The translations under genes and the position numbers were made by a program. A DNA stretch of 64,000 nt. Origin: an uncultured Tateyamaria sp. GTDB taxonomy: Bacteria; Pseudomonadota; Alphaproteobacteria; Rhodobacterales; Rhodobacteraceae. The stretch is taken from the NCBI RefSeq assembly GCF_947494755.1, contig NZ_CANLVZ010000012.1, positions 62,001 to 126,000 of the forward strand, written 5' to 3'. Position 1 is the stretch's first letter; each line of letters opens with the position of its first letter. Positions 1 through 64,000 of the stretch are shown piece by piece. The notes under the pieces were generated by a model that saw only the letters and a list, made by a program, of their open reading frames with translations, did not search any database and had not been told where the DNA came from.

Positions 1-1005
1 ATGTGGCTCACATCCGGGATCGTCTGTGCGTTGGGCGCGTGCAGTGATCCCATGTCGCAGATCGAGACCGTTCCGCAAGACGCGCCGTTGACTCCGTTCG
101 ACGCCAGCGCCGCTTTACCAAGTGAGGCGGAACTGGCGCGTGAAGAGAGCGTGTTGGCCGGTCTGTTTCGCACCGATCAACCCGCCCCCGAAGATGATGT
201 GACGGGCGAGGTCACGGTCGCGCCGGACCCTGCCGATGCCGGGGTAGATACTGACACAACCGTTGCGACTGCTGACCCCGCGCCACGACAAGGCGGAATC
301 GTTGGCTGGTTGCGTCGCGCCGCAACCGCCGAAGCGGTTGTGCAAAGCGATAGCGACGAGAACACCGTGACGGCCACAGCGGAGCCACAACCCGACAATG
401 CCCCCGAGCAGGTTGCCGCGCTTGAACCGGACCAGCCGACACGCTCAACTGATACCAATCAACCAACGCTGACCTTGTTTGGAGGTGGCAAGAACGCGAA
501 CCGCTCCGGTCCGGATGCGGGCGATGTCCCGCTTGGCACAATGCTGGCCTTTGGTGAAATTGCGCGGGTGTGTGAGGCGAAACCGGCCCAGCTTGGCACA
601 CTCGTGGATCAGGGTGCGCGCAAAGGGCGGGGATACAAGTTGTTCGATACGGTTCCGAATGGAGGGGGTCCGCGGACCTTCTATATCACCGGGTTCACCG
701 ACAACTGCCCGCGTCAGTTCACAGCATCGCTCGCGTTGTTCGGGGCACCGGAATTTCACGAACAACTCCGCTATGGGCTGCCTGCCAAGGAGTACCCCTA
801 TTCCACGACGGATCAGGCGTATGAAAAGGTGAAGGCCAAAGTGTGCAATGTCGGGCGCAGCAAACCATGTGGCGCGCGTATTTCGCGGCTGGACCGGACG
901 ACGGTGTTCGTAAGCGCCTACGAAAATTTCGGAGAGAATGCGCGTTGGGCCGATATGCTGCTGCATGACGGCGCGGTATTGGCAAAGTCGCTCAAGCGGC
1001 CCTGA
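1..1005 (+). CDS. Putative lipoprotein of unknown function
   Basis: A 334-residue protein starts at the very first base, so the true start may lie upstream of the window. The N-terminus is hydrophobic and ends in a lipobox-like LGAC at residues 11-14, suggesting a lipoprotein anchored in the cell envelope. Residues 20-160 are a low-complexity Pro/Ala/Asp/Thr-rich stretch typical of an unstructured periplasmic linker. Residues 175-334 look folded and contain several cysteines ([23 protein letters not shown]). I do not recognise the family. It ends 28 bases before the convergent slyX. Confidence 0.7.
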
Positions 1006-1032
1006 AGGGGTCCGATGCCCGTGGCATCCTTG

Positions 1033-1239
1033 TCAATAATGCGGTGGTCTCTCATCCCCGACCACGACGCCGCCACCGCCTTGCGCCTCGCGCTCGGCCT
1101 CGCGTGCCATCAGCATCTGCGCCCGCCGGGTCAGAATGGCGAGTTCCGTTTCCTGCCGCGCAACCACATCTGACAGGTCCTCCACGGTCCGTGTCAGGTG
1201 CGCAATCTGCTCTTCAAGTCGTTCGATCCGCGTGTCCAT
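1033..1239 (-). CDS. slyX: SlyX family protein
   Basis: A 68-residue protein beginning [29 protein letters not shown]. The first 45 residues have heptad-like leucine/isoleucine spacing, as expected for the coiled coil of SlyX, and the C-terminus ends in the PPHY tail common in this family. The function of SlyX is not established. It is divergent from hisS and converges with the lipoprotein gene. Length and composition match the family. Confidence 0.85.
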
Positions 1240-1343
1240 GCCCCCTCATGTGCGCCAATCCGGGGGCGCGCGCAACCCAAGCGCGCCTTGCCCCCTTTGG
1301 CCACCTGCGATATGGCCCGCGCGATCCCTATCGGAGTGGCATC

Positions 1344-2819
1344 ATGGCCAAGCCCAAAAAGACCCCCCGCCCCAAGGCGCAGACGCCCAAGGGCTTTGCA
1401 GATTACTTTGGCACGGATGTGCGCGACCGCAACGACATGCTGCGCGCCATCGGCGAGGTCTATCATCGCTATGGCTTTGACGCCTTCGAAAGCAGCGCGG
1501 TCGAGACGGTCGAGGCGTTGGGCAAGTTTCTGCCGGATGTGGATCGCCCGAACGAGGGTGTCTTTGCCTGGCAGGAAGAGGACGGCGATTGGCTGGCCCT
1601 GCGCTATGACATGACCGCTCCGCTGGCGCGTGTATATGCCCAGCACCGCAATGATTTGCCCACGCCCTATCGTCGCTTCACGATGGGCCCGGTGTGGCGT
1701 AACGAAAAGCCGGGACCGGGTCGGTTTCGCCAGTTTTATCAATGCGATGCGGATACGGTGGGCACTGCGAGCATGGCCGCGGATGCCGAGATTTGCGCGA
1801 TGCTGTCCGACACGCTTGAAGCCGTCGGCATTCCGCGCGGCGACTACGTGATCCGCATCAACAACCGCAAAGTGTTGAACGGCGTCATGGAGGTTGCGGG
1901 CCTTTCCGGCGACGATAAAGAGGCCGAGCGCGGCATTGTGCTGCGCGCGATCGACAAGCTGGACCGGCTTGGTGCGGACGGCGTGCGCGCGCTGTTGGGT
2001 GCAGGCCGGAAGGACGAGAGCGGGGATTTCACTGAGGGTGCTGGTCTTGGCGACCCGCAGTCCGAAATCATCATGGGCTTTATGCAGGCCAAAAGAGAGA
2101 CGGGCGTCGAAACCATCGCGCGTTTGCGGGACTTGGTCCAAGGTTCGAACATCGGGACAAAAGGAGTCGATGAACTAGAAGAGATCGCTGGATTGCTGGA
2201 TGCAGCAGGGTACGGATCGGATCGGGTCGAGGTTGACCCCTCGGTCGTCCGCGGCCTCGGCTATTACACCGGCCCCGTCTACGAGGCCGAGCTCACCTTC
2301 GAAGTCACCGACGACAAGGGCCGTCCGCGCAATTTCGGATCGGTCGCAGGGGGCGGGCGCTATGACGACCTCGTCAAACGCTTCACCGGGCAGGAGGTGC
2401 CCGCCACGGGCGTCTCCATTGGTGTCGACCGCTTGTTGGCCGCTTTGCGGGCGACAAACCGGATCGGCACGGAAGCGCCGGGACCGGTCGTCGTGACCGT
2501 CATGGACCGTGACCGCATGGCCGACTATCAGGCGATGGTGGCTGAATTGCGCGAGGCTGGCATCCGGGCCGAAGTCTATCTGGGCAATCCAAAGAACTTC
2601 GGCAACCAGTTGAAATACGCCGACAAACGCGGATCGCCCGTCGCCATCATCGAAGGTGGCGACGAGAAAGAACGCGGCGTCGTCCAGATAAAGGATCTCG
2701 TTCTGGGCGCAAAGATTGCCGAAACCGCCACCCATGAAGAGTGGAAGGACCGGCCAAGCCAGTTCGAAGTGCCCCGCGCGGAAATGCTCGCCAAAGTACG
2801 CGAGATCCTTGAGGGATGA
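1344..2819 (+). CDS. hisS: Histidine--tRNA ligase
   Basis: Class II aminoacyl-tRNA synthetase of 491 residues that charges tRNA-His in the cytoplasm. Motif 2 is visible at residues 117-140 ([14 protein letters not shown]), the HisRS-specific GLGYYTG motif near residue 305, and motif 3-like GGGRYDDL near 340. The ATG at 1344 was chosen over earlier in-frame starts because the family's N-terminus begins there (MAKPKK then PKGFADYFG), a GGAG lies just upstream, and longer versions would overlap slyX. Its stop overlaps the start of hisZ, making a hisS-hisZ-hisG operon. Confidence 0.97.
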
Positions 2820-3886
2820 GCACGCCCCGCGCCCGTGCATTGGCTTTGCGTGCCGCGTTCGAAGCGGCGGGCGCGCGCGTGGTCGAGCCACCCGTTTTGC
2901 AACCCGCAGAGCTGCTCTTGGACCTTTATGGCGAAGATATCCGCGCCCGCGCTTATGTGACCTCTGATGCCTTGCGTGGCGAGCAGATGCTGCGCCCTGA
3001 CTTCACGGTTCCGGTTGTGCAGATGCACATGGCGACTGGCGCGGAACCGGCCCGCTACACCTATGCGGGTGAGGTGTTTCGCCGTCAGGAAGACGACGCC
3101 GAGCGGGCCAATGAGTATTGGCAGGTCGGCTATGAGGTATTTGACCGCGCCGACCCACCAGCCGCAGATGCCGAGGTTTTTGCGTTGATTGCCAATACGT
3201 TGACCCATCTGCCACTGCGCGCGGTGACCGGGGATATCGGCATACTCATGGCAGCTGTTGAGAGCTTGCAAACCTCTGACCGTCGCAAGGCGGCCCTGCG
3301 CCGCCACATTTGGCGGCCTCGCCGGTTTCGCGCGCTGTTGGATCGGTTTGGCGGGCGCGTGCCTGTCCCGGCGAGCCGGGCCGCCCTGATCGCTGGCGAC
3401 GTGACAAGCACCGCACCCCTCACAGGTTTGCGCACGCGGTCCGAAATCGACGCCCGCATTGCGGCGTTGCGTGCAGATGCCGCTGAGCCACCCATCGGCG
3501 CGCAGGAGCTTGAAGGCCTCGAGGCGCTGTTGGCGGTGCGCGAAACCGTCCCCTTTGCCTTGCAGCAGTTGAACGATCTGAGCGTGGACATGCCCGCGAT
3601 CAAGCCCGCCGTGCGCCGCTTCGCGGCCCGCGCCGAGGCGTTGCGCGCGCGGGGCATTGATGTGGATGCGCTTACCTTCGAGGCGAGCCACGGGCGCACG
3701 CTGATGGAATATTACGACGGCTTTGTCTTTGCGTTCTATGCGGATGGCCGCCCTGATCTGCCCCCGATCGCGAGTGGCGGGCGCTATGACGCGCTGACAC
3801 AGCGCCTTGGTGGTGGTGATGAGATCCCGGCTGTTGGTGCCGTGCTGCGCCCCGGTCTGATGGTCGAACTGGAGGGGCCCCCATGA
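2816..3886 (+). CDS. hisZ: ATP phosphoribosyltransferase regulatory subunit HisZ
   Basis: A 356-residue HisRS paralogue without tRNA charging function. It keeps the class II fold signatures ([12 protein letters not shown] near residue 60, [13 protein letters not shown] near 320) but is shorter than HisS. Known role: HisZ forms a hetero-octamer with short-form HisG and supplies histidine feedback control of the first step of histidine synthesis. The start overlaps the hisS stop by 4 nt (ATGA), and the end overlaps hisG by 4 nt. This overlap and the 229-residue HisG downstream agree with the HisZ assignment. Confidence 0.95.
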
Positions 3887-4572
3887 CGATCAAACTGGGT
3901 GTGCCGTCCAAGGGGCGGCTGATGGACAAGACCTTTGACTGGTTTGCCAAACGCGGCGTGACCCTGACGCGCACCGGGTCGGATCGTGAATACGCAGGGG
4001 CCGTGGCCGGGATCGATGGTGTGGCGCTCGTGCTGTTGTCGGCCGGCGAAATCCCTCGGGAACTGGCAGCGGGGCGTATCCATCTGGGTGTCACGGGCAC
4101 CGACCTTGTTCAGGACAAGTTGCCGCTGTGGGAACAGCAGGTCGAACCGATTGTCGAAATGGGCTTTGGTCACGCCGATCTGGTGCTGGCGGTGCCGACG
4201 GCATGGGTCGATGTCGATTTGACCGATGACCTCGACGCAGTTGCGGCGATGTTCCGGGCCCGGCACGGGTTCCGGCTGCGCATCGCCACGAAATATCACA
4301 GGCTTGTGCGCGAGTTCCTGCGCGATGCCGGCGTCGCCGACTACGCCCTTGTCGACAGCCAGGGCGCAACCGAAGGCACGGTTGCAAACGAAACCGCCGA
4401 GGCGATTGCCGATATCACGTCCAGCGGAGAGACGCTGAGCGCCAATCACCTCAAGGTGCTGTCGGATGGGTTGATCCTGGCCAGTCAGGCGACGCTCTGG
4501 CGCAGTCGGGTGGCCCCGCTTGAGGACGCGGATCGGGCCGTCTTGCGCGATCTGTCGGAGCGGTTGGCGTAA
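3883..4572 (+). CDS. hisG: ATP phosphoribosyltransferase, short form HisG
   Basis: Catalyses ATP + PRPP to phosphoribosyl-ATP, the committed step of histidine synthesis. At 229 residues it is the short form lacking the C-terminal ACT-like regulatory domain, which fits the adjacent hisZ. Visible motifs are PSKGRLMDK (residues 6-14), ELAAGRIHLGVTGTDL (50-66) and the PRPP-binding region ADITSSGETLSANHLKV in the last third. Translationally coupled to hisZ by an ATGA overlap. Confidence 0.96.
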   Translation: MTIKLGVPSKGRLMDKTFDWFAKRGVTLTRTGSDREYAGAVAGIDGVALVLLSAGEIPRELAAGRIHLGVTGTDLVQDKLPLWEQQVEPIVEMGFGHADLVLAVPTAWVDVDLTDDLDAVAAMFRARHGFRLRIATKYHRLVREFLRDAGVADYALVDSQGATEGTVANETAEAIADITSSGETLSANHLKVLSDGLILASQATLWRSRVAPLEDADRAVLRDLSERLA

Positions 4573-4591
4573 CAGATCAAAGGGTTTGTGA

Positions 4592-5206
4592 GTGATGCGT
4601 GATCCTGTCCTGGATGGCTATGCCGCTGCCGCATCTGACCTGACCGACCGCTTCGAACGTATCTCTTCACAGGACCTGTTCGCGCCTGTGGTGGATTTCC
4701 TGCCCCGCTCGGCATCGCGGGTTTTGGATGTGGGGGCTGGCACCGGGCGGGATGCCGCGTGGTTTGCCGCACGAGGTCACGCGGTTGTTGCGGTTGAACC
4801 GGTGGAGCCATTGCGCGCAGCCGGACGGCGCTTGCACCCGCATCCTCGCATCACTTGGCAGGACGCCACCTTGCCAGCATTGGCTGACTTCAAAGCGGAG
4901 CCATTTGATTTGATCGTCGTGGTGGCGGTATGGCACCATTTGCGAAGGACGGACCGGGGTCAAGCGCTGCGGCGGTTGGCGGAGGTTCTGAAGCCCAATG
5001 GGCGGCTGATCATTTCGATCCGTGAAGGGGCCTCAGCGCCAGATCGTGTGGGATATTCCGCGGACGTTTCTCAGACCGTTGCAATGGCGCACGAGGCCGG
5101 GATGGCTGTGGTCCACAAGGCAACGACCCCCTCGGTGCAAACCCAGAACAAGGACGCGGATGTGGCGTGGACGTGGCTGGTGCTTGAGGCCTCAGCGCCC
5201 CTATAG
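4592..5206 (+). CDS. Class I SAM-dependent methyltransferase
   Basis: A 204-residue Rossmann-fold methyltransferase. Motif I is VLDVGAGTGRDAAWFAARGHAVVAVEP near residues 43-70, with the acidic residue after the second strand and a later FDLIVVVAVWHHLRR segment. The substrate is unknown. The ORF can start at GTG 4592 or at ATG 4595 immediately after. It follows hisG by 19 nt and may be cotranscribed, but nothing ties it to histidine synthesis. It converges on the DUF1489 gene with a 6-nt overlap. Confidence 0.85.
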   Translation: MMRDPVLDGYAAAASDLTDRFERISSQDLFAPVVDFLPRSASRVLDVGAGTGRDAAWFAARGHAVVAVEPVEPLRAAGRRLHPHPRITWQDATLPALADFKAEPFDLIVVVAVWHHLRRTDRGQALRRLAEVLKPNGRLIISIREGASAPDRVGYSADVSQTVAMAHEAGMAVVHKATTPSVQTQNKDADVAWTWLVLEASAPL

Positions 5207-5632
5207 CACCCCGATTTCGGCAAGGGCTCGGTTCAACTCGGTAGGCAGCGGGTCTTCGGCGGTGCGCCCTTTTGGCAGGTCGGGGGGCGTGTCCGCCGGC
5301 TTAAGGTAGCGCCAGCCTTGGAACGGGCGTTTGAGCGCGGTTTGCACGCGGATCAAGTCAGGATCGGACACGATGGCGCAGCGTCGAATACCGTCGCTGC
5401 CAATCACTTCGTCCAGCCGCAAGATGCGTTGGCGGCAGGTCAGCACGCCCTTGATCACCCAATAGATCGAGCCGCCATTCAGGATTTCGGCCTCGCGTTT
5501 GGGCCACATGCGCGTCACATGGCGGGGCAAGCCATCCTTGGTCTGCGCGCGTTTTGAGGACTGCCACGCAAGGATGTCCTCATAGGTTTCGCTGCCGACG
5601 GACAGTTTGATCAGGTTGATAAAGTTATCCAC
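5201..5632 (-). CDS. DUF1489 family protein
   Basis: A 143-residue protein beginning VDNFINLIKLSVGSETYEDILAWQ. It matches the conserved alphaproteobacterial family DUF1489: HVTRMWPKREAEILNGGSIYWVIKG in the middle, then RPFQGWRYLKPADTPPDL. Function unknown. The open frame extends upstream to 5962, but the family starts at the GTG at 5632-5630; upstream codons overlap nrdJ and do not resemble the family. A perfect DnaA box straddles this start codon. Divergent from nrdJ. Confidence 0.85.
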   Translation of the reverse strand: MDNFINLIKLSVGSETYEDILAWQSSKRAQTKDGLPRHVTRMWPKREAEILNGGSIYWVIKGVLTCRQRILRLDEVIGSDGIRRCAIVSDPDLIRVQTALKRPFQGWRYLKPADTPPDLPKGRTAEDPLPTELNRALAEIGVL

Positions 5633-5633
5633 A
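5625..5633 (+). promoter_or_regulatory. Perfect-match DnaA box
   Basis: The 9-mer TTATCCACA is identical to the consensus high-affinity DnaA box. It covers the GTG start of the DUF1489 gene and lies about 165 nt before nrdJ. A single box in 64 kb may be chance, but the position beside a ribonucleotide reductase gene is suggestive. Confidence 0.35.
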
Positions 5634-5649
5634 GAGTCGTCCCCAAGCC

Positions 5650-5696
5650 ACACCTTATATTGTAGTGCCCTGTGCCGTTTCTGCAATGAGTGGTGT
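5650..5696 (+). promoter_or_regulatory. Candidate pair of NrdR boxes upstream of nrdJ
   Basis: Two 16-mers, 5650-5665 (acaccttatattgtag, 12 of 16 matches to the NrdR consensus acaCwAtATaTwGtgt) and 5681-5696 (ctgcaatgagtggtgt, about 9 of 16), are exactly 31 bp apart. That is the spacing typical of tandem NrdR sites. NrdR represses ribonucleotide reductase genes. The second box is weak, so this is a proposal. Confidence 0.35.
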
Positions 5697-5798
5697 TTGT
5701 CGCAGGGATTTATCGTGGCGTTTTCCCGCTCGCCGCGATAGGCTGGCTGCCTGCCAAGGCAGCCGACAGAATCGGCTGTGACCAACGGGGATGCCTCC

Positions 5799-8087
5799 AT
5801 GACACGCTTTGCCGCACCAATTGCTGAACAGATTTGGGACATGAAGTATCGCTTCAAGGAGGCCGACGGCACCCCGATTGACGCAACGGTCGAAGACAGC
5901 TGGCGGCGCATCGCGCGCGATCTCGCGCAGGTCGAAAACGACCCGGCAGCATGGGAAGACACGTTCTATGCCGCGCTGGAGGACTTCAAGTTCCTGCCCG
6001 CAGGTCGCATCACCGCCGGGGCGGGCACGGCGCGGTCGGTCACGCTGTTCAACTGTTTTGTCATGGGCACGATCCCCGACAGCATGGGCGGCATTTTCGA
6101 AATGTTGAAAGAGGCCGCGCTGACCATGCAGCAGGGCGGCGGCATTGGCTATGATTTCTCGACGATCCGGCCCAAGGGGGCTGGGGTCAAAGGGGTTGCG
6201 GCAGATGCGTCCGGGCCCTTGTCGTTCATGGATGTGTGGGATGCGATGTGCCGCACCATCATGTCCGCCGGGTCGCGGCGCGGGGCTATGATGGCGACCA
6301 TGCGCTGCGACCACCCCGATATCGAGGATTTCATCACCGCCAAGTCCGATGCGGCCCGCCTGCGCATGTTCAATGTCTCGGTCCTGATCACCGATGCGTT
6401 CATGGAGGCGGTCAAGGGCGACGGGTCCTGGGATCTGGTCTTTGGCGATACTGTATACAAGACCGTACGGGCGCGTGATTTGTGGAACGCGATCATGCAG
6501 TCGACCTATGATTATGCCGAGCCGGGTGTGATCTTCATCGACCGGATCAATGCCGCCAACAACCTCAACTATTGCGAAACGATTGCGGCAACGAACCCGT
6601 GCGGCGAACAACCTTTGCCGCCTTACGGGGCTTGCCTGCTTGGCTCGATCAACCTCGCGCGGCTGGTGAGCAACCCGTTTGACGCCGCCGCGACGCTGGA
6701 TGTCGACGCATTGGACAGCCTCGTGCGCACGGCGGTGCGGATGATGGACAACGTGGTCGATGCGTCGAAATTCCCGCTCGAGGCGCAGGCGCGCGAGGCG
6801 GCGGCCAAACGCCGGATTGGCCTTGGCGTGACGGGTCTGGCCGATGCGCTGTTGATGGTGGGCTTGCGCTATGGCTCGGACGAAGCGGCGCGTCAGACCG
6901 AAGCCTGGTTGAAAGGGATCGCGCGCGCTGCCTATCTGGCGTCGATTGACTTGGCGCGCGAAAAAGGCGCGTTTCCCTTGTTCGACGCCGAAGGCTATCT
7001 GGCCAGCGGCACCATGCAGGCCATGGACGAGGATGTGCGCGCCGCCATTGCCGAACATGGCATCCGCAACGCGCTTCTGACCTCCATCGCGCCCACCGGC
7101 ACCATCAGCCTCTATGCAGGCAATGTCAGTTCCGGGATCGAGCCGGTATTCGCCTATGCCTACACCCGCAAGGTGCTGCAAAAAGACGGCTCGCGCACCG
7201 AGGAAGAGGTGGTGGACTACGCCGTGCAGATGTGGCGCGACTTGAAAGGGGACGCGGACCTGCCCGACTATTTCGTCAACGCCCAAACCCTGTCGCCCGC
7301 TGATCACGTCAAGATGCAGGCGGCCGCACAGAAATGGGTCGATTCCAGCATTTCCAAGACGATCAATTGCCCCGAGGATATTGGGTTCGATGACTTCAAA
7401 GACGTCTATATGCAGGCTTGGGATACCGGCTGCAAAGGCTGCACGACCTATAGGCCCAACGCGGTGACAGGTAGCGTGCTGAGCGTGGCCGAAGAAAAAT
7501 CCGCTGAAACGCCGGTCATGGCCGACGGCGACGCAGAGCCGATGCAGCCTCATGGCGACGTCATCTATATGGCCGAACCGCTGGCCCGGCCCAACGCGCT
7601 TGAAGGCAACACCTACAAGGTCAAGTGGCCCGACAGCGAGCATGCGCTTTACATTACCATCAACGATCTGGTCATCGGCGGGCATCGTCGCCCGTTCGAG
7701 GTGTTCATCAACTCCAAGAACATGGAGCATTTCGCGTGGACCGTGGCGCTGACGCGCATGATCTCGGCGGTGTTCCGGCGCGGGGGCGATGTGAGCTTTG
7801 TGGTCGAGGAGTTGAAAGCGGTGTTCGACCCACGTGGTGGTGCCTGGATGCAAGGGAAGTACATTCCATCGATCCTCGCCGCGATTGGCCGGGTGATCGA
7901 ACAGCACATGATATCGACCGGGTTCATCGCGGGCGAGGGTATGGGACTGAAATCCGACCCCAAGGCCGAGGTTGTGGGACTGGACGCACCGCGCGGCAAG
8001 GCGTGTTCGTCCTGTGGCAGCTATGAGTTGCGGATGGTCGAGGGGTGCATGACCTGCGCGTCCTGCGGGTTCTCGAAATGCGGATAG
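5799..8087 (+). CDS. nrdJ: Adenosylcobalamin-dependent (class II) ribonucleotide reductase
   Basis: A 762-residue enzyme that reduces ribonucleotides to deoxyribonucleotides using B12, independently of oxygen. Visible features are the NCFVMGT segment after the N-terminal domain (first redox Cys), NPCGEQPLPPYGACLLGSINLARL near residue 270 (active-site Cys and Glu), the ITVTGLADALLM-type barrel motif and a C-terminal Cys-rich tail (CSSCGSYELRMVEGCMTCASCGFSKCG). ATG 5799 was preferred over GTG 5778 because the family starts MTRFAAPIAEQIW and a GGGG precedes it. No cobalamin riboswitch is evident in the short leader. Confidence 0.95.
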   Translation: MTRFAAPIAEQIWDMKYRFKEADGTPIDATVEDSWRRIARDLAQVENDPAAWEDTFYAALEDFKFLPAGRITAGAGTARSVTLFNCFVMGTIPDSMGGIFEMLKEAALTMQQGGGIGYDFSTIRPKGAGVKGVAADASGPLSFMDVWDAMCRTIMSAGSRRGAMMATMRCDHPDIEDFITAKSDAARLRMFNVSVLITDAFMEAVKGDGSWDLVFGDTVYKTVRARDLWNAIMQSTYDYAEPGVIFIDRINAANNLNYCETIAATNPCGEQPLPPYGACLLGSINLARLVSNPFDAAATLDVDALDSLVRTAVRMMDNVVDASKFPLEAQAREAAAKRRIGLGVTGLADALLMVGLRYGSDEAARQTEAWLKGIARAAYLASIDLAREKGAFPLFDAEGYLASGTMQAMDEDVRAAIAEHGIRNALLTSIAPTGTISLYAGNVSSGIEPVFAYAYTRKVLQKDGSRTEEEVVDYAVQMWRDLKGDADLPDYFVNAQTLSPADHVKMQAAAQKWVDSSISKTINCPEDIGFDDFKDVYMQAWDTGCKGCTTYRPNAVTGSVLSVAEEKSAETPVMADGDAEPMQPHGDVIYMAEPLARPNALEGNTYKVKWPDSEHALYITINDLVIGGHRRPFEVFINSKNMEHFAWTVALTRMISAVFRRGGDVSFVVEELKAVFDPRGGAWMQGKYIPSILAAIGRVIEQHMISTGFIAGEGMGLKSDPKAEVVGLDAPRGKACSSCGSYELRMVEGCMTCASCGFSKCG

Positions 8088-8164
8088 CCGCGCCGACCGT
8101 TGCGGGACTACCCCCCTTCAACCTCTAACAGCCGCCGCCTACCGGGCCCCACAGTCGACCCGAC

Positions 8165-9088
8165 CTACTCTGCGGCCATGGCGTCTTCGGCCTGCGCGCT
8201 GTCGTCTGATTGAGACACGATGGTGCGCGTGGGGAACGGGATGTCGATGTCAGCGGCGTCCAGCGCCTCTTTGACTTTGCGTTTGATGTCGGCCTGATAC
8301 TGAAAATAATCTGCTGAGTCGACCCACACGCGCAGCAGGAAGTCGACGCTGCTGCTGCCAAGGTTGTTGACCTGCAAGAACGGCTCGGGGTCCGAATGCG
8401 AGCGTTCGTCGGCCATGACGGTGTCGCGAATGACCTGCTCGGCTTTGGCGAGGTTGGCACCGTATCCAACCCCAAACGTCCACTCCGCGCGGCGGGTGGG
8501 GTAGCTTGAGAAATTCTTGATCGTGTTGCCCCAAACCTCGGAATTAGGGACGACAACGCGCACGTTCCCCATATCGGCGATCTCGGTGTAGTTCAGGGTG
8601 ATTTCCTTGACAGTGCCAAGGGTGTCGTCAATCTGCACGAAATCGCCGATCTTGAGGGGGCGAAACAGGATGATCATCACCCCTGCGGCCACATTCGACA
8701 GGGTGCCCTGCAAGGCCAGACCGATGGCCAGCCCTGCCGCGCCAAGCAGCGCAATGATCGACGTAGTCTGGATACCAAAGGTGTTCAGGACGAACAGAAC
8801 CGTAAACGCAAGCACGGTGTAGCGCACGATGTTGGCCAGAAAATCGAACAAAGTCTTGTCCAGACTGGCGTGCATTTCACCCAACCGGCGCACCCGCCGC
8901 TGCAACATGGCCGAGATGGTGAAGCCCAGAAAGATTATCACCGTGGCGGCCAGCAGATTGCCAGCCAGGCCGATCAGGGATTCAAATGTGAGCAGGTCCG
9001 AAAAGGATTTGCCGTTGTAGATTTCCGCGCTGAAGAGTTGTTGAATTTGCGCCCAAACGGTGTCTGTCGCGTCTGAAATTTGTTCCAT
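8165..9088 (-). CDS. Small-conductance mechanosensitive channel, MscS family
   Basis: A 307-residue inner-membrane channel that opens under hypo-osmotic tension. Three hydrophobic helices are visible. The pore helix is AAGLAIGLALQGTLSNVAAGVMIILFRPLKIGDFV at about residues 130-165, followed by the beta domain with the VPNSEVWGNTIKNFSS motif. ATG 9088 fits family length; the open frame further upstream is unlike MscS. A GGAAC motif at 9182-9178 suggests general-stress control, shared with the divergent FNT gene. Confidence 0.93.
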   Translation of the reverse strand: MEQISDATDTVWAQIQQLFSAEIYNGKSFSDLLTFESLIGLAGNLLAATVIIFLGFTISAMLQRRVRRLGEMHASLDKTLFDFLANIVRYTVLAFTVLFVLNTFGIQTTSIIALLGAAGLAIGLALQGTLSNVAAGVMIILFRPLKIGDFVQIDDTLGTVKEITLNYTEIADMGNVRVVVPNSEVWGNTIKNFSSYPTRRAEWTFGVGYGANLAKAEQVIRDTVMADERSHSDPEPFLQVNNLGSSSVDFLLRVWVDSADYFQYQADIKRKVKEALDAADIDIPFPTRTIVSQSDDSAQAEDAMAAE

Positions 9089-9157
9089 GTCGTCCTCGAT
9101 TGTCCACCCGTTCGGATTGGTCTGCCTGTGCGCGCTTCTGTATATGCGCGCGACCTC

Positions 9158-9182
9158 AATGCGCCAGCCGTTGATTTGTTCC
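9158..9182 (-). promoter_or_regulatory. Candidate EcfG-type promoter for the MscS gene
   Basis: On the minus strand GGAAC (9182-9178) is followed after 16 nt by CATT (9161-9158). The second -10 position differs from the usual cGTT. The DUF1328 gene at 16.4 kb has the same GGAAC-N16-CATT arrangement. About 70 nt upstream of the MscS start. Confidence 0.4.
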
Positions 9183-9201
9183 CCGATTTTGGGCGTGGCG
9201 C

Positions 9202-9227
9202 GGAACGAACCCGCGTGGTCGCGCGTT
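9202..9227 (+). promoter_or_regulatory. EcfG-type promoter for the FNT-family gene
   Basis: GGAAC (9202-9206) and CGTT (9224-9227) separated by 17 nt match the alphaproteobacterial general-stress sigma factor consensus GGAAC-N16/17-cGTT. It lies 28 nt before the ATG at 9256. The cognate sigma gene is 4.4 kb away. Confidence 0.65.
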
Positions 9228-9255
9228 GACACTTGGGTATTTCGAAGGGGCGGCA

Positions 9256-10062
9256 ATGAGCAAGACGCACGAAGAAGCGGCGATTGAAGACGCTGAGGGT
9301 CTGACTTCGAAATTGATATTTGAGGTGATCCGCCGCGACGGGGTCGAAGAATTGGCCCGTCCAAAATTGTCGCTGATGTGGTCCGGGGTGGCTGCAGGCA
9401 TCATGATCTCATTGTCGGTACTGGGCGAGGCGATCTTTCGCACCTACCTGCCGGATGCGCAGTGGTCCTATCTGGTGGAAAACCTTGGCTACAGCCTTGG
9501 GTTTCTGGTCGTCATCCTGGGCCGGATGCAATTGTTTACAGAAAACACGATCACCACGGTTCTGCCTGTGATGACCACGCCCACGGCTTCGATGTTCGGG
9601 CGCACCGCGTCTTTGTGGGCCATTGTACTGTTGGCCAATGTGGTCGGGGCCTTTGCGGTGGCAAGTGTGTTTGCATTCACGTCTGCCATCCCTGCCGAAT
9701 TGATCCCCGCCATTCAAGAGCTATCCGAGCACGCAACCGGGTTTGCGCCGTTTGAGGCGTTCCAACGGGCCATCCCGGCGGGGGTCCTGGTTGCGGCCAT
9801 CGTTTGGATGTTGCCGCAATCCGAGGGGTTCGAAGCGCTTACCATCATCATGTTCACATGGCTGATTGCTGCGGGTGACTTCACTCACATCATCGCCGGT
9901 TCGGTGGAGATGGCGTTTTTGTTGATCCAAGGGCTTTTGTCGCCAAGCGACGCGCTATTCGACTTCTTTATCCCGGTGTTGGCGGGCAATGTTCTTGGGG
10001 GCACGGCAATCTTTGCATTGCTGTCCTTCGGGCAGGTGCGCCACGAGCTGAACGCACGATAG
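9256..10062 (+). CDS. Formate/nitrite transporter (FNT) family membrane protein, YfdC-like
   Basis: A 268-residue integral membrane protein with six hydrophobic segments, for example WSGVAAGIMISLSVLGEAIF and FFIPVLAGNVLGGTAIFALL. The family loops LFTENTITTVLPV (about residue 95) and AAGDFTHIIAGSVE (about 215) are present. FNT proteins are pentameric channels for small monovalent anions; the substrate of this YfdC-like branch is not known. ATG 9256 has GAAGGGG upstream. Its EcfG-type promoter makes it a likely general stress gene, not a formate-metabolism gene, and no formate enzymes are nearby. Confidence 0.85.
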   Translation: MSKTHEEAAIEDAEGLTSKLIFEVIRRDGVEELARPKLSLMWSGVAAGIMISLSVLGEAIFRTYLPDAQWSYLVENLGYSLGFLVVILGRMQLFTENTITTVLPVMTTPTASMFGRTASLWAIVLLANVVGAFAVASVFAFTSAIPAELIPAIQELSEHATGFAPFEAFQRAIPAGVLVAAIVWMLPQSEGFEALTIIMFTWLIAAGDFTHIIAGSVEMAFLLIQGLLSPSDALFDFFIPVLAGNVLGGTAIFALLSFGQVRHELNAR

Positions 10063-10074
10063 AAAAAATCGTCC

Positions 10075-10100
10075 GGAACCTTTGTGCCTGACGCGGGGTT
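10075..10100 (+). promoter_or_regulatory. EcfG-type promoter for the PLDc_N peptide gene
   Basis: GGAAC at 10075-10079 and GGTT at 10097-10100 are separated by 17 nt, fitting the general-stress consensus apart from G for C at the first -10 base. It is 38 nt before the ATG. Confidence 0.55.
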
Positions 10101-10137
10101 GGTTTGTCAGACAAGCGAATTCAAAGGAGACTTCGAC

Positions 10138-10326
10138 ATGGAATATGCAGGTATTGGCGGTTTTATCGTACTGGTCCTGAACATCTGGGCGATCGTTTCG
10201 ATTGTCGGCTCGGGAGCATCGACAGGGTCCAAAGTCCTGTGGACTTTGCTGGTCCTGATCCTGCCCATCGTCGGTTTTGTGATCTGGCTGATCGCTGGCC
10301 CACGGTCGAACCAACGTCTGGCATAA
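10138..10326 (+). CDS. Small PLDc_N (phospholipase D nuclease N-terminal-like) membrane protein
   Basis: A 62-residue protein with two transmembrane segments (GGFIVLVLNIWAIVSIVG and VLWTLLVLILPIVGFVIWLIAGP), the organisation of the PLDc_N / cardiolipin-synthase N-terminal domain found alone in small envelope proteins. AAAGGAGA lies 9 nt before the ATG. The function of stand-alone members is unknown. An EcfG-type promoter precedes it and a terminator follows at 10352-10377. A full phospholipase D protein is encoded convergently next to it. Confidence 0.85.
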   Translation: MEYAGIGGFIVLVLNIWAIVSIVGSGASTGSKVLWTLLVLILPIVGFVIWLIAGPRSNQRLA

Positions 10327-10351
10327 GCTGACGGACCACTTCAATGGAAAG

Positions 10352-10377
10352 GCGCGTTGGGCAACCGGCGCGCTTTT
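10352..10377. terminator. Rho-independent terminator, probably bidirectional
   Basis: A 9-bp stem (10352-10360 with 10365-10373, two G-T pairs) with a GCAA tetraloop is followed by TTTT. It lies between two convergent genes, the PLDc_N peptide and the phospholipase D protein. Confidence 0.7.
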
Positions 10378-10394
10378 CTCGTTGTGCCAGCGCC

Positions 10395-11930
10395 CTAAAC
10401 AATCTCTTCGGGGACACCGGGCAGATCGTAGCCCAATTCAGCGGCCGGTGCCTTGGCGTAGGGCAGGATGAAGCCCGAACGCTCTTTCGGGGTCAGTGCA
10501 GTGTTTCGGCGGGCCTGAGCCGCCCAGACCGCACAAGCGGTTTTGACGTCGTAGAATTCAGGCCCTGCATCCGGCCCGAGCCAGTGTTCGAAGGACTGAT
10601 TTTTCAGCGATTGCACTTCATCCGCGGACTGTGTGGCAACCCCGATTTCGGTGTCCCAGGCCATGGATCGTCCGTTGAGGTTTGCGGACGAGACCAGCCC
10701 CAACCGATCATCAAAGATCGAAACCTTGGCGTGGAGATAGATGATCGGAGCATTGTAATGTGCGTCACGCCCGGTGCGGTCGGTGTCGCGAGGTTGAGCC
10801 GGTGATCCGACAAAAAAGCGGTCGCCAAATGCGTCTTCCACAATTTCGATAGACTTGGTTTGCAGATATTCGCCATAGGCCACGTCACTGCCGGTCTTGT
10901 CATAAAACGCGGCCTCTTCAGGGGCCGCAGGCAGTATTAGGATCAACGTCAGATCCGGGTTCGCCCGCGCGCGCTTTGCGAGGTGTTTGGCCAAGGTGCG
11001 GTCGCGAAAGAACTGGGTTTCAAGATAGATCAGCCGCTCGGACTGGTCGATCTGGGCGTGGTGCATTTGGGCCAGCTCGTTGATCACCGGTTTGGGCGAC
11101 AAAAAGGGCAGGGCGATGCGCCGCTTGGCCGAAATCGTGCGCAACAGATGCCGCGTCGGCAACGCAGGTTTGCCGTAGGTCACAGCCTCAAAATTGCGCA
11201 AATGCTGCGCGGCTTCCTGTGCCACAGGGCCAGTCACCAACACTTGCGTATCGTGCCACGTCTCATCCGCGTCGCGCCTGTGCTGTGGGGTATCATAGCG
11301 TCTGTCGTTCAGGTCCAACCCGCCGACATAGAGCGTCTCGTCGTCAAAGACCGCGAGCTTTTGGTGATGGGTGACCGGCACCAGCGGGGGCGGTCGCAGG
11401 CGCGGCACGACACTTTCCCCTTTCCATTTAACGAGATCGTGGAAGTGGGGGGCAGACCGTAACCGGTGCTCGATCTGGTCACGGGGTAAATTGTTGAGGC
11501 CAGACAGGTTGCTTGCGACCTCTTTGCGCACGCGGGGCCACAACAAAAGGCGTGGCAGCCAGCCGACCCGTGCGGGATGCAGTGAGGCGCGGGCGGACAG
11601 AAGATGTGGATTGCGCGACACCTCCGCAGCGGCAGCCATGGCGCGGATCGAGTCCCATGTCTGCATATGCAATTCGGCCCCGAGCACTGGATCAAAGTCA
11701 CAAAGAATAAAGGTCACTTTCACGTCACGGTTGAGGGTCGCAACGATCAAGTCGAACCAGGTGTCCCCAAACGCCTTTGCCTCAGTGGTGTGCAGCTTGG
11801 TCCACGGATCAAAAATACGAAACCCGGCGATGATCTCGGTCTGGGCCTGCAGGAATTGCCGCTCCAACTCAGGAAAGGCGTTTTGCGCCGTGAGCAGGAC
11901 CTTGAACTGCCTGTCGGGGGCGGCGGTCAT
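10395..11930 (-). CDS. Phospholipase D-like protein with two HKD motifs
   Basis: A 511-residue PLD-superfamily enzyme. Both catalytic motifs are complete: H189-x-K191-x4-D196 (HQKLAVFD, followed by GGLDLN) and H400-x-K402-x4-D407 (HAKVSIFD, followed by SSANLNGRS). Likely a cytoplasmic or membrane-associated phospholipid hydrolase/transphosphatidylase; there is no clear signal peptide. It is the last gene of nepR-ecfG-kinase-pld, its start overlapping the kinase stop by 1 nt, so it should be made under general stress and may remodel membrane lipids. The substrate is not visible. Confidence 0.9.
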   Translation of the reverse strand: MTAAPDRQFKVLLTAQNAFPELERQFLQAQTEIIAGFRIFDPWTKLHTTEAKAFGDTWFDLIVATLNRDVKVTFILCDFDPVLGAELHMQTWDSIRAMAAAAEVSRNPHLLSARASLHPARVGWLPRLLLWPRVRKEVASNLSGLNNLPRDQIEHRLRSAPHFHDLVKWKGESVVPRLRPPPLVPVTHHQKLAVFDDETLYVGGLDLNDRRYDTPQHRRDADETWHDTQVLVTGPVAQEAAQHLRNFEAVTYGKPALPTRHLLRTISAKRRIALPFLSPKPVINELAQMHHAQIDQSERLIYLETQFFRDRTLAKHLAKRARANPDLTLILILPAAPEEAAFYDKTGSDVAYGEYLQTKSIEIVEDAFGDRFFVGSPAQPRDTDRTGRDAHYNAPIIYLHAKVSIFDDRLGLVSSANLNGRSMAWDTEIGVATQSADEVQSLKNQSFEHWLGPDAGPEFYDVKTACAVWAAQARRNTALTPKERSGFILPYAKAPAAELGYDLPGVPEEIV

Positions 11931-13636
11931 CAGAAGTCGCGGCTTATCGGTTCGAAATCGGCCACTTTGAAGTGAACGTGCAACGCATAGCTGTCGGTTG
12001 TCTCTTCGCTTTCGATGCGCGCGCCTAGCTGGATGGCAAAGGCATCCATCAACTGCTTGCCAAGGCCCGTGCTTTCGACCTTTTTCGTCGGCCCAAGCGC
12101 GTTTTTGAGCGACAGGGTACAGGTGCCGTCGTCCTGTTTCAAAGAGACGTCCATCCAGGCACGCGTGCCCTTGGGCGCGCCGATATACTTCATCGCATTC
12201 GTCGTCGCCTCGGCAACGAGAAGCGACAGCGGAACAGCCTGATCGGGATAAAGCAGGATTGGGTCGACATCCTTGGTTAGATTTATCGCGTTGCTTGAGG
12301 TCATCGCCATATCAACCGAATTGTCGATCACTTCGCTGACCAGCGCACCCATGTTGACCATACCCCCGTTCTGCGACTGATAAAGATCGCGGTGGATCGT
12401 GGCGAGGCTCAGAACCCGTTCCTGCAACCGGGACAGCACCGATCTGGTTTCTGGCTGTTCAGCCATACGCATCTGCATGTTCATAATGGACGAGATCAAT
12501 TGAAGGTTGTTCTTGACCCTGTGGTGGACCTCTTTGATCAACACGTTCTTGTCGTGCAGGGCGTCTTCCAAATTGGCCTCTTCGCGCACGATGCTGTGCG
12601 TCATGTCATCAAAGTGGTGATGCAGCGCGAGGATTTCGGTTGGCATGGCGGTCTCATTCTGGGCCGAGATCATGTCGCGGTCATCTGAGAACGCACGCAT
12701 ACGCGCGCGCAGCGCGTTGAGATGGCGCAGCACAAGCATATAGATCGCCAGCATCGCAACCCCCATGCTGGCAAACCACATCAGGACCGGAAAAAGTGCC
12801 GGGCGGACAAGCCCTGCAGCCGGCAGGGCAAGGCCTTCGTTGGTACGCCAAACACCCATCACGGTCGCGGGGCTGCCTTCGATGGGCACCACGGTGTAGG
12901 TGCGCAGGGTGCCGTTTTGGTTCCGGGACTGGAAGGCCTTGGCCTCCGTCCCCTTCAATTCGTCGAGCGCGGTGTTACTGGGCAGCTCTCCCATCGCCTC
13001 CGCTCTGCCCGCGCGCGAGGTCAGGATCGCGCCGTTTTCGTTGAACGTTATCAGCTCTTCGAGACCCAGATCGGATAGTGCGTCGGGTGTGTCAGGCAGG
13101 CCCGAATACGGGATCGAGATAGAGACGAAACCACCGAACAGGCCGTCTACTTCGTAAGGTTCGGATACTATAAACACCGACTGCCCGCTCAGTGGTGCCT
13201 CTGTGTTCACGACGATCGTGCGTTTCTCGGCAGCCATGGTCTGATCGAAGTTGGGCCAGTCGGCAAAATCATAGGTCTGGCCCTGCGAGTTACAGGTCAT
13301 CAGGCCTGACCGTGGCAGAATCCCGACAAAGCTGTAGCGATCATCGGTCGTCACAAATTGGCTGAGTACGGCAGCACAACGATCCGGGTTCTGTTCGAGA
13401 TCCTTGACCATCGTTCCCAGCACGCGCGCCGCCCCAAAGGCGCGTTCGATCAGCAACTCCTCAGCTTTGGCCGCACGGCCTGTGAGGGCCAGAAGGGCCA
13501 GTTGCGCATTGCGATCCGCCTCGGAGGCGACGCGGTTGGTCTGGTAGATGGCAACAGCGCCAAGTGGAAACAAGGCGAGCGTCAACAGCAGCATGATCTG
13601 CACAAGCAGACTGCTGTACCACGTCGGTTTCATCAC
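11930..13636 (-). CDS. Membrane sensor histidine kinase, HisKA_2/HWE type (likely PhyR kinase)
   Basis: A 568-residue kinase. An N-terminal transmembrane helix (LLVQIMLLLTLALFPLGAVAIY), a periplasmic cache-like domain (about 40-280) and a second helix (ALFPVLMWFASMGVAMLAIYMLVL) precede a HAMP-like linker. The phosphoacceptor motif KEVHHRVKNNLQLISSIMNMQMR lies near residue 370, followed by a degenerate ATPase domain. Family members phosphorylate PhyR in the general stress response. Overlaps ecfG by 4 nt and the PLD gene by 1 nt. The stimulus is unknown. Confidence 0.9.
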   Translation of the reverse strand: MMKPTWYSSLLVQIMLLLTLALFPLGAVAIYQTNRVASEADRNAQLALLALTGRAAKAEELLIERAFGAARVLGTMVKDLEQNPDRCAAVLSQFVTTDDRYSFVGILPRSGLMTCNSQGQTYDFADWPNFDQTMAAEKRTIVVNTEAPLSGQSVFIVSEPYEVDGLFGGFVSISIPYSGLPDTPDALSDLGLEELITFNENGAILTSRAGRAEAMGELPSNTALDELKGTEAKAFQSRNQNGTLRTYTVVPIEGSPATVMGVWRTNEGLALPAAGLVRPALFPVLMWFASMGVAMLAIYMLVLRHLNALRARMRAFSDDRDMISAQNETAMPTEILALHHHFDDMTHSIVREEANLEDALHDKNVLIKEVHHRVKNNLQLISSIMNMQMRMAEQPETRSVLSRLQERVLSLATIHRDLYQSQNGGMVNMGALVSEVIDNSVDMAMTSSNAINLTKDVDPILLYPDQAVPLSLLVAEATTNAMKYIGAPKGTRAWMDVSLKQDDGTCTLSLKNALGPTKKVESTGLGKQLMDAFAIQLGARIESEETTDSYALHVHFKVADFEPISRDF

Positions 13637-14187
13637 GCAGGCAGGCCCGGACTGCCCACGACGGCGGTTGTTGCACTATCGGTCAGTTCCAGCACGTCAT
13701 CATCCTCGAGTTGCAGCAGCTCGGTGAGTTTGGCGCGGGCGCGATTGACCCGGCTCTTGATCGTGCCTGTGGCCACGCCGCACATCTCCGCCGCCTCTTC
13801 GTAGGCAAAGCCGGAGGCCCCCACAAGGATCAACGCCTCGCGCTGCTCATCCGGCAACTGGTTCAGCGCCTTTTTGAAATCGGACATCTGCAGCCGTCCG
13901 TCATGCTCAGGTTTGACGGACAGGGTATCGGAAAATACGTTGTCCACGTCGGCCACTTCACGGTTCAGCTTGCGGCGGGACGTGTAGAAGTTGTTGCGCA
14001 GGATCGTAAACAGCCAGGCGCGCATATTGGTACCGGGCGTGAATTTATCCATGTTGGTCCACGCCTTGAGCACGGTGTCCTGCATCATGTCGTCGGCAGT
14101 TGCCCGGTTGCGCGTCAGGCTGAGCGCAAAGGCCCGTAGTGCTGGCAAATGTGTTACCAGCTCATCCCTTGGGTCCATGTCGCTCAT
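13633..14187 (-). CDS. ecfG: General stress response ECF sigma factor EcfG
   Basis: A 184-residue ECF sigma factor. Region 2 spans about residues 20-75 (ATADDMMQDTVLKAWTNMDKFTPGTNMRAWLFTILRN) and region 4 about 107-155 (LPDEQREALILVGASGFAYEEAAEMCGVATGTIKSRVNRARAKL). Position between nepR and a HisKA_2 kinase identifies the EcfG group, which directs transcription from GGAAC...GTT promoters. Overlaps nepR and the kinase by 4 nt each, so the operon is translationally coupled. Released when phosphorylated PhyR binds NepR. Confidence 0.93.
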   Translation of the reverse strand: MSDMDPRDELVTHLPALRAFALSLTRNRATADDMMQDTVLKAWTNMDKFTPGTNMRAWLFTILRNNFYTSRRKLNREVADVDNVFSDTLSVKPEHDGRLQMSDFKKALNQLPDEQREALILVGASGFAYEEAAEMCGVATGTIKSRVNRARAKLTELLQLEDDDVLELTDSATTAVVGSPGLPA

Positions 14188-14348
14188 TTGCTGTCCTTCG
14201 CCTCTTGATCCTGCGCGCGCAGGACGGACAACAGATCGGTGATTTCGTCAGGTAGATCGCCGGTTTGCAATTCAGCGAACACCTTCTTGAGATTTTGGTC
14301 GATATACGCATCGATTTGGGCGTTCTTGGGGTCTTGCTTACTTGCCAT
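14184..14348 (-). CDS. nepR: Anti-sigma factor NepR
   Basis: A 54-residue protein that binds and inhibits EcfG. The conserved NepR core is present: IDQNLKKVFAELQTGDLPDEITDLLSVL (residues 13-41), two short helices around a Leu-Pro turn. ATG 14348 was chosen because the upstream extension (to 14426) runs into the promoter region and does not resemble NepR. First gene of the nepR-ecfG-kinase-pld operon, divergent from phyR. Confidence 0.9.
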   Translation of the reverse strand: MASKQDPKNAQIDAYIDQNLKKVFAELQTGDLPDEITDLLSVLRAQDQEAKDSK

Positions 14349-14392
14349 TGAACCTCGATGCCTCATTTCGTTAAAAAAGTGTGCCTGTAACC

Positions 14393-14417
14393 GGAACCAA
14401 CTGCACTGTGGCGCGTT
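14393..14417 (+). promoter_or_regulatory. EcfG-type promoter for phyR
   Basis: GGAAC (14393-14397) and CGTT (14414-14417) with 16-nt spacing, 34 nt before the phyR ATG. Overlaps the opposing nepR promoter, indicating autoregulation of the stress module. Confidence 0.75.
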
Positions 14418-14424
14418 CGGTTCC
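14399..14424 (-). promoter_or_regulatory. EcfG-type promoter for the nepR-ecfG operon
   Basis: Minus-strand GGAAC (14424-14420) then AGTT (14402-14399) with 17-nt spacing. The two -35 elements face each other (GGAACC at 14393 and GGTTCC ending at 14424), so polymerase can occupy only one promoter at a time. Confidence 0.65.
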
Positions 14425-14451
14425 ATCTAAATACAAAAAAAGGTCGAAAAT

Positions 14452-15261
14452 ATGAGTGATACAAGTGCGGAGATGACTTTTTCCGACCTCCTGGCAGCTG
14501 AATTGCCATACTTGCGGCGCTATGCCCGTGCTCTGACAGGATCACAATCACGCGGGGACAAGTACACCGTCGCAACCCTCGAAGCGATCCTCAAAGATCG
14601 CACCCCTTTCGAAAATGACGATCCGATCAAGGTGAACCTGTTCAAATGCTTTCACTCGATCTGGGCGACCACCGGACAGGCATTGACCGAGCCAGAGGGT
14701 GATTTGCGCAGCCGCGCCCACGGTCTGCTTGCCAAGCTGACCCCCAATTCACGCGAAGCGCTGCTGCTGCGCACCATCGAAGAATTCAATATCAAACACG
14801 TAGCTGCCATCATGCAGGTGGACGCGGACGAAGTGCGCCACCTGATCTCTGCGGCCAACTCTGAGCTTGCCAAAAGCATCAAGGGTCGCGTGATGATTAT
14901 TGAGGATGAGCCGATCATCGCCGCCGACATCAGCGCAATCGTGACCAGCCTTGGCCACGAGGTCACCGGCATTGCCCGCACCCACACCGAGGCCCTGGAA
15001 CTGGGTAAGGAACAGCATCCGGACCTGATCCTTGCTGACATTCAGCTGGCCGATAACTCGTCCGGTATCGACGCGGTCGCCGACTTGCTTGAGATGATGG
15101 ACGTGCCGGTCATCTTTATCACGGCGTTCCCCGAACGTTTGCTGACCGGGGATCGCCCCGAACCGGCGTTCCTGATCTCCAAGCCGTTCCAAGAGGCGCA
15201 AGTGCTGTCAGCCGTCAGTCAGGCGATGTTCTTTGCTTCAACCGCAACGCTTAAGGCGTAA
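14452..15261 (+). CDS. phyR: General stress response regulator PhyR (sigma-mimic anti-anti-sigma factor)
   Basis: A 269-residue cytoplasmic regulator. Residues 1-140 form an ECF-sigma-like domain (SDLLAAELPYLRRYARALTGSQ through PNSREALLLRTIEEFNIKHVAAIMQ), and residues 146-265 form a receiver domain with acidic pocket EDE 151-153, phosphoacceptor D196 (LILADIQLAD), T224 and K244. On phosphorylation the sigma-like domain captures NepR and frees EcfG. Preceded by an EcfG promoter and followed by a strong terminator. Confidence 0.95.
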   Translation: MSDTSAEMTFSDLLAAELPYLRRYARALTGSQSRGDKYTVATLEAILKDRTPFENDDPIKVNLFKCFHSIWATTGQALTEPEGDLRSRAHGLLAKLTPNSREALLLRTIEEFNIKHVAAIMQVDADEVRHLISAANSELAKSIKGRVMIIEDEPIIAADISAIVTSLGHEVTGIARTHTEALELGKEQHPDLILADIQLADNSSGIDAVADLLEMMDVPVIFITAFPERLLTGDRPEPAFLISKPFQEAQVLSAVSQAMFFASTATLKA

Positions 15262-15266
15262 AACGG

Positions 15267-15297
15267 GCCCCGCGCTTATGAATGCGTGGGGCTTTTT
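15267..15297 (+). terminator. Rho-independent terminator after phyR
   Basis: A 9-bp GC-rich stem (15267-15275 with 15284-15292, one G-T pair), 8-nt loop, then TTTTT. It begins 5 nt after the phyR stop. Confidence 0.8.
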
Positions 15298-15309
15298 CAT
15301 GCGGCACGC

Positions 15310-15993
15310 TTAGTCAGCCGGATGGACGACCGTAAAGATTTGCCTTTCTGACGACCACTTGAGATTGCGGTGTTTTTCCATCTCGGAGAAGCGGTAATCG
15401 AGGTGCTTTTGGTTCAGCCATGTTAGCCACGACCGGATCGGGATCAGTGTTTTGTCGCCGTAGCCGTCGATAACCACAAACCGGCGATTTACCTCATCAA
15501 GGGCAATATTAGAGGGTCGCAAGTCCGGTACATTCACGTTCAGCGCAAAGATGTTGGCGACAAAGTCATTCAGCCATTTCAGCCGTTCATCGCTCAACGG
15601 ACCCTCTCGCAAGACATCCTCAAGCGTCTGAGCAACATTGCCTGACGCGTCGGCTATCTTCTCGCACACTTGCGCGAGGCCACGATCGGTGATCACCAAA
15701 CCGCCCATTTCAGCGATGGGGAGGGGGCGTTTTTGCTGCGCACAGCGGTAGGCGGTTTTCAGATAGCAGCGATATTCGATCCGGAACGTGCCGTAGGGGC
15801 CCATGCGGAAATAGTCGAGGGCGCGGCGCAGACCCCGGCGCCGCTCATATTTTTCGCGTTTGTAGGTGCGGATGGTCTTGAGAAGCTGATCGGGGTGGCC
15901 GGGGCGATGCCATACGTCTCGAACTTCGCCATTGGCGATGGGTTCGTAGTCCTTGAGTATCGTCAGACCAGCGGTCGTGTCAGTATTCGTCAT
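15310..15993 (-). CDS. YrbL-like (PhoP regulatory network) kinase-fold protein
   Basis: A 227-residue protein resembling the YrbL family, a small atypical kinase-like fold. Visible segments are GEVRDVWHRPGHPDQLLKTIR (glycine loop and lysine-like region) near the N-terminus, then DLRPSNIALDEVNRRFVVIDGYGDK (catalytic-loop/DFG-like) near residue 165. The biochemical role is unknown. ATG 15993 is my choice; another ATG at 16029 is in frame and neither has a clear Shine-Dalgarno. It converges on phyR across a terminator. No GGAAC promoter was found upstream. Confidence 0.7.
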   Translation of the reverse strand: MTNTDTTAGLTILKDYEPIANGEVRDVWHRPGHPDQLLKTIRTYKREKYERRRGLRRALDYFRMGPYGTFRIEYRCYLKTAYRCAQQKRPLPIAEMGGLVITDRGLAQVCEKIADASGNVAQTLEDVLREGPLSDERLKWLNDFVANIFALNVNVPDLRPSNIALDEVNRRFVVIDGYGDKTLIPIRSWLTWLNQKHLDYRFSEMEKHRNLKWSSERQIFTVVHPAD

Positions 15994-16200
15994 ATTTATG
16001 GTATACTTTTGTTCTTTGATGTTGGGCATCCAAGGGTTGCGGATCAGTGACAGGCAAGCGGCTCGAACACCATGGTAAATCATGACATCCGGCTTGTCAG
16101 CCAGACACAAGATCGCGGCGTTTGGCAACGGTCGACGCGCGACAATTACATTTTTTCGGACTGTTGGGGCAACGCGCATAGCAATGGCGCTGTGCGTCGG

Positions 16201-16368
16201 TCACTTCAAGCGGCTTACCAGATGCAGAACAAGCGTGGCGATAAACAGGACCAGGAACACGACAAACAGAAGTTGGGCAACACCTGCCGATGCCGCCGCA
16301 AATCCACCAAAGCCAAATAGCGCAGACACGAGTGCAACCACGAGAAACAGTACCGCAAAATATAACAT
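16201..16368 (-). CDS. DUF1328 small membrane protein
   Basis: A 55-residue protein, almost entirely two transmembrane helices (MLYFAVLFLVVALVSALFGFGGFAAAS and AQLLFVVFLVLFIATLVLHLV), matching DUF1328 (YtjA-like) in length and pattern. A strong AAAGGAG Shine-Dalgarno lies upstream of ATG 16368. Such peptides are commonly stress-induced; a GGAAC-N16-CATT element at 16451-16427 supports this here. Function unknown. Confidence 0.85.
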   Translation of the reverse strand: MLYFAVLFLVVALVSALFGFGGFAAASAGVAQLLFVVFLVLFIATLVLHLVSRLK

Positions 16369-16426
16369 TTCCTGCTCCTTTCGCTGTTGATGCCGATCGC
16401 GCCTGTTAGGCACCTTGAGGGGACCC

Positions 16427-16451
16427 AATGCGCGCACCAACGTAGAGTTCC
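16427..16451 (-). promoter_or_regulatory. Candidate EcfG-type promoter for the DUF1328 gene
   Basis: Minus-strand GGAAC (16451-16447), 16 nt, CATT (16430-16427). Same variant -10 as the MscS promoter candidate. About 60 nt from the ATG. Confidence 0.45.
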
Positions 16452-16473
16452 CGATTTTTTCTGACGATTTGAT

Positions 16474-16498
16474 GGAACATCCCTGTTGTTGGCGTGTT
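16474..16498 (+). promoter_or_regulatory. EcfG-type promoter for the DUF883/ElaB-like gene
   Basis: GGAAC (16474-16478), 16 nt, TGTT (16495-16498). The TTT-rich region between 16450 and 16470 separates it from the divergent DUF1328 promoter. The ATG is 30 nt downstream. Confidence 0.55.
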
Positions 16499-16528
16499 GG
16501 GATGACAACAGAAATAAGGAGAAGATCA

Positions 16529-16864
16529 ATGGCCAGCACTTTGCAGAAACTGAACAACAAGCGTGACGACGTGACAGCGAGTGATGTGGCAGATCAGGTT
16601 GAAATTCTGCGCAATGACATTGCCGCGCTGACCAAAACGATCTCTGATCTAAGCCTCGCCAAAGGCCAAGAGGCGGCTGAAGCCGCTCGGTCAACCCTTA
16701 ACGATGTGCGCGGCAAAGCTGCGGATGCCACCGAAACAGCGCGTCTGCAGGCCATGGAAGTTGGTGATCAGGCGAACGCCTTCATCAGGAACCAACCTGC
16801 AACCGCACTTGGTATTGCAGCCGGTCTGGGGTTTCTTGTTGGCTTCCTTGGGTCGCGGAAATAA
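16529..16864 (+). CDS. ElaB/YqjD/DUF883-like inner-membrane stress protein
   Basis: A 111-residue protein with a long amphipathic helical N-terminal region (residues 1-85, rich in Ala/Glu/Lys) and a single C-terminal hydrophobic helix with glycine motif (ALGIAAGLGFLVGFLGSRK). This is the tail-anchored architecture of the ElaB/YqjD family, whose E. coli members associate with ribosomes at stationary phase. ATG 16529 follows AAGGAGAAG. It is followed 3 nt later by a holin-like gene, probably in the same EcfG-driven operon. Confidence 0.8.
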   Translation: MASTLQKLNNKRDDVTASDVADQVEILRNDIAALTKTISDLSLAKGQEAAEAARSTLNDVRGKAADATETARLQAMEVGDQANAFIRNQPATALGIAAGLGFLVGFLGSRK

Positions 16865-16867
16865 TTG

Positions 16868-17203
16868 ATGTTCGGAATCCGAGAAAAAGTGGCGCAAACC
16901 GCCAGACGCGCAGGTCTCCTTTCGGGGGGCCTGCTGCTTTGCACGGTGGGATTCGGATTTTTGACGACCGCGGCTTGGTTCGCCTTGTTGCCGACCGTTG
17001 GGATAACGGTGACGGCATTGATCGTCGGGGCGGCTTATGCGGGTATCGGGCTGATACTCATCGGGGTTGGATCCGTTCAAACCAAGGGCCATCGTCCCGC
17101 ACAACCTCAACAAGCGGCTGATGCGCCTGACAGTCCCCCCATCGTCCAAGCTTTCATGTACGGACTTCAGGCCGGGACACAGGCCGACCGTGCGCGCCAT
17201 TAG
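16868..17203 (+). CDS. Holin-like (phage holin family / DUF1469-type) membrane protein
   Basis: A 111-residue protein with two hydrophobic segments (LLSGGLLLCTVGFGFLTTAAWFALLP and TALIVGAAYAGIGLILIGVG), then a polar Gln/Pro-rich tail. In alphaproteobacteria such genes often follow ElaB/YqjD-type genes, as here. Despite the family name there is no phage context. The first codon could be TTG 16865 or ATG 16868. Its 3' end overlaps the convergent receiver-like gene by 50 nt. Confidence 0.65.
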   Translation: MFGIREKVAQTARRAGLLSGGLLLCTVGFGFLTTAAWFALLPTVGITVTALIVGAAYAGIGLILIGVGSVQTKGHRPAQPQQAADAPDSPPIVQAFMYGLQAGTQADRARH

Positions 17204-17525
17204 ACAGTGCATCCATGATCATTGGAGTCGTAAAAGGTTTTTCGAGAATGGTGATCGGAACAACGGTTGGCCGCGCGTCGCCGACACAGATGATCTTGCC
17301 GCGCGACTGGATAATGGCGTGCTGCGTCGCTGGTTCAAGTTGAGGCATGAGGCTGCTGTTGACAAACACCGTCACCGGCCCTTTGGCCTGCAAAACCAAT
17401 GGTGTGGCGTCAGAGACCGTCGCGCATTCAGAAAGAATTGCGTCGACGTGCCCATCCTGCAAAGCACCCATGAGGTCCATTCGCACCAACGGATCGGGTT
17501 CTATAACGATAATGCTTTGAATCAC
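17154..17525 (-). CDS. Atypical receiver-domain protein lacking the phosphoacceptor Asp
   Basis: A 123-residue stand-alone protein with a receiver-like fold. The N-terminus SIIVIEPDPLVRMDL matches the first strand and acidic pocket (E9, D11), and K96 in ILEKPF matches the conserved lysine loop. The strand that should end in the phosphoacceptor Asp reads VTVFVNSS, with Asn at position 56. It is probably not phosphorylated at the canonical site and may act as a protein-protein adapter. It lies in the general stress island beside a Crp/Fnr gene. Identity as a receiver is inferred from pattern, so moderate confidence. Confidence 0.65.
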   Translation of the reverse strand: MIQSIIVIEPDPLVRMDLMGALQDGHVDAILSECATVSDATPLVLQAKGPVTVFVNSSLMPQLEPATQHAIIQSRGKIICVGDARPTVVPITILEKPFTTPMIMDALSNGAHGRPVSRPEVRT

Positions 17526-17613
17526 GCCTACGGATCCTTTGTCCTAGCGCTTCGACATTAACAATATACCCTACCCCCCCGCATTAATCTATGACATAGC
17601 AAGGAGGACAGTT

Positions 17614-18342
17614 ATGGCGACCAGATGCGACAGCTGCCCGCTGCGACAGGCTGAGATTTTCGAGAAAATGAACGGTGAGGATATTCAATTTACCCAACGA
17701 TTTAAGGTGGGTGAGCTGAGTGTCGACCCAGGCACGCCACTCCTGATGGAGGGCTCAAACAGTCCCCAACTGTTCACAGCCCTGCACGGAATGGGATTGC
17801 GTTATAAACTATTACCTAACGGAAGGCGCCAGGTCGTCAGTCTGATCTTCCCCGGTGACTTCATCGGTTTGCAGGCTGGAATCATGGGCGAAATGGGTCA
17901 TTCGGTCGAGGCGACAACCAAAATGACGCTCTGCGTTTTTGACCGCTCCGAAATCTGGTCCTTTTTCAAAGAGCGCCCCGAGCGGGCATTTTCCCTGACA
18001 TGGCTCGCCGCCGTGGAGGAGCATTTTCTGGGTGACACTTTGGCCACCCTTGGTCAGCGCACGGCCATGCAATCAATCGCTTGGGCGCTCTCGCGCGTTT
18101 TCGTGCGCGGCCAGGCGCTCGATATGGTGCACAACGGCGCGATGAAGTTCCCCTACAAGCAGCAGGACATTGCAGACGCACTCGGTCTGTCGCTTGTCCA
18201 CACAAACAAGACGCTGGCCGCGCTCAAGGCCAAACAATTGGCTCATTGGTCGGATGGCACATTGCGCATTCCTGACCTCGAGGCACTGGCAGAGGTCGGG
18301 TTACTTGATAATCTCGAACCGGCCACCAGGCCGATTATCTGA
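17614..18342 (+). CDS. Crp/Fnr family transcriptional regulator
   Basis: A 242-residue regulator. It has an N-terminal CDSCP (C5, C8), a cyclic-nucleotide-like sensor domain (FIFPGDFIGLQAGIMGEM-type loop near residue 90, here SLIFPGDFIGLQ) and a C-terminal winged helix (KFPYKQQDIADALGLSLVHTNKTLAALK, residues 173-200). Only two N-terminal cysteines are present, not the four-Cys cluster pattern of FnrL, so oxygen sensing by a 4Fe-4S cluster is not supported. AAGGAGGA precedes the ATG. Targets unknown. Confidence 0.88.
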   Translation: MATRCDSCPLRQAEIFEKMNGEDIQFTQRFKVGELSVDPGTPLLMEGSNSPQLFTALHGMGLRYKLLPNGRRQVVSLIFPGDFIGLQAGIMGEMGHSVEATTKMTLCVFDRSEIWSFFKERPERAFSLTWLAAVEEHFLGDTLATLGQRTAMQSIAWALSRVFVRGQALDMVHNGAMKFPYKQQDIADALGLSLVHTNKTLAALKAKQLAHWSDGTLRIPDLEALAEVGLLDNLEPATRPII

Positions 18343-18348
18343 TCGCCG

Positions 18349-19473
18349 CTAGAGCCTGACCCATGCCGCGTTCCGCGCGGATGAGCGCACGCACGCGTCA
18401 ACGAATGCAATCCCGCGCACCCCATCCTCAATCGAGGGGTAGATGACGTCGGCAGGGACGGGCGCACCTGTGCGGTGCGCTTCTATCACGGTGGCCGCTT
18501 CCGAATAAATGTTGGCAAACCCTTCCAGATACCCCTCCGGATGACCCGGTGGCACGCGGCTGACCCGCCCTGCTGCATCGCCCGCGCCCGACCCATTGCG
18601 TGTGATCAGCCGCTTTGGCGCGCCAAATGGCGTGTGCCACAGATAGTTCGGATCCTCCTGCGCCCATTCCAGCCCCCCCGTTTCACCATAGACCCGAAGG
18701 CGCAGCGCGTTTTCATTGCCGGGTGCGACCTGACTGCACCACAGCATACCCTTGGCCCCCCCCTCAAAGCGCAGCATGACATGTCCGTTGTCATCCACCT
18801 GCCGGCCCGGCACGAAAGCGTCGAGATCAGCCGCCAGCGCCTTGACCTGAAGCCCGGTGACGAAACAGGCAAGATTGTGAGCATGGGTGCCGATATCGCC
18901 GGTTGATCCCCCCGCACCTGACCGGGCCGGGTCCGTGCGCCATTCGGCCTGTTTGAACTCCTGATGGATGGTCAGCCAATCCTGCGGATACTCAACCTGC
19001 ACGACGCGCACCTTGCCAATCTCGCCGTTGGCAATCATCTCGCGGGCCTGGCGCACCATCGGATATCCCGTGTAATTGTGGGTCAGAACAAAGAGCGCAT
19101 CGGATTTTTCAACCGCCTTGGCGAACTTGCGGGCGTCGGCAAGGGTCGAGGTCAGCGGCTTGTCGCAAATCACATGAATGCCCCGCTTCAGAAACTCGTT
19201 GGCGGCGGCATAGTGCATATGATTGGGGGTGACGATGCTGACAGCCTCAATGCCATTCTTCAGGCGGGCCTCGCGTATGGCCATCGACTTGAAGTCGTCA
19301 TAGATGCGCTCCAAGCCAAGCGCCGCACCAGAGGCCTGCGATTTTTCCGGCGTTGACGACAGTGCGCCCGCAACCAGTTCGAACCGGTCATCAATGCGCG
19401 CCGCAATCCGGTGCACGGCACCAATAAAGGCGTCATTGCCGCCGCCCACCATTCCCAACTTGATCCGTTTCAT
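18349..19473 (-). CDS. Gfo/Idh/MocA family oxidoreductase
   Basis: A 374-residue NAD(P)-dependent sugar/polyol dehydrogenase-like enzyme. The nucleotide-binding motif is GMVGGGNDAFIG (residues 7-18), the conserved lysine motif is CDKPL near 100, and the C-terminal domain contains GDIGTHAHNLACFVTG (catalytic His region). Last gene of the LacI/dihydroxyacetone-kinase/ABC operon and paired with a TIM-barrel gene. It resembles the gene at 44.9 kb (shared VYGETGGLEWAQEDPNYL-like region), so the two are paralogues. Substrate unknown. Confidence 0.88.
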   Translation of the reverse strand: MKRIKLGMVGGGNDAFIGAVHRIAARIDDRFELVAGALSSTPEKSQASGAALGLERIYDDFKSMAIREARLKNGIEAVSIVTPNHMHYAAANEFLKRGIHVICDKPLTSTLADARKFAKAVEKSDALFVLTHNYTGYPMVRQAREMIANGEIGKVRVVQVEYPQDWLTIHQEFKQAEWRTDPARSGAGGSTGDIGTHAHNLACFVTGLQVKALAADLDAFVPGRQVDDNGHVMLRFEGGAKGMLWCSQVAPGNENALRLRVYGETGGLEWAQEDPNYLWHTPFGAPKRLITRNGSGAGDAAGRVSRVPPGHPEGYLEGFANIYSEAATVIEAHRTGAPVPADVIYPSIEDGVRGIAFVDACVRSSARNAAWVRL

Positions 19474-19504
19474 CTCACTCTCCCTGCGGCAGGCCGCGAT
19501 CCAA

Positions 19505-19540
19505 TCTTCATCTTGCCAAATAAACTCACCCCGGAGGGCC
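19505..19540 (-). repeat. Possible short dispersed element, copy 1
   Basis: On the minus strand, a core gagtttatttggcaagatg followed by aagattgg resembles a second stretch at 26638-26672 (gtattttgggcgaaagg then aaggatgg). Both lie between operon genes. Similar short elements are familiar from Rhodobacterales intergenic regions, but two copies are weak evidence. Confidence 0.3.
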
Positions 19541-19575
19541 GGTTCGCCAACTGATCCGGCATCCGGGGGACGTGC

Positions 19576-20631
19576 TTAATCGATGCCCAGCAACTTCCGG
19601 TTCGCCGCCTCGTCCGTGCCGCCATCAGCAAAGTCGTCAAAGGCGCGCTCGGTCACGCGAATGATGTGGTCACTGACAAATGCTGCCCCTTCGCGGGCAC
19701 CGTCTTCGGGATGCTTCAGACAACATTCCCATTCGACCACGGCCCATCCGTCGAAATCATTGGCCGCCATCTTTGAAAATATCGCCGCGAAATCGACCTG
19801 CCCATCGCCAAGCGAGCGGAAGCGGCCCGCGCGGTCCACCCACGGCTGATACCCCGAATAAACCCCCTGCCGCCCGGTCGGATTGAACTCCGCATCCTTG
19901 ACGTGGAACATCTTGATCCGGTCCTTGTAGATATCGATGTTATCAATGTAATCAAGGCATTGCAGCACGTAGTGGCTGGGATCATAGAGCATGTTGCAGC
20001 GCGTATGAGTGTCCACCCGCTCGAGGAACATCTCAAAGGTGACGCCGTCGTGCAGGTCCTCACCGGGGTGGATTTCATAGCAAATGTCGACGCCGTTTTC
20101 GTCCGCATGATCCAAGATAGGACGCCAGCGCGCCGCCAATTCGTCAAAGGCGGTCTCGACCAAACCCGCAGGGCGTTGCGGCCATGGATAGATATAGGGC
20201 CACGCCAGTGCGCCGGAAAAGGTCGCATGAGCGCCGATCCCCATATTGGCCGATGCGCTGATGGCCTTCATGACCTGATCGACCGCCCATTCTTGCCGTG
20301 CCTTGGGATTGCCGCGCACCGAAGGATCTGCAAAGCCGTCAAAGGCCGCGTCATAGGCCGGGTTCACCGCAACCAACTGGCCCTGCAGGTGGGTGGACAA
20401 TTCGGTGACCTCAACCCCGTTGGCGACAGCCTGCCCTTTGAAGTCGTCGCAATAATCCTTGCTGGTCGCCGCTGTGGCCAGATCGAACAATCGCCCATCC
20501 CAACTTGGCACCTGCACGCCTTTGTAACCGCAATCAGCTGCCCATTTGGTGATGGCATCCCACGAATTGAACGGCGCGTCATCGCCTGCAAACTGCGCCA
20601 GAAACAGCGCCGGCCCCTTGATGGTTTTCAT
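19576..20631 (-). CDS. Xylose-isomerase-like TIM-barrel protein (sugar phosphate isomerase/epimerase family)
   Basis: A 351-residue TIM-barrel protein. Metal-ligand-like residues appear in ICYEIHPGEDLHDG, NMLYDPSHYVLQ, MFHVKDAEFNP and VEWECCLKHPEDG. Members isomerise, epimerise or cleave keto-sugars. With the adjacent Gfo/Idh/MocA dehydrogenase it forms an oxidation plus isomerisation/lysis pair; the actual substrate is unknown. It lies 25 nt after the LacI gene and 102 nt before the oxidoreductase gene. Confidence 0.85.
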   Translation of the reverse strand: MKTIKGPALFLAQFAGDDAPFNSWDAITKWAADCGYKGVQVPSWDGRLFDLATAATSKDYCDDFKGQAVANGVEVTELSTHLQGQLVAVNPAYDAAFDGFADPSVRGNPKARQEWAVDQVMKAISASANMGIGAHATFSGALAWPYIYPWPQRPAGLVETAFDELAARWRPILDHADENGVDICYEIHPGEDLHDGVTFEMFLERVDTHTRCNMLYDPSHYVLQCLDYIDNIDIYKDRIKMFHVKDAEFNPTGRQGVYSGYQPWVDRAGRFRSLGDGQVDFAAIFSKMAANDFDGWAVVEWECCLKHPEDGAREGAAFVSDHIIRVTERAFDDFADGGTDEAANRKLLGID

Positions 20632-20656
20632 GTGTAATCCTCCCGAATTGGACCGC

Positions 20657-21709
20657 TCACAGCGGCATGTTTTCTTTCAAATAGATGTCGATGCGGATGC
20701 GTTCCTGCGCGGCGTGAATGGGCGTGCGATCCCGTTCGGCGCGCATGATGCGCACGGCACTGCGCACCAAATGCCCAGTGTCTTGGCTGATCACCGCGTC
20801 AAACAGCCCGTCTTGCAAGGCACTGCGCGACAATTGCGTCAGTTCGTGGGCGACGACGACCGGGCGGGGGGCGCTGCGCTGGCTGTTGAGAAAGCGCAGA
20901 AGGCCTTCGTTTCCGGCCGCCGACGAATAGATGCCGATGACGCCCGCATTGTCATGCAGTGCGCCGGGCATCAGGCGTGCGATCAGATCGGGGTCATCGC
21001 GGCCTTCAAGTGAAGCCAGGATGTCGAGATGCGGGAAATCGCGCCCCATCACCTCGTCAAAGCCAAGGCGGCGTTCCAGATGATCCCGCGCCAACATCGA
21101 GCCGGTCAGGACCAGAATTTTCCCACGCTGCGGCCCGACAAAGCGCCCCAACAGATGCGCGGCGGTGCGCCCCGCCGCGATATTGTCGACGCCCACATAA
21201 TGGTCGCGCCCGGAACTCGGGATATCGGCCACCAGCGACACGACCGTGACCCCATGGGCTTTGAGATGGGCAATGCTGTCGCGCACCGACGGCGTTTCCG
21301 GGCCGAAGATGGCGACCCCGTCAACGGCTGTAACGTCGATGGCCGCAATCGCATCGGCCAGCGCGACGGGATCGAACGCCGCCACCCGCACAAAGCTCAG
21401 TTGCGTGCGATCCCGCCGGATATCGTTTCCAAGCGCTTCGATTTGCGCCTCAAGCGAAGTCAGAAATTCGTTGCTGTTCGAAGGCAATATGAACACGAAC
21501 CGATAGACCCGCCCCCGCGCCAGATTGGCCGCTGCCGTGTCGCGTACGTAACCCAGTTCAGCGATCGCCTGATTGACCTTTTCGACGGTCTTTTCGCGCA
21601 CGCCGGGGCGCGCATTGAGCACACGGTCCACGGTCGCAAGGCTCACTTCGGCAACGCGGGCGATGTCGTTGACCGTGGGGGTGGAGTGGGGGGTAAGTCC
21701 TTGTTTCAT
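20657..21709 (-). CDS. LacI family transcriptional regulator
   Basis: A 350-residue regulator. The N-terminal helix-turn-helix and hinge are clear (TVNDIARVAEVSLATVDRVLNARPGVREKTVEKVNQAIAELGY, residues 11-53), followed by a periplasmic-binding-like effector domain (FVFILPSNSNEF..., GVDNIAAGRTAAHLLG). It is encoded inside the ABC/kinase operon, so it likely autoregulates it. The twin palindrome at 29117-29163 before the first gene is the probable operator. Effector unknown, perhaps the imported polyol or ketose. Confidence 0.92.
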   Translation of the reverse strand: MKQGLTPHSTPTVNDIARVAEVSLATVDRVLNARPGVREKTVEKVNQAIAELGYVRDTAAANLARGRVYRFVFILPSNSNEFLTSLEAQIEALGNDIRRDRTQLSFVRVAAFDPVALADAIAAIDVTAVDGVAIFGPETPSVRDSIAHLKAHGVTVVSLVADIPSSGRDHYVGVDNIAAGRTAAHLLGRFVGPQRGKILVLTGSMLARDHLERRLGFDEVMGRDFPHLDILASLEGRDDPDLIARLMPGALHDNAGVIGIYSSAAGNEGLLRFLNSQRSAPRPVVVAHELTQLSRSALQDGLFDAVISQDTGHLVRSAVRIMRAERDRTPIHAAQERIRIDIYLKENMPL

Positions 21710-21726
21710 CGCGCCCTTATGCGTGG

Positions 21727-23352
21727 TTACGTATGCTTGGCCAACCCTTCGAACAGGCGCGCCACCGCCTCGGCGCCGGGATCATTGTGCCCGATCAGAT
21801 TTTCAGAGGGCACATAGCTGGCGCGCCCCGCATTGGCCCGCCCCATCTGTGCCGTGGCATCCGCCCCGGCGCGGGCCGCCTTGGCGGCAGCGTCCAGCCC
21901 ATCCGGCAGCGCGTGCAGCGCCGGTTCCAGTGCGTCGATCATGGTGCGGTCGCCCTTCGTCGCGCCGCCCACCTCGGTAATCCGCTTGAGCCCCGTCAGC
22001 AGGGCCTTGGTGGTGGGTTTGCCGTTGGCGCAGGCATCACCCGTTGCCCCGAAAAAGATCGCGAGGATCACGCCCGACGAGCCGCCCATGGTCTGACTGA
22101 GTTCATTGCCCACGGCGCGGAACAGTTGCGTAGGATCAGCCAGCGGCAGGCGGTCGAGCGATCCTTTGAGCGCGCGCGATGCCGTGGCCAGCGTGCTGCC
22201 CGTGTCGCCGTCACCGGATTTGGCGTCGAGCGTGTTGAGATCGCCCTCGGCAGCGAGCAGCAGATCGCAACACTTCTCGATCAGCGCGCGGGTTTCGGGC
22301 TTGTCCGACGGTACGGGTTGGATAGGGGAAAGCCCGTCGGGCAGGGGGCGTACCGAGACCTGCGTGATGTCCGTCACACCCGGCCAGGCGGGCAGGTCCA
22401 CGGCGCGGGTCAGGTAGGGCAGGGTGGTATCATCCACTGGCAGGATCGAGACCGAAAAGCCGTGCATATCGAGCGAAGTCATCATCGGAGCAGGTCCGAT
22501 GACATGCTTGATCCCCTTCGCTTTGTCGGACGTGGCCAGCGCCTGGGCCAGAATGCTCATCTCGAGCGGGGTCGTCCCGCCGAGGTTGTTCAGGATGGCG
22601 ACATGCGCGCCCTCGCCCATGTGCCGGGCAAGCTTTTCCAGCACAAGGTCCATCGCGTGTGCGGCGTCGGTGAAGGCGACCTGCTGCACGCCCGCTTCGC
22701 CGTGAATGCCGAGGCCCAGTTCGGCCATGCCGGGGGCGATCCGGTCCTCCTTGGCCGAACCGGGCACCGTGCAGGTGTCAAGCGATGTGCCGATCGAGGC
22801 CATGTGGCTGATGGCAGTATTGGCGGCGTCGGTGATGGAGGCAAGGTCGGCACCGTCCTCGGCCATCGCTCCGGCGATCTTGTGGACGAACAGCGTGCCT
22901 GCGACTCCGCGCGCCTGCGGCAGGTCAGGCAGTGCGATGTCGTCGTCGACGACCACCATCGACACATCCAGCCCGAAGGCGCGCGCGCGCTCTGCCGCCA
23001 GCCCGTAATTCAACCGGTCGCCCGTGTAGTTCTTGACGATCAGCAGGCAGCCCGCAGGGCCGGTCACCGCGAGGATGCCCGCCAGCACCGCATCGACCGA
23101 AGGGGAGGCGAACACCTCGCCGCAGACGGCCGCCGTCAGCATCCCCTTGCCGACAAAGCCCGCGTGGGCCGGTTCGTGCCCGGACCCGCCGCCCGAGATC
23201 AGCGCGACCTGCGATTTGTCCCAATCGGCGCGGCACACGACCTTGATGTGCGGATAGCCGTCAAGCCGGGTGAGGGCTCCGCCGGATGTGGCCAAAAGCC
23301 CGTCGATGGCGTCCGTTACAAGCGTTTGTTTTGCATTGATGAATTGGGTCAT
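21727..23352 (-). CDS. ATP-dependent dihydroxyacetone-type kinase (fused DhaK-DhaL)
   Basis: A 541-residue single-chain kinase of the Citrobacter type. The DhaK half (1-330) has SGGGSGHEPAHAGFVGKGML and the substrate-binding histidine motif GLGIHGE. The DhaL half (about 355-541) has the ATP/Mg motif DAKSGDGDTGSTLATA and MGGSSGVI. It phosphorylates dihydroxyacetone or a related ketose; relatives act on erythrulose. Operon context (CUT1 importer, LacI, dehydrogenase, TIM-barrel) suggests a dedicated polyol/ketose pathway. ATG 23352 matches the family N-terminus MTQFINA. Confidence 0.92.
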   Translation of the reverse strand: MTQFINAKQTLVTDAIDGLLATSGGALTRLDGYPHIKVVCRADWDKSQVALISGGGSGHEPAHAGFVGKGMLTAAVCGEVFASPSVDAVLAGILAVTGPAGCLLIVKNYTGDRLNYGLAAERARAFGLDVSMVVVDDDIALPDLPQARGVAGTLFVHKIAGAMAEDGADLASITDAANTAISHMASIGTSLDTCTVPGSAKEDRIAPGMAELGLGIHGEAGVQQVAFTDAAHAMDLVLEKLARHMGEGAHVAILNNLGGTTPLEMSILAQALATSDKAKGIKHVIGPAPMMTSLDMHGFSVSILPVDDTTLPYLTRAVDLPAWPGVTDITQVSVRPLPDGLSPIQPVPSDKPETRALIEKCCDLLLAAEGDLNTLDAKSGDGDTGSTLATASRALKGSLDRLPLADPTQLFRAVGNELSQTMGGSSGVILAIFFGATGDACANGKPTTKALLTGLKRITEVGGATKGDRTMIDALEPALHALPDGLDAAAKAARAGADATAQMGRANAGRASYVPSENLIGHNDPGAEAVARLFEGLAKHT

Positions 23353-23368
23353 GGGCGGGCTCCTGATG

Positions 23369-24364
23369 TCAGCGGATGCGGTGGCCTTGGGCGTCAAAGC
23401 AAAGTGGGTTTTTCGGCGAAATCTTCAGCATGGTGCCGGGCGCGTAGTCCGTCGCGGGATCGGCGATGGTGGTGATCGCGTGGCCCTTGAGGGTGAGGTG
23501 CAGGCGGTTCTGATCGCCCAGATGTTCGACGCGCTGGACTTCGGCCTCCTGGCCGTCGCCTTGTGTGATGTGTTCGGGGCGCAGGCCGATTTGTGTGGTC
23601 CCGGGGGGCACACCGCCGAAGATGTCAGCGGGGAGCACGTTGATGCGCGGCAGGCCAAGGCGCGAGGCAACATAGAGCGAATTGGGGTTTTCGTAGATTT
23701 CGCGCGGCGTGCCGTATTGCACGAGCCGCCCATGATCGAGCACGCCCACATGGGTCGCCATGGTCATCGCTTCGATCTGGTCGTGGGTGACGTAAAGCAG
23801 GGTCGCGCCAAGGCTTGCGTGGATGCGCTTCAACTCGACCCGCAGATCGGTGCGCAGCTTGGCATCGAGCGAACTCAGCGGCTCGTCCATCAGGTAGATC
23901 GCCGGATCGCGTACCAGCGCCCGCCCGATGGAAACGCGCTGCATCTCGCCCCCCGACAGGGCCGTGGCCTTGTTGTCGAGCTTGTGGCTGATCTGAAGCA
24001 CGCGCGCGACCTCTTCGACCTTGCGCGTGATCTCTTCGGGTGGGGTCTTGAGGATCGGGGATTTCAGCGGAAAGGCGAGATTGTCGCGCACCGTGAGGTG
24101 CGGATAGAGCGAATATTGCTGGAATACCATCGCCACGTCGCGCTGTGCCGGCATCTCGTCCGCCACATTGCGCCCGCCGATCCAGACTTCGCCCGCATCC
24201 GCCTTTTCCAAGCCAGAGATCAGGCGCAGCGTCGTGGTCTTGCCCGCCCCGGTTGGCCCGAGCAGCACCACGAAGGCCCCATCAGGGATGGTCATCGAGA
24301 TGTCTTCGACGCCGACGTCGCGGCCAAAGGACTTGCTGAGTGATTTCAGGACAACCTCAGCCAT
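23369..24364 (-). CDS. ABC transporter ATP-binding protein, CUT1 sugar type (second ATPase)
   Basis: A 331-residue ATPase. Walker A GPTGAGKTTT (36-45), Q-loop QQYSLYPH, signature LSGGEMQRVSIGRAL, Walker B IYLMDEPLSSLDAKLR and a C-terminal TOBE-like domain (IGLRPEHI). It partners the neighbouring ATPase; two distinct ATPase genes in one importer operon resembles the glycerol-type GlpS/GlpT arrangement. The start overlaps the upstream ATPase gene by 8 nt. Confidence 0.93.
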   Translation of the reverse strand: MAEVVLKSLSKSFGRDVGVEDISMTIPDGAFVVLLGPTGAGKTTTLRLISGLEKADAGEVWIGGRNVADEMPAQRDVAMVFQQYSLYPHLTVRDNLAFPLKSPILKTPPEEITRKVEEVARVLQISHKLDNKATALSGGEMQRVSIGRALVRDPAIYLMDEPLSSLDAKLRTDLRVELKRIHASLGATLLYVTHDQIEAMTMATHVGVLDHGRLVQYGTPREIYENPNSLYVASRLGLPRINVLPADIFGGVPPGTTQIGLRPEHITQGDGQEAEVQRVEHLGDQNRLHLTLKGHAITTIADPATDYAPGTMLKISPKNPLCFDAQGHRIR

Positions 24365-25454
24365 GGGCCAGCACCTTTTCATTGAGTTCCGACCGCAGGG
24401 CCTGCCCGCTGGCCTTGTCGAAAAGTGTGATTTTCGGCCCCTCAAAGGTTAGCCCGACAGTTTCGCCCACCTTGGCAATCTGCGCGCTGTCGGTGCGCGC
24501 CTTCAGCTCTCCGTTCGGGGTGTCGAGCGTGATGATCTGGGTCGTGCCGAGATATTCGGTGGCCAGCACTTCGCCCCGATAAGCACCTGCATCCGTGAGC
24601 CTCACGTGTTCGGGCCGCACGCCAAACACCAGATCGCCGGAGGCCTCTTCCCGTTGGGTCGGCACCGCGTGGTGCTGGCCGCCCAGATCGACGGTGTCGG
24701 CACCCGGGGCGAGCGATCCACTGAAGTCGAGGAAGTTCATGGAAGGGGAGCCGATGAAATCGGCCACGAACATGGTCGCGGGCGTGTCATAGATTTCCTG
24801 CGGTGTGCCGAACTGTTCGACCACGGCGTTGTTCATCACTACAATCTTGTCGCCCATCTGCATCGCCTCAAGCTGGTCATGGGTCACATAAACGGTCGTC
24901 GCCCCCATCCGGTCGTGCAGCGCGCGTAGCTCTTCGGACATATGTTCGCGGAACTCGGCATCAAGCGCGCCGAGTGGCTCATCCATCATGAATGCTTTTG
25001 GGTCGCGCACGATGGCGCGGCCCAGGGCGACACGCTGCCGGTCCCCGCCTGACAACCCGCCGACGGGGCGGTTCAGGATGTCGCGAATGCCGAGGATGCC
25101 CGCGACCTCGTCTACCTTGGCGCGCACGTCGCGGCGCGCCATGCCTTGGCTGACCAGCGGATAGCTGAGATTCTTGCGCACGTTCATATGCGGGTAGAGG
25201 GCGAACATCTGGAACACGAAGGCGATGTCACGCTGGCTTGGAGGTTTCTGGCTGATCTCTTCTCCGTCGAGGTAAATCTCGCCCGAGGTGGGCAGTTCGA
25301 GCCCCGCAATCATCCGCAGCGTTGTCGTCTTGCCACAGCCCGAGGGGCCGAGCAGCATGAAAAACTCGCCGTCCTCGATGGTGAAGCTGCTTTCTTTGAC
25401 GGCGGTGAAATTACCGAATTCTTTGCGCACATTCTTGATGATGATCTGGGCCAT
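24357..25454 (-). CDS. ABC transporter ATP-binding protein, CUT1 sugar type (first ATPase)
   Basis: A 365-residue ATPase. Walker A GPSGCGKTTT (36-45), signature LSGGDRQRVALGRAI, Walker B AFMMDEPLGALDAEFR (Glu where most have Lys after Ala) and TOBE domain FGVRPEHV. It follows the 62-aa membrane peptide by 4 nt. Probably forms a heterodimer with the ATPase encoded next. Confidence 0.93.
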   Translation of the reverse strand: MAQIIIKNVRKEFGNFTAVKESSFTIEDGEFFMLLGPSGCGKTTTLRMIAGLELPTSGEIYLDGEEISQKPPSQRDIAFVFQMFALYPHMNVRKNLSYPLVSQGMARRDVRAKVDEVAGILGIRDILNRPVGGLSGGDRQRVALGRAIVRDPKAFMMDEPLGALDAEFREHMSEELRALHDRMGATTVYVTHDQLEAMQMGDKIVVMNNAVVEQFGTPQEIYDTPATMFVADFIGSPSMNFLDFSGSLAPGADTVDLGGQHHAVPTQREEASGDLVFGVRPEHVRLTDAGAYRGEVLATEYLGTTQIITLDTPNGELKARTDSAQIAKVGETVGLTFEGPKITLFDKASGQALRSELNEKVLAHG

Positions 25455-25458
25455 GGGG

Positions 25459-25647
25459 CTACTCTTTGAAGTGGGAGACGATGATGAACATCACGGTTCC
25501 CACCAGCGTGGTGATGAAGGAATAGGTGTAGGCCCAGAGTACAAAGGGCTGCATCAGCATGAAGACCCCGAGGCCGATGAGAATGGTTGCCACCATCTCC
25601 CACGGGCCGCGTTTGAGGGCGAGAAGGCCGGAAAAGAAGTTGCTCAT
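25459..25647 (-). CDS. Small two-helix membrane protein of the ABC operon
   Basis: A 62-residue protein (MSNFFSGLLALKRGPWEM...) with two hydrophobic helices (VATILIGLGVFMLMQPFVLWAY and SFITTLVGTVMFIIVSHF). It overlaps the permease stop by 4 nt and precedes the ATPase by 4 nt, so it is translated with the importer. I do not recognise a named family; it is not obviously the DUF2160 protein found in glycerol importer operons, though it occupies the same position. A structural or regulatory subunit of the importer is an inference. Confidence 0.75.
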   Translation of the reverse strand: MSNFFSGLLALKRGPWEMVATILIGLGVFMLMQPFVLWAYTYSFITTLVGTVMFIIVSHFKE

Positions 25648-26582
25648 TTGCGCACCGCTCCGAAGGTGATGCCGCGCAGCAGGTGTTTGCGCAGCAGGAT
25701 CGTGAAGATCATGACCGGCAGCAGGAAGATCGTCGCCCCCGCCGCAACCGCGGGCCAGTCAAGGCCGCCAACGCCGATGATGGTCGGGATGAAGGGTGGT
25801 GCGGTCTGTGCCGTGCCCGAGGTCAGCAGGACCGCAAAGGCGTATTCGTTCCACGCAAAGATCAGGCAGAAGATGGCCGTTGAGGCGATGCCGGTGGCCG
25901 CCTGGGGCAGCACGACTTTGTAGAACGCCTGAAAGCGGGTGTAGCCGTCGATCAGCGCCGCCTCTTCATATTCGCGAGGAATTTCGTCGATGAACCCTTT
26001 GAGCAGCCAGACGGCGAGGGAGATGTTGACGGCCGTATAGAGCAGGATCATGCCCAGATGCGTGTCGGACAGCCCCAGTTGTCGATACATCAGGAAAATG
26101 GGGATGGCGACGGCGATGGGGGGCATCATGCGGGTGGACAGGATGAAGAACAGCAGATCGTCCGCCAGCGGGATTTTGAACCTTGAGAAGGCGTAGGCCG
26201 CCAGCGTGCCCAGAACGATGCTGAGGAAGGTGGAGCCGAAGCCGATGATCACCGAATTGAGGAACCGTTCGCCGAATTTCGAGGGGCCCGCGATGACCAT
26301 ATCGTATTCGCGCACGATCTCTTCGTACCATGTCTCGGGCGGGTTGGCGGCGAGGAATTCGTCCGTTTGCCGCGTGCGGGTGGTGAACAGGTTCACGTAG
26401 CCCTCGAGCGTCGGATCGAAGATCACCTTGGGCGGATAACTGATCGCATCGGCAGGCGACTTGAACCCGGTCAGCATGATCCACGCCAGAGGCAGCATCG
26501 TGACCAGCGCGTAGATGATCACGAGCGTGCCTGAGACCCATTTGGTGCGCTGTGTCGGTTCGGTGACGGAGAAGCTGCTCAT
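25644..26582 (-). CDS. Carbohydrate ABC transporter permease (MalG-type)
   Basis: A 312-residue inner-membrane permease. Six hydrophobic segments are visible, with the cytoplasmic EAA loop EYEEAALIDGYTRFQAFYKVVLP near residue 205 that docks the ATPase. An extra soluble loop follows the first helix (about 45-100), as in this CUT1 subgroup. Second permease of the importer; a 100-nt spacer with a hairpin separates it from the first permease gene. Confidence 0.92.
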   Translation of the reverse strand: MSSFSVTEPTQRTKWVSGTLVIIYALVTMLPLAWIMLTGFKSPADAISYPPKVIFDPTLEGYVNLFTTRTRQTDEFLAANPPETWYEEIVREYDMVIAGPSKFGERFLNSVIIGFGSTFLSIVLGTLAAYAFSRFKIPLADDLLFFILSTRMMPPIAVAIPIFLMYRQLGLSDTHLGMILLYTAVNISLAVWLLKGFIDEIPREYEEAALIDGYTRFQAFYKVVLPQAATGIASTAIFCLIFAWNEYAFAVLLTSGTAQTAPPFIPTIIGVGGLDWPAVAAGATIFLLPVMIFTILLRKHLLRGITFGAVRK

Positions 26583-26610
26583 GGTTCGCGCTTTCGTTGC
26601 GGGGGTCGGA

Positions 26611-26629
26611 GGGGGGCTGTCGGCCCCCC
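26611..26629 (-). other. Intergenic RNA hairpin between the two permease genes
   Basis: GGGGGGC (26611-26617), a 5-nt loop and GCCCCCC (26623-26629) form a 7-bp all-GC stem. No T-run follows on the minus strand, so it is more likely an mRNA-stability or attenuation element than a full terminator. Confidence 0.45.
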
Positions 26630-26637
26630 GCGCTGAT

Positions 26638-26672
26638 GCGCCCCCCCGAAGGTATTTTGGGCGAAAGGAAGG
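26638..26672 (+). repeat. Possible short dispersed element, copy 2
   Basis: Contains gaaggtattttgggcgaaag followed by gaaggatgg, similar to the minus-strand stretch at 19540-19505. Located between permease genes next to a GC hairpin. Confidence 0.3.
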
Positions 26673-26682
26673 ATGGGGTGTG

Positions 26683-27627
26683 TCATCGTTCTTTCACCTT
26701 GTTCAGGGCTTTGACGTAGATGCTGGCAAGGCCGAACACCGTAACGAACAGGATGATCGCGTAGGCGCTGGCGTAGCCGGTGCGCCATTTCTCGAACGCT
26801 TCGCGCTTGAGATTGATCGAGGTGAGTTCGGTGGTCGAGCCGGGGCCGCCGCCGGTGAGTTGCACGACAAGATCGAACATTTTGAAGTTCTCGATCCCCC
26901 GGAAGAGGACGGCGAGCATCAGGAAGGGCAGCACCATGGGGATGGTGATGGTGAAGAATTGCCGGAGCTTTGAGGCGCGGTCGACCTCTGCGGCTTCATA
27001 GATGTAGTCGGGAATCGAGCGCAGCCCCGCAAGGCAGATCAGCATCACGAAGGGCGTCCACATCCATGTGTCCACGATCACGATGGACCATGGCGCAAGT
27101 TCGACCGAGCCGAGCATTTCAAAGCTGGACGGATCCTTGCCGGTGAAGAAGCCCACGATGTAATTGAACAGGCCAATTTGCGGCTGGTAGAGAAATTTCC
27201 AGAAGTTGCCCACCACGGCGGGCGAGAGCATCATGGGCAGCACGATGATCGTGGTCCACAGGTCATTGCCCTTGAATTTCTTGTTGATGAGGTAAGCCAG
27301 CGTGAACCCGATCAGCACCTGAAAGAAGATCGTCCAGAACAGGAAATGCGCAGTGGCCTGCATGTTCAGCCAGATATCGCTGTCGGTCAGGATACGTTCG
27401 TAATTGCGGGTGCCGACCCATTCGAGCGGCCGATTGCGGTTGGCCTTGAAGTTCGTGAAGGACAGCCGGATCGTCCAGATCAGCGGGAAGATATTGATTG
27501 CCAGCAGCAGAAAGATCGTCGGCCCGACAAAGATCCACGCGATGGCGCGGTCGCTGAGACCACGGATCTTGCGCGCGACCCGGGGCGGTGTCGCAGAGGC
27601 TGCGCGTGTGGCGGGCGTGTCAGTCAT
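26683..27627 (-). CDS. Carbohydrate ABC transporter permease (MalF-type)
   Basis: A 314-residue permease. First helix IAWIFVGPTIFLLLAINIFPLIWTI, EAA loop YIYEAAEVDRASKLRQFFTITIP near residue 215, final helix YAIILFVTVFGLASIYV. ATG 27627 (MTDTPATRAAS) was chosen; the upstream extension falls in a hairpin-rich spacer. First permease after the binding-protein gene. Confidence 0.92.
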   Translation of the reverse strand: MTDTPATRAASATPPRVARKIRGLSDRAIAWIFVGPTIFLLLAINIFPLIWTIRLSFTNFKANRNRPLEWVGTRNYERILTDSDIWLNMQATAHFLFWTIFFQVLIGFTLAYLINKKFKGNDLWTTIIVLPMMLSPAVVGNFWKFLYQPQIGLFNYIVGFFTGKDPSSFEMLGSVELAPWSIVIVDTWMWTPFVMLICLAGLRSIPDYIYEAAEVDRASKLRQFFTITIPMVLPFLMLAVLFRGIENFKMFDLVVQLTGGGPGSTTELTSINLKREAFEKWRTGYASAYAIILFVTVFGLASIYVKALNKVKER

Positions 27628-27690
27628 CGGGCATGTCTTTCGAAAGGGGTGGATGGGTCCACCCGGCACGGTCTGGCGAAAAGAGGGGTA

Positions 27691-27711
27691 GGGTGGGCCT
27701 TACGCCCACCC
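27691..27711 (-). other. Intergenic RNA stem-loop after the solute-binding-protein gene
   Basis: GGGTGGGC (27691-27698) pairs with GCCCACCC (27704-27711) around a 5-nt loop, starting 11 nt after the binding-protein stop. A second weaker stem (GGGTGG/CCACCC, 27647-27664) follows. Such loops often let the binding protein be made in excess over the permeases. Confidence 0.55.
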
Positions 27712-27721
27712 CGGGGAGGGA

Positions 27722-29041
27722 TCAGAGTTTGCCTTCGTCCTCGAACACTTCGGTCCAGTCCTCGACCAGCTTGTCGAGCGCCTCTTGCGCGGTGCCCTGA
27801 TCGGCCACGATGTAATCGTGCAGCCGTTTCTGCATCGCCAGCAGCAATTCGGCATAGGCCGGTTCCTGCCAGAAGTCCTGCACCGAGCCCATCGCTTCGA
27901 GGAAGTCGCCCGCGAATGGTGCACTGTCCTTGAAGCCGGGATCGTTCAGCACTGCATTGTGGGCCGAATAGCCGCCCAGATCCCACCATTTGGCCTGAAC
28001 CTCGGGGTCGGCGAACCACTTGATGTATTCAAGTGCCGCGTCCTGCTTATCGGAATAGGCTACGACGCTGATGCCCTGACCACCAAGGGTCGATCCGGCC
28101 ACGTTCTGGGGTGGATTGACGAAGAAATCGATCTTGTCCCCGCCGGTGTTGGGATCGGCATAGAGGCCGGGGAAGAACGCGAACCAGTTCATCGCCATCG
28201 CAACCTGACCGGATTTGAACGCATCCAGCGATTCACCCATATACGAGTTGGTGTAGCCGGGCGGGGTCGCAGTCTCGTAGAACTCTTTATAGAATTCCAG
28301 CGCTTCGACCGCTTCGGGTGAGTTCACAGCCCCGTCCATGTCGTAAGAGCCGGGTGTGTTTTCGTATTTGAAGCCCCATGGGTAAAGCGCCGAGGTAACC
28401 CCCATCGTGATCCCTTCGGACCCGCGCTCGGTAAAGATCGAGGCGCCATAGACGGTCTGTCCGTCGATCTCGCGGCCCTGGAAGAATTGCGCGATCTCGA
28501 GCATTTCCTTTTGGGTTTTTGGCTCGCCCAATTCACGGCCTGTGGCCTCAAGGAATGCAGCGCGGATGTCTTCACGCTCAAACCAGTCCTTGCGATAGAA
28601 CCAGCCGTTCGCATCCCCCATGGCGGGCAGGGCATAATAGTTTTCGGTGCCCTTGGGCCATGTGGAATAGGCGTAGACAGTCGCGTCGGCAAAGTCCGAC
28701 ATCGAGATGCCCTCGGCGTCGAAGAAGTCGTTCAGTTTGACGTAGTGGCCGTTTTCGGCACCGCCGCCGATCCATTGGCTGTCGCCGATCAGCAGGTCGC
28801 AAAGTTTGCCGCCTGAGTTCAACTCATTAAGCATCCGGTCCGCGAAATTGGGCCATGGGATGAACTCAAAGCTCATCGTGTGGCCGGATTGCGCTTCAAA
28901 TTCCTTGCTGAGTTCGACCAGCGCGTTTGCGGGATCCCAGGCGGCCCAGCACAGCGTCAAATCCTCGGCTTGTGCGGTGTTGGCAAGGGACGCAGCGGCA
29001 ATACTGAGCGCACTGACAGATGCCAGTTTCAAAGTTTTCAT
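27722..29041 (-). CDS. Extracellular solute-binding protein of CUT1 ABC importer
   Basis: A 439-residue periplasmic protein. Signal peptide MKTLKLASVSALSIAAASLANTAQA is cleaved before EDLTLCWAAW. The mature part is a family-1 sugar-binding fold (FEFIPWPNFADRMLNELNSGGKLCDLLIGDSQWIGG). First gene of the operon ending at 18.35 kb, so it sets the ligand; the kinase downstream suggests a small polyol or ketose, but the ligand cannot be read from sequence. Twin operators lie 76-122 nt upstream. Confidence 0.92.
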   Translation of the reverse strand: MKTLKLASVSALSIAAASLANTAQAEDLTLCWAAWDPANALVELSKEFEAQSGHTMSFEFIPWPNFADRMLNELNSGGKLCDLLIGDSQWIGGGAENGHYVKLNDFFDAEGISMSDFADATVYAYSTWPKGTENYYALPAMGDANGWFYRKDWFEREDIRAAFLEATGRELGEPKTQKEMLEIAQFFQGREIDGQTVYGASIFTERGSEGITMGVTSALYPWGFKYENTPGSYDMDGAVNSPEAVEALEFYKEFYETATPPGYTNSYMGESLDAFKSGQVAMAMNWFAFFPGLYADPNTGGDKIDFFVNPPQNVAGSTLGGQGISVVAYSDKQDAALEYIKWFADPEVQAKWWDLGGYSAHNAVLNDPGFKDSAPFAGDFLEAMGSVQDFWQEPAYAELLLAMQKRLHDYIVADQGTAQEALDKLVEDWTEVFEDEGKL

Positions 29042-29116
29042 TGGTAGTCCTCCCAGTTGAAAATCGGCGTTTGGTTTTTATGGGCCGAATCGTCTTAGTG
29101 ACGTCTCAACGCTATT

Positions 29117-29163
29117 TGAGGTACGCACCTCACGTCTAGCTTTGTTTTGAGGTGCGTACCTCA
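29117..29163. promoter_or_regulatory. Twin palindromic LacI-type operators
   Basis: TGAGGTACGCACCTCA (29117-29132) and TGAGGTGCGTACCTCA (29148-29163). Each has 6-bp inverted arms around a central CG, and the second is the exact reverse complement of the first. Centres are 31 bp apart (about three helical turns). Central CG palindromes are typical LacI-family sites; the regulator at 20657-21709 is the likely ligand. Nothing else was recognised in the 286-nt gap. Confidence 0.75.
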
Positions 29164-29327
29164 AATATATAGAGTAGTTGCGTAATACATTGATATTTAA
29201 CAATAGAATTTCGCAGTCGGACTCAGTGCGCTAGGTGATGTCGTCTGTTTCATTTTGCCGCGATGCAGCTATGGTTACGCAGGATGCAGCCATGCGTCCC
29301 CCATAAAATACGAAGGGCGGTTGGAGT

Positions 29328-30101
29328 ATGGGCGCACGTGTTGACGGTTTGTTTCGCTATCCCGTCAAAGGGTTGAGCGCGCAAAATTTGGACGCGTTAA
29401 CTTTGGCTTTGGGCGAGGGCGTTCCTGGCGACCGCGCCTATGGGTTTGCCCGTCACAACAGTGGTTTTGATCCGCAAAATCCCCGGCCATTGCCGAAATC
29501 TCGCTTTGTTGTGTTGGCGCGTGATCCGGCGCTGGCCTTGGTCAACGCCCACTTTGATCTTGGCACGCAGCAGCTTACATTGTCGGTTGCGGATGAGGTG
29601 CGCAGTTTTGATGTCACAAAGGACGCGGGCCGAGCGGATGCGGCAGACTTCTTGGCCGCGTTCCTTGGATATCGCGATGACGAAACGCCAAGACTGGTGT
29701 CCGCCGCGCCGCACAAGTTCACGGATGTGTCCGTCGTATCAAAGGCGATGATGAACGCCGTGTCGCTGATCAATGCGGACACGGTCGCGGCATTCGGTGC
29801 CCAGGTCGGTCATGCGATTGATCCGGCCCGCTTTCGCGGCAACATCGTGTTTTCGGGCGCGCCCGCGTGGTCTGAGCTGGACTGGGTGGGCCGCGAGATC
29901 GAAGTGGGCGAGGTGCGCCTTGAGGTCGTCAAGCGCACGAAACGGTGCCCGGCCACCGAAGTGAACCTTGAAAGGGGTACGCGTGATCTAGACGTCCCCG
30001 GCCTGATCCGCGCGCACCATGGGCATTCTGACATGGGCATTTACGCCGAAGTGCGCAGGGCCGGTCGGATTGTCCCCGGCGACCACGTGCGCCCTATTTA
30101 A
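29328..30101 (+). CDS. MOSC domain-containing protein
   Basis: A 257-residue protein. N-terminal MOSC_N beta-barrel-like part (VDGLFRYPVKGLSAQNLDALTLALGEGVPGDRAYG) and C-terminal MOSC domain (DPARFRGNIVFSG..., KRTKRCPATEVNLERGTRDLDVPGLI) with the conserved Cys in KRCPATEV. MOSC proteins handle molybdenum-cofactor sulfur or reduce N-hydroxylated compounds; the substrate here is unknown. GGAG precedes the ATG. Monocistronic, converging on the next gene with an 8-nt overlap. Confidence 0.9.
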   Translation: MGARVDGLFRYPVKGLSAQNLDALTLALGEGVPGDRAYGFARHNSGFDPQNPRPLPKSRFVVLARDPALALVNAHFDLGTQQLTLSVADEVRSFDVTKDAGRADAADFLAAFLGYRDDETPRLVSAAPHKFTDVSVVSKAMMNAVSLINADTVAAFGAQVGHAIDPARFRGNIVFSGAPAWSELDWVGREIEVGEVRLEVVKRTKRCPATEVNLERGTRDLDVPGLIRAHHGHSDMGIYAEVRRAGRIVPGDHVRPI

Positions 30102-31218
30102 GCAACGCGCGCGCCGCCTCGGCTGGCAAGGGGTCGGGGCGTGTGCACGTCGTCGACAGCGTTACCATTTCGCCGGTTTCACCGGATTTGAGAACCGACG
30201 TCATCACATCAACCGCATGGATCGCCAGATCGAGCGAACAGCGGTGCGCGCGCCCCTCGTTCAGGGCCGCCGCCATATCGGCTAGTCCGGCGGTGCGGTA
30301 ATTGGCCTTGGGCTCGTCCTGATCATGTTGGTTCGGAATGCCAAAGGGATGGCCTTCAGGCTCCAGCACGTATGACTGCCCATCTTTGCCCACAACCTCA
30401 AGCGTGCCGGAAAACCAGTTCGGATCGGGCAGAAACATGGTTGCTTCGGTGCCGTAAAGTTCCATGTTTCCATGCCGATGCGCCCACACATCCCACGAGG
30501 TCGATAACGTGATCGTCGCGCCTGAGTGGAATTCCAGTAGCGCGTGGATGGTGGTGGGGGTCTTGACCGGAATAACTTCGCCCCGGCGCGGTTCGGACAG
30601 GATTGTGCGGGTGGTATGCGGGGTAGAAGTCAAGGCTGCAACCTTTTTGACCGGCCCGATCAACTGGATCAGATTGGTCACGTAATACGGCCCGATATCC
30701 AGCATCGGCCCGGCGCCCGGCAGAAAGAAGAAGTCGGGGTTCGGGTGCCAGTGTTCCAGCCCATGCGACATCACATGCGCCGTGCCCGAGATCACATTGC
30801 CGATGGCACCCTCATCGATTGCGGCACGCGCAGCCTGATGGGCGGCCCCCAGAAATGTGTCGGGGGCGGATCCGATCCGCAGGTTCTTTTCTGCCGCTAT
30901 CGCGCGCAGTTCTTCCCCCTCGGCCAGCGACAACACGATGGGTTTTTCGCAATATGCGTGTTTGTCGGCCCGCAGGATGTCCCGGGTGATGGTGAAATGC
31001 GCGTCCGGTATGGTCAGGTTCACGACAATGTCGATGTCAGCGGCTCTGAGCAATCCCTCGACCGTCTCTGCCCGCACGTTGAACTCGGACGCGCGTGCGC
31101 GGGCTGCGTCCGCGTTGATGTCGGCAACGGCCCGCACCTCCAGACCTTTGAACAGGGGCGCAAGCCGCAGATATGCTGATGAGATGTTGCCACAACCGAT
31201 GATGCCGATGCCTTGCAT
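30094..31218 (-). CDS. Gfo/Idh/MocA family oxidoreductase (mannoside operon)
   Basis: A 374-residue NAD(P)-dependent dehydrogenase-like protein: GIIGCGNISSAY (5-16), CEKPIVLSLAEG (about 94), and GPMLDIGPYYVTNLIQLIGP (catalytic region near 175). Last gene of the GH2/ABC operon, 16 nt after a TIM-barrel gene. The pair may oxidise and rearrange the sugar released by the mannosidase. ATG 31218 fits the family; the 80 upstream codons overlap the TIM-barrel gene. Confidence 0.9.
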   Translation of the reverse strand: MQGIGIIGCGNISSAYLRLAPLFKGLEVRAVADINADAARARASEFNVRAETVEGLLRAADIDIVVNLTIPDAHFTITRDILRADKHAYCEKPIVLSLAEGEELRAIAAEKNLRIGSAPDTFLGAAHQAARAAIDEGAIGNVISGTAHVMSHGLEHWHPNPDFFFLPGAGPMLDIGPYYVTNLIQLIGPVKKVAALTSTPHTTRTILSEPRRGEVIPVKTPTTIHALLEFHSGATITLSTSWDVWAHRHGNMELYGTEATMFLPDPNWFSGTLEVVGKDGQSYVLEPEGHPFGIPNQHDQDEPKANYRTAGLADMAAALNEGRAHRCSLDLAIHAVDVMTSVLKSGETGEMVTLSTTCTRPDPLPAEAARALLK

Positions 31219-31234
31219 GGGTCGTCTCCTGTTT

Positions 31235-31990
31235 TCAGAATGTCTTTGCGGCCGCCAGCGCGCGGCGGGCAAAGCGGTGGTGGTCGCTTGGCTTGTCGTG
31301 TTCCATGATGAAATGTCGGGTGCCTGCGGATTTAAGGGCACCAAATAGTCCGGGCCAGTCCATCGTGCCATGCCCCACATCAGCCCAGCCATCCTCGTCC
31401 TCTGCCTCGCCCTCGGGTGCGATGTCCTTGAGGTGGGCACACAGGATGCGGCCCCCATGTTTGGTTATTGTTTCGGCAGGATCAGCTCCGGCGCGCACGG
31501 CCCAGGCCGGATCGTATTCCAGATAGACGGACGGTGCCGCCTCAAGGATCAGATCAATGGGCATCGTCCCATCGGCCATCGCGACGCATTCAAAGTCGTG
31601 ATTGTGATAGGCAAGGGCGATGCCGTCTTCTGCCAGCCGCTTTTGCACCTCTTCCAGCCCGGCCCCGTAGGCACGCCATCCTGCGGCATCTGTCGGGCGA
31701 TCATCGATGTGGATATAGGGAATGACGGCGGTTTTGACGCCAAGCTGCGCTGCAATATCGACCACTTTTGCGGGGTCCTTTTGGCACATTTCAAGGGCGA
31801 CGTGGCAGGTGGGCATAGTGAGACCGGTGGTCTTGAGCCCGTCTGCGAGGGCCGTGATCATGGCCGGATCGTCCAGCAACGCGCCATACCCTTCCACCTC
31901 TGCGTAGCCGAGATCGGCCAGCATTTGCAGCGTGTCACCGAGAGGCGGGAACATGCGGGAACTATAAAGCTGATAGGAAAATGCAGTCAT
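31235..31990 (-). CDS. Sugar phosphate isomerase/epimerase family TIM-barrel protein
   Basis: A 251-residue TIM-barrel protein beginning MTAFSYQLYSSRMFPPLGDTLQMLADLGYAEVEGYG. Metal-site-like segments are LAYHNHDFEC, VYLEYDPAWAV, LCAHLKDIAPE and FIMEHDKPSD. Substrate unknown. Lies 11 nt after the beta-mannosidase gene and 16 nt before the oxidoreductase. Confidence 0.88.
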   Translation of the reverse strand: MTAFSYQLYSSRMFPPLGDTLQMLADLGYAEVEGYGALLDDPAMITALADGLKTTGLTMPTCHVALEMCQKDPAKVVDIAAQLGVKTAVIPYIHIDDRPTDAAGWRAYGAGLEEVQKRLAEDGIALAYHNHDFECVAMADGTMPIDLILEAAPSVYLEYDPAWAVRAGADPAETITKHGGRILCAHLKDIAPEGEAEDEDGWADVGHGTMDWPGLFGALKSAGTRHFIMEHDKPSDHHRFARRALAAAKTF

Positions 31991-32001
31991 GTCAGGACCT
32001 T

Positions 32002-34398
32002 TCAGGCAGGATATGTGGCGGAATGCAGATCGCGGATAGTAAAGACTGGGTCGTCGCTTGGCGCGGCGGGCGCGAAGTGAATGGTGATCGGATTACCGGG
32101 CCACAGGGTCACGGCATTGTCCGAAAAGCGGCCGGGCTGATCGGCCTCGACCGCGACAAATAGCGCGAGGGCCTGAGCGGTCAGGGTGATGTCCCAACCA
32201 GTGCCGTTTTGAGCCACGGTGCTTGAGATGTCAGGTGCGCGCAGGTCGTAGCCCTTGAACGGCTTGGGCGCGAACGTGTCCGACGCGGTAGTGTCGGTCG
32301 CCGTATCCGTCCACAAAAACCCTATGATTTCATCCCCCTGCACGGTGTCCGCGGCAATATGCAGTGCGAGTGCTGCTGCATCAGGCTCCACCGTCACCGG
32401 CGTATGCCCGAGTGCGCGGGTGGTCCCGTCGAGCGCAATCGCCTCGACCTTCAGATCGAGCGTTACCGCGTGATCCAGATCGTTGATGGCACGCAACTCA
32501 AACCCGTCGGTGACAGGCACAGCGCTTACGAAAACGGGCGCGTAGAACCGGCGCGCCATATGGTGCAGCAGTTTCCAGCCGCCGCCGTGATCAAGGCTCG
32601 CCCACGAACAGACTGGCCATGTGTCATTCAGCTGCCAATAAAGCGTGCCCATGCAGTGCGGTTTCAGGCTGCGCCAGTGGGTAACGGCCGTTTTGATCGC
32701 GAGGCCCTGCTGGATCTGGGACAGGTAGACGAAATTCTCGAAGTCATTTGGAAAGCGGAAATACCGAAACATCGTCTCGGCAATCCGCGCGTTGCCGCCT
32801 GCGTTTTTCTGATGGCTCTCCATCACCGGAGAGGCGATGTTGAAGTCTGCCGGGTCGGCAAAGCGGCGGACCACATCCATGGATGGATAAGATTGAAACC
32901 CGAATTCCGAGCAAAAACGCGGGGACACGTCGCGGTAATGATCGAAATCGCGCCCCTCATGCCAGACCGACCAGAAATGCATGTCGCCCGAGCGGTCGTC
33001 ATGCCATGCGTCCCCGAAATTCATCAGCCCTGGTGATGGGCTTGAGGGCCACCAGTTGGCATTCGGCGCGGTTGCTTTGAGTGCCGTTTCAATCGTGCGG
33101 TTCAGCCGGTCATAGGCCACCAGATAGCGGTCGCGATTGTCGCGGCTTTCCTCGAACCAGGTCAGCGCCCCCAGCAACTCGTTGTCCCCGCACCACAGCG
33201 CGATGCAGGCGTGGTGGTTCAGACGGGCGACTTGTTCGCGCACTTCTGAGTCGATGTCGGCGAGAAACTCGTCAGTTGACGGGTAAAGGTGGCAGGCAAA
33301 CATGAAATCTTGCCACACGAGCAACCCAAGCTCGTCGCAGATGTCGTAGAACCAGTCCGACTCATAACGCCCTCCGCCCCAGATGCGGATCATATTCATG
33401 TGGGCGTCTTTGGCCGATTGCAGCAGGTCGCGGCAGACCTCGGGGGTGATGTTGGAGCCAAGCGCGTCCGCCGGAATCCAGTTGGCTCCTTTCATGAATA
33501 TCGGGCATCCGTTGACGTGAAAGGCGAACCCGGCACCGGTGTCATCCGGCGTTGTGATCAAATTGATCTTACGCAGCCCGATTTTGCGGGTCATTGTGTG
33601 GTCTGCGAGGCTGACCGTCAGATCATGCAGCACCTGTGCGCCTTGGCCGGCGGGCCACCAAAGTGCGGGTTCTTTCAGGCCGATTTCTGCGATCGCGGCA
33701 TTGTCGATGATCGTGGTGCGCACCGTCTGATCCAGGATGGCAAAGGTGACCTCGGCCCCATCCGGCGCGCCGCTTATCTGCGCGACAACAGTCAAGGTGA
33801 CATCGCCATTGTGATGGGTCTGATCCACGCTGAGGCTGTCGACGCGCGGGTCCGCACGCTCAAGCCGGATGTCGCCATAAAGCCCAAAGGGCGCAAGCGC
33901 GATGTTCCAATCCCAACCGAAATCGCATTGCGGTTTGCGCAGCATATTGCCGTGCGGAATGGGGCAATTCGACTTTTGGTAAGGCACCGGAAAGGGCTGT
34001 TTGGCGGCGCGTGCCACCGCTTCGCGCGGGGCGGAGCGGAAGTGGATGGTGATGACATTTGTCCCAAGCTGCAAAGCCTCGGCCACATCAACGCGGTGGG
34101 TGCGAAACATACTGTCGGCGCGCAGCACCACCTGCCCATTGATCGACACATCGGCGACCGTGTCCAGCATGCTGATATGCAGCACTTGATCGAGGTCGGA
34201 AACTTCGAACTCGCGGCTCATCAGCCAATCCCGATCCGTGATCCACCGCAGATCATATTCGTTACGACCAAAATACGGGTCGGGGATCAGCCCCGCGCCG
34301 TGCAGCGCCGAAATGCCATCACCGGGCACGGCCATGGGCGTGCTGAACTGCCCGGTCTCGTCGGCCAGTTGCCAAAGACCCGCAAGATCGTATGTCAA
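32002..34398 (-). CDS. Glycoside hydrolase family 2 beta-mannosidase
   Basis: A 798-residue enzyme releasing beta-linked mannose from short mannosides. It has the N-terminal sugar-binding-like domain (WLMSREFEVSDLDQVLHISMLDTVADVSINGQVV), GWDWNIALAPFGLYGDIRLE typical of beta-mannosidases, acid/base Glu in ALWCGDNEL near residue 405 and nucleophile Glu in FCSEFGFQSYPS near 498. No signal peptide, so it acts in the cytoplasm on imported oligosaccharides. Overlaps the ATPase gene by 4 nt. Confidence 0.93.
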   Translation of the reverse strand: MTYDLAGLWQLADETGQFSTPMAVPGDGISALHGAGLIPDPYFGRNEYDLRWITDRDWLMSREFEVSDLDQVLHISMLDTVADVSINGQVVLRADSMFRTHRVDVAEALQLGTNVITIHFRSAPREAVARAAKQPFPVPYQKSNCPIPHGNMLRKPQCDFGWDWNIALAPFGLYGDIRLERADPRVDSLSVDQTHHNGDVTLTVVAQISGAPDGAEVTFAILDQTVRTTIIDNAAIAEIGLKEPALWWPAGQGAQVLHDLTVSLADHTMTRKIGLRKINLITTPDDTGAGFAFHVNGCPIFMKGANWIPADALGSNITPEVCRDLLQSAKDAHMNMIRIWGGGRYESDWFYDICDELGLLVWQDFMFACHLYPSTDEFLADIDSEVREQVARLNHHACIALWCGDNELLGALTWFEESRDNRDRYLVAYDRLNRTIETALKATAPNANWWPSSPSPGLMNFGDAWHDDRSGDMHFWSVWHEGRDFDHYRDVSPRFCSEFGFQSYPSMDVVRRFADPADFNIASPVMESHQKNAGGNARIAETMFRYFRFPNDFENFVYLSQIQQGLAIKTAVTHWRSLKPHCMGTLYWQLNDTWPVCSWASLDHGGGWKLLHHMARRFYAPVFVSAVPVTDGFELRAINDLDHAVTLDLKVEAIALDGTTRALGHTPVTVEPDAAALALHIAADTVQGDEIIGFLWTDTATDTTASDTFAPKPFKGYDLRAPDISSTVAQNGTGWDITLTAQALALFVAVEADQPGRFSDNAVTLWPGNPITIHFAPAAPSDDPVFTIRDLHSATYPA

Positions 34399-35468
34399 AG
34401 CCTCAACTCACTTGCAGCATCAAAGAAAGAGCCGCGCGCAGGGTCGAATCCGACCAGCAGGCGCGTACCAGACGCCACGGCTGCCTGACCATCCATACGG
34501 ATGCGAAGAGGGTGTCCACCAAGGGTGGTCCAGGCCAGCGTGTCCGAGCCCATGGGCTCCACAATCTCGATCTCGACCTCTTGAGAAAACGGAAGATCGC
34601 GGGCCATGTCGCCCGATAGAATATGTTCGGGTCGGATGCCGAACCAAGCGGGCCGATCGAGCTTGCCGCTTTGAAACGCATACTCAGCAAGCGGAATATT
34701 CAGATCGTCGGTGACGAAATGATTGCCCTCAATCCGCCCCTCAAAGAAGTTGATTTCGGGCGAGCCGATGAACCCGGCCACATATTTGTTGATGGGTCGG
34801 TTGTAGATCTCGGTCGGGGTGTCGAGTTGCTGGATCACGCCGCCCTTCATGATCGCGATGCGGTCGGCCAGCGTCATCGCCTCGACCTGATCGTGGGTGA
34901 CGTAGATCATGGTGTTCTTGAGGTTGTGATGCAGGCGCTTGATCTCGACCCGCAGGTCGGCGCGCAGCTTGGCGTCAAGGTTCGACAGCGGCTCGTCAAA
35001 CAGGAAGACATCGACGTCGCGCACCAATGCCCGCCCGATGGCGACGCGCTGGCGCTGCCCGCCCGACAGGGCCGCAGGTTTGCGATCGAGCAGCGGTTCG
35101 ATCTGCAAAACTTCGGCAGCGCGCGCGACCCGGGCGGCAATCTCGTCCTTGGGCATCCGCGCGTTCCTGAGGCCGAAGGACAGGTTTCCTGCCACCGTCA
35201 TCTGCGGGTAAAGCGCATAGGATTGAAACACCATGCCTATCCCCCGCTCGGACGGTTCGGCCCATGTGACGTTGCGGTCGTTGATGTGAATTTCGCCGTC
35301 CGTCACGTCGAGCAACCCCGCGATGCAGTTCAGCAACGTGGACTTGCCGCAGCCCGACGCACCGAGCAGCACGAGGAATTCGCCCTCGGGGATGTCGATG
35401 TTCAGCGTATCGAGCACGGTCAGCGCGCCGAATTTGAGCGTGAGGTCTTTGACGAGAACAGAGGTCAT
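34395..35468 (-). CDS. ABC transporter ATP-binding protein (UgpC/MsmK type)
   Basis: A 357-residue CUT1 ATPase. Walker A GASGCGKST (37-45), Q-loop QSYALYPQ, signature LSGGQRQRVAIGRAL, Walker B VFLFDEPLSNLDAKLR and TOBE domain FGIRPEHIL. It is the only ATPase gene of this importer, so it is probably homodimeric. Three nt separate it from the upstream permease gene. Confidence 0.94.
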   Translation of the reverse strand: MTSVLVKDLTLKFGALTVLDTLNIDIPEGEFLVLLGASGCGKSTLLNCIAGLLDVTDGEIHINDRNVTWAEPSERGIGMVFQSYALYPQMTVAGNLSFGLRNARMPKDEIAARVARAAEVLQIEPLLDRKPAALSGGQRQRVAIGRALVRDVDVFLFDEPLSNLDAKLRADLRVEIKRLHHNLKNTMIYVTHDQVEAMTLADRIAIMKGGVIQQLDTPTEIYNRPINKYVAGFIGSPEINFFEGRIEGNHFVTDDLNIPLAEYAFQSGKLDRPAWFGIRPEHILSGDMARDLPFSQEVEIEIVEPMGSDTLAWTTLGGHPLRIRMDGQAAVASGTRLLVGFDPARGSFFDAASELRL

Positions 35469-35471
35469 GGA

Positions 35472-36362
35472 TCAACCCTTTACGGCGCCAGCGGCGATGC
35501 CGCGCACGAACAGTTTGCCGGAAACGAAGTAGATGGTGAGGGGGACGAGGCCCGTGAGCAGGGTCGCAGCCATATTGACGTTGTATTCCTTGACCCCCTG
35601 CACCGAGTTGACGATGTTGTTGAGCTGCACCGTCATGGGGTAGATTTCGGGGCGGGTGTAGATCACCCCGAACAGAAAATCGTTCCATATACCAGTGACT
35701 TGCAGGATCATCGCGACCACGAAGATCGGCAGTGACATGGGCAGCATGATCCGGAAATAGATGCCCCAGAACCCGGCCCCGTCGACGCGGGCGGCCTTGA
35801 ACAACTCTTCGGGGATGGCGGTGAAGTAGTTGCGGAACAGTAGCGTGAGGATCGGCATGCCGAACACCGTATGCACCAGAACGAGTCCCCAAAGGCTGCC
35901 ATACAGCCCCATCTCGCGCAGGATGATCACGATGGGATACAGCATGACCTGATAGGGGATGAACGCGCCCAGGATCAGGATGGTAAAGAACACATCCGCC
36001 CCCTTGAACCGCCAGTTTGCCAGCGCATATCCGTTGATCGAGGCGATGATGATTGACAAGAACACCGAAGGAACCAGAATCTGCACGGAGTTCCAGAACC
36101 CCCGGCTCAGCCCGTCGCAATTGATGCCGGTGCAGGCCTCGGACCAGGCCTTGACCCAAGGTTGAAAGGTGATTTCGACCGGGGGTGAAAACACGTTGCC
36201 CATGCGGATTTCGGGCATGCCCTTGAGCGACGTAACGATCATCACGTAAAGCGGCAGCGCGTAGTACATCGCCACCACGATCAGCGTGCCATAAAGCATG
36301 ATATTGCCGCGCGACAGGCGCTTGCGGGGTTTGGGGCCGCGGGGCTGGCTTGCATCAACCAC
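35472..36362 (-). CDS. Carbohydrate ABC transporter permease (MalG-type), mannoside importer
   Basis: A 296-residue permease with six hydrophobic helices (first GTLIVVAMYYALPLYVMIVTSL) and the EAA loop ELFKAARVDGAGFWGIYFRIMLP near residue 190. Overlaps the preceding permease gene by 8 nt. Confidence 0.93.
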   Translation of the reverse strand: MVDASQPRGPKPRKRLSRGNIMLYGTLIVVAMYYALPLYVMIVTSLKGMPEIRMGNVFSPPVEITFQPWVKAWSEACTGINCDGLSRGFWNSVQILVPSVFLSIIIASINGYALANWRFKGADVFFTILILGAFIPYQVMLYPIVIILREMGLYGSLWGLVLVHTVFGMPILTLLFRNYFTAIPEELFKAARVDGAGFWGIYFRIMLPMSLPIFVVAMILQVTGIWNDFLFGVIYTRPEIYPMTVQLNNIVNSVQGVKEYNVNMAATLLTGLVPLTIYFVSGKLFVRGIAAGAVKG

Positions 36363-37260
36363 GTTTCTTGCCTCCGAATTCGAGGTAGGCCCACGGGATC
36401 AGGATGATGATTACGCTCACCAGCATCATGGTCGAGGCAGCAAAGCCTTGCGCCAGATTTTGCGAGGCAAACATCTTGTCATAGACGTATTTGGCCGGCA
36501 CTTCGGAGGCGATCCCCGGCCCACCCGAGGTTTGCGCTACGACCAGATCGTAGACCTTCACGATGCCCGATGCGATCAGCACCAGCGCGGTCACGAACAC
36601 AGGCCGCATCATCGGGATGATCACCACGACATAGGTTTTCCATGTTGGGATGCCGTCCACGCGGGCGGCTTTCCAGATGTCCTCGTCGATGCCGCGCAGG
36701 CCCGCCAACATGATCACCATGATCAGGCCCGACCCTTGCCAGATGCCTGCGATCAGGATGCCGAAAATCACGATGTCCGGGTTGTAGAGGGGATCGAAGG
36801 TAAAGCTGGTCCAGCCCCAATCACGCACCACCTGCTGGACGCCGAAATCGGGGTTGAGGATCCACTGCCACACCAGCCCGGTGACGATGAAAGACAGGGC
36901 AAAAGGATACAGCAGAATGGTGCGAAACGTGTTTTCAAACCGCACCTTACGGTCGAGCAAGGCCGCCAGTGTAAAGCCGATTACGAGCGTCAGGATCAGC
37001 GAGCACACCCCGTACCACGCCAGATTTTCGATGGAGACCAGCCAGCGTCGTGTGCCCCACAGCCGGTCATATTGATCGAAGCCGACAAAGTTCAGCCGAG
37101 GCAGCAGCTTGGAATCCGTGAAAGAATACACCACCGTCCACAGCGTACATCCGACAAAGATCACCAGTGCTGTGGCCACCATCGGGATCGACGCGATTTT
37201 CGCGTTCAGATTGCGCAACAGGCGCATGGGCCGCTTGGATGTGCCGGGTGATGTGGCCAT
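36355..37260 (-). CDS. Carbohydrate ABC transporter permease (MalF-type), mannoside importer
   Basis: A 301-residue permease. First helix ASIPMVATALVIFVGCTLWTVVYSF, EAA loop DIWKAARVDGIPTWKTYVVVIIP near residue 200, last helix MMLVSVIIILIPWAYLEF. ATG 37260 follows AAGGGGGGAG; the longer open frame is not family-like. Separated from the binding-protein gene by a strong stem-loop. Confidence 0.93.
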   Translation of the reverse strand: MATSPGTSKRPMRLLRNLNAKIASIPMVATALVIFVGCTLWTVVYSFTDSKLLPRLNFVGFDQYDRLWGTRRWLVSIENLAWYGVCSLILTLVIGFTLAALLDRKVRFENTFRTILLYPFALSFIVTGLVWQWILNPDFGVQQVVRDWGWTSFTFDPLYNPDIVIFGILIAGIWQGSGLIMVIMLAGLRGIDEDIWKAARVDGIPTWKTYVVVIIPMMRPVFVTALVLIASGIVKVYDLVVAQTSGGPGIASEVPAKYVYDKMFASQNLAQGFAASTMMLVSVIIILIPWAYLEFGGKKRG

Positions 37261-37286
37261 GAAACTCCCCCCTTTTGGCGAAAAGC

Positions 37287-37317
37287 GCCAGCCCCGGAAC
37301 GACGCACCGGGGCTGGC
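37287..37317 (-). other. Strong intergenic RNA stem-loop after the binding-protein gene
   Basis: A perfect 11-bp stem (GCCAGCCCCGG at 37287-37297 with its complement at 37307-37317) and a 9-nt loop, followed on the minus strand by GCTTTTC. Likely a leaky terminator or 3' protective structure that raises binding protein over permease. Confidence 0.65.
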
Positions 37318-37327
37318 CTTGTGCCTA

Positions 37328-38557
37328 TCAGTCGGCGTCAGCGATGATGGCGGCATAAGCCGCCTGCGCATCCGCCGCCGAATAGGAGGGATCGTTCCAG
37401 AATTCGACCATCAGGTCTTCGATCTGGCCTTGGGTGTCGGCCGACAGCACTTCATCGCCGCTGACCATGACATTGCCAGCAGCCAGGATTTCGAGGCCCT
37501 TTTTCATGCAGTCATTAGCCGCGCTCAGGTCGATGTCACCGCGGACGGGCAGGGACCCCTTCTTGAGGTTGAAGGCGACCTGGACCTCTTGGCTGATCAT
37601 CAGTTTGGCCAGTTCCTTTTGGGCAGCCGTCACGTCGGGATCGTCACTTTTGGGGAAGTAAAACGCATCGCCCCCAGTCGAGATCACCTCGTTCACGCCC
37701 AGACCGGGCAGGCATTCGTATTCCTCACCGGCTGTCTGGCCTGCGATCTGGAATTCGCCTTGCGCCCAGTCGCCCATGATCTGACCGCCCGCTTCGCCGG
37801 TGATGACCATGTTGGTGGCCTGGTTCCAGTCCTGAACGCGCGAGTTGGCGGCCATCTCACGGGCGGTCACAGCGGCTTCAAACACCTTGGCCATTTCCGG
37901 CCCCGCAGCCGCTTCGGCGTCCTTGTCCACGTTGATCTTGTTCCACAGGTCCTCGCCGCCGATGGCAACGGCAATCACGCCGAACGCGCCGTTTGATTGC
38001 CAGGGCTGCTGACCCATGGCGAGGGGCACTTTGCCCGCTTCCTCGAGGGCGGGGGCGGCGGCAACAAACTCATCCCAGTTGGTTGGTGTGTCAACGCCCG
38101 CATCGGCAAAGGCTTTGTTGCTGAGCCAGATCCACTGCCACGAGTGGATATTGACGGGCACGCAGTAGATCTTGCCATCCAGCGTACAGGCATCCAGCAG
38201 AGAGGTCGGGTTCACGACATTGGCCCAATCGCCTTCGGTCGCGATGTCGGTGAGGTCGAGCATCAGGCCCGCCTCGATCAACTCTTCGGCCTGACGACCG
38301 TGGTTCAGCTGGGTCGCACCCATCGGGTCGCCCCCCAAGATACGGCTGATGATGATGGGACGCGCCGTGCCGCCGGACCCGGCGATTGCGCCATCGACCC
38401 AAGTGTTGCCGGTGGCGTTGAACGCGTTGGCAAATTCGGTCACGGCGGCGGCCTCACCGCCTGATGTCCACCAGTGCGTGACCTCCAGTTCGGTCGCATG
38501 CGCCACCCCTGCCGTAAGGAACGCGGCGGTGGTGAGCAGCTTTGAAAAAGTCTTCAT
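37328..38557 (-). CDS. Extracellular solute-binding protein (mannoside CUT1 importer)
   Basis: A 409-residue periplasmic protein. Signal peptide MKTFSKLLTTAAFLTAGVAHA, then TELEVTHWWTSGGEAAAVTEFANAF, typical of the glucose/oligosaccharide-binding CUT1 subgroup (PVNIHSWQWIWLS, GGDAFYFPKSDD). First gene of the operon encoding the beta-mannosidase, so a beta-mannoside ligand is inferred, not shown. It has a divergent LacI gene and an inverted repeat upstream. Confidence 0.92.
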   Translation of the reverse strand: MKTFSKLLTTAAFLTAGVAHATELEVTHWWTSGGEAAAVTEFANAFNATGNTWVDGAIAGSGGTARPIIISRILGGDPMGATQLNHGRQAEELIEAGLMLDLTDIATEGDWANVVNPTSLLDACTLDGKIYCVPVNIHSWQWIWLSNKAFADAGVDTPTNWDEFVAAAPALEEAGKVPLAMGQQPWQSNGAFGVIAVAIGGEDLWNKINVDKDAEAAAGPEMAKVFEAAVTAREMAANSRVQDWNQATNMVITGEAGGQIMGDWAQGEFQIAGQTAGEEYECLPGLGVNEVISTGGDAFYFPKSDDPDVTAAQKELAKLMISQEVQVAFNLKKGSLPVRGDIDLSAANDCMKKGLEILAAGNVMVSGDEVLSADTQGQIEDLMVEFWNDPSYSAADAQAAYAAIIADAD

Positions 38558-38576
38558 AATGTGTCCTCCCTGACTA

Positions 38577-38610
38577 CTAAATCGTTATAGAAATTGCTAC
38601 AACGATTTAG
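38577..38610. promoter_or_regulatory. Inverted repeat, candidate operator of the mannoside operon
   Basis: CTAAATCGTT (38577-38586) and its exact complement AACGATTTAG (38601-38610) around a 14-nt spacer. It lies 20 nt upstream of the binding-protein ATG, in the gap shared with the divergent LacI gene. Either a regulator site or two half-sites; no central CG palindrome is present. Confidence 0.55.
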
Positions 38611-38744
38611 ATTTCGCAATCAAGCTGGAATAATACGATGGCTCGAATTAACGAGGTGATCAAAGACAACGGTTTGATTCCGTTGGAATACTTTATGGCG
38701 CTGATCGCGTCGATTTATGTCGCTTGTGCACGAAAGGCGCTGTG

Positions 38745-39791
38745 ATGACCAAGTCTGAGCCGCCGGATTCGCCTGAAACCATCGCCCTGCAACCGGGCGA
38801 ACGCCCCACGCTCAAAACCATTGCGCGACTGTCGGGAATGGCTGTTCCCACTGTGTCCCGCGCGCTTGCGGATGCGCCTGATATCGGCAAGGGAACCAAG
38901 GCGCGGGTGCGTGATATTGCCCGTCAGATCGGCTATCGCCCGAACCGGGCGGGCGTCCGCCTGCGCACGGGGCGCACCAATGTGATTTCGCTGGTGATGT
39001 CGACCGAACATGACATGATGAACCACACCGCGCGCCTGATTTCCTCCGTCACCTCCGCGCTGCGCGGCACGCCCTATCACATGATCATCACCCCCTATTT
39101 CCCGGACGAGGACCCGATGGTGCCGATTCGCTATATTGTGGAAACCGGGTCGGCGGATGGGCTGATCATCAACCAGATCGAACCTGACGACCCGCGGGTG
39201 CGCTATCTGATGGAGCACAAGTTTCCCTTCGTGACCCACGGACGGACGCGTATGGGGGCCGAGCACGCCTATTTCGACTACGATAACCGGGCGTTTGGCG
39301 ATCTGGCATTGCGCGCGCTGGCCAAGCGGGGACGCCGCCGCATCGCCATGCTCGCCCCGCCACAATCACAGACCTATGCCCAGGACATGATCGTGGGCGC
39401 GCGCGCGGCAGCGGATGCGCTTGGCGTGGCGTTCAGCGTGATCGAAGGGGTCGATGCCCATTGCGACAACCCCGTGATCGAACGTGCGGTCACGCCTATG
39501 TTTCGCAGCGACGATCGGCCGGATGGGCTGATCACGACCAGCATCGGCGCATGCGTGACGCTGGTGGGTGCACTCGAGAGTCACGGCCTCGTGGTCGAGC
39601 AGGATTTCGACGTGGTCGCCAAGGAAGCGATCACCTTCCTGCGCCGGTTCCGGCCCGGCATTATCGTGGTCAAGGAAGACATTGATCTGGCGGGGGATTT
39701 TCTGGCACGCGCACTGATGCACCGGATTTCCCAAGCTGATGCGCCGCCGATGCAGCAGTTGGATGTGCCCGATGTCGGCACCGTGCCCTGA
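38745..39791 (+). CDS. LacI family transcriptional regulator (mannoside operon)
   Basis: A 348-residue regulator. Helix-turn-helix and hinge TLKTIARLSGMAVPTVSRALADAPDIGKGTKARVRDIARQIGYRPNRAGVRLRTG (about 22-77), then a sugar-binding-like core (VISLVMSTEHDMMNHT, ADGLIINQIEPDDPRV). Divergent from the binding-protein gene, hence the likely repressor of the GH2/ABC operon. Start is ATG 38745; an in-frame upstream codon at 38724 would add seven unlike residues. Confidence 0.92.
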   Translation: MTKSEPPDSPETIALQPGERPTLKTIARLSGMAVPTVSRALADAPDIGKGTKARVRDIARQIGYRPNRAGVRLRTGRTNVISLVMSTEHDMMNHTARLISSVTSALRGTPYHMIITPYFPDEDPMVPIRYIVETGSADGLIINQIEPDDPRVRYLMEHKFPFVTHGRTRMGAEHAYFDYDNRAFGDLALRALAKRGRRRIAMLAPPQSQTYAQDMIVGARAAADALGVAFSVIEGVDAHCDNPVIERAVTPMFRSDDRPDGLITTSIGACVTLVGALESHGLVVEQDFDVVAKEAITFLRRFRPGIIVVKEDIDLAGDFLARALMHRISQADAPPMQQLDVPDVGTVP

Positions 39792-39871
39792 CCCCATCAA
39801 CCGCCCGAGCGTTTGAAACGCCGCCACAGGCCGCTGCGGACTGCTCCGCACAACCGGACTCAGTTTTTGAA

Positions 39872-39885
39872 TGCAACCGGTTGCA
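39872..39885. promoter_or_regulatory. Palindromic operator upstream of the inositol-type transporter
   Basis: Perfect 14-bp palindrome TGCAACCGGTTGCA, 128 nt before the binding-protein ATG. The same core occurs at 48074-48089. Central CG and symmetry fit a LacI-family site, most likely for the regulator at 43108-44112. Confidence 0.75.
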
Positions 39886-40012
39886 AAATGCAGCGACTCG
39901 CCTAAGATCAGTGCAGTTGCCAACCGGATTATGTGCGATGAATGTGCAGGTGCGGCGGGCAGCCCGGCCAAAAGAGGGGCGTGATCCGGGCACGCATTCC
40001 AGGGAGGAAACC

Positions 40013-40951
40013 ATGAAAAAGATTCTAGTCGCGAGCCTGCTCGCAACGCTGATGGGTGGCACGGCCATGGCTCAGCAAATCGGCGTGTCTGTCGCGCGTT
40101 TTGACGACAACGGGCTGACCGTGATGCGCAACGGTATGACCGCGCATGAGGAAACACTGGACGGTGTCAGCCTGCAAATCGAGGACGCCACTGACGATGT
40201 GGCCAAGCAGCTTGACCAGATCAACAACTTCATCGCCAGCGGTGTTGACGCGATCATCGTGAACGCGGTCGACACCAACGCCACCGAAGCGATGAGCAAC
40301 GCTGCCGCCGCTGCTGGCGTGCCCATGGTCTATGTGAACCGCCAGCCCATCAACATGGACTCGCTGCCCGACGGGCAGGCGTTCGTCGCCTCGAACGAGA
40401 TCGAATCCGGCACGCTGAAAGCCTTTGAAATTTGCAAGAACCTGCGCGCCGAAGGCAAATCGGGTGGCGCGACCGCGTACCTGATGATGGGCCAGCTGTC
40501 GAACCAGGCGGCGGTGCAGCGCACCAAGGATGTCGAGGATGTCATCGGCATGGACATGTGCAACTTCATCACCATCATCGACAAGCAGACCGCCGAATGG
40601 TCGCGCGACAAGGCGTCCGACCTGATGACCAACTGGCTGTCCTCGGGTGAGCCGTTCGATGCGGTGTTCGCCAACAACGACGAAATGGCGATTGGCGCGA
40701 TCAACGCGATGAAAGCGGCTGGCATGTCCATGGACGAAGTGCAGGTCGGCGGTGTTGATGCGACGGCAGACGCCCTTCAGGCAATGCAGGCTGGAGACCT
40801 TGACGTGACCGTGTTCCAGGACCTTGCCGGACAGGGCGCGGGATCGATCGACACAGCGCTCAAGCTGATCGCGGGTGAAGAGGTCGACAAGACCGTGTTC
40901 ATCCCCTTCAAGCTGGTGACTCCTGATAACATTGACGAATTCGTCAACTAA
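40013..40951 (+). CDS. CUT2 sugar-binding protein, probable inositol-binding
   Basis: A 312-residue periplasmic protein. Signal peptide MKKILVASLLATLMGGTAMA, then QQIGVSVARFDDNGLTVMRNGM, the RbsB/IbpA fold (DQINNFIASGVDAIIVNAVDTNATEAM, FANNDEMAIGAINAMKAAG, VGGVDATADALQAMQAGDLDVTVFQD). Inositol as ligand is inferred from the iol genes and the shared operator. AGGGAGGA precedes the ATG. First gene of the transporter-regulator operon. Confidence 0.92.
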   Translation: MKKILVASLLATLMGGTAMAQQIGVSVARFDDNGLTVMRNGMTAHEETLDGVSLQIEDATDDVAKQLDQINNFIASGVDAIIVNAVDTNATEAMSNAAAAAGVPMVYVNRQPINMDSLPDGQAFVASNEIESGTLKAFEICKNLRAEGKSGGATAYLMMGQLSNQAAVQRTKDVEDVIGMDMCNFITIIDKQTAEWSRDKASDLMTNWLSSGEPFDAVFANNDEMAIGAINAMKAAGMSMDEVQVGGVDATADALQAMQAGDLDVTVFQDLAGQGAGSIDTALKLIAGEEVDKTVFIPFKLVTPDNIDEFVN

Positions 40952-41035
40952 GCCGCTCACGGCCAAGACACACAAGGGCGGCGCGGCTGCCCTTGTGACA
41001 AGGTTTTTCCAAAGACAGATGCGGGAGATCTGACG

Positions 41036-42109
41036 ATGTCAGACACTAGTCACGGCACAGGTGGTTTGACGTTCGACACGTCCAAGCGTCAATGGCCCAA
41101 CGAGTTGAACGTGCTTGCGGCCCTGATCCTCATCATCCTGATTTTCGAGGCTTTGGGCGCTTATTTCATGGGCCAGAGCCTGCTGTTTGACACCCGCGAC
41201 CGCTTCGACAGCATCTTTAACGAGGCGCGGCTGCGCATCATCATCATTCAGGTCGCCATTGTTGGCATCATCGCTCTTGGCGTCACGCAAGTGATTATCA
41301 CCGCCGGGATCGATCTGTCGTCAGGCTCGGTCCTTGGGGCCACGGCCATGATCTGCATGAGCTTTGCGCAGGTAGGCGAAGTGAGCGGCAGCCCCAACCC
41401 AAAGGCCATATTCGGCCCCGCGTTCCTTGACCTTCCGGTGATCGTGCCGGTGATGGTAGGTCTCGGGTGCGGGATCATCGCCGGGGTCGTCAACGGCGTC
41501 TTTGTCGCCTTCTTCCGCATACCGCCCTTCATTGCGACGCTTGGCATGATGCTGTTCGCGCGCGGCGTGGCGCAGTGGTGGTCAAGCGGCAACCCCGTGT
41601 CTTTCCCCACCGAAGCCTATGCGGTGATCGGGCAGGGGATGAACCCGGTCATCATCTTTCTGGGCCTCGCGGTGCTGTTCCACTTGATCATGAACTATAC
41701 GATCTACGGCAAGCACACCTATGCCATCGGCTCGAACGAGGCGGCCGCGCGCATGTCAGGCATCAACGTGCCGCGCCATCTGGTCCTGGTCTATGCCATC
41801 GCGGGGATGCTCGCGGGTCTGTCGGCGGTGATCCTGACCTCAAAGAACCTGACCGCGCAGTCGGGCATGGGTCTGTCCTATGAACTCGATGCCATCGCCA
41901 TGGCCGTGATCGGGGGTGTGTCGCTGTTTGGCGGGCGCGGCTCGATCATCGGCACCGTGATCGGCGCGCTGATCATCGGGGTGATCACGTCCGGCTTTAC
42001 CTTCCTGCGCCTTGGGGCGTTCTATCAGGAAATGGTGCTGGGCTGTATCATCGTGGGGGCGGTCGCGCTCGATCAGTGGCAGCAAAAACGTGCTGCGGCG
42101 CGGGCATAG
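41036..42109 (+). CDS. CUT2 ABC transporter permease, probable inositol importer
   Basis: A 357-residue RbsC-type permease with multiple hydrophobic helices. The family signature GIDLSSGSVLGATAMICMSF is near residue 95, AIGSNEAAARMSGINV near 235 and AIAMAVIGGVSLFGGRGSIIGTVIGALIIGVI near 285. Transports the ligand delivered by the preceding binding protein. It sits between the binding protein and ATPase genes. Confidence 0.94.
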   Translation: MSDTSHGTGGLTFDTSKRQWPNELNVLAALILIILIFEALGAYFMGQSLLFDTRDRFDSIFNEARLRIIIIQVAIVGIIALGVTQVIITAGIDLSSGSVLGATAMICMSFAQVGEVSGSPNPKAIFGPAFLDLPVIVPVMVGLGCGIIAGVVNGVFVAFFRIPPFIATLGMMLFARGVAQWWSSGNPVSFPTEAYAVIGQGMNPVIIFLGLAVLFHLIMNYTIYGKHTYAIGSNEAAARMSGINVPRHLVLVYAIAGMLAGLSAVILTSKNLTAQSGMGLSYELDAIAMAVIGGVSLFGGRGSIIGTVIGALIIGVITSGFTFLRLGAFYQEMVLGCIIVGAVALDQWQQKRAAARA

Positions 42110-42120
42110 GGGATAGGATC

Positions 42121-42894
42121 ATGTCAGATATCATTCTCGAAACCAAAGGCCTGACCAAGCATTACGGTGGGGTCCACGCGCTTGAAAACGCGGATTTCGT
42201 CCTGCACAAGGGTGAGCACGTGGCGATCATGGGCGACAACGGCGCGGGCAAGTCCACCTTTGTGCGCCAGATTACGGGCGTCGAACAACGCACGCGCGGT
42301 ACGGTCATGTTCGACGGGCAAGAGGTCCATTTCGCAGGCCCGCTTGATGCGCGCGAGGCGGGAATCGAAACGGTCTATCAGACGCTGGCGCTGGCCGACG
42401 ATCTGAACGTGCCCGACAACCTGTTTCTGGGCCGGGAAAAGACCAAGTGGAACTTCCTCGGCCCCTTCCGCCTGCTCGACTACAAGGGGATGCGCGAGGA
42501 AACGATTGCGGGCCTTGAAAAGACTGGCGTGAAGATCCCCAACATCAAGAACACCATCGCCCATATGTCGGGCGGTCAGCGCCAATGCGTCGCCATCGCG
42601 CGCACGGCCACGTTCGCGTCGAAAATGACCATCATGGACGAGCCGACCGCAGCTTTGGGCGTGCAGGAGACCGCACAGGTTGAAAACATCATCCGCACCC
42701 TCAAGGATCAGGGTGAGCCGCTGATCCTTGTCAGCCACAACATGCGCCAGGTGTTTGACTTGGTGGACCGGATCGTGGTTTTCCGACGCGGGCGCATTTG
42801 CGCGAACCTAAGGAAAGAGGACACGGATGGTCAGGATGTTGTTGCCTATATCACAGGGGCCAAGACCCAAGAGGGTTACGAGGACGCCGCCTGA
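42121..42894 (+). CDS. CUT2 ABC transporter ATP-binding protein (single-domain)
   Basis: A 257-residue ATPase with only one nucleotide-binding domain, unlike the fused two-domain RbsA. Walker A GDNGAGKST (36-44), signature MSGGQRQCVAIART, Walker B KMTIMDEPTAALG, H-loop LVSHNM. Signature Cys replaces the common Arg/Ala after Gln. Start ATG 42121 follows GGGGATAGG. Six nt before the 67-aa membrane peptide gene. Confidence 0.94.
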   Translation: MSDIILETKGLTKHYGGVHALENADFVLHKGEHVAIMGDNGAGKSTFVRQITGVEQRTRGTVMFDGQEVHFAGPLDAREAGIETVYQTLALADDLNVPDNLFLGREKTKWNFLGPFRLLDYKGMREETIAGLEKTGVKIPNIKNTIAHMSGGQRQCVAIARTATFASKMTIMDEPTAALGVQETAQVENIIRTLKDQGEPLILVSHNMRQVFDLVDRIVVFRRGRICANLRKEDTDGQDVVAYITGAKTQEGYEDAA

Positions 42895-42900
42895 GGTTTC

Positions 42901-43104
42901 ATGCGCCCGCTGATCAACTTTGACCACGCGTTTTTTGCGCGCCCCATCCGCCGATATGTGACGGTGGCAATTTGTGCGCTGTGGGGCCTGTTCGAGCTGT
43001 CAACGGGTGCCGTGCTGTGGGCGATCATTTTCCTTGGCCTCGCGGGCCTTGCGCAATGGCGGTTCATGCAGATCGACTGGACCAAATACGACGGCGGGTC
43101 CTAG
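42901..43104 (+). CDS. Small membrane protein of the inositol transporter operon
   Basis: A 67-residue protein (MRPLINFDHAFFARPIRRYVTVAICALWGLFELSTGAVLWAIIFLGLAGLAQW...) with one or two hydrophobic helices and a polar C-terminus. It sits between the ATPase gene (6-nt gap) and the LacI gene (3-nt gap), so it is cotranscribed. I do not recognise a named family; an importer accessory role is a guess from position. Confidence 0.7.
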   Translation: MRPLINFDHAFFARPIRRYVTVAICALWGLFELSTGAVLWAIIFLGLAGLAQWRFMQIDWTKYDGGS

Positions 43105-43107
43105 GCC

Positions 43108-44112
43108 GTGGCCGTCACTCTCAAGGATGTTGCCACGCGCGCCGGGGTGTCACGCTCCGCCGTGTCGCGCTGTTTCACACCCGGGGCCTCAATCAGCGGC
43201 AAGACCCGCGAAAAAGTCGAAAAGGCCGCGACCGAACTGGGCTACAGCCCCAATGCGCTGGCCTCGTCGCTGACCACGGGGCGCACCAAGCTGGTGGGCG
43301 TTGTCTCGAACAACTTCCACAACCCGATCTTCCTCGAGGTGTTCGACCTCGTCACCCGTGAGTTGCAAAAGCGCGGCCTGCGCCCGCTGCTTGTGAACCT
43401 GTCTGACGAAACCGATCCCTCGCAGTCGATGCGGATGCTTCAGCAGTATTCTGTGGATGCGGTAATTGTCGCCTCATCGACTCTGCCCGTCAGCTTTGCC
43501 GAGAGTTTTCATGAGGCGGGCATGCGCGTGGTGCATTCTTTTGGCCGGCTTACCGACGCGCCGCGCATCAACGTGCTGGGGATCGACAACTGCGAGGCGG
43601 GCCGCATCGCGGCGCGCGAGTTGCTGGCCCGCGGCTATCGCCGGGTCGGGTTTCTGGCGGGCCCACTTTCGGCCACCTCGACCCGCGACCGCCACACCGG
43701 TTTCGCCGAAGAATTGGGACGCCACGCAGATGTGTCCCTGTCGGTTTCCTATGCCAAGGCCTACTCTTTTGATGCCGGCCGGGACGAGATGACCCGCCTG
43801 CTCGCCATGGGCCCGGCGGAGGCGTATTTTTGCGGCGATGACGTCCTATCCATCGGGGCGCTGTCGGCGATCCGCGATGCCGGGCTGTCGGTGCCTCAAG
43901 ATGTGGGGATTTTAGGGCTCAACAACATGGAGATGGCCGGATGGGAGCTGATCAACCTCACCACCATCCATAACCCTATCGACGAAATCGTGCGCGCTTC
44001 GGTCGATCTGGTCGAGGCGATGCTGGATGGGGAAGAGACCGCAGCCCAATCTCTGAGCTTTGAGTGTCACGTGGTTGAGCGCGGGACGCTGCGCGCGCGC
44101 TCGGGCGTTTGA
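43108..44112 (+). CDS. LacI family regulator, probable inositol repressor
   Basis: A 334-residue regulator. Helix-turn-helix TLKDVATRAGVSRSAVSRCFTPGASISGKTREKVEKAATELGYSPNALASSLTTGRT (4-60), then an effector domain (VVSNNFHNPIFLEVFDLVTREL, FCGDDVLSIGALSAIRDAGL, NNMEMAGWELINLTTIHNP). Starts with GTG. Encoded in the transporter operon headed by the TGCAACCGGTTGCA palindrome, which also lies at the iolD promoter, so it is the likely regulator of both. The known inositol repressor of several alphaproteobacteria is RpiR-type, so a LacI type here is a difference. Confidence 0.9.
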   Translation: MAVTLKDVATRAGVSRSAVSRCFTPGASISGKTREKVEKAATELGYSPNALASSLTTGRTKLVGVVSNNFHNPIFLEVFDLVTRELQKRGLRPLLVNLSDETDPSQSMRMLQQYSVDAVIVASSTLPVSFAESFHEAGMRVVHSFGRLTDAPRINVLGIDNCEAGRIAARELLARGYRRVGFLAGPLSATSTRDRHTGFAEELGRHADVSLSVSYAKAYSFDAGRDEMTRLLAMGPAEAYFCGDDVLSIGALSAIRDAGLSVPQDVGILGLNNMEMAGWELINLTTIHNPIDEIVRASVDLVEAMLDGEETAAQSLSFECHVVERGTLRARSGV

Positions 44113-44118
44113 TGCCGG

Positions 44119-44877
44119 GTGTCGGCTTTTCGGGAAAACAAGCGCATGCGTTCCGTCCATCGATATCCGATGGTAACAGGCGGCATGTCGATCAAGTCCA
44201 TTGCCCTCGCCCCGCTTTATGTCCCGCAGGCCTTGTGGGTCGCGGCGCGTGCGTCCCGCTTGCCCGAGGCGCCCGGCGCGCGGCAGGGCCGGTGCGGGCA
44301 GGGCGATCCGAGACGTCTGATGGTGCTGGGTGACAGTTCGGCAGCCGGTGTCGGGGCCAGCGATCAACGCCTCGCCCTCGGAGGGCAACTGAGCGCGGTG
44401 TTGGCGCAACATTTCAGCGTGGACTGGCAGGTGGTCGCAAGGTCAGGTGGCACCACAGCCAGCACCCTGCGGCTGCTCGACGGGCTCGCCCCGCGCGGCC
44501 TGGATTTCGTGACCATCGCGCTTGGCGTCAACGACGTCAAAAACGGGGTGCGTCCGCGCGCATGGGCGGATCGCTATGCCCGGCTGCTGAACCTTGTCGA
44601 CGAAAAGTTCGCGCCCGAGCGTGTGTGCGTGTCCGGGGTGCCGCCGATCCGGCATTTCCCAATTCTGCCGTGGCCTCTGAACGACGTGTTGGGCGCGCGC
44701 GCCGAGGCGTTCGATACGCAATTACGCGCGCTGTGTGCGGAGCGGTCGAACGTGCGCCATTTGCCGCTGGATTTCATGCTCCACGCGGCAGAAATGGCAC
44801 CGGACAATTTTCATCCCGGCCCGAAGCTGTATCGGGCATGGGCGGTCGAAATCGCGAATGTACTGCGCGCGCCCTAG
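44119..44877 (+). CDS. SGNH/GDSL-type hydrolase
   Basis: An SGNH-family esterase/lipase-like protein. Block I MVLGDSSAAGVGASDQ (nucleophile Ser), block III ALGVNDVKNG and the catalytic Asp/His block DNFHPGPKLY are visible. Substrate unknown. The start is uncertain: GTG 44119 is listed, but ATG 44146, 44170 or 44185 would also fit, the last with AGGCGG upstream. It follows the LacI gene by 6 nt and converges on the next gene with a 4-nt overlap. Confidence 0.85.
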   Translation: MSAFRENKRMRSVHRYPMVTGGMSIKSIALAPLYVPQALWVAARASRLPEAPGARQGRCGQGDPRRLMVLGDSSAAGVGASDQRLALGGQLSAVLAQHFSVDWQVVARSGGTTASTLRLLDGLAPRGLDFVTIALGVNDVKNGVRPRAWADRYARLLNLVDEKFAPERVCVSGVPPIRHFPILPWPLNDVLGARAEAFDTQLRALCAERSNVRHLPLDFMLHAAEMAPDNFHPGPKLYRAWAVEIANVLRAP

Positions 44878-46028
44878 CGGAACATCGGCGGCCTTGCATC
44901 CAGCCAGGCACCGTCCTGCTTGCCCGACTCCGCCACCGCAAACACCGCCGCCATTGAGCGTAATCCGTCCTCAGCGCGGGGGTAGAGATTGGCGGCCGGG
45001 TCCATCAACCGCCCCTCTTTGCGCGCGCTGATCGCTTCGGCCAGATCCGTGTAGATGTTGGCAAAGGCCAGCGGCATCCCCTCGGCATGACCGATGGTGA
45101 CGCGGCTGGTGCGGTCGGCCTCGGGCGACAGGTTCGCTTCGCCCCGTTCGATCACCTGCAGGCGTTCGTTCAGCGGCATGTAATACAGCTGGTTGGGCTG
45201 TTCCTGTGACCAGCGCAGCCCCCCGGTCTCGCCAAAGACCTGAATGCCAAGCCCGTGTTGCCGCCCGATGGCGACGGAGGAGGTCCACAGCCGCCCGACT
45301 GCGCCCCCGTCCATGCGGAAATTGACCATGGCGTCATCTTCGAGCGTGCGCACGTCGATGCAGGATACGGTATCGGCGGACAGTTTTTCGACCTCCTGTC
45401 CCGTCACGAAGGACGCCATGTGCAGCGCGTGTATGCCACAATCGGCAAATTGCGCCGACACGCCCGCCTGCGCCGGATCGTAGCGCCAGCGCACGCGCGG
45501 ATTGTCCGCATCGGTGGCATCTGCATGGTGACCGTGCGCAAATTCAGCAACCACAAGGCGCACCTTGCCGATATCGCCCCGCGCGACCATCGCCCGCATG
45601 TGGCGCACGAGGGAGTACCCGGAATAGCCGTAGTTCACGGCGCAGATGTTCCCGGTTTTCTTGGCGATCTCGACGATCTCCTGTCCTTCCTCGACCGTCA
45701 TGGTCATCGGCTTTTCACACAGCACGTGAAAGCCTTTTTCGAGGAAGGCTTTGGTGATCTCGAAATGGGTCGCGTTGGGGGTCGCGACAGTCACCAGATC
45801 GACGCGGTCGTCGCGTTTCACCTCACCCTCAAGCATGTCCTGCCATGACCCATAAGCGCGATCCCCAAGTCCAAGCCGTTGGCCATAGGCGCGCCCTTCA
45901 TCCGGGCGGTGATCCAGCGCACCGGCGGAAAATTCGAACAACCCGTCTAGGCCAGCGCCAAGGCGGTGGGCCGGTCCGATCTGGCTGCCTTCACCGCCGC
46001 CGATCATGCCCCATTGCAGCTTTGCCAT
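44874..46028 (-). CDS. Gfo/Idh/MocA family oxidoreductase (inositol locus, first)
   Basis: A 384-residue dehydrogenase. GMIGGGEGSQIGPAHR (7-22), CEKPMTMTVEEG (about 106), and AQFADCGIHALHMASFVTG (catalytic His region near 195). Paralogue of the gene at 18.35 kb. One nt after the IolE-like gene, last in the operon starting at 48049. Likely oxidises an inositol isomer or derivative. Confidence 0.9.
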   Translation of the reverse strand: MAKLQWGMIGGGEGSQIGPAHRLGAGLDGLFEFSAGALDHRPDEGRAYGQRLGLGDRAYGSWQDMLEGEVKRDDRVDLVTVATPNATHFEITKAFLEKGFHVLCEKPMTMTVEEGQEIVEIAKKTGNICAVNYGYSGYSLVRHMRAMVARGDIGKVRLVVAEFAHGHHADATDADNPRVRWRYDPAQAGVSAQFADCGIHALHMASFVTGQEVEKLSADTVSCIDVRTLEDDAMVNFRMDGGAVGRLWTSSVAIGRQHGLGIQVFGETGGLRWSQEQPNQLYYMPLNERLQVIERGEANLSPEADRTSRVTIGHAEGMPLAFANIYTDLAEAISARKEGRLMDPAANLYPRAEDGLRSMAAVFAVAESGKQDGAWLDARPPMFR

Positions 46029-46029
46029 G

Positions 46030-46926
46030 TTATGCCCCCTCAAATCCGATGGATTGCAGATAGGCGCGGTTCAGTTTCGCGTCGTCAACCGGTGAAGTGT
46101 CGCCCGCCGGGTCGCAATCCTGCTCGACCGTGCACCAGCCCTCGAACCCATGGTCGAGCAGCACCTGACGCACGGCAGGGAAATCAACATCGCCGTCGCC
46201 GAGGTTGCAGAAAATTCCGTCCGCGCAGGCCTCGTAAAAGTCGGTCCGATTGGCCACGACCTGCGCTTTGACCGACGGGTCGATGTCCTTGAAATGCATG
46301 TAACTGATGCGGCTCATATGGCGCTTCATGAAGGCGACAGGATCGAACCCGGCATAGGAATGATGGCCGGTGTCAAAGCAGATTTTCAGGATGCTTTCGT
46401 CCACCTCGTCCAACAGACGCTCCAGTTCCGGCTCAAAGTCCATAAATCCGGCGGCATGTGCGTGAATGCCCACGGTCAGCCCGTACTCTTCGGCGCCCAT
46501 GCACGCGATGGTGCCAATGCGGTCGCGAAAGGCGGTCCACTCGGCGGCGTCCATCTGTTCAGCCTCCGAGGCGCGGCCTGCCGTGGGCGCGCGGCGCGGC
46601 GAGATGCTGTCGATCAGCACCAGATGCTGCGCGCCATGGGCCTTCAGCGCCTTGCACGTGCGCACGCTGGCATCCATCACCTCGTCCCATTTGGCCGCAT
46701 CGTGGAACGGGCGAAAGACCACGCCGCCGACCAGTTCCTGCCCGTATTCCTCAAGCGCGTCCCCCAGAACGGCCGGGTCTTCGGGCATGAACCCGATGGG
46801 GCCGAGTTCGATGCCGGTATAACCCGCATCCGCGTTTTCCTGCAGCACCTTGCGCCAGCTCGGATTGCGCGGATCGTCTGCAAATTCCACGCCCCAGGAA
46901 CAGGGGGCATTGCCGATCTTGATCAT
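46030..46926 (-). CDS. IolE-like inosose dehydratase family TIM-barrel protein
   Basis: A 298-residue protein beginning MIKIGNAPCSWGVEFADDPRNPSW. The family's barrel motifs are visible: GYTGIELGPIGFMPED, VGIHAHAAGFMDFEPELERLLDEV, LKICFDTGHHSYAGFDP, YMHFKDIDP and CTVEQDCDP (metal ligands Glu/Asp/His). Known IolE dehydrates scyllo-inosose to the diketone that IolD hydrolyses, matching the divergent iolD. Substrate assignment by context. Confidence 0.85.
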   Translation of the reverse strand: MIKIGNAPCSWGVEFADDPRNPSWRKVLQENADAGYTGIELGPIGFMPEDPAVLGDALEEYGQELVGGVVFRPFHDAAKWDEVMDASVRTCKALKAHGAQHLVLIDSISPRRAPTAGRASEAEQMDAAEWTAFRDRIGTIACMGAEEYGLTVGIHAHAAGFMDFEPELERLLDEVDESILKICFDTGHHSYAGFDPVAFMKRHMSRISYMHFKDIDPSVKAQVVANRTDFYEACADGIFCNLGDGDVDFPAVRQVLLDHGFEGWCTVEQDCDPAGDTSPVDDAKLNRAYLQSIGFEGA

Positions 46927-46945
46927 GTCGATATGCCTTATCTTT

Positions 46946-48049
46946 CTAGAAATCTGCGACGGACACCCACGCGCCCGCGCTTGACGAGGCGAGGGCAGCG
47001 GCGACCACCTGATTGACGGCCAACCCTTCCTCGAACGTGGGCCAGACGGGGGTACCGGAATGGATAGCCGTCAGGAAATCCTTGGCCTCGATGATGATCT
47101 GATCCTGATAGCCTGTGCCGTGCCCCGGCCCCTGACAGAAGGGCAGGTAGTCGGGGTGCGCGGGCCCGGTCAGGATCTTGCGAAAGCCGCGTTCGGCCTC
47201 GGGCATGTCGGTGGTGTAGAGCCACAGCGCGTTCTGATCCTCCCCATCAAAGCGGATCGCGCCATGGGTGCCGTAGATGTCATAGGCGTACCCCATCTTG
47301 CGCCCGGTCGCGACGCGGCTGATGAACATACTGCCGCATACACCGGACGCGAATTCCAGTTGAAGGTGGGCTTGGTCATCGTTTGTCACCGCGACGCCAC
47401 CGCGTGTCGCATGCACGGTCTCGACCACCGCGTGCAGCCGCGCGATCGGGCCCATCAGGGCATGCGCGCAGTTGATCGGATGCGGTGCCAGATCGCCCAT
47501 GCAGCCATTGGCATCCCCGCTTGTGCGCCACGAGGCCGGGGCGTCGGGGTCGGCCAGAAAATCCTCGGTCATTTCACCGCGAAAGGAGGTGACGGTGCCG
47601 ATGCGCCCCTCGGCGAGCAGTTGGCGGGCGAATTGCGTGGCCGGCGTGCGCACGTAGTTGAACCCGATCATGTTGGCGACACCGGCCCTTGCGGCGGCAG
47701 TGACCATCTCGCGCGCCGCCTCCGGGGTCTCCGCCAGCGGTTTTTCGCAGAACACCGGCTTGCCAAGTCCAAAGGCGGCCAGCGCGATGTCGCGGTGCGT
47801 ATCCTGGGGGGAGGCGATGATCACCGCCTCAACCTTGGGGTCATTCACCAGCATGCGCCAGTCGTCGGTGCCGCGTGCAAACCCGTAAGCGTCGCGATAG
47901 CGTTCGGCAGCGGCAGCACTGGTTGCGCACACCATTTCAAGACGCGGGCGCAGGGCCGTGTCAAACAGGGTCGCGACAACGCTGTAAGCCGCCGCGTGAG
48001 CCTTGCCCATATAGCCGCCCCCGACGATCCCAATCCCGATTTCGGGCAT
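46946..48049 (-). CDS. Gfo/Idh/MocA family oxidoreductase (inositol locus, second)
   Basis: A 367-residue dehydrogenase. GIVGGGYMGKAHAAAY (7-22), CEKPLAETPEAA (about 100), and GCMGDLAPHPINCAHALMGP (catalytic region near 185). First gene of the minus-strand operon with iolE-like and another oxidoreductase; the operator at 48074-48089 lies 25 nt upstream. ATG 48049 has AAGGATCG upstream. Confidence 0.9.
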   Translation of the reverse strand: MPEIGIGIVGGGYMGKAHAAAYSVVATLFDTALRPRLEMVCATSAAAAERYRDAYGFARGTDDWRMLVNDPKVEAVIIASPQDTHRDIALAAFGLGKPVFCEKPLAETPEAAREMVTAAARAGVANMIGFNYVRTPATQFARQLLAEGRIGTVTSFRGEMTEDFLADPDAPASWRTSGDANGCMGDLAPHPINCAHALMGPIARLHAVVETVHATRGGVAVTNDDQAHLQLEFASGVCGSMFISRVATGRKMGYAYDIYGTHGAIRFDGEDQNALWLYTTDMPEAERGFRKILTGPAHPDYLPFCQGPGHGTGYQDQIIIEAKDFLTAIHSGTPVWPTFEEGLAVNQVVAAALASSSAGAWVSVADF

Positions 48050-48073
48050 CCGCGATCCTTCCTGAAAAAGTAT

Positions 48074-48089
48074 TTGCAACCGGTTGCAA
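48074..48089. promoter_or_regulatory. Palindromic operator between divergent inositol operons
   Basis: Perfect 16-bp palindrome TTGCAACCGGTTGCAA, sharing its 14-bp core with 39872-39885. It lies 25 nt from the oxidoreductase start and 81 nt from iolD, so it can control both directions. Probable LacI-type regulator site. Confidence 0.8.
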
Positions 48090-48169
48090 GGTTGGTATCG
48101 TCATTGCAACGCAGCGGTCAATACAGAATCGTCGTCACAGGATATCGCGCGGTCAGGGGAGGATTGGCA

Positions 48170-50038
48170 ATGGCTGGCACCGACACCGTGCGCCTGACAA
48201 CAGCGCAGGCAATCATCCGCTATCTGGACGCGCAATTTATCGAGATTGACGGGGTGGAATGGCGCTTGTGTGGCGGTGGTTTCGGCATCTTTGGCCATGG
48301 CAATGTGACCTGTCTGGGCGAGGCGCTTTATGATCACCGCGACACGCTGCCTTTGTATCGCGGGCAGAACGAGCAGGGTATGGGGTTCGCGGCAGCGGGT
48401 TACGCCAAACAGTGGCTGCGCCAGCGGTTCATGTTCTGCACCGCCTCTGCCGGGCCGGGCACTGCGAATCTGTTGACGACTGCGGCGCTGGCCCATGCCA
48501 ACCGGTTGCCGATGCTGATGCTGTGCGGCGATACGTTCCTGACCCGACTGCCTGATCCGGTGCTGCAACAGCTTGAGCACTTTGGCGATCCGACCTTTGG
48601 GGTGAATGACGCCTTCAAGCCCGTCAGCCGCTATTGGGATCGGATCACGCATCCTGCGCAGATCATTCAGTCCCTGCCCAATGCGCTTGCGACCATGCTC
48701 GACCCCGCCGATTGCGGGCCCGCCTTTCTGGGGCTGCCGCAGGATGTGCAGGGCTGGGCCTACGACTATCCGACCGCGATGTTCGAGCGCAAAGTGCATC
48801 GCATCCGTCGACAGACGCCGGACGCCCATGAGGTCGCTGAGGCGGCGGAGGCATTGCGCGCCGCCAAGCGGCCCATGATCATCGCGGGCGGCGGGGTGCA
48901 GTATTCAGGTGCGGTTGCCGAGCTGACCGCGTTCGCCGAAGCGTATGACATCCCCGTGGTCGAAACCATCGCGGGCCGCGCCAACCTCCTCGATACCCAT
49001 CCGCTCAATATCGGGCCCATCGGGGTCACGGGCTCGGACAGTGCCAACGCGATTGCCGAGAAGGCAGACGTGATCCTGTCGGTGGGCTGTCGCTTGCAGG
49101 ATTTCACCACCGGGTCGTGGACGGCCTTTGCGCAGGAGTCGCAGATCATCGGGTTGAACGCGGGGCGGCACGATGCGGGCAAGCATCGCTCGCTGCCCGT
49201 GGTGGGGGACGCCAAGCTGGGGCTGACCGCCTTGGGTGAGGCGATGGGAGACTACGGCGCGCCGGCAGAGTGGACCCAATTCGCCAAAGACGAACGGGCC
49301 AAATGGGCGACCTATGTGGCCGACAATGTCACGCCCGGCAACCGCCCCAACTCCTATGCCCAGGCCATCGGCGCGGTGAACGCGGCCTGCGATCCGCGCG
49401 ACCGGATTGTCGCTGCGGCAGGGGGTCTGCCCGCCGAGGTCACGGCCAACTGGCGCACCCTTGATATTGGCACGGTGGACGTCGAATTCGGCTTCTCCTG
49501 CATGGGGTACGAGATCGCGGGCGCGTGGGGCGCGCGCATCGCCCAATCCGAGCGTGAGCCGGAGGCGGACACGATCACCTTCTGCGGCGATGGCTCCTAT
49601 CTGCTGATGAACTCGGACATCTATTCCTCGGTCCTGACGCGCAAGAAACTGATCGTGCTCGTGCTCGACAACGGTGGCTTTGCGGTCATCAACAAGTTGC
49701 AGAACAACACCGGCAACGAGAGTTTCAACAACCTGTTGAGCGATGCGCCCACCATTCCCGAGGCCTTCGCAGTCGATTTCGAGGCGCATGCGGCGGCCAT
49801 GGGGGCCACAGCCGAAACCGTCGAGAACGCGACCGATCTTGGTGCCGCCTTCCAGCGCGCCAAGGCCAGCGACAAGACCTACGTGATCTGCATGAAGGTC
49901 GACGCGTTCGAGGGTTGGACGACCGAGGGCCACACGTGGTGGGAGGTCGGCACACCCCATGTCACCGACAACCCCAAAGTCGCCGCCGCCCACATCGATC
50001 AGGAAGCGACCCGATCCAAACAACGCAAGGGGGTCTGA
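48170..50038 (+). CDS. iolD: 3D-(3,5/4)-trihydroxycyclohexane-1,2-dione acylhydrolase
   Basis: A 622-residue thiamine-diphosphate enzyme that opens the inositol ring to 5-deoxyglucuronate. N-terminal ThDP activation Glu is in YRGQNEQGMGFAAAGYAK (near residue 70). The C-terminal ThDP/Mg motif is GDGSYLLMNSDIYSSVLTRKKLIVLVLDNGGFAVINKLQ (near 465-505). ATG 48170 with GGGGAGGA upstream; the long open frame before it is antisense to the oxidoreductase gene. First gene of iolD-phyH-like-iolC-iolB-iolJ-iolG. Confidence 0.95.
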   Translation: MAGTDTVRLTTAQAIIRYLDAQFIEIDGVEWRLCGGGFGIFGHGNVTCLGEALYDHRDTLPLYRGQNEQGMGFAAAGYAKQWLRQRFMFCTASAGPGTANLLTTAALAHANRLPMLMLCGDTFLTRLPDPVLQQLEHFGDPTFGVNDAFKPVSRYWDRITHPAQIIQSLPNALATMLDPADCGPAFLGLPQDVQGWAYDYPTAMFERKVHRIRRQTPDAHEVAEAAEALRAAKRPMIIAGGGVQYSGAVAELTAFAEAYDIPVVETIAGRANLLDTHPLNIGPIGVTGSDSANAIAEKADVILSVGCRLQDFTTGSWTAFAQESQIIGLNAGRHDAGKHRSLPVVGDAKLGLTALGEAMGDYGAPAEWTQFAKDERAKWATYVADNVTPGNRPNSYAQAIGAVNAACDPRDRIVAAAGGLPAEVTANWRTLDIGTVDVEFGFSCMGYEIAGAWGARIAQSEREPEADTITFCGDGSYLLMNSDIYSSVLTRKKLIVLVLDNGGFAVINKLQNNTGNESFNNLLSDAPTIPEAFAVDFEAHAAAMGATAETVENATDLGAAFQRAKASDKTYVICMKVDAFEGWTTEGHTWWEVGTPHVTDNPKVAAAHIDQEATRSKQRKGV

Positions 50039-50041
50039 GCG

Positions 50042-50887
50042 ATGCGCAGCTTTGCCGCTGACGAAATCGATCCCGACACCATTTGCGCCGAACTGATGGA
50101 CGGCCCCGGGGCGGTGCGGATCACCGGGCTGTTCAACGCCGACCAGATCGCCGAGGCCCGCCGCATCATCATGGCCCACTCGGATCGCGAGAGCGAAAAG
50201 GTCACGCATTTTCAGGGGGCTGCGGTCGACGATGGCCGGGCCAACCTACAACGCCGGGTCTGGAACCTGCTGGCCAAGGGGGATGTATTCTCCGACATGG
50301 CGACCCATCCGGCGATCATGGATATTCTGCGCAAATGGCTCGGGTCCGAGTTCATCATGGGCTCGATCGCCGCCAACCGCATCCTGCCCGGCGGGCCGGG
50401 GCAGGAGCCGCATATCGACTTCCCTTATTGGGACTTTCATGCGCCCGAAACGCATCCGATGGGGCTGAACGCCAGCTTCCCGATGAACGCGCAGGTGACC
50501 ATCGCGCTCGACCCGTTCACCGAGGCCAGCGGCGCGACCGCCTATCTGCCGGGCAGCCAGAAAGACATGCGCTATCCCAAGCCCGCCGATCACGCTGCGT
50601 TCTACGAAAACTGTGCGCGCATGACGGGTGAACCGGGCGATGTGGTGGTATTCTTCGGCGCGGCCTGGCACTGCGCCATGCCAAACCACGCAGATCACGA
50701 CCGCAATGCGGTGCTGATCAACTACATCCCGAAATTCGTCAAACCTCTCGAGGATATGCCGGGGGCCCTGCCGCAGGCGTTTCTGGATGCGGCCAGCCCA
50801 CAAATGCGCCAGCTGCTGGGGTTTGACTACAAATACCCCGAAATCCTCGATCAGGCCGATGCGGTCAACGCGGAAGGGATCAGATGA
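50042..50887 (+). CDS. Phytanoyl-CoA dioxygenase (PhyH) family Fe(II)/2-oxoglutarate oxygenase-like protein
   Basis: A 281-residue cupin-fold protein. The iron-binding facial triad is visible as H-x-D in EPHIDFPYWDFH (near residue 130) and a distal His in GAAWHCAMPNH (near 225), with GSQKDMRYP and GDVVVFFG typical of PhyH relatives. It lies 3 nt after iolD and overlaps iolC by 4 nt, so it is translated with the inositol enzymes. No canonical inositol step needs such an oxygenase; it may hydroxylate or demethylate an inositol derivative to feed the pathway. Confidence 0.85.
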   Translation: MRSFAADEIDPDTICAELMDGPGAVRITGLFNADQIAEARRIIMAHSDRESEKVTHFQGAAVDDGRANLQRRVWNLLAKGDVFSDMATHPAIMDILRKWLGSEFIMGSIAANRILPGGPGQEPHIDFPYWDFHAPETHPMGLNASFPMNAQVTIALDPFTEASGATAYLPGSQKDMRYPKPADHAAFYENCARMTGEPGDVVVFFGAAWHCAMPNHADHDRNAVLINYIPKFVKPLEDMPGALPQAFLDAASPQMRQLLGFDYKYPEILDQADAVNAEGIR

Positions 50888-51864
50888 GCGCGCTTCTGGA
50901 TGGTATCAGGGCCAATGACTTTGTCATCGTGGGCCGCGCGGGCATCGATTTTTTCACGGATGTGGGCGTGCGCGCGGAGGATGCTGAGTCCGTGACCGTG
51001 GACCTTGGCGGCTCGGCGGCCAATATCGGCGCAGGCATCTGCAAACTGGGTGGAAAGGCCGCGTTGGTCACATCCGTTTCGGATGACTCGGTGGGCAGCT
51101 ACTGCATCAACCGCCTTGGGCACTACGGTGTCGACACCACCCATGTGCGCCGGGTCGGGGGCGAGTTCCGCAACTCGCTGGCGTTCTATGAAAGCGTGCT
51201 CGACGGACACCGCAACGTGATCTACCGCAACGGCGCGGCGGATTTTCAGATGGAGGTCGCAGACGTCGAGGTTGTGGATTACAGCGGCTACGGCGCGTTG
51301 ATCACCGCAGGCACCGTATTCGCTGCCGAGCCGTCGCGCACCGCCACCTTCCGCGCCTTTGAACTGGCCAAGGCCGCAGGATTGCCCATCATCTTTGACG
51401 TCGATTACCGCCCCTATAGCTGGCCGTCGCCACAGGTCGCCGCCGATGTGCTGAGCCGCGCGGCGGAGGCCTCGGACATGATCGTCGGCAACGATGAGGA
51501 ATTCGGCTTTATGGCAGGCGGCATGGACAGAGGGCAGGCCAAGGCCCGCGCCCTATCCCAAAGCGGGGCGGAAATCGTCATCTACAAGCGCGGCGAAAAT
51601 GGCGCCGTCACCTATGCAGACGGGCAAGAGATCGCAACCGGCATCTACCCCGTCACGGCTGTCAAACCCAACGGCGCAGGCGATGCGTTCATGGCCGGGC
51701 TGATGACGGGCCTTGCCGATGGCCATGACCTCAGGGGCGCGATCCTGCGCGGCTCGGCCTGTGCGTCGATCACCGTGTCCCAACCCGGGTGCGCGCCCGC
51801 GATGCCGACCCCCGACCTGCTCGACGATTTTCTGACCAACCATCCCGGTCCCACTCAACCTTAA
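50884..51864 (+). CDS. iolC: 5-dehydro-2-deoxygluconokinase
   Basis: A 326-residue PfkB-family kinase. GGSAANIGAGICKLGG (40-55, sugar site) and VKPNGAGDAFMAGLM (about 257-271, catalytic Asp and anion hole). Phosphorylates 2-deoxy-5-keto-gluconate in inositol breakdown. Unlike the fused IolC-DUF2090 of some alphaproteobacteria, it is free-standing and paired with a separate IolJ. ATGA overlap with the oxygenase gene. Confidence 0.93.
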   Translation: MSALLDGIRANDFVIVGRAGIDFFTDVGVRAEDAESVTVDLGGSAANIGAGICKLGGKAALVTSVSDDSVGSYCINRLGHYGVDTTHVRRVGGEFRNSLAFYESVLDGHRNVIYRNGAADFQMEVADVEVVDYSGYGALITAGTVFAAEPSRTATFRAFELAKAAGLPIIFDVDYRPYSWPSPQVAADVLSRAAEASDMIVGNDEEFGFMAGGMDRGQAKARALSQSGAEIVIYKRGENGAVTYADGQEIATGIYPVTAVKPNGAGDAFMAGLMTGLADGHDLRGAILRGSACASITVSQPGCAPAMPTPDLLDDFLTNHPGPTQP

Positions 51865-51875
51865 GGAGGCCGCAG

Positions 51876-52718
51876 ATGCACATCGCGCCCTATGACAACC
51901 AGAACAAACCCATCGTGGACGTGGATGATCCGACGGTTCCGCTGAATTACTTCAATATCGTGAAGCTGAAGAAGGGCGAGGCGTTTGAATACACCGTGCC
52001 GGGGTTCGAGACGTGCATCGTGCCCGCCACCGGCAGCGTCGATGTGAACGTCGAGGGGTTCAAGGTGGACGATATCGGCGGGCGCGGCGTCGATGTCTGG
52101 GATGGTGAGCCCGAGGGTGTTTACGTGCCCACCGCCGCCAAGGCCGAGATGGTGTGTACCTCGAACGAGGCTGAGGTTTTCGTGGCGGGCGCGAAATACG
52201 ACAAGGTGCTTGAGGCCTTCGCAGTGCGCAATGACGAGCTGGACCTTGTGCAATACGGCTCGGACGACACGAAAACCCACCGCAAGATCAAGCATATCCT
52301 CGGCACCAAGTATCACGACAAGGTGGGCCGTCTGCTGGTCTCCGAACTCTTCACCGTCGGGCAGGGCGGCTGGTCCGGTTTCCCGAGCCACAAGCACGAC
52401 ACGGACCGTTTGCCGGACGAAACGCGCCATGACGAGACCTACAACTTCCGCTTCCGACCCAATCACGGCTCGGGCGTGCAGATGCTGCAACGCGAGGAAG
52501 GCAAGGCAGGCGATGCCTATCACATCGTGGACGGCTCGACCATTTGTCTGGACGCGGGATATCACCCCTGCGCGGTGCTGCCGGGTTACGAGATGTATTA
52601 TTTCACCATTCTGGGTGGCCTCAGCCAGCGCAGTCTGGTGCAGTATTTCCAGCCCTCCCATGCCTACCAGATCGAGACGATCCCGGGCATCAAAGACATG
52701 ATCGCCAAGTTCAAATGA
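51876..52718 (+). CDS. iolB: 5-deoxy-glucuronate isomerase
   Basis: A 280-residue bicupin enzyme converting 5-deoxyglucuronate to 2-deoxy-5-keto-gluconate. Metal-site segment GGWSGFPSHKHDTDRLPDETRHDETYNFRF (about 160-190) and GYHPCAVLPGYEMYYFTILGG match IolB. AAGGAGG lies just before ATG 51876. Overlaps iolJ by 4 nt. Confidence 0.95.
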   Translation: MHIAPYDNQNKPIVDVDDPTVPLNYFNIVKLKKGEAFEYTVPGFETCIVPATGSVDVNVEGFKVDDIGGRGVDVWDGEPEGVYVPTAAKAEMVCTSNEAEVFVAGAKYDKVLEAFAVRNDELDLVQYGSDDTKTHRKIKHILGTKYHDKVGRLLVSELFTVGQGGWSGFPSHKHDTDRLPDETRHDETYNFRFRPNHGSGVQMLQREEGKAGDAYHIVDGSTICLDAGYHPCAVLPGYEMYYFTILGGLSQRSLVQYFQPSHAYQIETIPGIKDMIAKFK

Positions 52719-53542
52719 CCCTTGCGACCCTGTCCGATGTGCTGATCCCGGCCAAGGCCGAAGGGTATGCGGTGGCGGGCCTCGTCTGCCTGGGTTGGGA
52801 GGACATGCGCGCCTATGTGGCCGCCGCTGAGGTCGAAGGCTGCCCGGTGATCCTGCAGGCCGGGCCGTCCTGCCGGGCACACACGCCGCTGCCGATCCTG
52901 GGCAAGATGTTTCGCCATCTGGCCGAAGCGGCCAGCGTGCCGGTCGTCGCGCATCTTGATCACGGATACACTTTCGATGAGTGCCGGGAGGCGCTGGATG
53001 CAGGCTTTACCTCGCTGATGTTTGACGGCTCGCGCAAGCCGCTGCAGCAGAATATCGACGAGACGGCGGCGATTGCCGAAATGGCGCACAAGGCGGGGAT
53101 TTCCTGTGAGGGCGAGATCGGTTTCGTGGGCTATGACAACGGTGAAGCCTCCGCCGGGACCGACCCGCATGAGGCGGCCCAGTTTGCGACTGCCACGGGT
53201 GTGGACGGGATGGCGATTTCGGTGGGCAATGTGCATTTGCAAACCGATCAGTCCGGCGGCCTCGACGAAGGGCGTATCGCTGCGATCCAGGGGCTGACGG
53301 ATGTGCCCTTGGTGATCCATGGCGGCTCCGGCGTGCCGGGCGAGCAGCGACGCACGTTGGCGCGCGGTACCAACATCTGCAAATTCAACATCGGGACCGA
53401 GTTGCGGCAAGCCTTCGGGCACGCCTTGCGCGATGCGGTCAACAGTGATTCCGACCGGTTCGACCGGGTGCAAATTCTGAGCGAAACGCACGACCCGGTA
53501 GTGGCTGCGGCGCGCAAAGTGCTGCAAACGATGAAAGGGTAA
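52715..53542 (+). CDS. iolJ: Class II aldolase, 6-phospho-5-dehydro-2-deoxy-D-gluconate aldolase (IolJ)
   Basis: A 275-residue class II fructose-bisphosphate-aldolase-family enzyme. Zinc ligand region VPVVAHLDHGYTFDECREAL (about 75-95), GEIGFVGYDN, PLVIHGGSGVPGEQ and KFNIGTELRQAF. In the iol operon the expected reaction is cleavage of 2-deoxy-5-keto-6-phosphogluconate to dihydroxyacetone phosphate and malonate semialdehyde. ATGA overlap with iolB. Confidence 0.92.
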   Translation: MTLATLSDVLIPAKAEGYAVAGLVCLGWEDMRAYVAAAEVEGCPVILQAGPSCRAHTPLPILGKMFRHLAEAASVPVVAHLDHGYTFDECREALDAGFTSLMFDGSRKPLQQNIDETAAIAEMAHKAGISCEGEIGFVGYDNGEASAGTDPHEAAQFATATGVDGMAISVGNVHLQTDQSGGLDEGRIAAIQGLTDVPLVIHGGSGVPGEQRRTLARGTNICKFNIGTELRQAFGHALRDAVNSDSDRFDRVQILSETHDPVVAAARKVLQTMKG

Positions 53543-53546
53543 CCCC

Positions 53547-54542
53547 ATGATCAACATCGCACTTCTGGGCTGCGGTCGTATCGGACAGGTTCATGCACGC
53601 AGCCTGATGGGCATGGGAGGCGCGCAGGTCGCAGCGGTGGCCGACGCGGTGCCCGAAGCGGGCGAAGCGCTGGCCAAACGCACCGGCGCGCCGCTCATGT
53701 CTGTCGAGGATATCATGGCAGCCTCGGACATTGATGCAGTGGTGATCGGCACGCCCACAACCACCCATTATAACCTGATCCACATGGCCGCCCGCGCCCA
53801 AAAGGGAATTTTCTGCGAAAAGCCCATCGACCTGAATGCCGGGCGGATCAAGGATTGCCTTGCTGTGGTCGAAACGCATGATGTGCCGTTCTTTGTCGCC
53901 TTCAACCGCCGGTTCGATCCGAACTTTCGCACCTTGCGTGCCCAGATCGACGCGGGCCGGATCGGCGACGTCGAGATGGTTACGATCCTATCGCGCGATC
54001 CATCCCCGCCGCCCATCGGCTATATCAAAACCTCGGGCGGGCTGTTTCGCGACATGATGATCCATGATCTGGATATGGCCCGGTTCTTGCTTGGCGAGGA
54101 CCCGGTTGAGGTCTTCGCCCATGCCTCGTGCCTCGTCGACCCCGAGATCGGCGAGGCCGGCGATGTAGACACGGCCATGGTATCGCTCCGCACGGCCAGC
54201 GGCAAGCTGTGCCAGATTTCGAATTCGCGCCGCGCCACTTATGGCTATGACCAGCGCATCGAGGTGCACGGGGCCAAGGGGATGCTGCGCGCCGACAATG
54301 TGCTGACTTCCACGGTCGAGATGTCGGATGCCGACGGCTTCCGCCGCGCCCCGACCGAGCCGTTCTTTCTGGAACGCTACGCCGAGGCTTATCGCGCCGA
54401 GATGGACCACTTCGTGGCGGTGCTGACCACCGGAAAACCCGCCTCGCCAAGCGGGATCGACGGGTTCAAGGCGCAGGTGATGGCCGATGCCGCGCAAGCC
54501 TCCCATGACAGCGGGGCACCGCAGAAACTGGTCTTTGACTGA
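53547..54542 (+). CDS. iolG: Inositol 2-dehydrogenase
   Basis: A 331-residue Gfo/Idh/MocA dehydrogenase oxidising myo-inositol to 2-keto-myo-inositol with NAD. GCGRIGQVHARSL (8-20), CEKPIDLNAGRI (about 92) and the catalytic Asp/His segment GGLFRDMMIHDLDMARFLLG (about 163-182). It is the last gene of the operon, 4 nt after iolJ. It is the shortest and most IolG-like of the three oxidoreductases in this locus. No iolA/mmsA is in the window. Confidence 0.93.
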   Translation: MINIALLGCGRIGQVHARSLMGMGGAQVAAVADAVPEAGEALAKRTGAPLMSVEDIMAASDIDAVVIGTPTTTHYNLIHMAARAQKGIFCEKPIDLNAGRIKDCLAVVETHDVPFFVAFNRRFDPNFRTLRAQIDAGRIGDVEMVTILSRDPSPPPIGYIKTSGGLFRDMMIHDLDMARFLLGEDPVEVFAHASCLVDPEIGEAGDVDTAMVSLRTASGKLCQISNSRRATYGYDQRIEVHGAKGMLRADNVLTSTVEMSDADGFRRAPTEPFFLERYAEAYRAEMDHFVAVLTTGKPASPSGIDGFKAQVMADAAQASHDSGAPQKLVFD

Positions 54543-54635
54543 CGCTCGGATCGCCGCGCTATAGGTCCGCTCTGCTGTCATTGGCGCGTTTGGGGCAACA
54601 CGCTGCACGGCAATCAGGCGCACCAATCAATGTGC

Positions 54636-55890
54636 TCATCGTTTGATTTCCAACGTCCGACCGTCCCATGTAACAGCACCGTCAAAGTCGCGCACGATCC
54701 GGTGCATGGCCTCGGCAATCGAGAGTTCCGCCGCCTGCCCATCGCTGAGTGTTGCAGCGTGATAGCACATCAACTGGTCAACCAGATTGGGCTTCAGGCT
54801 GTCGGTCTGGCTCAGCGCGTCGCCACGCCAGGTCACCTGCATCAATCTGGGCCGCCTATTTGCCGGTGACGGGGATGTTTTGCGCCAACCCTTGCGGATA
54901 AGTCGAAATCGCCGACGCGCTCATGCCAACAAGGTAGGGTGCGGCGTCATCGGTGCAGCCCTGAAAAGACCGTCTGAGGCGTCGATCAAACAAGGCCTGA
55001 ATCAACGCATCATCGGGCCGCGCAAAACGGTCAATCCCGATCTGGACGTAACCCTGACCGAGCAACGTCCTGCGCGCCTATTCGAACAGGTTTTGCCGCG
55101 CCTCGGGTTTGAGCAGGGCATCGGTCGGGATCAGAGACCGGCGTTTGGACATCCACGGCACATGGGCATAGCCAAACAGCGCGATCCGCCGGGGCTGCAT
55201 CTCAAGTACGGCATCCAGCGGGGCCGCCGGTGTCGTAGGCGTCTGGAACAGCAGGCCATAGAGCAAATCAAAGTTCAGGGCACCAACTCCGAGGACGCGC
55301 AAATCATCGACCACGGATTGGGTCAGATCGCGCGACTGGGTGCGCCCGATGGCGGCCTGCACTTGCGGGTCAAAGTCCTGAACGCAAAGGCTGACGCGGC
55401 TCAGCCCGTGTTGTGTCAGCATCGCAAGGCGGGCCGGGCCCACGTCTGTCGGGTCCCCCTCGAGCGAAAACTCATCATGATCGGACAGCCCTCAGATATC
55501 ATCCAAACCGCGCAACAGCCTGTCGAGCAGCGACGCTGACAGGATCGTGGCCGTCCCACTTCCCATATGCGGGCGCTTGGGCCCAACCCCGTTCACAAAG
55601 CTGCGGCGTTGATCCGCGGCCTTGCTCAAAACCCGCTCGACATATGACGCAAACGGGGCCGTTTTGCGGGTGCCTCCGGTTCGACACCCGCAAAACCAGC
55701 ACAATCTGCGCCAAAACGGAATGTGGAAATAAAGCGAAATCTCGGCATCCTCGGTCGCGTTGGATTGCCAGGTGCGCACGGGATCTGCGTTTATCCCTTC
55801 GCTGAACCAGTTCGCAGGTGGGTAGCTCTCAAGGCGTGGCACCTTCGCGTTGAACCGGCCAAAGTGACAGAGGTCGGATAAGCGTTTCAT
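54636..55890 (-). pseudogene. hemN: hemN pseudogene (oxygen-independent coproporphyrinogen III dehydrogenase)
   Basis: Reading from 55890: MKRLSDLCHFGRFNAKVPRLESYPPANWF, then LYFHIPFWRRLCWFCGCRT. This is the radical-SAM motif of HemN with Trp in place of the first iron-sulfur Cys. In-frame stops occur at 55494-55492 and 55080-55078, a third near 54847, and a frameshift near 54810 leads into WRGDALSQTDSLKPNLVDQLM. Family segments survive between (LCVQDFDPQVQAAIGRTQS, ALFGYAHVPWMSKR, GYVQIGIDRFARPDDAL). The C-terminus is truncated. The gene is dead and would have made protoporphyrin precursors anaerobically. Confidence 0.9.
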
Positions 55891-55924
55891 ACCCAAAACC
55901 TGCCTGCATTTTGTGCGGCCCGCT

Positions 55925-55938
55925 TTGACACAGATCAA
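55925..55938. promoter_or_regulatory. Relict FNR/FnrL box
   Basis: TTGACACAGATCAA matches the FNR consensus TTGAT/C-N4-ATCAA. It lies between the dead hemN (start 55890) and dead fnrL (start 55950), which are divergent. Confidence 0.7.
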
Positions 55939-55949
55939 CAGGTGACCAG

Positions 55950-56327
55950 ATGGCGTATTCCTTGGCCGCAGCCCGACCTGATCAAATTGCCCGATCCGTC
56001 ACCGCGCCCTGCGCGCGCCGTGACTATGACGCGTTGGAAGATTTGAACAAGGCCAAGTTCTACAAAACCTATGCGGCCGGCCAGACCATCGCGATGCACG
56101 GGGACGCGCTGGACTTGGTTGCCTTGGTGGTGAGTGGGGCAGCCACGCTGGAGTGCTGGACTGAGGACGGGCACACCCAATTGGTGGGAGTGCTGCCGCC
56201 CTCGGACGTCATTGGCCGTCCGGGCCGCGAGACGTTGCAAAAAGAGGTCGCAGCGGTGTCCCAAGTGACCTTTCGGCTGTTTCAGCAGCAAACCCTTCGC
56301 GGGGTTGCTGATCCAGGGTCGCGCTGA
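55950..56327 (+). pseudogene. fnrL: fnrL pseudogene (oxygen-sensing Crp/Fnr regulator)
   Basis: A 125-codon remnant of an about 250-residue FnrL. The sensor domain is recognisable (EDLNKAKFYKTYAAGQTIAMHGDALDLVALVVSGAATLE, LVGVLPPSDVIGRPGRETLQ), but the N-terminal iron-sulfur cysteine cluster is reduced to one PCARRD cysteine. The frame stops before the DNA-binding domain, which is absent. Adjacent relict hemN and cco genes support the identity. Confidence 0.85.
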
Positions 56328-56625
56328 TGGCCACCATTGGCGCGGATTGCGGATATGATCTGGCCTACATGGTGTACGCCGCGCTGATCATGTTGGTCGG
56401 GGGGAGGTGCATCTGGCAATTGCGCCAGATGGGTGACGCGAAACCGTCGTGGATACGTCCGGGTGTATGAACGGCGTGATCAGGGCGGGCGTCATCGCCG
56501 CCGGATTCTGGGGCGTTGTCGGTTTTCTGGTCGAGGTGTTCATCGCCTTCCAGCTTGCGTTTCGCGCGCTGAATTTCGATTGGGGCCAACCCTGTACCAA
56601 TTTTGGACGGCTGCGCCCGCTGGTC
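56327..56625 (+). pseudogene. ccoN: ccoN remnant (cbb3 oxidase subunit I), N-terminus only
   Basis: Starts MATIGADCGYDLAYMVYAALIMLVGG in one frame, stops at 56470, and continues in another frame as [53 protein letters not shown], the CcoN N-terminal signature. Only about 95 of some 540 codons remain. All heme-copper ligand helices are deleted. Confidence 0.85.
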
Positions 56626-57054
56626 GACAGTTGGCTGCTTTTGGCGATGATGGTCTTTTGCATCACCGCCTGGCCGCTGATCAATTTGGCCGCAGTCGGG
56701 GTTCTGGGGTGCTCCACACGGGGCGAGGTGGCCGATCAGATCGCGGCCATAGAAGAGCTGAACGCCGACGCGGCGCAGCGCCTTGCCTCGGCGAATCTGT
56801 CCACGCTCGCGCGGGATGATCCGGCCCACCGCTACGGCGCGGCCGCGCGCGCGACCGTGTTTCTTCGCACTGCTCGCGATGTCACCGCTTGGGTGCCGAG
56901 CGCGCCGTGGGCTGCCCGAACCTGCTTGAAGACATCGGATACACCGTTCGCAACGGTATTCGCAACGAACCGAACCCGTGCACGTGCTGGTCACAGATGC
57001 CCGTCTTTCTTGAGTTGTTCGAAGAAGAGGAAAACGCCGCCACGGTCGAATAGG
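56626..57054 (+). pseudogene. ccoP: ccoP remnant (cbb3 oxidase diheme cytochrome c subunit)
   Basis: Continues in frame from cco[44 protein letters not shown], a CcoP segment. After a frameshift near 56860, CSRCH (heme-binding CxxCH, 56871-56885) and [23 protein letters not shown] follow, then SQMPVF. The second heme domain is missing. The ccoN end, ccoO, ccoQ and the ccoP start have been lost in one deletion. Confidence 0.85.
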
Positions 57055-57655
57055 TGTTGGTTCAGTCGGGCATCGACCACCGCGCCGGACAGCTGATGGC
57101 GTGCATCACTTGCGCGCTTTGCATCGATGCCAGCGATGACGTGATGGAACGCATTGGCAAGCCGCCCGGGCTGATCGACTACATCGCTTTGGCCGACAAA
57201 GAGCGCGAGACCGCAGGCGCACCTCCGCGCCCGATCTGGCAGCATGTGCTACGGACCTGCAAGATCTTATATACCGCGCTGTGATGGCTGATCGGGGAGG
57301 CGGTGGTCTATGCGCTCTTCACCCCCTCCGAGATCGGCCTCACCGTCGAGCCGGTGCGCAATCCGCAATTTGTGACCTTATCGAACGGGGCCGTGCGTAT
57401 CCGCAACCTGGCAGCCGACGACCGCACGATTCGGTTCATGCTCACCTCGGACGAGATATTGCGCATTGAGGTCGAAACCAACGGGCCGAACGAACGCCAC
57501 GTGACCGTTCCTGCCAACCAGACGATGCAGGCGGTGTTGACGTCACCGCGCGGCCTCATGACCCGGCCGCAGAGGCCGAAGTCACCGACCTGCGTCAATG
57601 GTTCGAAGGCGACAGCCACGCCGGCGTCGCCATCATTTTCAACGGAAGGGGATAG
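57055..57655 (+). pseudogene. ccoG: ccoG remnant (cbb3 assembly protein, FixG/RdxB)
   Basis: C-terminal half only: [51 protein letters not shown], in which the last ferredoxin Cys is Ser. An in-frame TGA at 57282-57284 interrupts YTAL-WLIGEAVVYALFT. Then EIGLTVEPVRNPQFVTLSNGAVRIRNL follows, with a frameshift near 57555 before DLRQWFEGDSHAGVAIIFNGRG and a stop. The N-terminal membrane part is deleted. Confidence 0.87.
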
Positions 57656-57658
57656 CCC

Positions 57659-57950
57659 ATGTTTTCACGCGAACTCACCGGCTGGCATGTGGCTGCGATT
57701 TTCGGCGGGGCCTTTGCGGTCATCATCGGGGCCGTCGTGCCGGGCATCACAGCCGCCACGCTTGGCCGTGCCACCCATGTCGCCGACGACCGCAGCCCTG
57801 TATTTTACGATGAGGGCGCCCGTTTCGCGGCCGAGGTCGGCACCCTCGCGCGCGGCAACTGGAACCTGCGGATCGCGGCCGAAGCGGATGATGGCACCGC
57901 CTTTCGCCAACGCGTGTTCGTGCGGGTCGCGCCACGACCATGGCCCCATT
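57659..57950 (+). pseudogene. ccoH: ccoH remnant (cbb3 assembly protein, FixH)
   Basis: MFSRELTGWHVAAIFGGAFAVIIGAV, then directly LGRATHVADDRSPVFYDEG and GNWNLRIAAEADDGTAFRQRVFV. The family's middle part (about 60 residues) is deleted in frame, and the 3' end runs on into ccoI sequence to 58024. It follows ccoG by 3 nt, the original gene order. Confidence 0.82.
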
Positions 57951-59286
57951 CCCCCGATGCGTTGCCGCTCGCCCTACCATTGAATGGGTGGCGGCACAGG
58001 CGGGAATGCCCACGCATGAGTTGATCCTGCGCCCCAACCACTGTTCGGCGCTGTATCAGCGCGGTTGAGCGGCTTTTGAACGCGCGCCCCGACATTGCCG
58101 CCGCCCGCGTCAACCTCAGCCGCAAGCGGGTTGCGATCACGGCGGGGCCGCGGCTGGACCCGGCCCGTGGAGGAGATCGTGACCGGTGATATGCTGTCGC
58201 TGGCCGCAGGCCCTGCGTTCCGGTTGGTTTTGACGAGCGACAGCGCGCAGGTGGACCGCAGCGCGCTGACGGAGGAAAGTGACGCTTTCGAAGTGCGAAC
58301 GGGCGCGATCCCGATAGCAGGCGATGTGGTGCTGACAGGCCCCGTGACCCTGCCACCAGCGTCGATACCAAGGTCTCAATCCTGCGCCCTCTGGTCTATC
58401 TCGTCGCCCTCGCCATTGCCATCGCAACGCTCATCGTCACGTGTCCTTGGGCTCGCCGTGCCTGCGGTCGCGACGGGGCGACTGTTTTGCATGGGTGTGC
58501 TGGTCAAATCTGAAACTGCTCTTGAACGGTTGGCCCCGGAACGCTCAGCGACAGTGGTTTGGTGGTGCCAGCGGAGATGCCTGTTGCGGCGGACAGTGTA
58601 CTCAAAGCACTGGCGCAAGCCTCGCGGCACCCGCCCAGCCGGAGCGTCTTGGGTGCGTTGGTTGATGCGCAGGTCGCACATATTGACGTTATCCAAGACC
58701 ATCGGGGCAAGGGCGTGTGCGCCTGCTGTGATGGTCGCCCGGTCGCCTTGGGGAACGGAGCATGGCTTGGTCTGGGCGCAGAAACATGAGTGCAGATTGG
58801 CGATGCGGCCCAGTTGGTGGAACGGCGCGAGCGCGTGGTGCCGGATGCAATGCCAATGCTGCGCGCATGGCCGCGCACCTGCCCGTAGATCACATCCATG
58901 CCGAGGTCGACCCAAAAGCGAAACAAGCCCTGATCCGCGATCTGCAAGCTCAAGGGCGGCGTGTGCACATGGTCGGCGACGGGCTCAACGATACGCTGGC
59001 GGTGACGCAGGCTTGGGCCTCTATCGCGCCGGGCACCGTGTTCGAGGCAAGCCAGAATGCCGCTGATGTCGTTCTGCTTGGGCAACATCTCTCGGGCATT
59101 TCGGCCGTTCTGCGCATTGCGCGCAGCGCGCGGCGGCGGATCCTTGAAAACTTCGCCCTCGCAGTAGGGTAAAACTGCATCGCGATTCCGCTTGCGCTGA
59201 TGGGGTTCGCGCCCCCCTTGATGGCCGCGCTGGCCATGTCGACCAGTTCGATCACCGTGACACGCGACGCACTGAGGGTAAGATAA
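57951..59286 (+). pseudogene. ccoI: ccoI remnant (copper-transporting P-type ATPase, FixI)
   Basis: Scattered CcoI pieces in three frames: CISAVERLLNARPDIAAARVNLSRKRVAI (metal-binding domain end), VEEIVTGDMLSLAAGPAFRLVLTSDSAQVDRSALTEESDAF (TEES for TGES), LAIAIATLIVTCP then a frameshift to LGLAVPAVATGR (damaged CPC motif), and later VHMVGDGLNDTLAV, AADVVLLGQHLSGISAVLRIARSARRRILENFALAVG, an in-frame stop at 59170, then LMAALAMSTSSITVTRDALRVR. The DKTGT phosphorylation site is gone. Confidence 0.87.
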
Positions 59287-59290
59287 GATA

Positions 59291-59445
59291 TTGAATATAA
59301 TTGTTATTCTTTTGCCGTATTCCCTGATCCCCGGCCTTGGGACATTGATCGCTTTCATCTGGACGCTGCGGCACGATCAATATTCGGACCCCGCAGGCGA
59401 TGCGCACCGTCTCCTGCTGGAGCAGGAAGATGCCCACGGTCCTGA
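59291..59445 (+). pseudogene. ccoS: ccoS remnant (cbb3 maturation protein, FixS)
   Basis: LNIIVILLPYSLIPGLGTLIAFIWTLRHDQYSDPAGDAHRLLLEQED matches the about 50-residue CcoS: one membrane helix, then an acidic tail. The start codon is TTG and the normal stop is lost; the frame stays open to 59656. It is 4 nt after the ccoI end, as expected for ccoI-ccoS. Confidence 0.75.
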
Positions 59446-59828
59446 TACGTTTTTGTTTGACCTGACCTCCGGCTTGGTTCCACAGTCACGGCACGTTATT
59501 GCGTGGGATGGGTTGCATACGAATGCGTGTTGTCTGGATCAGATCACTGTCCCGCCGAGCGACGGGCTGCAACCTTGTGACCTGTCCATAGGGATTTCGG
59601 GCCGATGGGCCCGGTCGCTTTGGCCGCATTCTGCGCGGTCACCCCAGCCCTCGTGACGACGACGTGATCCATGACCCACACACCTGCCACCCGACGGCTC
59701 GCAAAAGTCAGCGACGCACGTTCTGACGCCACTTTATCGGCCACAACCGAGCGAAGGGCGGCCGTGAACAGGATACGCGCAGCACTGCGCAATCTGCACA
59801 TCTGTCGATCCGCTGCCGAAGGCAGACC
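59446..59828. other. Unrecognised sequence between relict ccoS and the aminotransferase operon
   Basis: About 380 bases. Short open frames on both strands show no family-like sequence, and I found no RNA gene or clear terminator. Probably decayed coding or spacer DNA at the edge of the pseudogene tract. It should hold the promoter of the operon starting at 59829, but no clear promoter was seen. Confidence 0.5.
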
Positions 59829-60911
59829 ATGACGCGCGCCTTGCCCCATATCGCGGCCATGTCGCCCTATGCGCTTGCGGACATGCAGGCGCCGGACGGG
59901 GTTGCGCTCATTTCACTGTCCCAAAACGAAAGTCTGCGCGCGCCAAGTCCTGTGGCGGTCGAGGCGGCGCAGGCCACATTGGGGCAGGGGATGCTGTACC
60001 CTGACCCTGATTGGACCGACTTGCGCGCGGCGATTGCATCGGTTCACGGTATTGATCCGGCCAATATCCTGTGCGGAAACGGGTCGCTCGATTTGATCGG
60101 CTGCCTCGCACGCGTTTTTGCCGGACCGGCGCGGGCCGCGCTGGCGCCCGCCCATGCCTACCCTTTTTTCCGCACCGTTGCGCAGATGGCGCAGGCCCGG
60201 TTCGACACGGCACCTGAGGAGGGCACGACAGTCTCCGTGGACGCCCTTTTGGCAGCCGTGCAACCCGACACAGGTATCGTGTTTGTGGCCAATCCAGGCA
60301 ATCCGACCGGAACCCACATTCCGCGCGGAGATCTCGACAGATTGCGCGCAGGCTTGCGGGACGACATCCTGTTGGTGATTGACGAGGCTTACGGCGAGTT
60401 TGCCGATCATCAGACGGCCCCCTGTTTTGACATGATCGCCGCAGGCAACACGGTGGTGCTGCGCACATTTTCCAAAGCCTACGGGATGGCGGGGTTTCGG
60501 ATCGGTTGGGGGTTGTTTCCGCCGTATATCGCGGCGGAGATGCGCAAGGTGATGAACCCCAACAACATCTCCGCGGCCGCCCAGGCAGGGGCGGCAGCGG
60601 CGATGCGGGATCAGTCCTATATGCGTGAGACCTGCGCAATGACCGCGCAAATCCGCGAAGAGGCCGCGACCGCCTTGCGCGCGCTTGGGTTTGCGGTCGG
60701 CCCGAGCTTTACCAACTTTGTTCTGATGGACATGAGCAACGCAGAGCGCGCCGCCCATGCCGATGCGTTTTTGCGCAAGCGGGGCATGTTCCTGCGGGCC
60801 CAGGGCGGCGCGGGTCTGTCGCATATGATGCGCATGACCATTGGGACCAGGGCCGATACGCAACAGGCCATTGCCCTTTTGGATCAGTGGCAGCAGGAGA
60901 ACAGGACATGA
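59829..60911 (+). CDS. PLP-dependent aminotransferase, HisC-like (class I/II)
   Basis: A 360-residue enzyme. NPGNPTGT (near 156), IDEAYGEFAD (near 187) and the PLP lysine motif FSKAYGMAGFRIGWG (near 220) are present. Resembles histidinol-phosphate aminotransferases, but it is far from his genes and heads an operon of racemase-like, MmgE/PrpD and hydroxyacid dehydrogenase genes, so a catabolic role on another amino or keto acid is likely. GAAGG precedes the ATG. ATGA overlap with the next gene. Confidence 0.88.
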   Translation: MTRALPHIAAMSPYALADMQAPDGVALISLSQNESLRAPSPVAVEAAQATLGQGMLYPDPDWTDLRAAIASVHGIDPANILCGNGSLDLIGCLARVFAGPARAALAPAHAYPFFRTVAQMAQARFDTAPEEGTTVSVDALLAAVQPDTGIVFVANPGNPTGTHIPRGDLDRLRAGLRDDILLVIDEAYGEFADHQTAPCFDMIAAGNTVVLRTFSKAYGMAGFRIGWGLFPPYIAAEMRKVMNPNNISAAAQAGAAAAMRDQSYMRETCAMTAQIREEAATALRALGFAVGPSFTNFVLMDMSNAERAAHADAFLRKRGMFLRAQGGAGLSHMMRMTIGTRADTQQAIALLDQWQQENRT

Positions 60912-61651
60912 GCGCGTCCCGCGGACAGGCGCGATTTGGCGTGCTGGTCCCTTTCACCAATTCGAACCTTGAGCCGGACATGGCCCTGTTGCGCCCGGAC
61001 GGTGTTTCCCTCCACTTTGCGCGCATGGGGGGCTATGACGAGGACGAAATACCGGACGCCGACCAGATGCATGCATTGGGGGCTGCGGACCTCGACGAAC
61101 CCTTGCGGCTGCTCACTGGGGTCAAACCGGATGTCGTCGTTTATGGCTGCACCTCGGCGACACTCACCCATGGGCCAGCCTTTGACCGCGATTTGGCCGC
61201 GCGCATTGCCCAAGCCAGCGGGGCCAAGACGGTCACGGCTGCGGGCGCGCTGGTGGCTGCGCTGACGGCGCTCGAGGCCAGGAAGATCGCATTTGCCTCG
61301 CCTTACGTGCCCACGATCAACGACATGGCGATCCACTTCCTCGGCCAAATGGGGTTTGACACCGTACACCGCGCTGATTTTGAGGGCACGCTGGACAATG
61401 AAGGGCAGGGCGCGCTCAGCCCGCGCGAAGTCTTTGCCCTTGGGCAGCGCGCCGATCACCTGGAAGCTGAGGTTGTGGTTCTGTCATGTACGGACATGCG
61501 CAGTGTGGAGGTTCTGGAGGATCTCGAACAAGCGTTGGGCAAACCCGTCATCAGTTCAAATCAGGCGATGGTGTTTCAGGCGATGTGCCTGCTTGGCCTG
61601 CGCGCACCAATCACCGGCTTTGGTCAATTGCTCGCATCGGAGCGTTCATGA
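60908..61651 (+). CDS. Asp/Glu racemase superfamily protein (maleate isomerase / arylmalonate decarboxylase-like)
   Basis: A 247-residue protein. The N-terminal GVLVPFTNSNLEPDM, catalytic Cys in VYGCTSATLTHG (near 80) and second Cys in VVLSCTDMRSVEVL (near 195) match the maleate cis-trans isomerase / arylmalonate decarboxylase branch. Likely acts on a dicarboxylic acid. Overlaps the neighbouring genes by 4 nt on both sides. Confidence 0.85.
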   Translation: MSASRGQARFGVLVPFTNSNLEPDMALLRPDGVSLHFARMGGYDEDEIPDADQMHALGAADLDEPLRLLTGVKPDVVVYGCTSATLTHGPAFDRDLAARIAQASGAKTVTAAGALVAALTALEARKIAFASPYVPTINDMAIHFLGQMGFDTVHRADFEGTLDNEGQGALSPREVFALGQRADHLEAEVVVLSCTDMRSVEVLEDLEQALGKPVISSNQAMVFQAMCLLGLRAPITGFGQLLASERS

Positions 61652-62991
61652 CCTTTGACGATATTGCCGCATTTACCTTGGGACCATGTACCGTGCCGGA
61701 CGCTGCCCTCGACATGGCCGCGACCTTGTTGATTGACACTTTGGGCGTGGCCGCGGGGGCAGATGGGATGCAGGCCGGACAGATCGCGCGCGATCATGCG
61801 GTGCGCTTTCACGGCGCATCAAATCCGGACGATCAGGCCACGATCCTGTTTGATGGTCGCCGCGCTTCGCTATCGGGGGCCGCATTTGCGGCCGCCACGC
61901 AGATCGATAATCTGGATGCGCATGACGGCTACAACCCGACGCTTGGGCATATCGGCTGCGCGGTGGTGCCCGCGCTGTGCGCGTTTGGAGAGCACCTGCC
62001 CGACCTTTCAGCGCGCGATGCCTTGCGCGCGATGGTGATGGCTTATGAGGTATCAGCAAGGGCCGCCATCGCGCTGCACGCCAGCGTCGCGGATTATCAC
62101 ACGTCCGGTGCGTGGAATGCGCTTGGGGTTGCGGCGCTTGGCTGTCGGCTGCGCGGGGCAACGGCGGACCAGTTGCGGCATGCCTTGGGGATTGCAGAAT
62201 ACCACGGACCGCGCAGTCAGATGATGCGCGAAATCGCCAACCCCACCATGCTGCATGACGGGTCCGGCATGGGCGCTTTGGTTGGAACTATGGCGGTGCT
62301 GATGGCTGAAAACGGGTTCGAGGGTGCCCCTGCCATCACCGTCGAAGCCGCTGATATTGCACCGCATTGGGCCGATCTGGGCCAAAGCTGGACGATCACA
62401 CATAACTACATCAAACCCTATCCGATTTGCCGTTGGGCGCATGCCGCCCTTGATGGGTTCGGAGACTTGATCGACGGGCACAGCCTGACGGCGGACGACA
62501 TTGCCGCCATCAAAGTGCGCACCTTTGATAAGGCGGCCGCTTTGTTTCCGGGCATGCCAGAGACGACCTCGCAGGCGCAGTATTCGCTGGCCTTTGCTTT
62601 GGGCGCGCGGCTGGTGCATGGGCGGATCAATGCGGACCACATCTCGGGTGCAGAACTGAATAACGCGCAGGTGGCCGCTATCGTGGACAAAATCACGGTG
62701 CAGGAAGACGCGCGGCATACATCACGCTTTCCTGCGGGACGCTGGTCAGATGTGACGGTGCGCTTGCGGGATGGACGCAGACTGAGCTCGGGGGAGGTGC
62801 ATGCTCGCGGCGGGCCCGAGGCCCCGATGGCGCTTGGCGATGTCGAGGCGAAATTCCACGCCATCTCGGGCGCGTTACCGCCACCGCGCAAGACCGCGAT
62901 CTGGGCAATGCGCGCCAAAATGCAAGAACCGGATACCAAATTCAGTGATCTTCTGGCCCTGATCCACCCCCCGGTAGGAGAGAGCACATGA
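61648..62991 (+). CDS. MmgE/PrpD family protein
   Basis: A 447-residue member of the MmgE/PrpD fold, which includes 2-methylcitrate dehydratase, cis-aconitate decarboxylase and iminodisuccinate epimerase. Conserved regions: LLIDTLGVAAGA (near 25), AATQIDNLDAHDGYNPTLGHIGCAVVPALCAFGE (near 85-115), WNALGVAALGCRLRGATADQLRHALGIAEYHG and NYIKPYPICRWAHAALDG. Reaction unknown; other operon members suggest a dicarboxylic or amino-dicarboxylic acid substrate. ATGA overlaps at both ends. Confidence 0.88.
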   Translation: MTFDDIAAFTLGPCTVPDAALDMAATLLIDTLGVAAGADGMQAGQIARDHAVRFHGASNPDDQATILFDGRRASLSGAAFAAATQIDNLDAHDGYNPTLGHIGCAVVPALCAFGEHLPDLSARDALRAMVMAYEVSARAAIALHASVADYHTSGAWNALGVAALGCRLRGATADQLRHALGIAEYHGPRSQMMREIANPTMLHDGSGMGALVGTMAVLMAENGFEGAPAITVEAADIAPHWADLGQSWTITHNYIKPYPICRWAHAALDGFGDLIDGHSLTADDIAAIKVRTFDKAAALFPGMPETTSQAQYSLAFALGARLVHGRINADHISGAELNNAQVAAIVDKITVQEDARHTSRFPAGRWSDVTVRLRDGRRLSSGEVHARGGPEAPMALGDVEAKFHAISGALPPPRKTAIWAMRAKMQEPDTKFSDLLALIHPPVGEST

Positions 62992-63956
62992 CAGAGCCGA
63001 TCCGCGTCGTGCTGCACACCGATGCGTCAGACGGTCTGGTTGAGAGGCTGATCGCAGCCAGTCCACAGGCGCAGGTGCGCGTCTGCGACAGCTATGACGC
63101 GCTGCCCGAGATGCTGACGGAATTTGCGCCTCAGGTCGTATATACAGTGCGGTTTAACGGCACGCCTGGCTTTCCAAGGGCGGCTCTTTTTGGACCCGAC
63201 GGTCCGCAGTGGATTGCAAACGGGGGCGTGGGGACCGACCACTTCGGGCAGTGGGATGCGCAAGTCACAACCGTGACCAATGCCGCCGGGGTCGCAGCGG
63301 ACATGATGGCGGAATATGTCATGGGCGGGTTCTTGCATTTCATGCTGGATGTGCCGGGATTGCAAGCGGACAAGGGCGCGCGGGTCTGGGCGGCACGCAC
63401 GGTGCGTCCTCTCAAGGGCAAGACGCTACTGATTGTCGGGCTGGGCCACACCGGTAAGGCGATCGCGCAGCTGGCCAAGGCGTTTGGCATACACGTGATC
63501 GGCACCCGCGCGACCCCGCGCGACACGGATAACGTGGACGAGGTACACGGTGCAGACGCCTTGAACAGCTTGCTGGAGCGCGCTGATTTCATTGCGATAT
63601 CTACACCTTTGACGGCTCAGACGCGCGGGTTGATCGGTGTCACGCAGATCGGTGCGATGAAACGCGGGGTGGTCCTTGCGGATGTGTCCCGCGGTGGCGT
63701 CGTCGATCAGACCGCGCTGGCGCAGGCGCTGGCGGAGGGGCACGTCGCGGCGGCGGCCCTCGATGTGTTCGAGGTCGAACCCTTGCCCGAAAGCAGCCCG
63801 CTTTGGGGCTTGGACAACGTGCTGATCTCACCCCATTGCGCGTCCGTGCATGACGGGTGGGAGGATGTGTCCTTTGACCTGTTTCTGGACAATCTCGCGC
63901 GCTGGAGCGCGGGTGAGGCGCTGGTCAATGTGGTCGATCCGATACGCGGGTACTGA
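62988..63956 (+). CDS. D-isomer-specific 2-hydroxyacid dehydrogenase
   Basis: A 322-residue NAD(P)-dependent dehydrogenase. Nucleotide motif GLGHTGKAIAQLAKAFG (near 150), DVSRGGVVDQTALAQAL (near 232), catalytic Glu in LDVFEVEPLPESSPLW and His in ISPHCAS. The usual N-terminal catalytic-domain motif GGVGTDH is at about 78. Reduces a 2-keto acid or oxidises a D-2-hydroxy acid; substrate unknown. Fourth gene of the operon. Confidence 0.9.
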   Translation: MTEPIRVVLHTDASDGLVERLIAASPQAQVRVCDSYDALPEMLTEFAPQVVYTVRFNGTPGFPRAALFGPDGPQWIANGGVGTDHFGQWDAQVTTVTNAAGVAADMMAEYVMGGFLHFMLDVPGLQADKGARVWAARTVRPLKGKTLLIVGLGHTGKAIAQLAKAFGIHVIGTRATPRDTDNVDEVHGADALNSLLERADFIAISTPLTAQTRGLIGVTQIGAMKRGVVLADVSRGGVVDQTALAQALAEGHVAAAALDVFEVEPLPESSPLWGLDNVLISPHCASVHDGWEDVSFDLFLDNLARWSAGEALVNVVDPIRGY

Positions 63957-64000
63957 TGCGACCTGCCGCCATATCGCGGCCCTTGTCCTGCTTGACCCCG
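63956..64000 (+). CDS. Possible start of a further operon gene, cut by window end
   Basis: An ATG at 63956 overlaps the dehydrogenase stop by 1 nt and stays open to the end (15 codons, MRPAAISRPLSCLTP). The overlap style of the operon supports it, but the residues are too few to judge. Confidence 0.25.
   Translation, partial: MRPAAISRPLSCLTP

Follow-up and report, generated by a model that had tools for sequence, protein, structure and literature searches.

Remnants of a hemN-fnrL-usp-ccoNOQP-ccoGHIS locus in the genome of an uncultured Tateyamaria species

Members of the Rhodobacterales carry a hemN-fnrL-uspA-ccoNOQP-ccoGHIS locus, and the available portion of one study gives fnrL, uspA and ccoN as direct targets of FnrL in two Rhodobacter species (PMC4634722). 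Within the CHUG roseobacters, the M1M2 and M3M4M5 groups differ in a cco operon with upstream fnrL, and lower-affinity oxygen uptake has been measured in members without the operon, according to the available sections of PMC9426536. Furthermore, an excerpted survey describes pelagic roseobacter clusters that lack both cbb3-type and bd-type oxidases and ties cbb3 absence to oxygen-rich pelagic water, with two deep-branching species excepted (PMC12661815).

The 64,000-nucleotide window analysed here, a stretch of a draft genome (60 contigs, 99.85% complete) that is the only one of its species examined here, contains the Rhodobacterales locus in the same gene order and orientation, but every gene is truncated, frameshifted, interrupted by stops or deleted. 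As in the CHUG case, at least as presented in the sections of PMC9426536 cited above, close marine Rhodobacteraceae relatives differ in the cco operon and fnrL; the CHUG difference, however, is one of presence and absence, whereas here the decayed genes, including hemN, are still in place. The pelagic clusters excerpted in PMC12661815 share the absence of cbb3 but also lack the bd oxidase, which this genome retains. A congener with a genome of 3.1 Mb, G019, likewise yielded no CcoN, HemN or FnrL and retains one COX1 protein, bd oxidase and HemF, but a DNA search revealed no trace of the locus. As G019 groups with the CcoN-bearing G012 on a HemF tree, its loss appears to be independent. The absence of cbb3 oxidases from marine roseobacters has thus already been published, and the present locus adds a well-preserved new case together with a quantified co-loss pattern.

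Judged from homology, synteny and lesions in the DNA, this locus is very probably a unitary pseudogene locus, the fossil of a microaerobic module (hemN-fnrL-usp-ccoNOQP-ccoGHIS). The nearest relative, G009, which is presumed to be "Uncultured Tateyamaria sp. isolate 4-1" and served as the reference for all pairwise gaps, encodes the whole locus unbroken between the same two flanking genes, and the same order was found by tblastn in five further genus genomes, those looked at closely. The locus was therefore present before the split from G009 and disabled afterwards. In tblastn searches with the intact G009 proteins, hemN, fnrL, ccoN, ccoQ, ccoP, ccoG, ccoH, ccoI and ccoS were recovered in order, and together with the alignment to G009 these place the colinear decayed copy at window positions 54546-59445. 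An earlier note, made from the sequence alone, had proposed a decayed cbb3 locus in known order with every remnant broken and intact flanks, which these comparisons bear out; its end at 59445 was correct, its start at 54636 lies inside the hemN remnant, which begins near 54546, and its gene list (hemN, fnrL, ccoN/P, ccoG, ccoH, ccoI, ccoS) missed the loss of usp and ccoO and a scrap of ccoQ. Relative to G009, 34 gaps remove 5,736 bp (23 of them frameshifting) and four insertions add 22 bp, the small gaps being pairwise differences not polarised with outgroups, so that some may be insertions in G009. Ten premature stop codons in ancestral frames are spread over hemN, fnrL, ccoP, ccoG and ccoI.

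The hemN remnant (54546..55890, minus strand), derived from the gene for oxygen-independent coproporphyrinogen III oxidase, still aligns over 99% of the G009 gene (the percentages given below for the other remnants are likewise shares of the G009 gene that align) but contains an 8-bp gap and five premature stops, and the first cysteine of its CxxxCxxC motif has changed to Trp. Its HemN profile match reaches 240.4 bits against a cut-off of 324.95 and includes three stops, so no open frame carries the radical-SAM motif at family strength. In the hemN/fnrL intergenic region an FNR-like site survives (55925..55938, plus strand), with one mismatch to TTGATNNNNATCAA and letters identical to those in G009. 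The fnrL remnant (55950..56316, plus strand, as are all remnants downstream) comprises the first, cNMP-binding half only (49% alignable), with gaps of 1, 2 and 4 bp, a 5-bp insertion, a stop at ancestral codon 12 and three of six Cys codons altered; the 3' half, the expected site of the helix-turn-helix, is deleted, and the Fe-S cysteines and Crp-type helix-turn-helix of an FnrL oxygen sensor are thus not found together. A single 1008-bp deletion, with its junction at 56316..56317 (no strand assigned), removed this half, the whole of usp (zero bases aligned to G009) with two neighbouring FNR sites, and the start of ccoN.

Of the oxidase structural genes, ccoN persists as an N-terminal part (56317..56646; TIGR00780 E 4.5e-11, profile positions 7-67; 19% alignable) with one frameshift, ending at 56646 by tblastn or 56620 by global alignment. 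It is fused to a scrap of ccoQ (56602..56670; ccoQ aa 4-26 by tblastn; 20%), about 2.1 kb between them being deleted, namely the ccoN 3' part and ccoO, of which 5 of 813 bp (1%) still align. The middle part of ccoP (56668..57058; tblastn and alignment; 45%) contains a frameshift and a stop at ancestral codon 192. None of CcoN, CcoO and CcoP, all of which a functional cbb3 oxidase locus requires, is therefore complete. Among the assembly genes, ccoG is represented by its C-terminal part (57059..57655; Fer4_18 1e-10, FixG_C 3e-6; 42%) with a stop at ancestral codon 345 and a frameshift, ccoH (57659..57937; FixH 7.7e-10; 61%) contains an internal gap of 180 bp and has lost its own stop codon, and ccoI (57934..59286; Pfam, tblastn and alignment; 63%) has an altered start codon, 13 gaps and two insertions in the pairwise comparison, and two premature stops. 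The mildest decay, a point on which the earlier note needs qualifying, is that of ccoS (59291..59445; FixS 1.6e-12; 99%): 155 of 156 bp align, TTG replaces ATG, the alignment shows a 1-bp gap close to the 3' end, and the reading frame now continues to 59656.

The locus is bordered by intact iolG, encoding inositol 2-dehydrogenase (53547..54542, plus strand; TIGR04380 425.7 bits, over the cut-off; 331 of 331 aa aligned to G009 by tblastn at 89% identity with zero gaps), and by an aminotransferase gene related to hisC (59829..60911, plus strand; TIGR01141 251.5 bits, below the cut-off of 276.55; 360 aa, 90% identity by tblastn, zero gaps), which tblastn did not find next to the locus in any of five outgroup stretches. 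A Pfam scan of 20 pieces of the locus (E up to 0.1) returned cNMP_binding for FnrL, Fer4_18 and FixG_C for CcoG, FixH, Hydrolase for CcoI and FixS for CcoS over cut-off, and Radical_SAM for HemN, HMA and E1-E2_ATPase for CcoI and Cytochrome_CBB3 for CcoP (E 0.05) below it, while nine pieces were without any match at that threshold. MASE7 and Sha_B_N appeared as two stray weak matches among the pieces. Short direct repeats as a route to deletion found no support: over the 15 gaps of at least 20 bp, microhomology averaged 0.93 bp versus 0.73 bp at random (p 0.24). A plasmid origin was discarded, the plasmid search giving scattered matches only, with at most 6% of the query covered.

Substitutions indicate relaxed selection confined to the fossil branch. 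On this branch 230 nonsynonymous and 108 synonymous changes fall evenly over codon positions (116:105:117; pN/pS 0.74), whereas the G009 branch shows 46 and 100 (30:21:95; pN/pS 0.16; Fisher p 1e-13 between the two branches). As a control, iolG on the fossil branch gave 6:6:31 and a pN/pS of 0.156; it was the only flank with enough outgroups, since copies of the hisC-like gene, an EutA-like gene, the gene at 61648-62988 and a dehydrogenase gene were absent from the fetched outgroup stretches. The flat codon-position pattern therefore points to old, near-neutral decay and not to assembly error. If 0.16 is taken as the baseline, a pN/pS of 0.74 instead of 1 would mean that selection still acted over ~30% of the branch. 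A comparison of N:S among seven gene groups, with ccoH and ccoS pooled and ccoQ excluded, showed no significant heterogeneity (chi-square p 0.41), and an order of gene death based on their pN/pS values of 0.56-1.27 was accordingly rejected.

These patterns probably reflect a lapse in need: the lineage would have moved to a way of life in which oxygen is seldom exhausted, or in which the bd oxidase is enough, and the oxidase and its assembly factors, anaerobic heme synthesis and the oxygen sensor would all have been released from selection at roughly the same time. An unlikely but substantial alternative is a physical accident, in which an early deletion killed the locus and the linked genes decayed in a silent operon. 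The one 1,008-bp deletion, which hit fnrL, usp and ccoN together, would fit such an event, and linkage is common: in related genomes, for instance G022, G024 and G026, hemN, fnrL and ccoN all lie within about 8 kb. However, hemN is divergent and physically near-whole, yet point changes broke it at a similar rate. Nor is linkage universal in the family: the distance separating hemN and fnrL from ccoN is about 29 kb in G029 and about 68 kb in G020, and in G034 hemN is on a different contig from fnrL and ccoG, although in lineages that lost the genes the ancestral layout may have been different.

Redundancy through another cbb3, HemN or Fnr system is improbable. Second CcoN copies exist in G004, G002 and G009, but the searches of this draft genome found no second CcoN, HemN or FnrL (the proteins of the locus covered genome-wide, a copy lying in an assembly gap being a slight possibility): apart from the fossil, which is its only CcoN representative in a genus where 18 of 20 genomes have CcoN over cut-off, they returned one HemW-like protein and, beside the FnrL fragment, two Crp/Fnr paralogs at 23-24% identity. 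The genome retains a single COX1 protein (interpreted as CtaD of an aa3 oxidase), HemF and an intact CydA-type (bd) oxidase, the CydA being of the short Q-loop form, whose sequence gives no reading of oxygen affinity. As CydA is found in 18 of 20 genus genomes, the bd oxidase is probably not a new arrival, and as it is kept, the proposed loss of high-affinity oxygen respiration was too strong a description of what is a loss of cbb3. The cell would now respire via the aa3-like and bd-type oxidases and make heme via the oxygen-dependent HemF.

Retention of fragments for a new task, such as the truncated 125-codon FnrL or CcoS from its TTG start, is still less probable: both are open reading frames with cNMP_binding and FixS matches over cut-off, but pN/pS on this branch is 1.27 for fnrL and 1.05 for pooled ccoH and ccoS (small counts), and the 3' half of fnrL is gone. 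That errors in a 60-contig draft make a working locus look broken is highly unlikely, given that whole segments (1.0, about 2.1 and about 1.3 kb) are missing, that the 230 nonsynonymous changes are evenly spread and that the flanking genes are gap-free at 88-93% protein identity to G009. The window contains zero Ns.

G009 carries FNR-type sites between hemN and fnrL and before usp, ccoN and ccoG; this genome retains one inside the locus and an exact box adjoining hemA, which counts against the fossil reading. The exact box TTGATNNNNATCAA occurs at two sites here compared with 5-18 in the other 19 genus genomes. Of the 11 sites in G009 (gene names assigned by eye), three are in the cbb3 locus, one each is found beside hemA and a GntR-type regulator, and one is within an SdhB-like frame, some 375 bp ahead of a NorB-like gene, with the remaining five in coding or unclear places. 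As the two sites kept here are the hemA and GntR ones, the low count largely reflects the missing locus itself and does not demonstrate genome-wide decay of FnrL operators.

Across 295 family genomes, intact HemN was absent from 19 of the 21 that lack CcoN, with 23 genomes encoding CcoN without HemN and two HemN without CcoN (plain Fisher p 2e-16, kinship ignored). The view of the earlier note that the genes were lost as one functional unit thus agrees with the even decay and the recurrent co-absence, and is qualified by these exceptions. Full-length FnrL was absent from all 19 family genomes without CcoN and HemN and from G019; with genus members included, it was found in 0/20 genomes lacking both, 2/2 with HemN only, 5/8 tested with CcoN only and 15/15 tested with both. 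Relatedness was considered on a single-gene tree, built from the HemF proteins of 44 out of 45 genomes (G152 had no HemF match), with rows picked by CcoN state, 17 of 41 inner branches open and bootstrap not settled. Minimum state changes on this tree were 13 for CcoN, 10 for HemN and 12 for FnrL. Nine independent pairs on starred branches gave, for CcoN versus FnrL, 5.7 differing the same way, 0 opposite and 3.3 without difference (median p 0.031, range 0.031-0.125), while CcoN versus HemN was not significant (4.3, 1.0 and 3.7; median p 0.375) and HemN versus FnrL gave a median p of 0.0625. We tentatively suggest, at somewhat less than even confidence, that FnrL is kept while at least one big client (cbb3 oxidase or HemN) survives and lost once both are gone, the three CcoN-only genomes without FnrL being exceptions.

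The locus captures, half erased, the loss of a microaerobic module that joined an oxidase and its assembly factors to an oxygen-independent heme step and a sensor, where elsewhere only absence is visible. It also offers some 4.9 kb of sequence evolving almost neutrally, with an intact sister copy for comparison, from which the bias of indels and base changes in the lineage can be estimated. The loss of FnrL once CcoN and HemN are both gone is a testable prediction; if it holds, the locus would be a snapshot of a process that other genomes have finished.

Decayed remnants of hemN, fnrL, ccoN/P, ccoG, ccoH, ccoI and ccoS, which the earlier note had placed at window positions 54636-59445 and interpreted as the fossil of a microaerobic locus, are borne out by Pfam matches and by alignment with the nearest relative, G009. 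The source genome (4,109,052 bases in 60 contigs, 99.85% complete; the window represents positions 62001-126000 of contig C12) and G009 are sisters in a HemF tree (support 99/83). G009 contains complete hemN, fnrL, usp, ccoN, ccoO, ccoQ, ccoP, ccoG, ccoH, ccoI and ccoS genes with one open frame each (locus L043, reversed), bordered by the same genes that flank the remnant (54546-59445) in the window, iolG on the left (53547..54542, forward strand) and a hisC-like aminotransferase gene on the right (59829..60911, forward strand). The nearest named relative found for the hisC-like protein was 'Uncultured Tateyamaria sp. isolate 4-1' (90% identity, 11 loci). Five other members of the genus (G006, G018, G016, G007 and G003) share this gene order, four of which encode iolG to the left of the locus and none the hisC-like gene to its right within the fetched stretch. 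The locus was present before the split from G009 and was disabled afterwards.

Profile searches of the stretch recovered families of the cbb3 locus, HemN and FnrL type, with pieces exceeding the Pfam cut-off for cNMP_binding, Fer4_18, FixG_C, FixH, Hydrolase and FixS and falling below it for Radical_SAM, HMA, E1-E2_ATPase and Cytochrome_CBB3; nine of the 20 pieces had no match and two had stray matches. Compared with G009, 5,736 bp are absent in 34 gaps and 22 bp are extra in four insertions of the pairwise alignment, in which a few tiny aligned islands amid large gaps are probably alignment noise. Of these, 23 gaps and three insertions shift the frame; given this probable noise and the unpolarised small gaps, deletion events can be counted only approximately. 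A 1,008-bp deletion took out usp and left fnrL, reduced to its first half, fused to ccoN, about 2.1 kb including nearly all of ccoO are missing between ccoN and ccoQ, and about 1.3 kb are missing from ccoP into ccoG. The almost full-length hemN contains five premature stops in the ancestral frame and an 8-bp gap and has lost the first cysteine of the CxxxCxxC motif, in fnrL ancestral codon 12 has become a stop and three of six cysteine codons are altered, and the almost whole ccoS has TTG where ATG belongs and a frameshift close to its 3' end.

Differences between the window and G009 were assigned to branches using up to five outgroup genomes, covering 1,580 codons (usp and ccoO excluded) and setting aside 350 ambiguous sites. 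The window branch accumulated 230 nonsynonymous and 108 synonymous changes, evenly distributed over codon positions (116:105:117; p 0.67), whereas the G009 branch accumulated 46 and 100, respectively, and departed from equality (30:21:95; p 3e-15). In the intact flanking gene iolG, the codon positions on the window branch were 6:6:31. This pattern of codon positions and substitutions indicates that assembly errors do not account for the decay. If pN/pS is 0.16 for intact and 1 for dead genes, about 70% of the window branch since the split passed without constraint. Polarised changes within the remnant (54546-59445) comprise 171 GC-to-AT changes at 2,378 ancestral GC sites and 79 AT-to-GC changes at 1,211 AT sites, corresponding to an equilibrium GC near 0.48 compared with the actual 0.62; base-change bias could be gauged against the remnant as a neutral reference.

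Searches of the remaining genome found no intact CcoN (TIGR00780), the remnant being the only match (E 4.5e-11), and no second HemN or FnrL. For HemN (TIGR00538), the remnant reached 240 bits, short of the cut-off of 325; the search also returned a 385-aa protein, taken as HemW, whose kind (383-385 aa) occurs in each of the 20 genus genomes. FnrL was represented by a 61%-identical fragment and two Crp/Fnr paralogs of 23-24% identity, one of which is located in the window (17614-18342) and, at 76 bits, falls below the FnrL cut-off of 300. A general stress response locus probably occupies window stretch 10395-18342, where GC content is lower (about 0.54-0.60) and the genes encode a HisKA_2 kinase and a PhyR-type response regulator together with phospholipase-D-like, YrbL-like and Crp/Fnr-type regulator proteins. 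At C4:195824-195837 (L050/L067), between hemA and a gene for an M20-type peptidase (names assigned by eye), lies an exact FNR box that is identical in G009 (L053/L068), although FnrL was not found in the window's genome; its retention may reflect recognition by another protein or simply chance.

The genome encodes HemF (PF01218), a single COX1 protein (PF00115) of a group found once in each of the 20 genus genomes and taken as aa3-type CtaD, and one intact CydA (PF01654), which lacks about 62 residues (317-378) of E. coli bd-I CydA and is a short Q-loop form. Contrary to the claimed loss of high-affinity oxygen respiration, it is cbb3-based respiration that was lost, while a bd-type oxidase was retained; not every oxidase with a potential role under low oxygen has gone. 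As far as found, the oxygen-independent coproporphyrinogen step of heme synthesis was lost as well. The sister genomes kept opposite oxidases, as G009 encodes two CcoN copies (C4:212330-213709 and C11:25871-27220) and the window's genome CydA (G000:C8:61628-62923), with no CydA match in G009 or G010.

Within the genus, 18 of 20 genomes encode CcoN above the cut-off, the exceptions being the window's genome and G019, in which CcoN, HemN, FnrL and the locus DNA were all without a match. In the HemF tree, G019 (3.1 Mb versus 4.1-5.6 Mb in other members) clusters with G012, making this a second loss in the genus. G002 counts among the 18 through a second, diverged intact CcoN on C16; its primary-locus ccoN (G002:C6:99184-100583, L066) is split by a frameshift, reflecting early decay or sequencing error, and the remaining locus genes align whole.

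Among 295 family genomes (at least 97% complete, drawn from a larger group), CcoN was absent or weak in 21 (16 without a match, five weak including the window's genome), with split or partial matches in G032, G063, G065, G138 and G191 scored as present. HemN was absent in 42, namely the remnant and 41 genomes in which no match surpassed E 1e-60 (G176 among them, at 4.9e-57); one genome below the cut-off, which must be G215 (E 1.9e-94), was scored as present. Both proteins were absent in 19 genomes and present in 251, two lacked CcoN alone and 23 lacked HemN alone (nothing beyond HemW level, e.g. G028, G067, G084, G094 and G102; G065 has only a split CcoN match), and absence is thus more frequent for HemN than for cbb3. 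FnrL, counted if full-length with at least 50% identity and searched in 45 genomes, was found in none of the 20 genomes lacking both (19 of the family and G019), both lacking only CcoN, five of the eight tested among the 23 lacking only HemN, and all 15 tested with both (eight of the genus, seven of the family); HemF was found in 44, with no match in G152. The HemF tree, with 44 rows, implies at least 13 changes in CcoN status. Of nine independent pairs taken on starred branches, 5.7 show FnrL tracking CcoN and none shows it opposing CcoN (median p 0.031), while the association of CcoN with HemN by itself does not reach significance there (p 0.375). As the tree is weak and rows were chosen by CcoN state, co-loss is likely rather than proven.

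Pelagic roseobacter clusters without cbb3 have been published (PMC12661815), and CHUG populations differing in cbb3/fnrL have been described with measured oxygen kinetics (PMC9426536). Among the papers listed on cbb3/fnrL/hemN, Rhodobacteraceae/roseobacter and Tateyamaria, no title or abstract opening describes a comparably decayed locus. Good evidence shows the decayed locus to be real, and its type is already understood; what it adds is a clean comparison with the sister genome and the counts of co-loss.

Each remaining gene carries separate lesions, evolution was near-neutral and no paralog was found. That the genes were lost as one unit, as previously claimed, is favored by the even decay across genes and, with exceptions, by the likely co-loss in the family, the latter being short of proof. 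The inferred cause is a common loss of need for the module; an accidental first deletion, after which the silent operon decayed, is a real but less probable rival. In Dinoroseobacter shibae, FnrL activates the high-affinity cbb3 oxidase operon, hemA and hemN, and its targets include usp genes (PMC5398030); in two Rhodobacter species FnrL directly targets fnrL, uspA and ccoN, and in one of the two it also targets hemA and hemN (PMC4634722). With a common loss of need, a cell never short of oxygen would let all of these go together.
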